Shown piece after piece: positions 1 through 33,672 of a stretch of DNA of 33,672 nucleotides. Each line of letters starts with the position of its first letter. Position 1 is the first letter of the stretch. This DNA comes from Deltaproteobacteria bacterium RIFCSPLOWO2_02_FULL_50_16 (GTDB lineage Bacteria; UBA10199; 2-02-FULL-50-16): positions 1 to 33,672 of the forward strand of contig MGSF01000009.1 in assembly GCA_001798715.1 (NCBI GenBank), in the 5' to 3' direction. The position numbers and the translations under genes are program-made. The notes below the pieces were generated by a model. The model saw only the letters and a list, made by a program, of their open reading frames with translations. It had not been told where the DNA came from and did no database searches.

Positions 1-1163
1 CCGAATAAATTCAACTGGTTGTCCATGTTGCCTTCTTGCACTCTGTAACGACCGCCCTCCAAGGCTTGTAAAATGGGCATTTTCTCGAAAGCGGTCACGC
101 TCAAAATCTGCAAAATTGTGTAGAGGCTCTCCTCGATCTTCAACCGCTTCTTCATGATCGCGACCAGCACGTAAATCGAGACGGCGATCCACACTTGAGT
201 CTTCACGGCGTTCTCGGACGTCCCGAAAAAACGTTTGATGCGAAGGTGCTGTTTGATCCATTTGAAAAAGAGTTCGACCTGCCAGCGGCATTTGTAGAGT
301 TGTGCGATGGTCAGAGGCGGCAACACGAAGTTGTTGGTCAAAAAGGTCAGATCCTTTTCGGTCTTGGAATCGAAGTAACGAATCCGTCGCATCTTGTCCG
401 GATAATCCTTCGCGGAATAGAAGCCGGTCAAAGCGATCGTCTGATCGCATTGGACCCCAGTTGTCTTCTCGATCGGATGAGAATAAAGCCTTCGGAATCC
501 GAAGTTGCTCTTGGAACGGGTCACGAAGAAGGCCAGGCATTGCGCCATCAGATACAGGCGGGTGAAATCCAGATAGCCACGATCCATCACATAGAAGGAC
601 CCGGCCTCCGGAAGAATCTCGTCCAGGATGTTGACGTCGTGGACCTTGCCGTCTGTAATGCTGATGAATGCTGGAATGGAGCCTCGCAGGTCTAAAAGAG
701 TATGAAGCTTGATGGCCGCTTTCGTCTTCCGGAAGTGAGCCCAGGGAAATACGGAGAGGCACAAGTCGATGGTGGTGGAGTCCAAGGCGTAGACGGTCTC
801 CTTGAGTTCGACACCGAAATCGTCGCCGGCGTACAGATCTCTCGCGATCGAGATTAAGACTTGAGCAAAGTCGGCGTGAATCTTCCAGTCGCGTGTCTCG
901 TTGGCGTAAGCGAGGGTGCTCCGGGATACGTCGCTTCGGATCCCCATGTGATAGAGCTTCATCTGTTGGGCTTGAAGACAGGCCTCGATGTCCCGTAAAC
1001 TCTCCCGATAAGTCAGTTGAGCGAAGGCCATCGCAAGAAACTGATCGAGACAGGAAAAACTCTGGACTTTGTGATGACCCTGGTAGCGATCGACGCAACG
1101 ATGAAAATCCTTCAACGGCAGATGTTCCATGACCTGCGCAAAAACGATTTTGCCTGAATGCAT
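1..1163 (-). CDS. IS4-family DDE transposase (C-terminus cut by window edge)
   Basis: It cuts and joins DNA ends for the insertion sequence. The start is ATG at 1163-1161 and the frame stays open for 387 codons to the window edge. It has an N-terminal helical domain of the DUF4372 type (about residues 1-75), then the RNase H-like DDE core: D128 in ALDSTTIDL, D194 in YVMDRGYLDF, and E297 in the YKCRWQVELFF block, the Y-(2)-R-(3)-E signature of IS4 elements. The C-terminal NQLNLF matches the usual last residues of this subgroup, so only a few codons should be missing. No frameshift is seen, so the protein is probably active. Family and fold are confident; the exact IS name is not known. Confidence 0.92.
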   Translation of the reverse strand, partial: MHSGKIVFAQVMEHLPLKDFHRCVDRYQGHHKVQSFSCLDQFLAMAFAQLTYRESLRDIEACLQAQQMKLYHMGIRSDVSRSTLAYANETRDWKIHADFAQVLISIARDLYAGDDFGVELKETVYALDSTTIDLCLSVFPWAHFRKTKAAIKLHTLLDLRGSIPAFISITDGKVHDVNILDEILPEAGSFYVMDRGYLDFTRLYLMAQCLAFFVTRSKSNFGFRRLYSHPIEKTTGVQCDQTIALTGFYSAKDYPDKMRRIRYFDSKTEKDLTFLTNNFVLPPLTIAQLYKCRWQVELFFKWIKQHLRIKRFFGTSENAVKTQVWIAVSIYVLVAIMKKRLKIEESLYTILQILSVTAFEKMPILQALEGGRYRVQEGNMDNQLNLF

Positions 1164-1202
1164 AAGCCACCCCCTCCCGGCAAATACTGCCGGAAAAGTG
1201 GC
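1..1202 (-). mobile_element. IS4-family insertion sequence, 3' end outside the window
   Basis: One DDE transposase gene fills almost the whole element. Upstream of its start lies a perfect hairpin, CCGGCA(5 nt)TGCCGG at 1177-1193, set inside GCCAC/GTGGC arms at 1166-1170 and 1198-1202. I take this as the subterminal or leader part of the element, which may limit translation of transcripts that read in from outside. The outer inverted repeats and the target duplication cannot be defined because the far end lies before position 1; the near end probably falls between 1194 and about 1266, where the alcohol dehydrogenase remnant begins. Confidence 0.75.
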
Positions 1203-1266
1203 CTGGAAGACATTTTGAGTTCAAATCGTTCCCGCTCATTTTTTGAAATAACTCCTTCTGTTTTAA

Positions 1267-1488
1267 GACCTTACTCACAATCCTCTATTCAACAGTTGGA
1301 CAGTAGTGGAAAAGAATATCCATTCAGTCACCGCCAACACGCGGCAGGATGGGCAAGAACTCCTGAAAGAAGCTGTTCAAGCCAGAGTGAAAATACACAC
1401 AACCACTTATGCCTTAGAAGATGCCAATAAGGCCTTACAAGACCTGAAACAAGATCAGATCAATGGGACGGGTGTCTTGATGATATGA
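1267..1488 (+). pseudogene. C-terminal remnant of a zinc-dependent alcohol dehydrogenase
   Basis: The frame is open from just after a TAA at 1264-1266. It reads as the last 70 or so residues of a zinc-type medium-chain alcohol dehydrogenase: the SVTANTRQDG segment and then the YALEDANKALQDLKQDQING block ending in GVLMI, which matches the family's conserved C-terminal PLEEANEAL-L--G---GAAVL pattern. The catalytic and nucleotide-binding domains are absent, and the insertion sequence lies directly upstream, so the gene was probably truncated by that insertion or a linked deletion. A GTG at 1306 could start a 60-residue peptide, but I expect no function. Its stop overlaps the next start (ATGA), which suggests that an intact gene was once cotranscribed with nfi. 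Confidence 0.72.
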
Positions 1489-2159
1489 AAATCCATCGAC
1501 TCCATGACTGGAATTTAAGCTATCAAGAAGCCGTCCAAGTGCAAAAGAAACTCGTTAAAAAACTGAAATTGTCTCCCCTCAAGAAAAAAGCGTACCTCGT
1601 GGCCGGGGCCGACATCTCCTTTTCCAAAAAAGATCCGACACTCTACGCCGGAGTAGTGGTGATGAGGCTCCCGACGCTTGAAATAGTGGAAACAAGTACA
1701 ATCAAAGGCCGGACCTCCTTTCCCTATATCCCAGGACTCCTGGCCTTTCGCGAGATCCCCGTTTTACTCAAGGCCTTCCAAAAATTAAAAAATGTCCCTG
1801 ACGTCATTATGTGTGATGGACAGGGGATCGCCCATCCGCGGGGATTGGGGCTCGCCTCCCATCTCGGATTGATTCTCAAGACACCGACGATCGGCTGCGC
1901 CAAGACGCGCCTCGTCGGGGACTATAAAAAACCGGCACGACGGCAAGGGTCCCAAAAAAGGCTCCTCTATAAAGGAAGGAGGGTCGGATGCGTCTTCAGG
2001 AGCCAAAAAAACGTCAAACCCCTTTTTATCTCGCCCGGACATCTCATCGATTTTTCAGATAGTGTCAAAGTGATCCGACAGTGCATGTCGCACTACCGCC
2101 TCCCGGAACCGACGCGCCGGGCCCACGGGCTGGTCAATGCCTATCGCCAAAGCGGGTGA
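1485..2159 (+). CDS. nfi: Endonuclease V (deoxyinosine 3' endonuclease)
   Basis: It nicks DNA one nucleotide 3' of deoxyinosine and other deaminated bases, which starts alternative excision repair in the cytoplasm. The 224 residues match the family's usual length. Metal-binding and catalytic residues are all visible: D43 in VAGADISF, E90 in LLAFREIP, D111 in CDGQGIAHPR and H117 in the same motif, with the PYIPG strand-separating wedge at 80-84. The start at 1485 overlaps the stop of the truncated alcohol dehydrogenase, and the gap to the acyltransferase is about 115 bases. With the insertion sequence upstream, its original promoter may have been replaced. Product assignment is secure. Confidence 0.96.
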   Translation: MKIHRLHDWNLSYQEAVQVQKKLVKKLKLSPLKKKAYLVAGADISFSKKDPTLYAGVVVMRLPTLEIVETSTIKGRTSFPYIPGLLAFREIPVLLKAFQKLKNVPDVIMCDGQGIAHPRGLGLASHLGLILKTPTIGCAKTRLVGDYKKPARRQGSQKRLLYKGRRVGCVFRSQKNVKPLFISPGHLIDFSDSVKVIRQCMSHYRLPEPTRRAHGLVNAYRQSG

Positions 2160-2273
2160 CGACTCGATTCTAAACCATTAAAATTAAAAGGATTTTCTTG
2201 TGCGCGGCCCAAAAAGGTCATTGCTTTGACCTCCAAAGATTGATAAGGGATATGTTGAAAAATAGTAACGCCT

Positions 2274-3056
2274 ATGCCCAAAAAACACCTCCTTTTTAAT
2301 CCCTATCGCCCCGGCGATGAAAACGAGACCTACTGGTTTGATGCCCGATTGGTCCGTTTTCTTTTTCGAACCCTTTATTTTTGGGAAAGGTATTTTCGCT
2401 ATGAGGTCATCGGCCTTGAAAACATCCCCAAAAAGGGCGGTGTCCTCCTGGCCATGAATCACGGTTTTTTCTTTGTCGACATCCCTTTGTTGGGCAAAAA
2501 GATATTTTCCCGAAGGGGACGACGTCTCCACACCGTGGCCGAACACCTCTCCTGGAAACTCCCCATCCTCCGTGAATTGATGCTCAATATCGGCGTCGTG
2601 GATGGCACCCCCAAGAATGCCCTGAGGATTTTAAAATCCGGTCATGCGATGATCGTCTGTCCCGGAGGCGCGAAAGAAGCCGTGCGTTCCTTCAGAAAGA
2701 AATACACACTCATGTGGGAAGATCATTATGGCTTTGTCAAGGTCGCCATCGCCGCCCAAGTCCCCATCATCCCCTGCATCTCTATCGGCATTGATGATGT
2801 CTATGTCATGCTCATCAACGGTTATCACCGCTGGAGAGAAACATTTGTTCCCCTCCCCGTATTCTTCGGGCTGGGTCTTTTTCCCCTCCCCGTAAAACTG
2901 AGACACTATATTGGAAGGCCCGTCACCCACACCTACAAACCTTCGCAACACAAAGACATGCGATGTGTGATGGATCTTCATCGTCGCGTCCTCGAGGAGG
3001 CCGAGAGGATCAAAAAAGAAGGGTTGCAAAAAAGAAGACTCGGGGGATTTCTATGA
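2274..3056 (+). CDS. Lysophospholipid/diacylglycerol-type acyltransferase (LPLAT superfamily)
   Basis: It probably moves an acyl chain from acyl-CoA or acyl-ACP to a glycerol- or alcohol-based lipid at the inner membrane. At 260 residues it shows the PlsC-like motifs in order: LLAMNHGFFFVD with N62, H63 and D69 (five residues between His and Asp rather than the common four), VVDGTPKNAL, then CPGGAKEAV, where plsC proteins carry FPEG, and PIIPCISIG near residue 160. The 'PGG-REA' form and the spacing fit the MGAT-like branch better than classical 1-acylglycerol-3-phosphate acyltransferases. The C-terminus is basic. The stop overlaps the next start (ATGA), so it is coupled to the quinone oxidoreductase. 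The substrate cannot be told from sequence. Confidence 0.85.
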   Translation: MPKKHLLFNPYRPGDENETYWFDARLVRFLFRTLYFWERYFRYEVIGLENIPKKGGVLLAMNHGFFFVDIPLLGKKIFSRRGRRLHTVAEHLSWKLPILRELMLNIGVVDGTPKNALRILKSGHAMIVCPGGAKEAVRSFRKKYTLMWEDHYGFVKVAIAAQVPIIPCISIGIDDVYVMLINGYHRWRETFVPLPVFFGLGLFPLPVKLRHYIGRPVTHTYKPSQHKDMRCVMDLHRRVLEEAERIKKEGLQKRRLGGFL

Positions 3057-4000
3057 AGGCGATTACCCTTGATCGATTTGGAGGCCGTGATGTCCTCAAA
3101 CTCACAAATCAGCCCCTGCCCGAAATCGGTCCTCAAGATATCCTCATTCATGTAAAGGCCGCGGGCGTTAATCCCGTCGATTGGAAGATCCGTGAGGGAC
3201 TCCTTCAAGGACGCCTGCCCCATCAGTTTCCCATTATCCTGGGTTGGGAGGCCTCTGGGGTCGTAAAAAAGGTCGGAGAAAAAGTCACCCGCTTCAAGAT
3301 GGGGGACCCCGTCATGAGTTACACCCGTAAAGATGTAATTCAGGGGGGGGCCTATGCTGAATATGTGAGCGTCCCCGAAAAAAATGCCGCCAAAAAACCC
3401 GAGAATCTCTCCTTTGAGGAGGCCGCCGCCCTGCCCCTGGCCGGCCTGACGGCCTACCAATCCCTTTTCGACGCCTTAAAACTAAAATCCGGGGAAACAA
3501 TCCTCATTCATGCAGGCGCCGGGGGTGTTGGAGGCTTTGCTATCCAATTGGCCAAAAATACAGGGGCCCATATCATCACGACGGCAAGCTCTTATAATCA
3601 TGAGTACGTCCGATCGCTGGGGGCCGAAGTGGTGATTGATTACAATAAAGAAAATTTTGCCGAAATCATCGATCAAAAATTTCCAAACGGTCTTGACACC
3701 GTCTACGATACCTACGGGGAACCCGTTCAGGATAAAAGCATCAGCATTTTGAAAAAAGGGGGGCGCTTTTGCTCCATCCTGGAGATCCCCAACGCCGACA
3801 TCTACAAAAACCAGGGGTATAAAATTTCCTATGTCTTTGTCTCTCCCAATGCCGTCCAACTGGAAGAATTAGGCGAGCTCGCCTGCAAGGGAAGACTCAA
3901 AATAACCATCACCCACATCTTCCCCCTGGAAGAGGCCAAAAGGGCCCACGAGCAGAGTGAGACGGGTCACACGAGGGGCAAAATCATCCTGACCTTATAA
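3053..4000 (+). CDS. Zinc-free NADP-dependent quinone oxidoreductase / MDR-family reductase
   Basis: This 315-residue medium-chain reductase would use NAD(P)H to reduce quinones, enals or similar carbonyl compounds in the cytoplasm. The N-terminal GroES-like domain carries AAGVNPVDWKIREG (37-49) and GWEASGVVKKVG (64-75); the zinc-ligand cysteines of true alcohol dehydrogenases are missing. The Rossmann motif HAGAGGVGG lies at 153-161, and the C-terminus ends in the family's ARGKIILTL-like strand. The start ATG at 3053 overlaps the acyltransferase stop and gives a standard N-terminus (MKAITLDRFGG); a longer upstream extension in the same frame would lie inside the previous gene and is not supported. 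The physiological substrate is unknown. Confidence 0.88.
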   Translation: MKAITLDRFGGRDVLKLTNQPLPEIGPQDILIHVKAAGVNPVDWKIREGLLQGRLPHQFPIILGWEASGVVKKVGEKVTRFKMGDPVMSYTRKDVIQGGAYAEYVSVPEKNAAKKPENLSFEEAAALPLAGLTAYQSLFDALKLKSGETILIHAGAGGVGGFAIQLAKNTGAHIITTASSYNHEYVRSLGAEVVIDYNKENFAEIIDQKFPNGLDTVYDTYGEPVQDKSISILKKGGRFCSILEIPNADIYKNQGYKISYVFVSPNAVQLEELGELACKGRLKITITHIFPLEEAKRAHEQSETGHTRGKIILTL

Positions 4001-4011
4001 CACACAAGGAA

Positions 4012-4758
4012 CTATTCAACGTCTGTCCGGCCTCCATAGCAAAACTCAATCTCGCAGGAGCGATCCCCCCCACAAGAATCGAGACACTCACCAAAATCAA
4101 GGGTTTCGTCCAAGACCTCTTCTAGTTCCCTGTCACTGAGCTCCCGTTCCCTCTCTCCCCGACTGGGACGACGGTTGTCATCATCCCGAACGGCCTCAGG
4201 GACTTCTGGAGGGGCCCCCGTCTCTGGATCTGCTCCCCCGACAAAGTCAGAGACCATGAAGGCCACTCCAAAAATCCCACCGATTCGTACCTCGTAAACT
4301 TCCTGTCGATAATAAACCGTTATGGGAGAGGCGTTGTGAACCAACTCCCAAAAAGATCCCGTCGGGGCATTGAGGAGGACCTCTTGCCGTAAAACCTCAT
4401 TGGGAACATTTTTTAATCCAGGGGAGGCCTTTGAGGAGACCATGACTTGGGCCCCTGAGGCATTTGAGAGAAGCCCCCAGTATGGAGGAGGCACATTGGC
4501 CTTTAAGACGGCACGAACTTCGTCAAATCTTGCCGGATAGGCCTTCAATAAATTTAAGATCCCTGCTGCACGAAAGGGGTTCACCTGGGTCAAGTGACAG
4601 GCGAGGGAGGCATCAAAACCCGGTTGCGGGACATTTCCCTCGTCAAAGACAAAGTAACGCACCGCCACGGAATCGGCCTCATTCAAGAACTCTACCACGT
4701 GGGGATCGAGCGAGCCACATTGAGAAACATCTCCCCCCACCAAAAGGGGTCCACCCAT
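4012..4758 (-). CDS. Hypothetical protein with charged, cysteine-containing tail
   Basis: I do not recognise this family. The product is about 248 residues from the ATG at 4758. A longer frame begins at 4830, but a TATACT box on this strand (4797-4792) lies between the two starts, which favours the shorter form, and a purine-rich stretch precedes 4758. The first 170 residues look globular and soluble. The rest has a low-complexity charged stretch (DDDNRRPSRGERERELSDRE) and a short tail with four cysteines in a C-x3-C-x5-C-x4-C pattern, suitable for disulfides or a metal. No clear signal peptide or membrane helix is seen. It is convergent with the quinone oxidoreductase (11 bases apart) and divergent from the FAD enzyme. 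Confidence 0.6.
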   Translation of the reverse strand: MGGPLLVGGDVSQCGSLDPHVVEFLNEADSVAVRYFVFDEGNVPQPGFDASLACHLTQVNPFRAAGILNLLKAYPARFDEVRAVLKANVPPPYWGLLSNASGAQVMVSSKASPGLKNVPNEVLRQEVLLNAPTGSFWELVHNASPITVYYRQEVYEVRIGGIFGVAFMVSDFVGGADPETGAPPEVPEAVRDDDNRRPSRGERERELSDRELEEVLDETLDFGECLDSCGGDRSCEIEFCYGGRTDVE

Positions 4759-4791
4759 AAGTCGTACCTGCCTTACCCCTATTATCGGCCC

Positions 4792-4797
4792 AGTATA
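4792..4797 (-). promoter_or_regulatory. Possible -10 box for the Cys-tailed hypothetical gene
   Basis: TATACT on the minus strand lies about 34 bases upstream of the ATG at 4758. No good -35 box is visible at standard spacing. It is useful mainly because it argues against the longer start at 4830. Confidence 0.3.
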
Positions 4798-4914
4798 ACA
4801 TTTGTTGCGCCATTTTTGTTTTATAACCAACTGATTCTACTGCTGATTTTTCACTTTTACATTCTGCATTTTTTCATTGGTCCCTTGAAGTCCCCTATGT
4901 TACACGCTTCCACT

Positions 4915-6504
4915 ATGAGCTATCACACCTATCGTCCCGAGAGGGTCCCTCAAAGACTGGACGCCATCGTGATCGGTTCCGGGATCGGGGGACTTGCCGT
5001 CGCCGCGTGTCTCGCCAAGGCTGGAAAGGCCGTCCTCGTCCTCGAAAGACATTATGTGGCCGGTGGTTTTACCCACACCTTTAAGCGCCGCGAGTATGAA
5101 TGGGATGTCGGCGTCCATTACATCGGTGAGGTCCACTCCCAAAAATCCGTCATGCGCCGGGCCCTGGACTATATCTCGGACAATGCCCTCAAGTGGGCCC
5201 CGATGTCGGAGGTCTATGACAAGATCTTTTTTGGCGATGAAAGTTATGAGTTTGTGGCGGGTGTCGACAATTTTAAGACCCTGTTAAAAGACCGCTTTCC
5301 CCAAGAAGCGAGGGCCATCGACACCTATATAGACCTTGTCCATCAACTGGCACGATCGGCCCAGGGCTTTTTTATGGAAAAGGCCCTCCCTCCCCTTGTG
5401 GCCAAAATCGCCTCTCCCTTTTTGACCTCTAAATTTATGAAATTGGCCCGTCAAACAACCTGGGAAGTCCTCTCCTCCTTGACACAAGACAAAAAATTGA
5501 TCGGCGTCCTCACCGCCCAATGGGGGGACTATGGACTGCCACCCCGGCAATCTAGTTTTGCCATCCATGCCATGGTCGCCAAGCATTACTTTGACGGCGG
5601 GGCCTATCCCGTCGGGGGATCCTCAAGTTTTGTAAAAACAATTGCCCCCGTGATTGAGAAGGCAGGGGGCAAGGTCCTGGTCAAGGCCGAGGTCGAAAAG
5701 GTCCTGGTCCGCCAAGGAAGGGTCGTTGGCGTCCGCCTTGCGAATGGCGATGAAATCCTGGCCCCGATCGTCATCAGCGATGCGGGGGTGGTCAATACCT
5801 ATCAAAGACTCCTTCCTTCTCACCTTGTGACCGAGTTTAAACTCGGCGAAAAATTAAACAGGATTCCCGCCTCAGAATCCCATATTTGTCTCTATATGGG
5901 TCTCAAGCACACTGCGCAAGAGTTGGGGTTGGGACAATCAAACTACTGGATCTATCCTGATTATGATCATGACATAAACCTGGAACGCTTTCGAAAAGAC
6001 CCTATGGCCCCTCTCCCCGTTACCTATATTTCCTTTCCCTCCGCCAAAGATCCGACATGGCAGGAACATCACCCCAAAACGGCCACCCTAGAGGCCATTG
6101 GTGTGGCCCCTTACCAATGGTTTGAGCGCTGGGGAGAGACGGAATGGCAAAAGCGAGGGGATGATTACAAGAATTTTAAGGAAAGACTCTCGCATCGCCT
6201 TTTAGAGAATGTTTATCGCTACGTCCCTCAGGTGAAGGATAAAATTGACTATCATGAGCTCTCCACACCGCTGACAACAGAACATTTTTCAAACTATCAC
6301 CGCGGTGAGATCTATGGACTCGAACACAGCCCGGAACGTTTCCGCCAGCGCTGGCTCAGGCCTCACACCCCCATCAAAAATCTCTTCCTCACAGGACAAG
6401 ACATTGTCACGGCGGGGATCGGCGGGGCCCTTTTCGGAGGTATCCTGACGGCCGCAACCGTTCTTAAAAGGAATGTGATGTCCGATATTATGAGGCATAT
6501 CTAG
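4915..6504 (+). CDS. FAD-dependent carotenoid/retinol saturase-like oxidoreductase (CrtI/RetSat family)
   Basis: A 529-residue flavoprotein of the phytoene desaturase/all-trans-retinol 13,14-reductase group, which adds or removes hydrogen at conjugated double bonds of isoprenoid-like substrates, usually at the membrane. The dinucleotide motif GSGIGG is at residues 21-26, followed by the LVLERHYVAGGFTHTF FAD-binding stretch and the DVGVHYIGE segment typical of RetSat-like proteins. Near the C-terminus LFLTGQDIVTAGIGGALFGG is the conserved second FAD-contact block. A possible alternative start is ATG 4897. The frame is open back to 4594, but that part overlaps the opposite gene and lacks family similarity. 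No carotenoid genes are nearby, so the substrate is open; a lipid or terpenoid saturase is as likely as a carotenoid enzyme. Confidence 0.87.
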   Translation: MSYHTYRPERVPQRLDAIVIGSGIGGLAVAACLAKAGKAVLVLERHYVAGGFTHTFKRREYEWDVGVHYIGEVHSQKSVMRRALDYISDNALKWAPMSEVYDKIFFGDESYEFVAGVDNFKTLLKDRFPQEARAIDTYIDLVHQLARSAQGFFMEKALPPLVAKIASPFLTSKFMKLARQTTWEVLSSLTQDKKLIGVLTAQWGDYGLPPRQSSFAIHAMVAKHYFDGGAYPVGGSSSFVKTIAPVIEKAGGKVLVKAEVEKVLVRQGRVVGVRLANGDEILAPIVISDAGVVNTYQRLLPSHLVTEFKLGEKLNRIPASESHICLYMGLKHTAQELGLGQSNYWIYPDYDHDINLERFRKDPMAPLPVTYISFPSAKDPTWQEHHPKTATLEAIGVAPYQWFERWGETEWQKRGDDYKNFKERLSHRLLENVYRYVPQVKDKIDYHELSTPLTTEHFSNYHRGEIYGLEHSPERFRQRWLRPHTPIKNLFLTGQDIVTAGIGGALFGGILTAATVLKRNVMSDIMRHI

Positions 6505-6523
6505 TCGTCCCTGATCACCTTCC

Positions 6524-6937
6524 TCAATCTGACTTTTTTTGTGGATTTTTTCGCATCGTGAGGGCCGCATCCCCCCCCGCTGTCCGGTGGAGCTCCATAT
6601 CATAATATTGACCGAAATTGCGCTCCAGGGCCTCAAAAAACTCTTGAGGGGGTTGAGAGATCTCAACCCTATATTCTCCCATCCCAAAGGATTCTTTTTC
6701 AGGAACGATCATCGCCACATGGGGCAGGACCTCAATCAGGTTTTTGATCTGACGCCAGTCGTGATAATACCCTACATTGAGGACCGTCAAATAGAGCGGT
6801 TGGGTCTCTTCAAGGGGTTTTGTTTTTTCAACGGATTCGGCCTCCTCAGAGATTTGATTCTCCTCGGAGGACAAGGGAAGCGCCGCAGAACAAAGAAGAG
6901 CCACAGCCACAACAATCCTAAAGACTATTTGAGACAT
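6524..6937 (-). CDS. Secreted hypothetical protein
   Basis: A 137-residue protein that I cannot place in a family. It begins with a plausible Sec signal peptide (MSQIVFRIVVAVALLCSAAL, cleavage probably near residue 24), followed by an acidic linker rich in Glu (about 25-45) and a small mixed alpha/beta domain (about 47-125) with a YLTVLNVGYYHDWRQIKNLI segment. The end is basic (KNPQKKSD). Its start lies inside the 3' end of the Sm-like gene (13-base overlap), so the two are translationally coupled. It is convergent with the FAD enzyme. A periplasmic location is likely; its role is unknown. Confidence 0.6.
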   Translation of the reverse strand: MSQIVFRIVVAVALLCSAALPLSSEENQISEEAESVEKTKPLEETQPLYLTVLNVGYYHDWRQIKNLIEVLPHVAMIVPEKESFGMGEYRVEISQPPQEFFEALERNFGQYYDMELHRTAGGDAALTMRKNPQKKSD

Positions 6938-7122
6938 CGAACGGACTCTATCCTTTCAATGGGAAGAACGATCTCATCGGTCTCATCTTTCAGGGTAATC
7001 GAGAGGTTGTGATTGATACTTTTGAGGCGCCCCTTATAAACGGTGTCAAAGGCATGAATTTCAACCTCTTTTTTCAGGTACTTGTGTAAAATCTGGCTGA
7101 TATCATCGGCGTCTTCACTCAT
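6925..7122 (-). CDS. Small Sm/Hfq-like beta-barrel protein (tentative)
   Basis: A 65-residue protein. A short N-terminal helix (DDISQILHKYLKKEV) leads into a strand-rich part: EVEIHAFDTVYKGRLKSI, then NLSITLKDE, then EIVLPIERIESVRCL. The helix-plus-five-strand order, the small size and the 'YKGRL-SI' turn resemble an Sm fold as in LSm and Hfq, which bind RNA as ring oligomers, but the Hfq signature (KH motif) is absent. It could equally be another small beta-barrel adaptor. It overlaps the secreted protein gene downstream and is divergent from the complex I-like operon, from which it is separated by 90 bases that may hold shared control sites. Confidence 0.55.
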   Translation of the reverse strand: MSEDADDISQILHKYLKKEVEIHAFDTVYKGRLKSINHNLSITLKDETDEIVLPIERIESVRCLK

Positions 7123-7135
7123 AGGAAGGTGCGAA

Positions 7136-7162
7136 GCTATAAAAGCCTCATTTCCCTGTCAA
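7136..7162 (-). promoter_or_regulatory. Candidate sigma-70 promoter for the Sm-like gene pair
   Basis: On the minus strand a perfect TTGACA (7162-7157) is followed after 15 bases by TATAGC (7141-7136). The start of translation (7122) would be only about 7 bases beyond the expected transcription start, and no Shine-Dalgarno sequence is seen before it, so the mRNA could be nearly leaderless. The short spacer lowers confidence. Confidence 0.4.
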
Positions 7163-7173
7163 GAGATATTGGG

Positions 7174-7188
7174 TTGTCGAAATGACAA
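7174..7188. promoter_or_regulatory. Small inverted repeat in the divergent intergenic region
   Basis: TTGTC(gaaat)GACAA, with AT-rich partly matching flanks, lies between the minus-strand Sm-like gene and the first nuo-like gene. It could be an operator for a dimeric regulator that controls the start of the long plus-strand operon. There is no independent support. Confidence 0.25.
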
Positions 7189-7212
7189 TATTTGTTTAAA
7201 CTCCCCGCCGAC

Positions 7213-7569
7213 ATGTCCGATCTCAGCCTTATTATCATTTTTCTGATAATCTCCTTGAGTGTCCTGGCCCTACTCAATGGGTTCTCACGTCGCTTAAGCC
7301 CCCCTCCCGTCGAATCCCCCCCCTTTTCTCCGCATGGAGAGGGTGATTTTACACTCAGTGAGAAGGTCACCCCCTTAAATGATCACCTCATGACCTCCGC
7401 CATCACTGCCTTTATCTTCCTGTCGTTTATCCTCCTCCTGCTCCCCCTGGCCATAATCTTTCATTATAAGGTTGTCGAAGGCTATGGGCTCCAACTCCTT
7501 GTCGTCATGCTCCCCCTCTTCGCATTCATGGGACTCATCTTGCTCTTTATCGGAAAAAAAGGGAAATAA
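7213..7569 (+). CDS. Degenerate NuoA-like membrane subunit (ghost complex I)
   Basis: A 118-residue protein with three predicted membrane helices, in the nuoA position of the first gene set. Aligned with the intact NuoA at 16967, the second and third helices match without gaps, but the acidic pair in FDVEVAFLFPW (D71, E73) is L70 and F72 here, and the loop signature YECGIDP (Cys and Asp near the quinone site) is replaced by a Pro/Ser-rich stretch. These acids belong to the E-channel linking quinone chemistry to the pumps, so that role is probably lost. I chose ATG 7213 over an in-frame TTG at 7192. The identity rests on gene order, length, topology and the second-helix match. Confidence 0.72.
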   Translation: MSDLSLIIIFLIISLSVLALLNGFSRRLSPPPVESPPFSPHGEGDFTLSEKVTPLNDHLMTSAITAFIFLSFILLLLPLAIIFHYKVVEGYGLQLLVVMLPLFAFMGLILLFIGKKGK

Positions 7570-7574
7570 ACTCA

Positions 7575-8063
7575 ATGAGTCACCTCCTTCAAAAATGGCC
7601 TAAAAATTTCATCACAAAAAAATTGGCCCGATGGATACACCAAACTCACAATCGTTTTTTTTCTTGTATCCTTCTAGGAGGATCCACTCACGAAATCAAC
7701 TCATCGTATCTCCGAAAAATAGGGGTTTCCATCACCACAAATCCACGACAGGCCGATATCCTTGTCCTCTCGCTCCCATTAACCGAAAAAATGGGTCGAT
7801 GGTCCAGGATCCTCTATGACCAAATGCCTTTCCCCAAGTACACAATCGGCATTGGAAACAATTCGCAAAAGGGTTTCCCTGAAAAGACCTACTCTTTTTG
7901 TTCCCTGGAGGATGTCGGAATCTCCCTCAACCTTCATGTCCCTGATGCCTTAATGAACACAAAGACCCTGATGATGGCGTTTCAACAACTGCGAAATACC
8001 CTTTCCCAAGATATCACACGGGGTGAAGAAGGAGAAGAAAGTGCAGATAAGACACATTTTTGA
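7575..8063 (+). CDS. NuoB-like subunit lacking all N2 cluster cysteines
   Basis: A 162-residue paralogue of NuoB. The intact copy at 17350 has N2 ligands C37, C38, C103 and C132; by alignment these are G36, S37, N96 and A125 here. The fold markers remain: PRQADILVL for [20 protein letters not shown] for RIYDQMCHPKW, and HVP before the lost PGCPPRPE motif. The two cysteines present (31, 109) are not at ligand positions. No cluster N2 can form by the known scheme, so electrons could not reach quinone through it. The frame is intact, with a downstream overlap onto the NuoC-like gene, which argues against decay. It most likely sits at the cytoplasmic membrane interface as a structural subunit. 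Confidence 0.82.
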
Positions 8064-8502
8064 GCACCTTCAGAAGGATTTGTCCTCCGTATTTTTTGAA
8101 TTGCACGAAGACAGTCCTTCCCATGGAGGGGATCCCTTTATCCTTGTTCCGGCAATGAGTCTTCTGCCTGTGTGCGACATTCTTAAAGACATGCAGAGAT
8201 ATGATTTTCAGTGTTTGAGCAACCTGACGGCTGTGGATTTTCAGGATCATTTGAGACTTATCTATCATCTATTTTCCTATACCCATCATCACAGCCTCAC
8301 ACTCACAACGTCGCTATTGCCGCCTCATTACGAGATTGACTCTGTTTCGCGGCTTTGGCCCATTGCCAACTGGTTTGAGCGAGAAGTCTTTGACATGTTT
8401 GGCATACAATTTCGGGGGCATCCCTCTCTCAAGCGTCTCCTGCTACCCCAGCATTGGACAGGATATCCTCTAAGGAAAGACTATGAACGAATGGCTAGGT
8501 GA
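8041..8502 (+). CDS. NuoC-like subunit (ghost complex I)
   Basis: A 153-residue homologue of NuoC (30-kDa subunit), a structural part of the peripheral arm next to NuoB and NuoD. The signature is well kept: [24 protein letters not shown] and then HPSLKRLLL and YPLRKDYE, matching the NuoC domain of the CD fusion at 18708. It is the least altered peripheral subunit of this set. GTG 8041 is preferred because AAGGAG precedes it by six bases; an in-frame GTG at 8023 would add six lysine-rich residues. It overlaps the NuoB-like gene at its start and the NuoD-like gene at its end. The C-D interface appears to be under selection even though catalysis is not. Confidence 0.88.
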
Positions 8503-9589
8503 AGAAAAAAAAGTATGTATTGGTCCTCATCATCCCGTGACCCGGGGGGGAATGAATTTTATTGCCTCCTTGGACGGGGAGACCCTTCGTCAAGCCATTC
8601 CTGAAATAGGATATTGTCACCGTTCCCTGGAAAAAATAGCCGAAAATACCGATTATCAAGGCTTCACAACTTATGCCTCCCAAGCCGATCCCCTCTCTCC
8701 GTACAGCTGCCAATGGAGTTATGTCATGGCCGTTGAAAAGTTAGCAGAAATCACAGTTCCTCGACGGGCCGAGTTTCTTCGCGTCATCGCTATGGAATTA
8801 AACCGCATCACTTCACACCTGCATTTTCTCAGCTTTATGGCTGAAATCATAGGGGCGAAAATTTTAAAGGCCCAGTCCTTCAAGAGGGCCGAAATATTTT
8901 CTCATTACACAACCACCTTTTGTGGTAACGATAATATGTTTTTGCAGATAGGGGGGGTGGTTCGCGACCTGTGTTCCTCGGACTGGGAAACGACCCTTAT
9001 ACAATTTTTAGACCATTTAAAAACCTTTATCGATGAATACTCCTATACGTTGAAAAATAATTATGTCTTTCAGCGACAATTGTCCTTTACAGGGGTCATC
9101 TCCGTTGAAGAAGCGATTCAATACAATCTTGTCGGACCCAATCTTCGAGCCTCTGGACTCGCGTGGGATCTCAGAAAAAACCGGCCCTATTCAATTTACT
9201 CAGAATTGAATCTTGAAATCCCCACGTGTCAGAGAAATAAAGGAGATGCCCATGATCGCGTACAAGTGAGGATTGATGAAATTGCCCAATCGGCCTCCCT
9301 TATCCGGCAATGTCTTGAAAAAATACCTCAGGGTCCCATTCAATGCAAAATCACAGAACCCATAAAACCCAAAACAGGTGAAATCTACAACTGTATCGAG
9401 GGCGTCCGCGGTGACACAGGAACTTATCTTGTCAGTAATGGAACCACTCAACCTCACCGATTAAAATTAAGAACAGGTTCGTTTTCGAGCCTTGCTCTTC
9501 TGGAAAAAATGGGGCGAGAAATCCCCCTCTCTGATTATCTTACTTTGATCGCAAGTCTTGACATCTCCCCTTGGGAGGCGGATCGATAA
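8483..9589 (+). CDS. NuoD-like subunit with altered quinone site (ghost complex I)
   Basis: A 368-residue homologue of NuoD (49-kDa subunit), which in complex I closes the quinone pocket with NuoB. The fold signature is clear: [41 protein letters not shown] and IGGVVRDL. Aligned with the NuoD domain at 18708, the quinone-binding His (H199 there) is R21, the Tyr (Y248) is P70 and the Asp (D300) is I122. These match the residues called His38, Tyr87 and Asp139 in Thermus. Quinone reduction by the standard mechanism looks impossible. C and D are separate genes here, unlike the fused CD downstream. The stop TAA overlaps the next ATG (TAATG). Confidence 0.88.
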
Positions 9590-10773
9590 TGGAAGTATTA
9601 TCCTCTTTTTTCTTAAACAACATCAGTCCTATGGTTTCCATTGGGGCTCAATTAACCTTTATTTTCATCCTCATTTTTGTCATCTTCTTTCCACTCATCA
9701 CCCTGACCTATTGGATCGAACAAGTTATTTATTCTCGTTTCTCAGGAATTCGCGGTGCAGGTCACAGTCTTTACAACATCATTTTCCCCATGAAAATAAT
9801 CACCAAGCTTCTTCAAAAAGAATCTCAAACAGATCCCTACATCGATCGGCCCCTCTTTTGCCTTGCTCCTTATGTTGGTTTTTCAACGGTAGTTTTGACT
9901 TTAATCGTCCTCCCTTTTTCAAGCCACTATGTCTTATCCCATTCTGATTTAGGGGTTCTCTATCTCATCACATTTATATTTCTCATGGGGATCCATGCCC
10001 TCATGGCGGGATGGAGCTCCAATTCCAAATGGGCCCTCATAGGAGCTGTTCGTTCGTTGACCCAATCCCTCTGCGGCATCACTCTCTACGGTCTCGTGAT
10101 AATGATCATCACCCTACAAACCCATTCGCTCTCTATTCAGGACATCATCCAAATGCAGGGGCCCCATCCCTGGCAATGGCTCCTCTTTCTCAGTCCCTTT
10201 ACATTAGCGGCCTTTTTGCTTTCACTCTCCTCCCTCATGATGATCATCGACCAACCCCCTTATGGAACCGCCACATCCTCTTCAGAAATCCATTCGGGAT
10301 ATAAAGGCCATTATACGGGTATTCGTTATTTTGTCCTTACCATCAGTAACAAAGGAGCCTTCTTCATCTTAAGTGCCATGACAACACATCTTTTTTTGGG
10401 GGGCTGGCAAGCGCCAGCCTCCTGGCTGTATTGGGCCGCCGTCTTTTCACCCCAATTTCCCAATATTATTGAAATGGGGGTTTTTTTATTTAAAACCTTA
10501 TGCGTTGTATGGATAATACTCATCCTACAAAACACCCTTCCTCCCCTACGACTGGATCATTTGATAAAACTGACCTGGAAATATCTTATACCTCTTGGTT
10601 TGACAGCATTGGCCGGCACCGCCATTTGGACCTATATTTTCCCTGATGGAAATCTTTTTACTCAGTACTTATTATCTTTACTATTGGTCACCTTTGGAAT
10701 TTATTTTTTCTATCGTCTCCTGTATCATACCTACCTCTCCATCAAACCTAGAATCAAAGGAAAAAAGGCATGA
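9589..10773 (+). CDS. NuoH-like membrane subunit with lost loop motifs (ghost complex I)
   Basis: A 394-residue integral membrane protein with about eight helices, equivalent to NuoH, which joins the membrane arm to the quinone cavity. Conserved landmarks include KIITKLLQKE, LMAGWSSNSKWALIGAVRSL and the LGGW motif. The intact NuoH motif ETNRTPFDLPEGESEIVAG is replaced by DQPPYGTATSSSEIHSG, which removes most of the acids at the mouth of the E-channel, and the ERRGPN motif of the first loop is absent. The ATG at 9589 shares bases with the NuoD-like stop, and GGGAGG at 9574-9579 is a good Shine-Dalgarno sequence. The stop overlaps the following 49-codon gene (ATGA). Confidence 0.85.
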   Translation: MEVLSSFFLNNISPMVSIGAQLTFIFILIFVIFFPLITLTYWIEQVIYSRFSGIRGAGHSLYNIIFPMKIITKLLQKESQTDPYIDRPLFCLAPYVGFSTVVLTLIVLPFSSHYVLSHSDLGVLYLITFIFLMGIHALMAGWSSNSKWALIGAVRSLTQSLCGITLYGLVIMIITLQTHSLSIQDIIQMQGPHPWQWLLFLSPFTLAAFLLSLSSLMMIIDQPPYGTATSSSEIHSGYKGHYTGIRYFVLTISNKGAFFILSAMTTHLFLGGWQAPASWLYWAAVFSPQFPNIIEMGVFLFKTLCVVWIILILQNTLPPLRLDHLIKLTWKYLIPLGLTALAGTAIWTYIFPDGNLFTQYLLSLLLVTFGIYFFYRLLYHTYLSIKPRIKGKKA

Positions 10774-10919
10774 AAAAATATCTCTTTACCCTTATCAAAA
10801 CCTTCGTCATAACACTTGAGGAGCTTTCCATCACTGGTTCCTACTGGATAGTGACTCGCCGCCTTGATCGCCTTTTTTATGCCCCTCAGAAACAAAAGCT
10901 GAATGAGGGAAAATCATGA
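10770..10919 (+). CDS. 49-residue peptide in the nuoI position, no ferredoxin domain
   Basis: A short frame exactly between the H- and J-like genes, overlapping both by ATGA junctions, so translation is almost certainly coupled. The peptide starts MKKYLFTLIKTFVITLEEL, resembling the N-terminal membrane-surface helix of NuoI, and continues with an aromatic-basic stretch (YWIVTRRLDRLFYAP). It has no cysteine, whereas NuoI carries two CxxCxxCxxxCP ferredoxin motifs for clusters N6a and N6b. I infer a NuoI reduced to its anchoring helix, but similarity over so short a span is weak and position is the main evidence. Translation into a tight operon slot argues against chance. Confidence 0.55.
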   Translation: MKKYLFTLIKTFVITLEELSITGSYWIVTRRLDRLFYAPQKQKLNEGKS

Positions 10920-11413
10920 CTCCTTCTATTATCACTTTTTGCCTCCTTACATTGTTCGTCATCGGTTCAGGTCTGATTGTGGCCTTTACTAAAAACATTC
11001 TTCATTCCGTATTTGGCCTGCTCGGTGTTGCCATTTCTATGACTGGATATTTTTTGCTTCTGTCGGCGCCGTGGACGGCCTTGATTTTTATTCTTATTTA
11101 TACGGCACTCACATTTGTTGTTTTTCTCTTTGTAATTTTACTGACTCGGCGAAAGGAAATTATCGCGACCCTTTCTATATCCCATATTGGATATGGTCTT
11201 GTCCTTTCGGGTCTGTTGATTGTCTTTATGTCCTTAAGCCTCCTTCAACTTCCCGGTGTAACAGAAATTCGCGTCGTTGCTCCAGAAATGCCCCTTTTAA
11301 ACCTAGGAAAATCCATGGTGTCCCCTCATTTTATCGTTATTGAGCTCTTCTCTTTGACCCTTGTCATTCTTTTTGTCGGCCTCGTCACTCTCATACGCCG
11401 TGAGGTAAAATAA
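10916..11413 (+). CDS. NuoJ-like membrane subunit (ghost complex I)
   Basis: A 165-residue protein with five predicted helices, in the place and with the length of NuoJ. The family core LIYTALTFVVFLFVILL aligns with [17 protein letters not shown] of the intact copy at 25119: the Tyr is kept, but the Gly after it, part of the helix-3 region whose bulge switches during turnover, is Ala and the neighbours are bulkier. The end, IELFSLTLVILFVGLV, matches the usual [16 protein letters not shown]. Start ATG 10916 overlaps the stop of the 49-residue peptide, and the K-like gene follows after one base. Confidence 0.82.
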   Translation: MTPSIITFCLLTLFVIGSGLIVAFTKNILHSVFGLLGVAISMTGYFLLLSAPWTALIFILIYTALTFVVFLFVILLTRRKEIIATLSISHIGYGLVLSGLLIVFMSLSLLQLPGVTEIRVVAPEMPLLNLGKSMVSPHFIVIELFSLTLVILFVGLVTLIRREVK

Positions 11414-11414
11414 G

Positions 11415-11732
11415 ATGATGCCTCTTTATCCTTTTCTGGTTGTCGCCTCTATTTTGTTGGCATTAGGACTTTTTGTCGTTGTCACACGACGCCATCTTAT
11501 TGCCATCCTCATCGGAATAGAACTCATTCTATGTTCTGCCAGTTTAAATTTGGTTGCCTTCAATCAATTGCTTCATGGAAATTCCACTAGCATTTTAGAG
11601 GGTCACGCCTTCATGGTTTTGATTATTTTACTAACAAGCGCCCGGGTTTCGGTCGCCCTTTCTCTTTGTTTCCTAGTATTTCGTAATTTTAACTCGGCGG
11701 ATGCTCAACATATAATGACCCTTAAAGGATAA
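11415..11732 (+). CDS. NuoK-like subunit with Glu72-to-Arg change (ghost complex I)
   Basis: A 105-residue protein with three helices, homologous to NuoK (MrpC-like). The first key acid is kept (E36 in GIELIL), but the second is not: [10 protein letters not shown] in the intact NuoK (E72) reads TSARVSVALS here, putting R77 in the middle of a membrane helix. In complex I both Glu residues carry protons between the quinone end and the antiporter-like subunits. The loop before this helix is five residues longer, and the C-terminal MTLKG resembles the usual SLMKG. A second ATG follows directly (11418). A positive charge here should block ordinary proton relay. Confidence 0.88.
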   Translation: MMPLYPFLVVASILLALGLFVVVTRRHLIAILIGIELILCSASLNLVAFNQLLHGNSTSILEGHAFMVLIILLTSARVSVALSLCFLVFRNFNSADAQHIMTLKG

Positions 11733-11737
11733 AGGAC

Positions 11738-13825
11738 ATGTTGCTGCCCTTATTAGAAAACATATCTATCGTTATATGGTGGGTTCCTTTTCTTCCTTTG
11801 TTGGCGGCATTTGTCAATGCGCTCATCATCATGTTCTCCCGATCAACCTACCAACCCTGGGCCCATAGAATATCCATTTCTTTTCTCACCTTGTCTTTCT
11901 TCATTACCTTATGTGCTTTTTTTTACATCCAGGGGTTGCCCCCCGACGAACAAGAAAGAATTATCACCTTCTCTTCTTGGCTGTCCCTCCCCTTTCTCTC
12001 TGTGGACTGGGCCTTTTTAATCGATTCCTTCTCCCTTATTTTAATGCTTCTGATTACAGGATTCTCCTGTCTCATTCTCATCTATTCCATCGAGACGATG
12101 AGGCACGATCCTCGTTATGTTCGTTTCTTTTTCATAACAAATCTTACCATAAGCTTTCTCCTGATCACTGTGATGGCCGACAATCTCCTTTTGACTTTTT
12201 TGGGTTGGGAAGGTTTGGCGCTCTGCTCCTTTTTTCTCATTGGTCACTGGCACGGAGAATCCTTTCGGATGGAAAAGGGAAGGCATTATTTTATTATTCA
12301 TCGCATCAGTGACATAGGATTCATCTTGGGGATTCTGGGAATCTTCATTTTTCTCAAAGACCGTGGTTCTCCCACCCTTGATTTTGTCCTCATCCACGAC
12401 CAAATGGCCTCCATAGCCCATACTCTCAGGGGCACGATTCCCCTCTTATCACTTGTAGGCCTCTTTTTTCTCTCTTCCACACTCTTAAAGGTCGGACAGA
12501 TCCCATTTTTTGTCGGACTGTATCATCCCCATCATGCCCCTTTTCCAGCAACCATTCTCATCCAAATCATGGCCTCCTTAATCACAACCAGCTATCTGAT
12601 TCTCCGGCTTCACTTTGTCTTCTCCCACCTGGTGATCCTTCTAAAGATCTTGATCGTGATTGGACTTTTGACGGCCTTTTTGGCGGCCCTCATAAGCCTG
12701 GCCCACAACGATCTTGTCAAAATACTCTCCCTACTCAACATCAGCCAAGCGGGTTTCATTGTTACAAGCCTTGGCCTCTCGGCTTATTGGATCGCCTCTC
12801 TTCATCTGATCTTTCAAGTCATTTTCATGACGGGACTTTTTCTGGGATCGGGTGTGATTCTACATGTCATGAACGGAGAACATGACATTTGTCAAATGGG
12901 TGGGCTAAAAAAATATGTGCCCCATCTTTATTGGCCCTTTCTCCTCTGTCTTTTAGCGCTTATCGGCCTTTTTCCGTTTTCTGGATTTTTTTCACAGAGT
13001 CTGATTTTTTACGAGACATTTGAAAAGGCATTTCCCCTCTGGTTTATCGGGTTGTTGGCCCTTTTCCTTACCTCACTCTCCGCCTCTCGGCTCTTAACAT
13101 TTGTTTTTCTTGGAAAACCCCAAACCAAATCCAATGAAATGCATCTGAGCTATCTCAGCTCTCTTCCCCTTTCCCTAATGATTCCCTTCTTTATTTCTTC
13201 AATTTTGGCTGTCGGCATCGGCATGATTGGCCTTCCCCAAGCCCTGGGATCTCTGGCGGGATGGTATGATCCCCCTTTTATTCAACAATGGCTGGCTCCC
13301 GTCTTTGAATCACCCCTGACTCAAATTCATGAAGGTCCTGCTCCATCTTTTAAAATTCTCGGTCTCTCCGCCGTTTCTCTGGTCATGATCCTGTCAGGTT
13401 GTTGCGTGGGATATTTTTGGTTTCAGAGATTTCAAAAGGGATTGCCTTTGCAATTCCCGGGACAACAGAGAATCACAAAAATCTTAAATCGGGAATTATA
13501 TCTTGAAACCATTTATCACATCATGATCGTCATCCCATTATTAGGACTCAAAAATGCCATCTTTTTTATTGATCGAGTTGTCATAAACCTCATTATTCAT
13601 TTTCTGGTCCAAACATTTCAGGGAATCGCCCGCCTGTGCCGCTTTTGTGATCTGCGTCTCATTGATGGAAGCCTTCGTGGTTTTTCCCGCCTTATTCTTT
13701 TGAGTGGGCAAAAAATACAGCTTTTACAAAACGGAAGTATTCAGAATTATTCTGCCATTATTTTTGCAGGAACTTTATTTTTAATTTTCGGAGGGGTGCT
13801 GTACTATCTCCTAACAGTCTATTGA
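11738..13825 (+). CDS. NuoL-like antiporter subunit with lost distal charged residues (ghost complex I)
   Basis: A 695-residue membrane protein with the NuoL fold, including the long C-terminal lateral helix region. Retained: E158 in FLGWEGLALCS, the Asp in RISDIGF, and K251 in LLKVGQIP. Lost, by alignment with the intact copy at 25926: the His of SALIHAATMV (Q276), the His and Lys of THAFFKACLFL (Q360 and M364), and the Lys of FFSKDEI (Q420). The first half-channel therefore looks intact while the middle and exit half are disabled. AAAGGA precedes the ATG. No frameshift or internal stop is seen over 695 codons. The next gene follows only after a palindromic repeat. Confidence 0.92.
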   Translation: MLLPLLENISIVIWWVPFLPLLAAFVNALIIMFSRSTYQPWAHRISISFLTLSFFITLCAFFYIQGLPPDEQERIITFSSWLSLPFLSVDWAFLIDSFSLILMLLITGFSCLILIYSIETMRHDPRYVRFFFITNLTISFLLITVMADNLLLTFLGWEGLALCSFFLIGHWHGESFRMEKGRHYFIIHRISDIGFILGILGIFIFLKDRGSPTLDFVLIHDQMASIAHTLRGTIPLLSLVGLFFLSSTLLKVGQIPFFVGLYHPHHAPFPATILIQIMASLITTSYLILRLHFVFSHLVILLKILIVIGLLTAFLAALISLAHNDLVKILSLLNISQAGFIVTSLGLSAYWIASLHLIFQVIFMTGLFLGSGVILHVMNGEHDICQMGGLKKYVPHLYWPFLLCLLALIGLFPFSGFFSQSLIFYETFEKAFPLWFIGLLALFLTSLSASRLLTFVFLGKPQTKSNEMHLSYLSSLPLSLMIPFFISSILAVGIGMIGLPQALGSLAGWYDPPFIQQWLAPVFESPLTQIHEGPAPSFKILGLSAVSLVMILSGCCVGYFWFQRFQKGLPLQFPGQQRITKILNRELYLETIYHIMIVIPLLGLKNAIFFIDRVVINLIIHFLVQTFQGIARLCRFCDLRLIDGSLRGFSRLILLSGQKIQLLQNGSIQNYSAIIFAGTLFLIFGGVLYYLLTVY

Positions 13826-13842
13826 CAAACCATGTTTTCCAA

Positions 13843-13963
13843 GGCTGTTGAGAAAGGTCTAGATACGAGGCGGGCGGCTGAAGGCGCGACGCAGGCGTAC
13901 TTGATTGTACGTCGAGGAGCGACCGAAGCCGCCAACGAAGTAGATAGGCCTTTGTCAACAGCC
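13843..13963. repeat. 121-bp imperfect palindromic dispersed-type repeat
   Basis: The arms run GGCTGTTGAGAAAGGTCTA from the left and GGCTGTTGACAAAGGCCTA from the right strand, continue with matched GC-rich segments, and meet at a GTAC(ttgatt)GTAC centre. It fills most of the 164-base gap between the NuoL-like and NuoM-like genes. It looks like a REP/MITE-type interspersed element; similar palindromes recur in many proteobacterial genomes, but I cannot count copies here. In RNA it would form one long hairpin that could attenuate or stabilise the operon mRNA. Confidence 0.75.
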
Positions 13964-13989
13964 TTGCTCATGAACTGAAGAGGTGAATC

Positions 13990-15507
13990 ATGAATTTTCC
14001 CTACCTTTCATTTATAACATTCACTCCCCTCATAGGAGCTGTCTTGATCGCGATAACTCCTATTATTCGAGGATACACACAATGGGTCAAGTGGGTCGCA
14101 TTATTCGTCACAACCCTGCCCCTGATGGTGGCTGGAAAACTCTATCTTCTTTTCAATTCCAAAAACTACGCCCTCCAGTTCGTCGAAGGACCATGGGAAT
14201 GGATTCCTGATTACGCGATACAATATTTCATGGGAATTGATGGATTAGCTATGTCTCTTGTCATTCTCACCTCTTTGGTTGGAATCATCGTCATCATTGC
14301 CTCCTGGGATATAAAACAAAATCCAAAAGGATACTTTTCTCTGTTGTTGGTAACACAATCAGGTCTCACAGGGTTTTTTTGTTCCCTAGATTTTTTCCTG
14401 TGTTTTATATTTTTGATCCTGTCTCTCTTTCCACTCTATGGCCTCATCGGTCTTTGGGGCAAACCTCATGGAGAATCCGTCGCCACCAAATCCCTTTTAT
14501 TTCTATTTTCGGGAAGTATCTTACTCCTTCTTGTAATCATCACCCTTTATTCTTTTACTGAACCTCACACCTTCAACATGGTTTCTTTAACCCAGCAAGA
14601 CGTGCACAAATCCCTTCTAGGTGAATCTTGGTTTCGATATCTTTGCTGGCTTGGCCTTTTGAGCAGTAGCGTTATTTTTATTCCTATTGTTCCTTTTCAT
14701 ACATGGTTCGTCGATGCCGTCGAGGAGGCCCCCGCTCCTGTCAGTGTGATTCTTGCTGCTCTCGTAACAAAGGTAGGCCTCTACGGTTTATTACGATTTA
14801 ACGCCCCCATCTTCCCCGATGCCACCGGCCATTTTGCCTGGTTATTGGCCTTCATGGGAATCCTCAATATCCTTTATAGTACCTTTTGTGCCATGGCACA
14901 AAAAAACCTCAAACGCCTTTTCGCCTATCTCTCCATGGCCTCAATAGGTTTTTGTTTATTGGGAATTGCCACTTTTACGGCTGAAGGAATGACAGGAGCC
15001 GTTTTTCACATCTTGAACCATACCATCGTCTTTACCCTTGTCTTCTTGATAGTGGGAGCCTTGTTCCATCGGGCCCACCAACTTGAAATCCAAAGCTTCG
15101 GAGGATTGGGATCTCTCATCCCCCGCTATGCCCTACTGGCCTCCTTGTCCTTTTTTGCCGTTATGGGATTGCCGGGACTTTCTCCCTTTATCAGCGAAGT
15201 CACCGTTCTTCTTGGCGCTTTTCAAACATGGCGCCTCTTCTCAATCACTTCGTTACTGGGGATGGTTTTTATAGCCGCCGCCCTACTACGGGCCTATCAA
15301 CAAATCTTTTTTGGAAAAACCAATGACCTTTGCCGCGGGTGGCCTGATATTTCTCAAGGAGAAATGATGACCCTATGTCCCTTGCTTCTTATTGTCATTC
15401 TTTGCGGTATCTATCCACAACTTGGAATAGACGTCATCCAAACAACAATATTAAACCTTAACCAAGCCATGCTACCTTTTGTCTCCTATTCATTCATGAA
15501 CTTTTAA
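13990..15507 (+). CDS. NuoM-like antiporter subunit with lost Glu and Lys (ghost complex I)
   Basis: A 505-residue, roughly 14-helix homologue of NuoM. Family landmarks are present: VPFHTWFVDAVEEAPAPVS, the K261 position in VTKVGLYG, LKRLFAYLSM, an ILNHTI His and a conserved Glu in PFISEVTVLLG. Two central residues are gone: the Glu of FWEVMLIPMY (E144 class) is I143 in FLILSLFPLY, and the Lys of AIKVPLFPFHTW (K234 class) is F230. That pair drives proton loading in each antiporter unit, so this unit should not pump normally. AGAGGTG lies seven bases before the ATG, which suggests efficient initiation after the palindrome. The intact counterpart is at 27903. Confidence 0.92.
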   Translation: MNFPYLSFITFTPLIGAVLIAITPIIRGYTQWVKWVALFVTTLPLMVAGKLYLLFNSKNYALQFVEGPWEWIPDYAIQYFMGIDGLAMSLVILTSLVGIIVIIASWDIKQNPKGYFSLLLVTQSGLTGFFCSLDFFLCFIFLILSLFPLYGLIGLWGKPHGESVATKSLLFLFSGSILLLLVIITLYSFTEPHTFNMVSLTQQDVHKSLLGESWFRYLCWLGLLSSSVIFIPIVPFHTWFVDAVEEAPAPVSVILAALVTKVGLYGLLRFNAPIFPDATGHFAWLLAFMGILNILYSTFCAMAQKNLKRLFAYLSMASIGFCLLGIATFTAEGMTGAVFHILNHTIVFTLVFLIVGALFHRAHQLEIQSFGGLGSLIPRYALLASLSFFAVMGLPGLSPFISEVTVLLGAFQTWRLFSITSLLGMVFIAAALLRAYQQIFFGKTNDLCRGWPDISQGEMMTLCPLLLIVILCGIYPQLGIDVIQTTILNLNQAMLPFVSYSFMNF

Positions 15508-15517
15508 ATTGCAACCT

Positions 15518-16945
15518 ATGGCATTTCTAAACGAATTTATCACTTATCTTCCTGAAACCGTTCTTGCCGGAACCTCCGTCTTGCTCATCGTACTCATCAC
15601 CCTCCTGCCCCCTCGAGAGAAAAGTAAACGCGAACCTTTTTCTTATATCGCCCTCCTGGGTCTTATGGGATCGGCCTTTCCCTTACTGGCAGGTCTGGTT
15701 CCGCAACAGGACAACATGAGTATTTTTTTTAAAATCTTCTTTTTGGCTGCGACTTTTTTTGTCGTCCTCTTCTCTCAACACTCAAGGGAGTTGTTCAAAA
15801 CCGATACCGGCACCTATTACCTCCTCCTTATTGGATCCTCACTCGCCCTCCTTATTATTGCCTCAGCAACACATTTTTTAATCCTGTATCTTGCCTTAGA
15901 AATGCTCAGTTTGATGACCTATCTCCTGGTAGGATCCTTAAAAGGCACCCCCCGCTCCTCTGAAGCGGCCATAAAGTACCTCATCTACGGTGGGACGACG
16001 ACGGGGATCATGCTGTATGGCATGACCTTATTTTACGGAATCAGCGGCAGTCTCGCCTTGAATCAAATCGCCGAGATCATGAACCGTCAGACCTCGCTAC
16101 CTATCCTATTTTATGTGGCCCTCTTGATGACCCTGGTCGGCATCGGTTTCAAACTGACCATGGTCCCTTTTCACATGTGGGCCCCGGATACCTATGAGGG
16201 GGCTCCCACTCCTATTGCGGCCTTTTTGGCCCTGATTTCCAAGGCCGCAGGGCTGGTTTTTCTTCTTCGTCTATCCCTTGCCTTGGGAATGATCCCCGAA
16301 GTCGGTGCCCCATTTCTTTCCCCCCTCATTGCCGTGTTGGCCATTGCTACCATGACCGTGGGGAATCTTGGCCTTTTAAGACAAAACAGCATAAAGCGCC
16401 TCCTGGCCTACTCCAGCATGACGCATTTGGGCTACATCCTCATGGGAGGGGTCTCCCTTGAGCCCTCCAACCTCAAAGGCATCTTTTTTTACCTGATCAT
16501 TGAGGCCGTCCTCCACCTGGGCCTCTTCCTCATCATCATCCTATTGAACCATCAAGAAACTCATGAAACCCTCAGTGATTTTCAAGGACTGGCCTTTCGA
16601 GGACGTGTGGGGGCCCTTATGGCCGGGGTCCTCACCCTCTTTGTTATCGGTCTTGCCGGCCTCCCTCCCACCTCGGGTTTTGTCAGTCGATTCCACCTCT
16701 TTGAAACGGCCATCCGATCACAGTGGTTTGGTCTTGCCCTCATCGGGGGAGCCAACAGCCTCCTCTCCCTCTGGGGTTATACAAAGATGATAAAAATCAT
16801 CTATTTTAAAACCAGCCAGAAAATGGCGCCCTTACGTCCTCCAGGATTACGCGATGCATCAATCCTCTTGACCTTCTGCATCGTAACTGTTTATTTAGGC
16901 CTGCAATGGGCCCCCTTGATCCAATGGCTGGATCGGGTCGACTAG
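15518..16945 (+). CDS. nuoN: NuoN, first copy, largely intact
   Basis: A 475-residue antiporter-like subunit of complex I with 14 or so helices. Unlike its neighbours upstream it keeps the key residues: E128 in LYLALEMLSLMTYL, the Lys of LVGIGFKLTMVPFH, the WAPDTYEGAPTP loop and the Lys of LISKAAGLVF. The last-channel residue is Arg (FVSRFHLF), where the second NuoN at 29478 has Lys (FIGKFYLF). By order it closes the ghost set, yet it directly precedes the intact nuoA, so it could serve either complex. ATG 15518 is preferred to a TTG at 15509; only ten bases separate it from the NuoM-like stop. Confidence 0.9.
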   Translation: MAFLNEFITYLPETVLAGTSVLLIVLITLLPPREKSKREPFSYIALLGLMGSAFPLLAGLVPQQDNMSIFFKIFFLAATFFVVLFSQHSRELFKTDTGTYYLLLIGSSLALLIIASATHFLILYLALEMLSLMTYLLVGSLKGTPRSSEAAIKYLIYGGTTTGIMLYGMTLFYGISGSLALNQIAEIMNRQTSLPILFYVALLMTLVGIGFKLTMVPFHMWAPDTYEGAPTPIAAFLALISKAAGLVFLLRLSLALGMIPEVGAPFLSPLIAVLAIATMTVGNLGLLRQNSIKRLLAYSSMTHLGYILMGGVSLEPSNLKGIFFYLIIEAVLHLGLFLIIILLNHQETHETLSDFQGLAFRGRVGALMAGVLTLFVIGLAGLPPTSGFVSRFHLFETAIRSQWFGLALIGGANSLLSLWGYTKMIKIIYFKTSQKMAPLRPPGLRDASILLTFCIVTVYLGLQWAPLIQWLDRVD

Positions 16946-16966
16946 TGGTGTGTGATAGAACTCTGC

Positions 16967-17338
16967 ATGAACAATCCCTATTTAGCTATTTTCTGCCTCT
17001 TTCTCTTTGCCCTCCTCTTGGGGGTGGGTTTTGTCATCATTTCTCATTTTATAGGCCAAAAAAGACCCTCAACGGCCAAGATGATGCCCTATGAATGCGG
17101 GATCGATCCCCTCGGAGCCCCCCGTGCAGAATTTTCCGTAAAATTTTTTCTGGTCGCCATGATCTTTATCGTTTTTGATGTTGAGGTAGCCTTCCTCTTT
17201 CCGTGGGCCGTCCTCTTTAAAGGCTTTATGAAAGCGGGGCTGGGGGGTTTTGTCTTTGCTGAGATGATGATTTTTATGGGAATCTTGTTGATGGGTCTGA
17301 TCTATGTTTATGGCAAAAAAGCCCTGAAATGGGAATAG
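16967..17338 (+). CDS. nuoA: NADH-quinone oxidoreductase subunit A
   Basis: A 123-residue, three-helix subunit next to NuoH, J and K. The quinone-side loop motif YECGIDPLG (43-50) and the acidic helix FDVEVAFLFPW (D71, E73) are both present, so it is fully typical. A GTG at 16952 would add five residues; the ATG at 16967 gives a better family N-terminus. Neither has a strong Shine-Dalgarno sequence, so it may depend on coupling to the preceding nuoN, 21 bases upstream. This is the first gene of the catalytically complete set. Confidence 0.95.
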   Translation: MNNPYLAIFCLFLFALLLGVGFVIISHFIGQKRPSTAKMMPYECGIDPLGAPRAEFSVKFFLVAMIFIVFDVEVAFLFPWAVLFKGFMKAGLGGFVFAEMMIFMGILLMGLIYVYGKKALKWE

Positions 17339-17349
17339 GAGAACCTTCA

Positions 17350-17826
17350 ATGGGTTTGGACAATTTACTGGCCGGCAATGCCATCACCCTAAAACTAAAA
17401 GAGGCTGTTGCCTGGGCCCGTAAATATTCCCTGTGGCCCATGCCTTATGGCACGGCTTGTTGTGCCATTGAATTTATGGGAGTGGTGGCCCCTTATTTTG
17501 ACATCTCCCGATTTGGGGCCGAGTTGGTTCGATTTTCCCCAAGACAATCCGATCTCCTCATGGTGATGGGGACCATCAACTATAAACAAGCCCCTATTCT
17601 AAAAAGGATCTATGACCAGATGTGCCATCCCAAGTGGGTCATCGCCATGGGGGCCTGTGCCACATCTGGAGGATTTTATAATAATTACAGTGTCTTACAA
17701 GGTATCGACGAGATCGTCCCCGTAGATGTCTACATTCCAGGATGTCCGCCACGTCCGGAAGGTATCTTAAATGCCCTCGTCAAACTCCAAGAAAAGATCA
17801 CTCAAGAAGCCCGAAAGGATGTCTAA
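17350..17826 (+). CDS. nuoB: NADH-quinone oxidoreductase subunit B (N2 cluster)
   Basis: A 158-residue subunit holding the [4Fe-4S] cluster N2, which passes electrons to quinone. All ligands are present: C37 and C38 in GTACCAIEF, C103 in MGACATSG and C132 in PGCPPRPE. The YDQM-HPKWVIAMG block and VPVDVYIPGCPP are standard. AGGAG at 17336-17340 stands the right distance before ATG 17350; an in-frame ATG at 17329 inside nuoA would add seven residues and is less likely. It is the reference against which the cysteine-free copy at 7575 was aligned. Confidence 0.96.
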   Translation: MGLDNLLAGNAITLKLKEAVAWARKYSLWPMPYGTACCAIEFMGVVAPYFDISRFGAELVRFSPRQSDLLMVMGTINYKQAPILKRIYDQMCHPKWVIAMGACATSGGFYNNYSVLQGIDEIVPVDVYIPGCPPRPEGILNALVKLQEKITQEARKDV

Positions 17827-17833
17827 AAAATCC

Positions 17834-17847
17834 GGGGGGAGGCCCCC
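17834..17847. other. Short GC hairpin after nuoB
   Basis: GGGGG(gagg)CCCCC stands between the nuoB stop and the secreted repeat-protein gene, with no T-tract after it. It may weakly stabilise or attenuate the mRNA at this junction but is not a standard intrinsic terminator. Confidence 0.3.
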
Positions 17848-17870
17848 TCAAATCAAAAACTGATCAAAAA

Positions 17871-18686
17871 ATGAAGACCCAAAAAAACATAATGCTCCTT
17901 TTTATCCTCATGTCATTTTTGATGATGGGCAAAAATGGGCAGGCCGGGAACCCCATCAAAGAGGGCGATCAACTCCTAGAAGAGGGGCACTTATTACAGG
18001 CGGCCGACACTTATTATCAAGCCTATCTTCAAGATCCCACCCATAAAAAAGCCGATTTACTCCTTTTTAAGACAGGAATCGTCCTTGACCTTGCGGCCCC
18101 CAAACTTTACGAAGACGCCGATCGCAAATGCTATCTGGATAAAAAGACAGAAGAGGCCAATCCTCAATGTTTTGATGATTATGCTCGCCGTTTGAACAAT
18201 CGTTATGGAGACAATGCGTTTTTTTACTGGGCCGATCGTATCGTGATCCAATATGCGGGAAGTCATTTTCAAAAGATCCTGGATGATTTTCCAAAAAGCC
18301 CCCTTTATGCCGATGCCGTCTTCAAGATGTTTCGTGGAAAGAGTCTCATGCAGGGCAATCCTGAAGAGATTACCGATCGCGTCCAACAATGGATTGACAA
18401 CAACAGCAAAAGCAAAATCCTCCCTGAGGCCTGGTTATTACTGGGACGCCTCTATGCCGATTCATGGTGGGTGTATGCCCGTCATACCTTTGTCGCCAGG
18501 GGAGGTGTGGCGCAGATTGGTGGAATTCCTGAAAATGCCGAAATCAGCAAGGGTAAGGGACTGGCCGCCTTTCGGAAGGTCTTTGAAAAATATCCCGACT
18601 CGGCAGAGGCCCCGGTTGCAAAAAAAGAGTTTCAACTGCTAAAAAACAATAAAAATGACGGCTTTATGTATGGGATTTCGTATTGA
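17871..18686 (+). CDS. Secreted TPR-like protein inserted in the nuo operon
   Basis: A 271-residue protein with an N-terminal signal peptide (MKTQKNIMLLFILMSFLMMG, then a likely cut after QAG); no lipobox cysteine. The mature part is helical with repeat-like pairs: EGDQLLEEGHLLQAADTYYQ, DPTHKKADLLLFKTG, HFQKILDDFPKSPLYADAVF and AFRKVFEKYPDSAEAPVAKK, the last two fitting the outer-membrane-lipoprotein/YbgF class of TPR. It is not a known complex I subunit, yet lies between nuoB and nuoCD in the same direction. A periplasmic assembly, stability or supercomplex factor is possible; a chance passenger is the alternative. A longer in-frame extension upstream overlaps nuoB in another frame and is rejected. 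Confidence 0.75.
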   Translation: MKTQKNIMLLFILMSFLMMGKNGQAGNPIKEGDQLLEEGHLLQAADTYYQAYLQDPTHKKADLLLFKTGIVLDLAAPKLYEDADRKCYLDKKTEEANPQCFDDYARRLNNRYGDNAFFYWADRIVIQYAGSHFQKILDDFPKSPLYADAVFKMFRGKSLMQGNPEEITDRVQQWIDNNSKSKILPEAWLLLGRLYADSWWVYARHTFVARGGVAQIGGIPENAEISKGKGLAAFRKVFEKYPDSAEAPVAKKEFQLLKNNKNDGFMYGISY

Positions 18687-18707
18687 GACCCATTGGGATT
18701 TGAACTA

Positions 18708-20420
18708 ATGAATATGCCTCATAACAACATTACCAAAACCCTCATTGAAAAATTTCCTGCCGATGTCATCGAGAGTCATGAGGCCTACGGCGACACAACT
18801 GTCATTGTGAAAAAAGGGCGCATCACTGACATCCTTCGCTTTCTAAAAGAAGAGATCCAACCCTCTTTTGAAATGTTAATCGATCTCTGCGGTGTGGATT
18901 ATCTTCAATGGAAAGATTCGGCTCGTTTTGAAGTGGTTTACCACCTCCTCTCCCTCAAGACCCACGACAGGGTTCGGGTGCGAGCCCCATTGAGTGAAGA
19001 AGACCCCACCATCGATTCAGTGAGCCCGTTATGGAAGGCCGCTGATTGGTATGAACGGGAAGTGTTTGACATGTTTGGCATTATTTTCCATCGTCATCCC
19101 AATCTAAAACGTATTTTGATGTTTGAAGGTTTTGAAGGCCATCCCCTGAGAAAGGATTACCCTGCTGAAAAAAGACAACAAATCCCCACCGCAGAGATCG
19201 ATCTGCTCCATCTGTCCCTTCAAAATCGGCATTTTTCCGAGACCGATCACCTGCCCACAAGGTCCATGATCCTCAATATCGGACCTTCACATCCCGCCAT
19301 GCACGGCGCCCTTCGCTATCAGGTGGAGCTCGATGGTGAAACGATTCACCGGGCTGTGGCTGAAATCGGTTACCTCCATCGGGCCTTTGAAAAACATTCG
19401 GAATCCAGCACCTACACCCAGGTCATTCCTTACACCGACCGCCTCAACTACCTTTCCTCCATGATGAACAATGTGGGCTTTGCCCATGCTGTTGAAAAAA
19501 TCCTGGGCGTAGAGATCCCTCCTCGCGCCAAAATGATTCGTGTTATTGTATGTGAACTCTCCCGCATCATGGATCATTTAGTCTGTCTGGCCGCCGCCTT
19601 TGTCGACCTGGGAGCCCTGACCAATTTCTGGTACTTCTTTGATGCCCGGGAAAAAATTTATGACTGCACGGAAAAACTGGCCGGGGCACGTCTGACCACC
19701 AATTATACACGCATCGGCGGCGTCTGGAGGGACATTTCTCCCGACATCATCACAGGAATCCACAAGGCCTTCAAAGTTTTGGACAAGGCCATTCTGGACG
19801 TCTCTCGCCTTTTAGAGCGCAACCGCATTTTTATTGACCGCACACGGAACGTGGGCATCATCTCCAAGGAAGATGCCGTAAGCTACGGTTATACAGGACC
19901 CTGCCTGAGGGCCTGCGGTGTCCCCTATGACATTCGCAAGGATCAGCCCTACTACGATTATGATCGCTTTGATTTTGATGTCCCCGTTGGCTCGAGGGGG
20001 GATGTCAATGATCGCCTGATGGTTCGCTTTGAAGAGATGCGACAAAGTGCCAAGATCATCCAACAAGCCCTGACTCGTCTCCCCCCCGGCCCGATTATGA
20101 TTGAAGATCCAAAAATCGCACTACCGGCCAAATCAAATGTGTATGGGAGTATTGAGGGCCTGATGAATCACTTCATGATTGTCACCCAGGGCATCTGTCC
20201 TCCCAAGGGTGAGGTTTACTCCGCCACTGAAGCGGCCAATGGTGAATTGGGATTTTATATCGTCAGTGATGGAGGCCCAAGACCCTACCGCGTGCGGTGC
20301 CGCCCCCCTTGCTTCCCTTTAACAGCGTCCTCTGAAAGACTGGTCGAGGGAGGAATGATCGCCGATCTCATTGCTATTGTTGGCAGTTTAAACATTGTCG
20401 TAGGAGAACTCGATAGGTAA
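18708..20420 (+). CDS. nuoCD: NADH-quinone oxidoreductase fused subunits C/D
   Basis: A 570-residue fusion. Residues 1-150 are NuoC ([38 protein letters not shown]), a linker spans about 151-187, and the rest is NuoD. The quinone-site residues are present: H199 in [10 protein letters not shown]248 in RLNYLSS and D300 in [10 protein letters not shown]. Other NuoD blocks, [21 protein letters not shown] and GSRGDVNDR, are typical. It forms the core of the peripheral arm and reduces quinone with NuoB. ATG 18708 follows the TPR-like gene by 21 bases. Fusion here but separate genes in the ghost set suggests that the two sets do not come from a recent simple duplication. Confidence 0.95.
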
Positions 20421-20424
20421 AATT

Positions 20425-20898
20425 ATGATCTTAAAATTTTCAAAAAACTCAAAAACAAAAATTGATGAAATCTTAGAGAGATATCCCAACAAACAGGCTG
20501 CCACCCTCCCCGTCCTTTTTATCGCCCAAAGGGAATTTGGACACCTCTCAAGGGAGGCCATGGAGGCCGTTGCCAAGATCCTGGAAACCTCCTATGCCCA
20601 TGTCTACGGTGTAGCCACTTTTTACACCCTGTATAACAAAAAACCCGTTGGAAAATATCATGTCCAAATTTGCGGCAACCTAAGCTGCAGTATTATGGGG
20701 GGTGAAAACATACAGGAATACCTTAAAAAGAAACTAAAACTGAATTTCGGCGAGACGACACAGGACGGAAAATTCACATTATCATCGGTTGAGTGTCTGG
20801 CTTCCTGCGGCACGGGACCGGCGATGCAGATTAACGAAGCCTACTATGAAAAATTGACGCCTGAAAAGGTTGACGAAATCCTCAACTCACTAAAATAA
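20425..20898 (+). CDS. nuoE: NADH-quinone oxidoreductase subunit E (24-kDa type)
   Basis: A 157-residue thioredoxin-like [2Fe-2S] protein of the NADH-oxidising module. The N1a ligands are C83 and C88 (QICGNLSCS) and C124 and C128 (VECLASCGTGP). The helical N-terminus (LERYPNKQAATLPVLFIAQ, VAKILE, VYGVATFYTLY) is standard. It follows nuoCD after four bases and is directly followed by nuoF. With F and G it shows that this set, unlike the first, can accept electrons from NADH. Confidence 0.95.
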   Translation: MILKFSKNSKTKIDEILERYPNKQAATLPVLFIAQREFGHLSREAMEAVAKILETSYAHVYGVATFYTLYNKKPVGKYHVQICGNLSCSIMGGENIQEYLKKKLKLNFGETTQDGKFTLSSVECLASCGTGPAMQINEAYYEKLTPEKVDEILNSLK

Positions 20899-22239
20899 AT
20901 GGAAACCATCCTGACCCCAAATTTTAATCTCCCTGATTCCCACACCCTCCCTGTCTATGAAAAGACAGGAGGGTACAAGACCCTTCACAAGCTCTTGAAA
21001 ATGAGGCCTGATGAAGTCATTGAAGAAGTCAAGAAATCGGGTCTCAGGGGGCGTGGGGGGGCCGGGTTTGGTACCGGACTCAAATGGAGCTTTGTCCCTA
21101 AAGATCCTCCGGGACCGCGTTATCTCTGCGTTAATGCCGATGAAGGGGAACCGGGCACATTTAAGGATCGCGCCCTCCTGGAAAAAGATCCCCATCGCCT
21201 GATTGAAGGAAGTGTCATGTGTGCCTACGCCATTGGGGCGGCCGTCGGCTATATCTACATTCGCGGCGAGTTTGACCTCCCCTATCGTCGAATAGAGGCC
21301 GCCCTTCAAGAGGCCTATCAAAAAGGCTATTTGGGCAAAAATATCTTGGGTTCCCCGTTTAGCTTTGATTTATATACCCATCAAGGGGCGGGGGCCTACA
21401 TCTGTGGTGAAGAAACGGCACTGCTCAATTCTATCGAAGGGAAGAGGGGGGAGCCGCGCATCAAGCCCCCCTTCCCGGCCATCTCCGGTCTCTTTGGGGC
21501 CCCGACGGTCATCAACAATGTAGAAACCTTATCGGCCCTACCCTACATCATTGAAAAAGGCGCCGAGGCCTATGCCTCCATAGGCACCCCTAAAAGTACG
21601 GGCACAAAACTTTTTTCTGTCAGCGGCCCTGTCAAGAAGCCGGGGGTTTATGAAGTCCCCTTGGGTTATCCCTTGCGAAAATTTCTTGATGAGTATGCCG
21701 GCGGCCTGATGGAGGGTAAGATCTTGAAGGCCGTCATCCCCGGCGGTTCCTCGGTCCCCGTCCTCACGGCCCAAGAGGTCGAGGAGGTCAATCTCGACTA
21801 TGAATCCCTCCAAGAACACGGTTCGATGCTGGGTTCCGGAGGCATGATCGTCATCCCTGATGATTTCTGCATGGTCCATGCCCTGGAAATTTTGGCCCAT
21901 TTTTATTCCCACGAATCCTGCGGCCAATGTTCCCCCTGCCGGGAGGGGACGGCGTGGATCTACAAGATTTTAAAGCGGTTGGAAAAGGGGCAAGGGACCC
22001 CGGAGGATCTGGACCTGCTGATCGATATCAGCAACGGAATGGCGGGACAGACAATCTGCGTCCTCTCCGACGCCCTGGCCATGCCCGTCAAGAGTTTTTT
22101 GGCAAAATTTAAAAATGAGTTTGAAGAACACATTAGTCTGGGATATTGCCCTCATCGCGCCTCGTTTCGCACCTCCGGTGCCCCAACGTATCTGAGCTCG
22201 GATCAGCTCCTCTGGAGCCCCAGGTTCCAGAGTCTCTGA
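20899..22239 (+). CDS. nuoF: NADH-quinone oxidoreductase subunit F (FMN, N3)
   Basis: A 446-residue NADH-binding flavoprotein. [16 protein letters not shown] (about 49-64) binds FMN/NADH, and [13 protein letters not shown] and [16 protein letters not shown] are characteristic. Cluster N3 ligands are in [13 protein letters not shown] and the later TICVLSD cysteine. The family core ends near [10 protein letters not shown]; the remaining 20 or so residues (from HRASFRTSG) are unlike NuoF, and the last eight codons, with the stop, lie in a palindrome at 22215-22296, so the element appears to have replaced or extended the original C-terminus. The end is remote from the FMN site, so activity is probably unaffected. 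Confidence 0.95.
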
Positions 22240-22296
22240 CTCTGGTCTGCGAAGATGCCGACGCTTCAGAGTCCCGACGCTCTGTCGGCGGGGCTC
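22215..22296. repeat. 82-bp imperfect palindrome at the nuoF/nuoG junction
   Basis: The outer arms are GAGCCCC/GGGGCTC; inside them CAGAG and GACTCTG recur in matching order when the two strands are compared, and there are sub-hairpins such as CCAGAGTC(tct)GACTCTGG and CCGAC/GTCGG. It covers the nuoF stop and most of the gap to nuoG, and looks like a small inserted palindromic element. It could lower nuoG expression relative to nuoF or protect mRNA ends. AAGGAG for nuoG follows at 22303-22308. Confidence 0.55.
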
Positions 22297-22318
22297 GGCG
22301 CTAAGGAGATTAGATAAG

Positions 22319-23857
22319 ATGGTCGAAATCACGGTAGACGGCAAAAAAATCACCGTCCCTCACGGAATCAACCTCATCGAAGCGGCAAGGCTCGCGGGTG
22401 GTTTTATTCCTCACTACTGCTATCACTCAAAACTCTCCGTCGCCGGCAACTGCCGGATGTGTCTGGTAGAAATCGAAAAGGTCCCAAAGCTGCAGGTCGC
22501 TTGTAATACCACCGTACGGGATGGAATGGTCTTTTACACCAACAACGATCGCGTCAAACGGGCCCGTGAACAGGTCTTGGAATTTATCCTCGTCAATCAC
22601 CCCCTTGATTGTCCTGTCTGCGACCAAGCCGGCGAATGCAAGCTCCAAGAATTCTACATGCAATATGACCTCCGGGAAAGCCGTTTTCGGGAGTCAAAGA
22701 GTCATAAACCAAAAGTCGTCGATCTGGGCCCACGTGTTGTTTTAGACATGGAGAGATGTATCCTGTGCACCCGATGCGTCCGCTTTTGCCGAGAGATCGC
22801 CAAGTCCGATGAGCTTTGTGTCTCAGAGCGGGGCAGTCGCAATAAACTGACCACGTATCCCGGAAAGGCACTGGAAAATGCCTATTCGACAAATGTGGTG
22901 GATATCTGTCCTGTCGGGGCCTTGACGAGCAAGGATTTCCGCTTTAAGCGTCGTGTCTGGTTTTTGAAAAAGGAAAAATCAATTTGTCCCGGATGTGCCC
23001 GCGGTTGCAACATTGAAATCCATCACCACGACAACAAAATCTTTCGTCTCGTCCCCAGAACCAATGAAGAGGTCAATCAGTGCTGGATGTGTGATGAAGG
23101 AAGGGATACTTATAAGCCCGTTCTTGCCCAAAACCGGCTGCGCTCCCCAATGGGTTTTGAAGCAGGTCAGCGAACACAATTCTCCTCTACAGAAATCATG
23201 CCCCGCATTCAAAATGCCCTTTCCGGCATCGCCGGTATCGATGGCAAATCAATCGTCGGTATCGGTTCGGCCCAGGCCACCAACGAAGACAATTATGCCC
23301 TGAAAAAATTTCTTGAAATCACCTTCAAATCCAAAAACTTGCTTTATCATAAAAATGAGTCCGACCATCCGACTCATGATAATTTTCTTATTTGTGCTGA
23401 CAAAAATCCCAATACCAATGGTATTGAAGCCCTTGATTTTGTAAAAATAAACACTAACAAAAAATTTCAGGCCTTTTTTATTTTAGGCAACCTCCCTGAA
23501 GAGGCCATCAAAAAAATAGCCTTGGAGAAAAAACGTGTTGTCATTATGCTGGCCACCCATGATGACGAAGATTCGAAGTGGCCGGATTTTGTGATTCCAA
23601 CAACCACTTTTGCCGAATCCACGGGAACTTTTATGAACATACAAAGGCGGGTTCAGAAAATATCTCCGGCCCTTATCTCCCCGGGAGAATCTCGATCGGC
23701 GTGGGAATTTTTCTCGGATCTCAGCACTTATTTTGGAAAAGAAAATCCGATTTATCACAGTGCGGAGGCCGTTTTTCAGGACATTGTCGAGGAACACTTG
23801 TGCTATCAGGGCTTGACCTACAAATCACTGGGAGAGACAGGAAAGGTGTGTCCCTAA
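22319..23857 (+). CDS. nuoG: NADH-quinone oxidoreductase subunit G, short form
   Basis: A 512-residue Fe-S subunit linking the NADH module to the rest of the arm. The [2Fe-2S] ligands are C34, C45, C48 and C62; the His-ligated cluster N5 uses H94, C98, C101 and C107; the next [4Fe-4S] site has C147, C150, C153 and C197. A CPGCARGC motif (C223, C226, C230) with CWMC at 255-258 can hold the extra N7 cluster. The molybdopterin-like C-terminal domain is reduced to about 250 residues, whereas E. coli NuoG is about 900 long. ATG 22319 has AAGGAG ten bases upstream. nuoH follows without a gap. Confidence 0.94.
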   Translation: MVEITVDGKKITVPHGINLIEAARLAGGFIPHYCYHSKLSVAGNCRMCLVEIEKVPKLQVACNTTVRDGMVFYTNNDRVKRAREQVLEFILVNHPLDCPVCDQAGECKLQEFYMQYDLRESRFRESKSHKPKVVDLGPRVVLDMERCILCTRCVRFCREIAKSDELCVSERGSRNKLTTYPGKALENAYSTNVVDICPVGALTSKDFRFKRRVWFLKKEKSICPGCARGCNIEIHHHDNKIFRLVPRTNEEVNQCWMCDEGRDTYKPVLAQNRLRSPMGFEAGQRTQFSSTEIMPRIQNALSGIAGIDGKSIVGIGSAQATNEDNYALKKFLEITFKSKNLLYHKNESDHPTHDNFLICADKNPNTNGIEALDFVKINTNKKFQAFFILGNLPEEAIKKIALEKKRVVIMLATHDDEDSKWPDFVIPTTTFAESTGTFMNIQRRVQKISPALISPGESRSAWEFFSDLSTYFGKENPIYHSAEAVFQDIVEEHLCYQGLTYKSLGETGKVCP

Positions 23858-25126
23858 ATGGATATCCTGATTTTCATACTCAAGATCGTGATCCCTCCCG
23901 TTCTCGTCCTTAATTTCATTCCTCTTATGATCTGGTTTGAGAGGAAGGGAAGTGCCTACATCCAAGAGAGGCGAGGCCCCAATAGGGCCCACATCCTGGG
24001 AATTCGATTGGGCGGGATCATTCACAATTTTGCCGACGTCATAAAACTCATCACCAAGGAAGATATCATACCTGCCAACGTCAATCGTCTCTATTTTATC
24101 GGCGCCCCCTTGATTGCCATCTTTGTCGGGATCGTCACCATCGCCGTCGTTCCCCTTGCCGATTCCGTCCAAATAGGAGAAAAGCTCGTCCACATCCAAG
24201 TCGCGGATCTCAATGTCGGTATTCTCTATGTTTTTGCCATTTCCTCCCTGGGGGTTTATTCCGTTCTCCTCGCCGGTTGGTCCTCCAATAACAAATACTC
24301 CCTTTTGGGCGGTCTGCGTGCCGCGTCTCAAATGGTCAGCTACGAATTGGCCCTTGGTCTGACGGTGGTCGGTCTCTTTATGTTGGCCGAGTCCGCCAGT
24401 GTCTCCGAAATTGTACGCCATCAGGGTCCTCATGTCCTCCATTGGAATTTCGTCCAACAACCCCTGGCCTTTATCATCTTTTGGATCGCCGTCTTTGCCG
24501 AGACCAACAGGACGCCCTTTGACCTCCCCGAAGGGGAGTCGGAAATCGTGGCGGGTTATCACACGGAATATTCGAGCATGAAATTTGCCCTCTTCTTCAT
24601 GGCCGAATACGCCCACATGGTGGTGGCGGCGGCCCTGATCACGGCCCTCTTTTTCGGCGGGTGGCAGGTGCCCTTTCTGACCACCCTGGACCTCAAGACC
24701 CAGGCCCCATTTTACCTGTACGTGACTGTGCTGACGGTGAGCTTTATTGCCCTATTCTTTGGCCTCCTGCTTCTCTCCCAATTCAAAAAGGGAAAATACA
24801 GGGATGCGCGGGATTACGAGGTCCTCGTCTTTGGGATTCCCCTCTTTCTCCTGGCCCTGGCCGGCGGGGGAAGTGCCATTTTTACAGGTCCCTGGGCCCT
24901 CCCCGAATGGGGTCGCGTCCTTTTCGCGGCCCTTGTTCAAGCAACCAGTTTTGGTATTAAAATGACATTCTTTGCCTTTTTCTTTATCTGGATACGGTGG
25001 ACATTGCCAAGATTCCGCTATGATCAGGTGATGAATTTCGGATGGAAGGGGATGCTGCCCCTGGCCTTGCTCAACATCGTCGTCACCGGGGTGGTATTAC
25101 TATGGAAAGGGAATCATCATGGGTGA
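23858..25126 (+). CDS. nuoH: NADH-quinone oxidoreductase subunit H
   Basis: A 422-residue membrane subunit that forms the quinone entry and the link to the pumps. The motifs are intact: IQERRGPNR, KLITKEDIIP, GWSSNNKYSLLGGLRAASQM, and the ETNRTPFDLPEGESEIVAG loop with all its acids. It starts at the base after the nuoG stop and overlaps nuoJ by eight bases. In most bacteria nuoI sits between H and J; here there is no room for it. The protein is somewhat longer than the common 330 residues, because of extended helices or loops in the C-terminal third. Confidence 0.95.
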   Translation: MDILIFILKIVIPPVLVLNFIPLMIWFERKGSAYIQERRGPNRAHILGIRLGGIIHNFADVIKLITKEDIIPANVNRLYFIGAPLIAIFVGIVTIAVVPLADSVQIGEKLVHIQVADLNVGILYVFAISSLGVYSVLLAGWSSNNKYSLLGGLRAASQMVSYELALGLTVVGLFMLAESASVSEIVRHQGPHVLHWNFVQQPLAFIIFWIAVFAETNRTPFDLPEGESEIVAGYHTEYSSMKFALFFMAEYAHMVVAAALITALFFGGWQVPFLTTLDLKTQAPFYLYVTVLTVSFIALFFGLLLLSQFKKGKYRDARDYEVLVFGIPLFLLALAGGGSAIFTGPWALPEWGRVLFAALVQATSFGIKMTFFAFFFIWIRWTLPRFRYDQVMNFGWKGMLPLALLNIVVTGVVLLWKGNHHG

Positions 25127-25625
25127 TCCGATATTTTTCTATTTATTTGCGACCATCGTCATCGGAGGCGCGATAGGTGTTGTCTTTCTTTCCAATCCCC
25201 TTTCCTCCGCCCTATCACTCATTTTCTCTTTAGCTGGATTGGCCGGCCTTTTTGTGCTTCTTCAAGCCCATTTTCTGGCGGCCATCCAGGTTTTGGTTTA
25301 TGCCGGTGCTGTGATGGTCCTCTTTATTTTTGTAATTATGATGCTCAATCTGGAAGACTGCAAAAAACATCTCAAGGTTTCTTTTGCAAGCCTTATCGGT
25401 TTCGTGATTGCCCTCAATTTGGCCATCGTACTCGTCATGCATGTTTCGGCCCCCCTCTTTGATGATGGAGTCTCGGATAAGACCTTCGGAACCATCGAAG
25501 GCGTGGGTCAGCTGATGCTCACCCGCTATTTGATCCCCTTTGAAATTGTCTCATTATTACTCACCATCGCCATTGTGGGGGCCGTGATTCTGGCCAAAAA
25601 GGACAACCCAAAGGAGACGACATGA
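25119..25625 (+). CDS. nuoJ: NADH-quinone oxidoreductase subunit J
   Basis: A 168-residue, five-helix membrane subunit. The helix-3 motif [17 protein letters not shown] is typical and keeps Tyr and Gly of the region that changes shape during turnover. [21 protein letters not shown] at the end is also standard. It overlaps nuoH upstream (eight bases) and nuoK downstream (ATGA), showing tight coupling. It is the reference for the J-like copy at 10916. Confidence 0.94.
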
Positions 25626-25924
25626 TCCTACTCGAGCATTACCTTATTGTCGCCTCGCTGCTCTTTTGTCTGGGACTCTTGGGGGTCCTCTTTCGACGTA
25701 ACGCCCTGATTGTTTTCATGTCCATCGAATTGATGCTCAATGCGGGCAATCTTGTTTTTGTGGCTTTTTCCCGTTTTTTTGGACGTATGGATGGTCAAGT
25801 TTTAGCCTTTTTTATTATCGCCTTAGCGGCGGCTGAGGTCTCGGTGGGTTTGGCCATCATTGTCGTCATGTTCCGAAAACGAGGAACGATTGATATAAAC
25901 GAAGCAAGCCTGATGAAGGGATAA
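25622..25924 (+). CDS. nuoK: NADH-quinone oxidoreductase subunit K
   Basis: A 100-residue, three-helix, MrpC-like subunit. Both essential membrane acids are present: E36 in SIELML and E72 in [10 protein letters not shown]. The length is exactly typical. It starts within the nuoJ stop codon and ends one base before the GTG of nuoL. E72 aligns with an Arg in the K-like copy at 11415. Confidence 0.95.
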
Positions 25925-25925
25925 C

Positions 25926-27899
25926 GTGGATACATTAGTTCTTGGAATTTCTCTTGAAACGCTGGCCTGGTTGATTCCGGGGCTGCCCTTGTTGGGGGCC
26001 CTTTGTAACGGATGCGCCACCCTGATGGCCAGACGGTCCGGACAGGTCGCCCCAAAACCCTTGATTACCTTTTTGGGTGTCGGTACCCCCTTTCTCTCCT
26101 TTATGGTGACGACCTTTTTATTTTTCATCATCCGATCCACCCACCACTCTATTGACACGGCCCCTCTTTTTACGTGGATGGCCGTCGATGATTTCATCGT
26201 CCCCTTTTCTCTCTATGTAGATCAGCTCTCCATTGTGATGACCCTGGTGGTCACCGGAGTGGGTTCTCTCATCCATCTCTACTCCGTGGGTTATATGGCC
26301 CACGACAAGGCCTATGATCGCTATTTTACCTATCTAAACCTCTTCCTTTTCTCCATGCTCATTCTCGTCTTGGGAAATAATCTTCCCATGATGTTTATTG
26401 GATGGGAGGGGGTCGGTCTTTGTTCCTATCTGCTCATAGGTTTTTGGTTTCAAGATCCTGAAAAGGCCTATGCCGGAAAAAAGGCCTTTGTTGTTAATCG
26501 TATTGGGGATTTTGGATTTTTGTTGGCCATGTTTCTCCTCTATACGACCTTGACACAGCAGGGAGTGGATATGCGCGGCGGATCTCTCAACTTTGCCACC
26601 TTAGAGGCCCAGCGCCAGCTCTTGGCCCCCGTGGCCACGACCGCCTGTCTCCTTCTCTTTGTGGGGGCCTGTGGAAAGTCTGCCCAAATCCCGCTCTACA
26701 TCTGGTTGCCCGACGCCATGGCCGGTCCCACACCCGTTTCGGCCCTGATTCATGCCGCTACAATGGTGACAGCGGGCGTCTATATGATCGCCAGGCTCAA
26801 TTTTCTCTATCTCCTTTCACCGGATGCGATGTCTGTGGTGGCCACCGTTGGGGCCGTAACCGCCTTTTTTGCGGCCACCATAGGACTGGCTCAAAATGAT
26901 ATCAAAAAAATCCTGGCCTATTCCACCATCAGCCAGCTGGGTTATATGTTTTTAGGGGTCGGGGTGGGGGCTTTTTCGGCGGGCATTTTTCATTTGGTCA
27001 CACATGCCTTTTTTAAGGCCTGCCTCTTCTTGGGGGCGGGGAGCGTGATTCATGGCCTCCATGAAGAACAAGATATTTGGAAAATGGGGGGATTGCGCCA
27101 CAAAATGCCCGTGACCTTTTTGACATTTCTCTTGGCGGTGGCGGCCATTGTGGGGATCATTCCCTTTGCGGGGTTTTTCAGCAAGGATGAAATACTCTTT
27201 CAAACCTTTATGAGGGGTCATCGGGTCCTTTGGGCCATTGGATTTGCCACAGCGGGGATCACGGCATTTTACATGTGCCGTCTTTTTGCCCTCACCTTCT
27301 TGGGAAAATCAAGGATCGATCCCCATAAAGAGGCCCCTATCCATGAGTCCCCACTCTCGATGACCCTTCCTCTTATGATCTTGGGCCTCCTTTCCCTCAT
27401 CGGAGGATGGATCGGGATCCCGGAGGTCTTCAAGGGACACAATTATTTTCATCACTGGCTTCAACCGGTTTTGGGGGCGGGGACCCTCATCAATGAAAGC
27501 GCCCACATGCATGGGACAGAACTCATTTTGGCTGTGGCTTCATTTTTGTGGGTCTTTCACGTCGGTCTCATCGCCCTCATCTTGTATTCGCAAAAACTGG
27601 ATTGGATCAAGCGCTGCGTCAAAAAGATGGATTGGGTCTACAATATTTTGAGAGACAAATATTATGTGGACGAAATCTATGACTTTATATTGATTCGCCC
27701 TATTCATTGGTTGAGCCAGCAAATTTTATGGCGTTTCGGTGATGAACAAATCATCGATGGACTGATGGTCAACGGTTCAGCAAAGACTATAAACTTGGCC
27801 GGGCGTCTTCTGAGTCTTATGCAAACGGGTTGGACTCAACACTATGCCCTCTTTTTAGCCGCAGGGGCCTTGGGACTTGTTGCTTATTTTGTCTTATAA
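25926..27899 (+). CDS. nuoL: NADH-quinone oxidoreductase subunit L
   Basis: A 657-residue terminal antiporter-like subunit with the lateral helix. The full proton path is visible: Glu in FIGWEGVGLCS, Asp in RIGDFGF, Lys in CGKSAQIP, His in SALIHAATMV, His and Lys in THAFFKACLFL and Lys in FFSKDEIL. The start is GTG at 25926, one base after the nuoK stop, a choice that preserves the junction spacing. YYVDEIYD near residue 580 marks the start of the C-terminal part. nuoM follows after three bases. Confidence 0.95.
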   Translation: MDTLVLGISLETLAWLIPGLPLLGALCNGCATLMARRSGQVAPKPLITFLGVGTPFLSFMVTTFLFFIIRSTHHSIDTAPLFTWMAVDDFIVPFSLYVDQLSIVMTLVVTGVGSLIHLYSVGYMAHDKAYDRYFTYLNLFLFSMLILVLGNNLPMMFIGWEGVGLCSYLLIGFWFQDPEKAYAGKKAFVVNRIGDFGFLLAMFLLYTTLTQQGVDMRGGSLNFATLEAQRQLLAPVATTACLLLFVGACGKSAQIPLYIWLPDAMAGPTPVSALIHAATMVTAGVYMIARLNFLYLLSPDAMSVVATVGAVTAFFAATIGLAQNDIKKILAYSTISQLGYMFLGVGVGAFSAGIFHLVTHAFFKACLFLGAGSVIHGLHEEQDIWKMGGLRHKMPVTFLTFLLAVAAIVGIIPFAGFFSKDEILFQTFMRGHRVLWAIGFATAGITAFYMCRLFALTFLGKSRIDPHKEAPIHESPLSMTLPLMILGLLSLIGGWIGIPEVFKGHNYFHHWLQPVLGAGTLINESAHMHGTELILAVASFLWVFHVGLIALILYSQKLDWIKRCVKKMDWVYNILRDKYYVDEIYDFILIRPIHWLSQQILWRFGDEQIIDGLMVNGSAKTINLAGRLLSLMQTGWTQHYALFLAAGALGLVAYFVL

Positions 27900-27902
27900 T
27901 TT

Positions 27903-29420
27903 ATGAATATCCATTGGATCACACAAAATATACTGACACTGACCACCTTTTCCCCCTTAATCGGCGTGGCTGTTGTTTTTATTCTTCCGCGTTCCCAAGA
28001 AAAGGCGATTCGTATTGTCTCCCTTTTGGCCTCACTCCTCCCGATGGCCCTCTCCCTATGGCTATATCAGCTCTTCCAGGGAACGGGGCATTTTGAATGG
28101 ACACAAACAATCCCTTGGATCGAAGACTTTCACATTTTTTATCGGGTCGGCGTCGATGGTTTTAGTGTCCCCCTCATCGCCCTGACAGGTCTTTTAACCC
28201 CCATTGTTTTTCTGTCTTCTTGGACAAGTATCCAGAAGAGTCTTAAGGAATATTTTATCTTTTTCTTCCTTTTGGAAATGGGTGTCTTCGGTGTCTTTGT
28301 GGCCTTGGATATTTTCCTTTTCTACGTTTTTTGGGAAGTCATGCTGATCCCCATGTATTTTATCATCGGTCTCTGGGGAGGTCCCAGGCGACTGTATGCC
28401 TCCATCAAGTTTGTCCTTTTCACGATGGTAGGAAGTCTTCTTATGTTGGCCGCAATTTTGTATCTCTATTATGCGGGAGGGCAGACCTTTAATATCCAGG
28501 AACTCTATGGACTGGCCCTCCCCCTCGAGGTGCAAAAGCTGCTTTTCTTGGCCTTTGCCCTGGCCTTTGCCATCAAGGTTCCCCTTTTCCCTTTTCATAC
28601 ATGGCTCCCTGATGCCCACGTCGAAGCCCCTACTGGTGGCAGTGTCATCTTGGCCGCCATCCTCCTCAAGATGGGAACCTATGGATTTTTGCGCTATGCC
28701 ATGCCCCTCTTCCCCAATGCGGTACAGGCCTTTCTGCCCCACATCCTTACTCTCTCTGTCATTGGAATCCTCTACGGGGCCCTCGTCTCCATGGTCCAGG
28801 CGGATATCAAAAAACTTGTGGCCTTCTCCTCGGTTTCACATTTAGGTTTTGTCATGCTGGGTCTCTTTGCCCTCACCCCTCAATCCGTACAGGGGGCCAA
28901 TCTTCAAATCATCAATCACGGAATCAGCACAGGGGCCCTCTTTCTTTTGGTCGGAATGATTTATGAGCGCCGCCATACCCGCATGATTGCGGATTTTGGA
29001 GGCATCGCCTCGGTGCAACCCTGGTTTGCGACCCTCTTTTTGATTGTCACCCTTTCGTCCATCGGTCTCCCCGGGACCAACGGTTTTGTGGGTGAGTTCC
29101 TGATCCTCCTTGGAACCTTCAGGACCCATCCTTCCTACGCCGTCTTGGCGACATCAGGAGTCATCTTTGCAGCGATTTACATGCTATGGATGGTCAAAAG
29201 GGTCTTTTTCGGTCCCTTAGACAAAGAGGATAATAAAAAACTGACCGATATCAACTGGCGTGAGATTGGACTGTTGTTGCCCTTGATCGTCCTCATCTTT
29301 CTCATCGGATTCTACCCAAGATTTATTTTACACAAGACAGAGACAACGGTCCTAAAATTTATCGACCAGGTCCATCATACACAGGAGAAGGTGGTTCAAA
29401 ACTACGGGGCAGCACATTAA
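27903..29420 (+). CDS. nuoM: NADH-quinone oxidoreductase subunit M
   Basis: A 505-residue antiporter-like subunit. It has the Glu of YVFWEVMLIPMYFIIG, the Lys of AIKVPLFPFHTWLPDAHVEA, the Lys of LLKMGTYGFLR, the His of INHGISTGALFL and the Glu of GFVGEFLILLG. It has the same length (505 residues) as the M-like protein at 13990, which makes the comparison of lost residues straightforward. It is separated from the second nuoN by 57 bases containing a hairpin. Confidence 0.95.
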   Translation: MNIHWITQNILTLTTFSPLIGVAVVFILPRSQEKAIRIVSLLASLLPMALSLWLYQLFQGTGHFEWTQTIPWIEDFHIFYRVGVDGFSVPLIALTGLLTPIVFLSSWTSIQKSLKEYFIFFFLLEMGVFGVFVALDIFLFYVFWEVMLIPMYFIIGLWGGPRRLYASIKFVLFTMVGSLLMLAAILYLYYAGGQTFNIQELYGLALPLEVQKLLFLAFALAFAIKVPLFPFHTWLPDAHVEAPTGGSVILAAILLKMGTYGFLRYAMPLFPNAVQAFLPHILTLSVIGILYGALVSMVQADIKKLVAFSSVSHLGFVMLGLFALTPQSVQGANLQIINHGISTGALFLLVGMIYERRHTRMIADFGGIASVQPWFATLFLIVTLSSIGLPGTNGFVGEFLILLGTFRTHPSYAVLATSGVIFAAIYMLWMVKRVFFGPLDKEDNKKLTDINWREIGLLLPLIVLIFLIGFYPRFILHKTETTVLKFIDQVHHTQEKVVQNYGAAH

Positions 29421-29424
29421 TGAC

Positions 29425-29464
29425 TACACAATGATCTGCCCAGTATTCAGCAGTTATGTGTAGT
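29425..29464. other. Hairpin between nuoM and the second nuoN
   Basis: CTACACA (29425-29431) pairs with TGTGTAG (29458-29464), with an inner CTGC/GCAG pair. There is no T-tract, so it is not a classical terminator; it may tune nuoN translation or mRNA decay. This is the widest gap in the catalytic set apart from those around the TPR-like gene and the nuoF/G palindrome. Confidence 0.35.
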
Positions 29465-29477
29465 AGAATTTGGACTG

Positions 29478-30959
29478 ATGAATATGACAATCGCGACTGA
29501 TTGGAACATGCTCCTTGTTAAAGGGCTCCCCTTCCTGACCCTCTTAGGGATGGGATTGCTCCTTCTCGTTATTGAAGTCCTATGGTGGGGAAAAGACAAA
29601 ACCATCATGCTCATTTTAAGTTTATTGGCCGTTGCCGCTTCTTTCTACTTCGCGTGGGATCAATGGATTCAAAATATCCCATGGTCACAACAGCTCTTGG
29701 TCTTTGACCGCTTAAGTTATATCTTCGATCTTATCTTTCTCTTTTGTCTCCTGATCACGCTCTTGATCTCAAGGGATCATATCAAACGAGAGCATATCGA
29801 ACGGGGTGAGTATTATGCCCTGCTCCTTCTCGCCACCGTGGGAATGATGATGATGGCCCATGCCGGGGACTTGATGGTGCTTTTCCTTGGAATAGAGGTG
29901 ATGACAATAGGGGCCTATATCTTGGCCGGCATCAAAAAAAGACATAGCAAATCTAATGAAGCGGCCCTCAAGTATTTTATCCTTGGAGGGATTGCCGCTG
30001 GTTTGATGGTCTTCGGCATCGCCTTTTTCTATGGAGCCACGGGATCGACTCAACTCTCCATCCTGAATCAAACATTTGCGGAGGTCGACAGCTCCCAATC
30101 TGTTCTTATTTTTCTTGCCGTAGCCCTCATCCTTGTCGGATTATGCTTCAAGATTGCGGCGGTCCCCTTTCATTTCTGGAGTCCGGATGTTTATGAAGGG
30201 GCCCCGACAACGGTCACCGCTTTTATGGCGACGGCTATCAAGGCGGCTGGATTTGTCGCCCTATTTCGTGTTCTTTTTATCGTTATCTCTTTGACCCACA
30301 TCCCTTGGGTTCCATTATTGTCAACCTTATCCATCGCCACAATGACCGTGGGAAACCTCGTGGCCCTTCGACAAACCAACATCAAGAGGATGCTCGCCTA
30401 TTCTTCCATCGCTCATGCCGGATACGCCCTTGTGGGTTTGGCCGCCGCTGCCAAAGACAATCAACTCTCTGAAATGGCCTTGGGTGCGATAGTCTTTTAC
30501 ATGATGGCCTATGCGGTCATCACCCTTGGGGCCTTTGCCATCGTTGTCGCCATGGGACATCGCGGTGATGAAGCCGAAGAGATCTCGGACTTTGCCGGTC
30601 TGGGACAGAGACATCCCCTTTTGGCGGCCGCCATGACCGTTTTCATGATCGCCCTCACGGGAATCCCCCCGACCATCGGATTTATTGGAAAGTTTTATCT
30701 CTTCGCCAGTGCCATTGAGGTGGGCCTCTATACCCTCGTTGTCATCGGCGTCCTTAATAGCGTCGTGTCGGCCTACTATTATCTTGGGGTCGTCATGACC
30801 ATGTATTTCAAGGAAGGTGCCGTCTACCGCTGGCCCCCCTTGGCCTATCTCCTGACTACCAGCATCTTTCTCACCCTCCTAGGAACGCTTTATTGGGGTG
30901 TGTTTCCAAAAGATCTCTTCCTCATGGCGCAAGAATCGGTGCGACAAGTGATTTTTTAA
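29478..30959 (+). CDS. nuoN: NADH-quinone oxidoreductase subunit N, second copy
   Basis: A 493-residue antiporter-like subunit with complete signature: Glu in FLGIEVMTIGAYIL, Lys in LVGLCFKIAAVPFHFW, SPDVYEGAPTTVTA, Lys in TAIKAAGFVALF and Lys in FIGKFYLF. It closes the second set in the usual gene order. An in-frame ATG two codons in (29484) is an alternative start. Two nuoN genes 12.5 kb apart in one run of genes is unusual; this one probably belongs to the catalytic complex and the copy at 15518 to the ghost set or to both. Confidence 0.94.
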   Translation: MNMTIATDWNMLLVKGLPFLTLLGMGLLLLVIEVLWWGKDKTIMLILSLLAVAASFYFAWDQWIQNIPWSQQLLVFDRLSYIFDLIFLFCLLITLLISRDHIKREHIERGEYYALLLLATVGMMMMAHAGDLMVLFLGIEVMTIGAYILAGIKKRHSKSNEAALKYFILGGIAAGLMVFGIAFFYGATGSTQLSILNQTFAEVDSSQSVLIFLAVALILVGLCFKIAAVPFHFWSPDVYEGAPTTVTAFMATAIKAAGFVALFRVLFIVISLTHIPWVPLLSTLSIATMTVGNLVALRQTNIKRMLAYSSIAHAGYALVGLAAAAKDNQLSEMALGAIVFYMMAYAVITLGAFAIVVAMGHRGDEAEEISDFAGLGQRHPLLAAAMTVFMIALTGIPPTIGFIGKFYLFASAIEVGLYTLVVIGVLNSVVSAYYYLGVVMTMYFKEGAVYRWPPLAYLLTTSIFLTLLGTLYWGVFPKDLFLMAQESVRQVIF

Positions 30960-30964
30960 ATTTT

Positions 30965-31066
30965 TACTAACAGTCCCGAAATTGTATAGACATTTGGGAA
31001 CTGTTAGTATTACAGGACCGGTTGTTAGCCCTATCGGGCTGTTCATATTATTTCGGTCCTGTTAAT
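30965..31066 (+). repeat. Double-hairpin element, copy 1 (upstream of the aldo/keto reductase)
   Basis: Hairpin 1 is ACTAACAGT (30966-30974) with ACTGTTAGT (31000-31008); hairpin 2 is ACAGGACCG (31012-31020) with CGGTCCTGT (31054-31062) and contains a small AGCCC(tatc)GGGCT stem. It ends one base before the ATG of the aldo/keto reductase. A second copy, inverted in the genome but with the same polarity relative to its gene, lies before the lipoprotein gene at 33403-33505. Either a mobile palindromic element or a 5'-leader RNA structure would explain it; hairpin 1 may also end the nuo transcript, as it follows the nuoN stop. Confidence 0.75.
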
Positions 31067-32041
31067 ATGCAATACCGTTTTTTTGAAAAAGCCAATATTG
31101 GCATTTCCGAAATTGGCCTTGGGACATGGTCTATGGGAAACATGTGGGGCCCGCGCAATGACCCCCAAGCCCTCCAAACGATCCACAAGGCCTTTGAGCG
31201 AGGCATCAATTTTATCGACACCGCCTATGCCTATGGCAATGGCCATAGTGAAAGTCTCATCGGGCGGGCGATCGGTGAACATAAGAACCGCGACAAGATC
31301 TTCGTGGCCACAAAGGTCCCGCCCAAAGATCATAGGTGGCCCGCCAAGGTGGGAAGCCGCGCGGAAGAAATATTTCCGGGCTCCTGGATCCGCGAGATCA
31401 CCGAAAAAAGCCTCAAACACCTAGCGACCGACCACATAGATCTTCAACAGCTCCATGTCTGGGCCCCTAATTGGCTGGATCAAGGTGACTGGCTGAATGA
31501 ACTCCGTAAACTCAAAGAAGAAGGCAAAATTCGCTCCATAGGGATCTCCCTCAACGATCATGAACCAGACACAGCCCTAGAGATTGTCCCCTCCGGCATG
31601 ATTGATTCCGTGCAGGTCATCTACAATCTCTTCGACCAAACCCCGGAAGAAAGGCTCTTGACATTGTGTCGCGAGCACAAAGTGGCCGTCATCGTGCGCG
31701 TCCCCTTTGATGAAGGAGGCCTCACAGGGACTTTAACTCCCGCTACAGAGTTTCACAAAAAAGACTGGCGGCGTTATTACTTTCAGGGGGAACGTCTCAA
31801 GGAGACTTGTGAACGGGTCAAAAAATTTCAATCTTTCCTGACGAACGAAATAAAATCACTCCCCGAATTCGCCCTGCGCTTCTGCCTTTCCCATCCCGCC
31901 GTCACCACTGTCATCCCTGGAATGCGCCGACCCGAACACGTGGAGATCAACTGTGCCGTTTCAGACGGACACACACTGCCTCCGGAGGTTTTGAAAAAAT
32001 TGAAGGCCCACGCCTGGTCACGGAATTTTTATCCGAGCTAG
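31067..32041 (+). CDS. Aldo/keto reductase
   Basis: A 324-residue cytoplasmic TIM-barrel oxidoreductase that reduces aldehydes or ketones with NADPH. The catalytic tetrad is visible: D51 and Y56 in DTAYAYGNG, K83 in VATKV and H130 in QQLHVW. IGLGTWSMG near the N-terminus and AVTTVIPGMRRPEHVE near the C-terminus (cofactor binding) are typical of the YajO/YghZ/Tas-like branch. The start ATG 31067 abuts the double-hairpin element, leaving no normal Shine-Dalgarno sequence, so initiation may depend on that structure. A longer in-frame start at 31022 lies in the repeat and is rejected. The last four bases are shared with the convergent lipoprotein gene. Confidence 0.92.
   Translation: MQYRFFEKANIGISEIGLGTWSMGNMWGPRNDPQALQTIHKAFERGINFIDTAYAYGNGHSESLIGRAIGEHKNRDKIFVATKVPPKDHRWPAKVGSRAEEIFPGSWIREITEKSLKHLATDHIDLQQLHVWAPNWLDQGDWLNELRKLKEEGKIRSIGISLNDHEPDTALEIVPSGMIDSVQVIYNLFDQTPEERLLTLCREHKVAVIVRVPFDEGGLTGTLTPATEFHKKDWRRYYFQGERLKETCERVKKFQSFLTNEIKSLPEFALRFCLSHPAVTTVIPGMRRPEHVEINCAVSDGHTLPPEVLKKLKAHAWSRNFYPS
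32038..32041. other. Shared CTAG: both convergent genes stop on the same bases
   Basis: The plus-strand stop TAG (32039-32041) and the minus-strand stop TAG (32040-32038) use one palindromic CTAG, so the two genes overlap by four bases and there is no space for a terminator between them. Transcripts will overlap unless they end inside the opposite gene. Confidence 0.85.
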
Positions 32042-33384
32042 TTAGACATCCACACCGTTTCACGAGCCTGTTGAATGGTCGTCCCATCACAAAAGTTCAT
32101 GTCTTGAAAATCATTTTCACAAGCGGCTTCTACGGCTTGAACCGCAGTATTGGTAAAATCCATGCTGACCACAATATCGGGGGTGTCGCTACAACTAAAA
32201 CTGCTTAAGGCCGATAGAAGAGTGGTATTGGCGCCTATTGTCCCGCTAAAGAAACTGTCCCCGCTCACATCATGACTCGCCGCAGTGTCAAAATAGGAAT
32301 TTCCAGCCGCCGTGGCTGCATAAACAGTATCCTGGAATTCTGATCCACCATTAAACGTAAACGTGTCATTGGTGAGTTGTTCAATGCCATTAAAACCCGC
32401 CGTGAGAAAACGGAGGGTGTCCGTACTCGTCCCGGAATACTGGCTTGTAATATAGACCTTTCTTTCCCCCCAACTCCCTGATTGCCACGATTTTGTCTCT
32501 ATCTGATCCCCCGTGACAGAGACGTATTCCTTGTGATCTCCCCACTCAGCACCACTTTCCCCCAGCGTTACACTCTGAGTCTTGGTCTTGTCAAAGCTGA
32601 CATTGCCACTGCTATCTGTCGCTGTATAACCACTAAATTGGGCCGTAAAGTTGCCCCAATCGGTATGGACCATATCCTGAGTCATCGTCCCTGCAGAATT
32701 ATTGACGCGAATTTGCTCATATCCATTCGGCGTGCTCCCCCCTGTGGCACAAAACCAGAGATCGATGGCATAACCGGCTGACCCTTCATCAGTCCCTGTC
32801 CCATAAACCCGAATAAAGACATTTTCTGGGGTTTCCGCATCCCCTCCACCCGTGACTTCAACCTGGATGATCTTGTTCGCGCTTCCTTGCTGAAAGAGAT
32901 TGTCTATCGTTGTCCCCTCGGGCCCAGAAACAAGACCCTCCTCTCCCATGGCAGTAGGAATACCTTTCATATAACAAAGAGAGGTCCCTGCTTGGCTAAT
33001 CCCCTGAAAGGAAAAACCTACGGCCTGAGCCATGCGACAAGAACCTTCACCATTAAAGAGGTTATTAGACACCGTATCCCAAACTGCTGGATTCGTGAGA
33101 TCGTAGGTAGTGCCCCCATTAATCGCCGCGATCAATCCATTCCAGAAATAGGTGTCTGCATTACTTTCTGTGATCGATGTCAAGAGTGGTGGCGTCCCTG
33201 AGACCGCTGCCTGTAAGGCTGATAGAGAGGCCGACGCGCTAGCCCCTCCCACCATATCCGTCACATCCGGCACCTGTTCTAGTGAAGAAACCTCTCCAGT
33301 ACTCGAAGAACTGCTACTACTCCCACAAGCCGCCAGACTCAAGGCACATAAAAAGCCCATCAAATAACACATTATTCTCTTCAT
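32038..33384 (-). CDS. Secreted lipoprotein of unknown function, Ser-rich N-terminus
   Basis: A 448-residue protein starting MKRIMCYLMGFLCALSLAAC: a lipoprotein signal peptide with lipobox LAAC, followed by a run of serines as linker, so it is anchored to the outer or inner membrane leaflet. The mature part is rich in Gly, Ser, Thr and Asp with alternating strands (YEQIRVNNS, WGERKVYITSQYSG), as in beta-sandwich surface proteins; several cysteines may form disulfides. I do not recognise a family. ATG 33384 has a strong AGGGAGGAA upstream (33399-33391); a longer frame to 33477 runs into the double-hairpin element and is rejected. It is convergent with the aldo/keto reductase. Confidence 0.75.
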   Translation of the reverse strand: MKRIMCYLMGFLCALSLAACGSSSSSSSTGEVSSLEQVPDVTDMVGGASASASLSALQAAVSGTPPLLTSITESNADTYFWNGLIAAINGGTTYDLTNPAVWDTVSNNLFNGEGSCRMAQAVGFSFQGISQAGTSLCYMKGIPTAMGEEGLVSGPEGTTIDNLFQQGSANKIIQVEVTGGGDAETPENVFIRVYGTGTDEGSAGYAIDLWFCATGGSTPNGYEQIRVNNSAGTMTQDMVHTDWGNFTAQFSGYTATDSSGNVSFDKTKTQSVTLGESGAEWGDHKEYVSVTGDQIETKSWQSGSWGERKVYITSQYSGTSTDTLRFLTAGFNGIEQLTNDTFTFNGGSEFQDTVYAATAAGNSYFDTAASHDVSGDSFFSGTIGANTTLLSALSSFSCSDTPDIVVSMDFTNTAVQAVEAACENDFQDMNFCDGTTIQQARETVWMSN

Positions 33385-33402
33385 GATACATTCCTCCCTT
33401 TT

Positions 33403-33505
33403 ATTAACAGAACCGAAATAATAAAGACGGTCCGAGAGGACCCACAGCCGGTTCTGTAATACTAACAGCTCTCCCACTGTCTATTCCATTGTGAGACTGT
33501 TAGTA
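33403..33505 (-). repeat. Double-hairpin element, copy 2 (upstream of the lipoprotein gene)
   Basis: Read on the minus strand it aligns with copy 1 over its full length: ACTAACAGTC...CTGTTAGT, then ACAGAACCG...CGGTTCTGT around an inner GGTCC(tct)CGGACC stem. The fifth pair of hairpin 2 is A-T here and G-C in copy 1, and the inner stem is fully changed but still paired. It lies 18 bases before the lipoprotein ATG, with the Shine-Dalgarno sequence in between. Confidence 0.75.
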
Positions 33506-33672
33506 TCTTTTGATTGTGTTTGACCGGTAATAAAAAAATCCCCCATTGTTGAGAAAGAATAGTGAACAATGTAGCAAATTAAATGCCAAAAATGAAGATT
33601 GTTTTTAATAATAATTTCAAGAGGTTATAAATTCCCCTCAAAAGAGGGGGGGTCTTTGATCGATGGCCCTCA
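33506..33672. other. AT-rich noncoding end with a CCCCTC/GAGGGG hairpin
   Basis: No gene is seen. CCCCTC(aaaa)GAGGGG at 33634-33649 is a compact hairpin; the bases after it on the plus strand (GGGTCTTTG) and on the minus strand (AATTTATAA) are only weakly T- or A-rich, so it is at best a poor terminator, possibly for a gene beyond the window. Confidence 0.35.

Follow-up and report, generated by a model that had tools for sequence, protein, structure and literature searches.

Gene organization of the locus

The window analyzed here (33,672 bp) is the entire contig C9 of a 1.73-Mb genome, which is assembled in 90 contigs and 92% complete. Positions 7213 to 16945 hold an operon of eleven plus-strand genes in the order A-B-C-D-H-I-J-K-L-M-N (gA to gN; hereafter the upstream operon), directly upstream of an NADH-type nuo operon. 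The first four genes encode a NuoA-like protein of 118 amino acids (gA, 7213–7569), a NuoB-like protein of 162 amino acids (gB, 7575–8063), NuoC (gC, 159 amino acids, 8023–8502) and NuoD (gD, 368 amino acids, 8483–9589). They are followed by NuoH (gH, 394 amino acids, 9589–10773), a putative NuoI remnant of only 49 amino acids (gI, 10770–10919), NuoJ (gJ, 165 amino acids, 10916–11413) and NuoK (gK, 105 amino acids, 11415–11732). The series ends with NuoL (gL, 695 amino acids, 11738–13825), NuoM (gM, 505 amino acids, 13990–15507) and NuoN (gN, approximately 475 amino acids, 15518–16945), the last with an inferred start at the ATG at 15518. Pfam or NCBIfam recognize gC, gD, gH, gJ, gK, gL, and gM.

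A first-pass annotation of this DNA had described ten intact frames, gA to gM, in canonical order. All ten were found unbroken in that order, and the set continues with gN, which had been omitted. It had also reported the absence of NuoE, NuoF, and NuoG, the subunits that would mark an NADH-type complex I; they are indeed missing, as is normal for the 11-subunit type of the relatives described below. Tight coupling of the junctions, likewise proposed, holds where translational overlaps occur (gD/gH, gH/gI, and gI/gJ, the latter two of 4 bp), and breaks down between gL and gM, which are 164 bp apart. This spacing contains a dispersed repeat (13834–13985, plus strand) inserted between the two genes. 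The repeat is about 130–150 bp long, has some ten further copies in the genome (73–90% identical) and, judged by eye, looks palindromic.

Identification of the weakly recognized subunits

The match of gB to known families is weak (0.069 for Pfam; 8e-14 for the NCBIfam NuoB model, far under the cut-off). Its predicted structure (mean pLDDT 79) gives TM scores of approximately 0.67–0.72 against solved NuoB chains, a prediction that was built on an alignment of genuine NuoB sequences and leans towards the NuoB fold. Judging from its sequence and the model, gB is a NuoB.

For gA, recognition came from profile comparison only (hhalign E 4e-6 against the NuoA profile of the relatives), and a fold search with its model gave no match. 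The topology is NuoA-like, with three predicted transmembrane (TM) helices, and the gene was assigned from its position, its topology and the hhalign result. Neither Pfam nor hhalign found a match for gI. This short protein is similar in its first half to the N-terminal helix of the relatives' NuoI, and in its last part to the C-terminal tail (p about 0.03 each, weak singly). Taking this weak similarity of the ends together with its position and overlaps, we assigned gI to NuoI; it looks as if the ferredoxin domain had been excised in frame.

Loss of redox, quinone and proton-path residues

For each subunit, missing residues were judged in alignments that included the canonical copy and the corresponding proteins of class members. 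The first-pass annotation had called the operon redox-silent, and every residue test agrees: the N2 cysteines, the ferredoxin domain of NuoI and the quinone His, Tyr, and Asp are all missing. In gB none of the four N2 cysteines remains (the CC pair is TH, the others are N96 and A125), and all aligned small-type relatives have four of four. The protein does contain two cysteines, at positions 31 and 108, and next to the former site there is a His. That the ligands might be displaced but present, a possibility raised beforehand, was rejected since both residual cysteines fall outside the ligand columns of the alignment. The two-cluster ferredoxin domain is absent from gI, and with it both [4Fe-4S] sites of NuoI. 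In gD the quinone His21 is replaced by R and Tyr70 by P, and Asp122, conserved in the aligned relatives, by I. The quinone-chamber loop 5/6 of gH and the acids of its E-channel are lost, most of its acidic residues being gone. Within the limits of what sequence can show, both electron transfer and quinone reduction are ruled out. An intact small-complex NuoB elsewhere in the genome was considered as well and rejected, only the canonical copy on C9 and one on contig C86 being found in this 92% complete genome.

For the proton path, alignment columns were matched to what we take to be the path residues of E. coli and Thermus. The loss that had been proposed for A, H, K, L, and M is borne out for A and H, and is partial in the other three. 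None of the 11 conserved charged, Tyr or Cys columns is kept in gA, where the YECG loop and the acidic residues are lost. Glu36 is retained in gK, with Glu77 changed to R. The TM5 Glu and TM7 Lys are retained in gL (E158 and K251), which loses the other path residues; in gM they are replaced by I143 and F230, and K261 and E403 are retained. The path residues of gN are intact (E125, K209, and K239), as are 18 of its 20 conserved ionizable or Tyr columns. Conserved columns are also largely kept in gC and gD. Given the path residues lost from gM, gL, gK, and gA, a pump-like membrane arm is unlikely.

Relatives and origin of the operon

The comparison set comprised 46 genomes of the class, the present one included, with one other genome of the same order (G001). 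Approximately 18 of the 46 carry a small-type NuoD that is 42–46% identical to gD, and at the readable loci it is accompanied by same-type A, B, C, H, I, J, K, L, M, and N. Wherever the NuoB of these relatives was read its cysteines are all present, and NuoB and NuoI are intact there. A scan of genome contigs with gD alone gave no match; with an alignment, the best match was the same-order genome G001 (45%). In phylogenetic trees gD groups with G001 (support 0.914) and the ingroups of B, H, K, L, and M are monophyletic, and the placement of A, C, J, and N was not resolved.

The description of the operon as paralogous was not borne out. It is an orthologue, a derived and redox-dead form of the 11-subunit complex I-like operon that is common in the class. 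Nor did the statement that it fits no truncated complex hold as it was put, the relatives being of the 11-subunit type, with NuoB and NuoI intact. The starting point would have been a vertically inherited 11-subunit complex I-like enzyme, whose electron-transfer and quinone chemistry would then have disappeared entirely in this lineage.

Neither the 46 genomes of the class nor the best 80 GTDB loci yielded a second copy without the cysteines, and the present copy, known from one assembly only, appears to be lineage-specific. Occurrence in a single assembly had been named in advance as speaking against a real complex. It weakens the generality of the case, and leaves the local evidence for selection unweakened.

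Consistent placement of homologs beside a full nuo operon had been named as support for a real complex. Such placement is seen in six relatives (G006, G010, G011, G017, G023, and G027), where the NADH operon lies just downstream of the 11-subunit operon as in the window, but not in G029, where the two are approximately 0.5 Mb apart. Class relatives (L038–L053) have two complex I operons, often in tandem, one of the 11-subunit type and one of the NADH type without nuoI in the operon.

Constraint versus decay

The 3192 codons of the upstream operon contain no stop, and each of its approximately 25 specific indels is in frame. Under neutrality about 64 stops would be expected at the smallest excess branch (0.4 per site), a figure obtained by arithmetic with a stop-to-nonsynonymous opportunity of about 0.05. 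With a fixed topology, the depth of the operon's branch is 8.6 (saturated) for A, 3.65 for B, 3.57 for J, 2.93 for L and 2.62 for H, and it falls to 1.60 for N, 1.34 for M, 1.33 for D, 1.24 for C and 0.97 for K, compared with median depths of 0.23–0.93 per subunit in the relatives; these rates and those from FastTree disagree for C, J, and N, and in both the value for B greatly exceeds those for C, D, K, M, and N. Acceleration is only about 2-fold in gN, and gC is among the least accelerated subunits.

Constraint per column was measured as agreement with the alignment columns of the relatives. Invariant columns are kept over variable ones in N (p = 3e-11), D (2e-10), M (6e-10), L (2e-7), and H (6e-7); the effect is weak in A, C, J, and K, and for B it does not reach significance. 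Overall, constraint is uneven: strong in C, K, N, D, and M, intermediate in H, L, and J, and weak in A and B.

Base composition has shifted as well. In A to M, GC3 is 0.47 and first-position G 0.23, the canonical operon having 0.57 and 0.32; gN is closer to normal (0.60 and 0.26, respectively). As both operons are alike in these two measures in the relatives L048 and L051, the lowered values point to relaxed or weak selection. Total GC content of A to M (7213–15507) is 0.44, against 0.49–0.52 in the neighboring sequence. Together, the uneven retention, the shift in composition and the inserted repeat suggest that constraint is real but reduced, and expression of the operon is perhaps low.

Slow decay would make the operon a useless, drifting enzyme that has by chance escaped stops and frameshifts so far. 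The loss of all redox residues, the lowered GC3 and first-position G, the repeat and the restriction to a single genome are what it would lead one to expect. If B were neutral, however, about 3 excess substitutions per site should be seen everywhere, whereas C, K, D, M, and N show 0.4–1.0; moreover, there are no stops, indels are in frame only, and conserved columns are retained non-randomly. Neither the stops or frameshifts of a pseudogene nor an equal, unconstrained rate in all genes is found. Taking the fast change in B as a measure of the time elapsed after redox loss, one would conclude that C, D, K, M, and N have remained under constraint throughout; should B instead have evolved above the neutral rate, a function would be implied by that alone. 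Simple decay does not appear to fit an operon under such partial constraint, and we consider it unlikely. In this respect the first-pass annotation, which took the genes to be intact and not decayed, is upheld by the lack of stops, the in-frame indels and the dependence of constraint on subunit and site.

Comparison with known systems

The 11-subunit complex I-like enzyme is a known kind, described for example in Desulfitobacterium hafniense (PMC11238625). The upstream operon resembles this enzyme (PMC11238625) in its A-B-C-D-H-I-J-K-L-M-N set and order without E, F, and G, and in sequence it is orthologous to the 11-subunit copies found in its class, but it lacks the N2 cysteines, the NuoI ferredoxin domain and the quinone His and Tyr, and its paths in A, H, L, and M are broken. 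With the 14-subunit NADH-type complex I of Escherichia coli and Thermus it shares homologous subunits, including the predicted NuoB fold of gB; unlike that complex it has no NADH module, and its redox and quinone sites are lost.

Ehr complexes, which are hydrogenase-related and without NiFe ligands (PMC6349859), are likewise complex I relatives minus catalytic metal ligands, but they are suspected of redox activity via their Fe-S subunits (PMC6349859), whereas here the ligands of both NuoB and NuoI are lost. The small subunit of Ehr keeps its Fe-S ligands, and gB does not. Mrp cation/proton antiporters are without B, C, D, H, and I, and have small subunits of their own. As redox-free relatives of L, M/N, and K, they offer a further parallel (PMC9568556); in contrast to them, gM has lost the conserved Glu and Lys and the operon has B, C, D, and H. 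No match to MrpE, MrpF or MrpG was found in the operon. Searches of open-access papers on complex I brought up no redox-silent form of it. We regard the operon as a redox-silent form of the known 11-subunit complex, seen in one genome.

Proposed function

The reading we prefer, at about even chances, is that selection has recruited an entire complex I assembly to a function without electron transfer, for example gated proton conduction via gN or control of the neighboring NADH complex. Its subunits would still come together as a membrane arm, with B-C-D forming the cap. The remaining activity would be redox-independent, with gated proton or cation/proton conduction most likely, although we are less certain of this step. 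The one complete proton path would be supplied by gN, and the dead B-C-D-H-I cap may act as a plug or docking site, possibly with the adjacent NADH complex. The part still under constraint comprises a scaffold (C, D, K, and M) and a channel subunit (N). We prefer a redox-free conduit through gN because antiporter-like modules, when isolated, conduct protons with no redox chemistry involved (PMC11496545).

Next after the conduit we rank a structural or regulatory role, in which the silent complex would assemble and bind or buffer the neighboring NADH complex without transport of its own. It would agree with the superoperon shared with the NADH complex, here and in the six relatives named above, and with the largely kept conserved columns of gC and gD. 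The distance between the operons in G029, however, indicates that pairing is not obligatory for the intact forms, and the intact path of gN would be left unexplained; we give this alternative a low probability.

The frames might also be kept open for reasons of polarity, the operon being a translated leader of the NADH operon in which nonsense and frameshift mutations are counter-selected and missense mutations are free. Although its place immediately upstream of nuo (6 bp from N to A), its gene overlaps and its extensive missense change are compatible with such a role, the strong differences between subunits and the retention of conserved columns are not predicted by it, and losing the entire block would be the simpler course, so that we find it quite improbable. 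Residual redox chemistry via other ligands or a relocated cluster, for which cysteines 31 and 108 of gB and the His by the old site could be invoked, is very improbable, since these cysteines lie outside the ligand columns and both NuoI clusters and the quinone His and Tyr are gone too.

For long-range coupling of redox chemistry to proton pumping, complex I is the textbook example. A natural copy deprived of its redox and quinone sites and of most charges used in coupling, with the scaffold and one channel subunit still under constraint, would reveal what the scaffold is capable of by itself and which residues serve coupling only. If the assembly was indeed recruited to work without electron transfer, it would be a pseudoenzyme formed by a whole eleven-subunit respiratory machine, a rare case among large multi-subunit complexes. 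If it is decaying instead, it would still be valuable for tracing the sequence in which constraint on complex I is lost.

Other complex I genes in the genome

The adjacent NADH-type nuo operon (16952–30959, plus strand; A-B-TPR-CD-E-F-G-H-J-K-L-M-N) encodes normal cysteines and has no nuoI between H and J (25119–25126). The canonical NuoI is found on contig C24 (6705–7034; L167 2149–2715, minus strand), in partly masked sequence. Dependence of the canonical complex on the NuoI of the upstream operon was rejected because of this separate gene, which is likewise separate in the relatives.

A third complex I relative on contig C86 (L058 12171–19448, minus strand) is of the Ehr/hydrogenase-4 type and has a ferredoxin-NuoB fusion. 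The fusion adjoins a NuoCD-like large subunit, in which no NiFe cysteine pairs were seen. Within the canonical operon, a TPR-like gene (17742–18686, plus strand) is located between nuoB and nuoCD. Absent from L048 and L051, a similar TPR-like gene follows nuoB in G006 (L050 19200–19501).

Follow-up and report, generated by a model that had tools for sequence, protein, structure and literature searches.

An arginine at the Glu72 site of a NuoK-like protein in a diverged complex I cluster that adjoins a canonical one

The window analyzed here, a stretch of 33,672 nucleotides (positions 1 to 33,672 of contig MGSF01000009.1, Deltaproteobacteria bacterium RIFCSPLOWO2_02_FULL_50_16), encodes a NuoK-like protein in which arginine stands at the site of one of the two membrane glutamates of that complex I subunit. 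Does this replacement mark a proton pump that has been re-tuned, a gene adrift, or a complex kept for some task other than pumping? Judging from the gene sequences, the cluster that holds the gene is quite probably a redox-dead, non-pumping paralogue of complex I that has been retained for another role.

Two adjoining complex I clusters

The window carries two complex I clusters on one strand, designated x (7192-16945) and c (16952-30959); cluster x comprises ten genes (A-like, B-like, C, D, H, J, K, L, M and N). Their features, in window coordinates, are as follows.

7192-7569, + strand: x_A, a strongly diverged NuoA-like protein without the Cys-loop YECG and the TM2 acids
7575-8063, + strand: x_B, NuoB-like; T38, H39, N96 and A125 replace the four N2-cluster cysteines
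8023-8502, + strand: x_C, NuoC; PF00329, 134 bits
8483-9589, + strand: x_D, NuoD; PF00346, 195 bits; 28 of 35 charged invariants kept
9571-10773, + strand: x_H, NuoH; PF00146, 185 bits; 10 of 24 charged invariants kept
10770-10919, + strand: 49-codon ORF at the NuoI position, between x_H and x_J
10916-11413, + strand: x_J, NuoJ; PF00499, 53 bits
11415-11732, + strand: x_K, NuoK, 105 aa; E36 kept, R77 at the E72 site
11738-13825, + strand: x_L, NuoL; PF00361, 118 bits; 10 of 20 charged invariants kept
13990-15507, + strand: x_M, NuoM; PF00361, 166 bits; 13 of 20 charged invariants kept
15509-16945, + strand: x_N, NuoN; PF00361, 206 bits; 10 of 11 charged invariants kept
16952-30959, + strand: cluster c, canonical 14-type: NuoA, B, (TPR), CD, E, F, G, H, J, K, L, M, N

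All of these genes share one orientation, 6 bp separate the end of x_N from canonical nuoA, and third-position GC content (GC3) is lower in cluster x (0.489) than in cluster c (0.573). Misassembly of cluster x was considered and rejected, the cluster lying on one contig, in the gene order of its relatives and with overlapping ORFs. Its only long gap, 164 bp between x_L and x_M (13826-13989), holds a REP-like inverted repeat, AAGGCTGTTGA ... TCAACAGCCTT. In cluster c, a gene for a TPR-type protein (17742-18686, + strand) lies between canonical nuoB and nuoCD, and related genes adjoin complex I genes in three other genomes (G006, G036 and G007).

Relatives in the class possess an intact 11-subunit cluster with NuoI and without NuoEFG (group A, loci L042-L061), which is followed directly by a group-B nuoA in eight of the 12 loci where the nuoN end is visible. 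Cluster x has this same order, A-B-C-D-H-I-J-K-L-M-N upstream of a group-B nuoA, with NuoI as a remnant. NuoI is absent inside cluster c as well; the top candidate in the rest of the genome, a NuoI-like gene on contig C24, scores 85 bits to NuoI, which is under the curated threshold, and shares 27% identity with group-A NuoI. Trees place the x genes weakly or in conflicting positions, not firmly inside group A, and do not by themselves settle the matter; it is because of gene order and best matches that descent from a group-A complex I appears probable, and that cluster x is best seen as a diverged counterpart of the 11-subunit cluster. No second copy of the degenerate cluster was found in a search of 46 genomes of the class, its own included, with x_K, and a single-protein scan of named genomes with x_L gave 14 pattern matches, none of them a relative.

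The Glu72 site of NuoK and losses in the other subunits

Translation of 11415-11732 and alignments bear out the sequence-only reading that the NuoK-like protein keeps E36 and has R77, encoded by CGG, in place of E72. In a profile search the protein matches PF00420 (chain 4L) at 49.9 bits against a cut-off of 26.1, and in the alignments R77 occupies the position of E. coli NuoK E72 (LAAAEAAVAL versus LTSARVSVAL). The protein thus has one of the two membrane glutamates that characterize NuoK (E36 and E72), and two of the three charged invariants of the subunit. A frameshift at codon 77 was rejected, since the sequence on either side aligns in frame.

Glutamate occupies both sites in all 30 other homologues of a first alignment (31 sequences), and in the NuoK encoded by cluster c of the same genome (25622-25924). 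A wider set drew on matches from 60 genomes, including this one; when eight of its 84 rows were left out (seven judged out-of-frame, one partial without the site), 76 distinct sequences remained, with Glu at the E72 site in 73, Arg in the window sequence, Gln in G030 and Met in G007. Eighty named loci picked by NuoN similarity in an alignment scan yielded 73 NuoK profile matches, 15 of which were removed as having no E36 column and judged out-of-frame; the 58 readable sequences have 57 Glu and one Ser, the latter in an Omnitrophica locus (L094). The x_K search of the 46 class genomes, 17 of which match at 1e-12, revealed no other Arg at this site among the sequences read. Overall, the E72 site hardly ever varies; Glu has been lost from it more than once, and Arg is met solely in the window sequence. 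The Ser-bearing Omnitrophica NuoK lies at L094:5727-6098, in a cluster whose other subunits look canonical. Exceptions at the E36 site are Gln in G030, Ala in G007, Val in L184 (genome G046) and Asp in L181 (genome G058), and the L184 protein has Val at this site yet Glu at E72.

Losses in the other subunits were scored at columns invariant in all relatives and in cluster c, with the relatives serving as leave-one-out controls; in these, the lowest fraction of charged invariants kept was 0.73 to 1.00, depending on the subunit. The placing of individual residues in TM5, TM7, TM8, TM11 and TM12 is assumed throughout, as are the E. coli residue numbers used for comparison other than those given below with a source. 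The most diverged protein, x_A, has a weak colinear match to the NuoA profile (11 bits), none of the four charged invariants and, in the Pfam search, no NuoA match. The NuoB profile finds x_B at 45.5 bits (E 1e-15, in a search of three sequences); no Pfam match was found at 1e-3, PF01058 scoring 13.3 bits, below its cut-off. The protein keeps four of 10 charged invariants and none of the four N2 cysteines (C44T, C45H, C110N, C139A), ligands on which a working complex I depends. The protein x_H has lost 14 of its 24 charged invariants, among them acids of the E-channel and quinone loop that mark a working enzyme (E163I, E215I, D222G, E225T, E227S and E250N, cluster-c numbering). By the same numbering x_L has lost H276Q, H360Q, K364M, K420Q and D421S, and keeps its TM5 Glu and K251; in x_M both the TM5 Glu (E145I) and the TM7 Lys (K225F) are gone. 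Twenty of 28 invariants are kept by x_C, including nine of 13 charged ones, and x_N keeps its TM5 Glu, TM7 Lys and TM8 Lys, with Arg for the TM12 Lys. New residues E332 and H336 occur in the TM11 segment of x_N; they align by eye with the H338/K342 region of NuoL (which we take to be the E. coli numbers for that segment), and x_L has lost both residues of that region.

At the NuoI position the 49-codon ORF is joined by ATGA overlaps to its neighbors, its start overlapping the x_H stop and its stop the x_J start. The ferredoxin domain is absent from it, so that neither of the two ferredoxin motifs of NuoI is found in cluster x; residues 1 to 26 look like the anchor helix at the N terminus of group-A NuoI. 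In fixed register this likeness is reached by three of 20000 shuffles, the register having been taken from the alignment itself, and in a free profile search the score is weak, 45 of 2000 shuffles scoring as high. The assignments of x_A and of the NuoI remnant are accordingly to be read as weak matches.

R77, then, is one among many lost invariants of cluster x and not an isolated change. The earlier view that the exchange is directed, unlike random decay, does not fit this pattern: all along the cluster charged invariants have given way, in most cases to neutral residues, and the other sequences that lack E72 carry Gln, Met or Ser at that site.

Selection, respiratory setting and recurrence in the class

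Most genes of cluster x lie on long branches. Branches from the root of group A to the tip, compared with the relatives' median, are longer in x for B (3.33 versus 0.68), D (1.55 versus 0.49), H (1.98 versus 0.88), J (2.12 versus 1.14), L (1.93 versus 0.80) and M (1.36 versus 0.58), and mildly so for K (0.89 versus 0.52); no lengthening was found by this measure for N (1.14 versus 1.08) or C (0.99 versus 1.03). There are nevertheless no stops in the 3162 codons of the cluster, set against simulated neutral substitution of the same genes, which produced about 31 stops at 81% identity and about 67 at 54%, and gave no stop-free run in 60 from 96% identity downward. This comparison argues that translation of the x genes was selected for over most of the branch, with which the overlapping ORF junctions agree. 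The genes thus seem to have been under purifying selection, which may have ended late. The open frames do argue against neutral decay, for cluster x as a whole and not for site 77.

The genome of the window has an ATP synthase c subunit; no COX1 was found in it, nor in G007, G030, G024 or G036, and a relative of the same order (G001) has COX1 together with a group-A cluster with canonical NuoK. Complex I may have been relaxed when respiration with oxygen was lost. That loss is not sufficient, because G024 and G036 keep their complex I without COX1. In genome G000, contig C86 carries NuoB-, D- and H-type genes with the look of a group 4 hydrogenase, near an ATP synthase c gene.

Comparable losses recur in two other genomes of the class, G030 and G007. 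These were counted at 54 charged invariants of K, L, M and N, with G024 and G036, of the same family (f8) as G030 and G007, as controls. Cluster x has lost 19, G030 22 and G007 18, versus three in G024 and six in G036. Nine sites are lost in x, G030 and G007 alike, versus 2.9 expected (5e-5 in a permutation test that assumes every invariant site equally likely to be lost); pairwise values for shared losses among the three are 0.001 to 0.012. The common sites are E72 of K; H117 and K420 of L; E145, K225, H239, H313 and R453 of M; and K405 of N, which is Arg in all three. Both controls keep eight of the nine, and the TM5 Glu, TM7 Lys and TM8 Lys of NuoN are kept in x, G030 and G007.

The G030 genome is 96% complete, and its NuoD- and NuoH-type matches are confined to one diverged set; NuoK, L and M of this genome have lost axis residues, and its NuoB has kept the cysteines. 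The G007 genome is 99% complete and has J, K, L, M and N next to a TPR gene; A, B, C, D and H were not found beside them, and the sole NuoB-, D- and H-type matches are on another contig (C29), whose layout looks like that of a group 4 hydrogenase or Hyf. The loci concerned (L191 in G030, L193 in G007) are open-frame clusters without NuoK E36 and E72 and without the axis residues of NuoM. In the L and N trees G007 joins G036 (support 0.93 and 0.80) and G030 is drawn beside G024; because the two are paired with different controls, these trees argue for separate losses. The M tree joins G007 to G030 (0.934), which may reflect long-branch attraction. On this evidence there are probably two or three loss events in the class, cluster x being one of them.

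These observations bear on the possibility of plain decay, in which cluster x is a drifting relic in an organism without heme-copper oxidase and R77 is random. The breadth of the losses across the cluster, its lower GC3 and the lack of COX1 in a genome whose same-order relative G001 has it are all in keeping with such a history. On the other hand, ten full-length ORFs and a coupled NuoI remnant without a stop at such divergence, the retention of most invariants by NuoN, NuoD and NuoC, and the loss of many of the same residues in other lineages make simple decay quite improbable.

Possible role and comparison with known systems

In one current model, protonation of E36/E72 in NuoK changes the K217-E133 pair of NuoN, which then signals to K234-E144 of NuoM; the same E. 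coli numbering also covers E157 of NuoH and D79 of NuoA (PMC13324432). The Glu-to-Arg charge reversal remarked on earlier is real and, by that model, should break the proton axis; the suggestion that the axis still works, re-tuned, found no support. A partner for R77 had been proposed in an acid of the J- or L-like protein. No co-varying acid was found in either, none having been gained in the hydrophobic segments of x_J or x_L. NuoL is the distal subunit of the membrane arm, and the neighbor across the axis from NuoK is NuoN; x_N keeps its TM5 Glu (E131 in x). That NuoN, not NuoL, is this neighbor is supported by the Mrp cation/proton antiporter, where MrpC, the homologue of the K subunit, carries conserved H37 and H40 for the two essential Glu, and where the TM5 Glu of MrpD lines the cavity close to H40 (PMC7419157).

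Cluster x, read as a redox-dead and non-pumping paralogue, would have lost electron transfer with the N2 ligands of NuoB, the ferredoxin domain of NuoI and the quinone loop of NuoH. In its membrane arm the input (acids of NuoA and NuoH), the relay (E72 of NuoK) and the output (Glu and Lys of NuoM) are gone, with NuoN alone intact. R77 would set a permanent positive charge beside E36 of x_K and near the TM5 Glu of NuoN, and would tie that Glu up in a salt bridge, closing the link from H/J/K to N. The complex would be expected to assemble, without electron transfer and presumably without proton pumping; its kept role may be that of a structural partner or stabilizer of the neighboring complex I, or of an ion path formed by NuoN only. 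The well-kept NuoN and NuoD/C imply that some ion or binding activity may survive. Nothing relevant on a redox-dead complex I was found in the literature searched, which does not in itself prove absence.

A broader view, offered as speculation and rather unlikely in its entirety, is that the class has disarmed and kept complex I at least twice, perhaps three times, that the remainder of NuoN would be a redox-independent module, and that Arg77 would plug the connection between E-channel and NuoN. Such a module, consisting of the NuoN TM5 Glu, TM7 Lys and TM8 Lys with Arg for the TM12 Lys, would be disconnected from both neighbors, from NuoK through the missing E72 and from NuoM through the missing Glu and Lys, and might act as a regulated proton path or a structural platform.

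Two further alternatives would have the x genes serve a working enzyme. The 6-bp spacing to canonical nuoA in a co-directional region would suit a hybrid in which the x membrane subunits, as an alternative membrane arm, sit on the canonical peripheral arm (NuoA, B, E-G, I); we consider this highly unlikely, given that cluster c supplies all of canonical H, J, K, L, M and N with residues intact, that A-, B-, C- and D-like genes are retained in x itself, and that x_H is without quinone-loop acids. Scarcely credible is an adaptive Arg77 paired with a new acid of J or L in a functioning proton-pumping complex: E36 is kept and replacing a Glu codon (GAG/GAA) by CGG takes two or more base changes, but the acid is missing, the N2 ligands, the ferredoxin part of NuoI, the E-channel and the NuoM Glu and Lys are gone, and Gln, Met or Ser occupy the E72 site elsewhere.

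The coupling mechanism of complex I is debated, and natural redox-dead complexes with a surviving membrane arm would reveal the axis residues that stay important in the absence of redox chemistry; repeated loss of the same sites, with NuoN spared, would amount to a natural mutagenesis experiment. If real at the protein level, the complex of cluster x would stand as a pseudo-enzyme counterpart to complex I, itself among the largest of respiratory complexes.

Cluster x is a known kind of system in an unusual variant. With bacterial complex I (NDH-1) it shares the gene order A B C D H (I) J K L M N and, in x_K, the fold family, E36 and R25 of NuoK/ND4L (PF00420); it differs in that E72 is Arg and that redox and axis residues are gone across the complex. 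The 11-subunit complex I of group A is like x in gene content, order and position directly upstream of a 14-type cluster; unlike x, it keeps NuoI, the N2 cysteines, the E-channel and both NuoK Glu. The G030 and G007 clusters resemble x in their open frames, in the loss of NuoK E72, of the NuoM TM5 Glu and TM7 Lys and of the NuoL TM12 Lys, and in Arg for the NuoN TM12 Lys; unlike x, they derive from the other (group-B) complex I. The Mrp antiporter, a redox-free relative of the membrane arm, is like x in having a K homologue without both essential Glu; it is a set of MrpA-G and is not known to have NuoB, C or D counterparts. It has no NuoH counterpart (PMC7419157), whereas cluster x keeps C, D and H and has lost residues of L and M.
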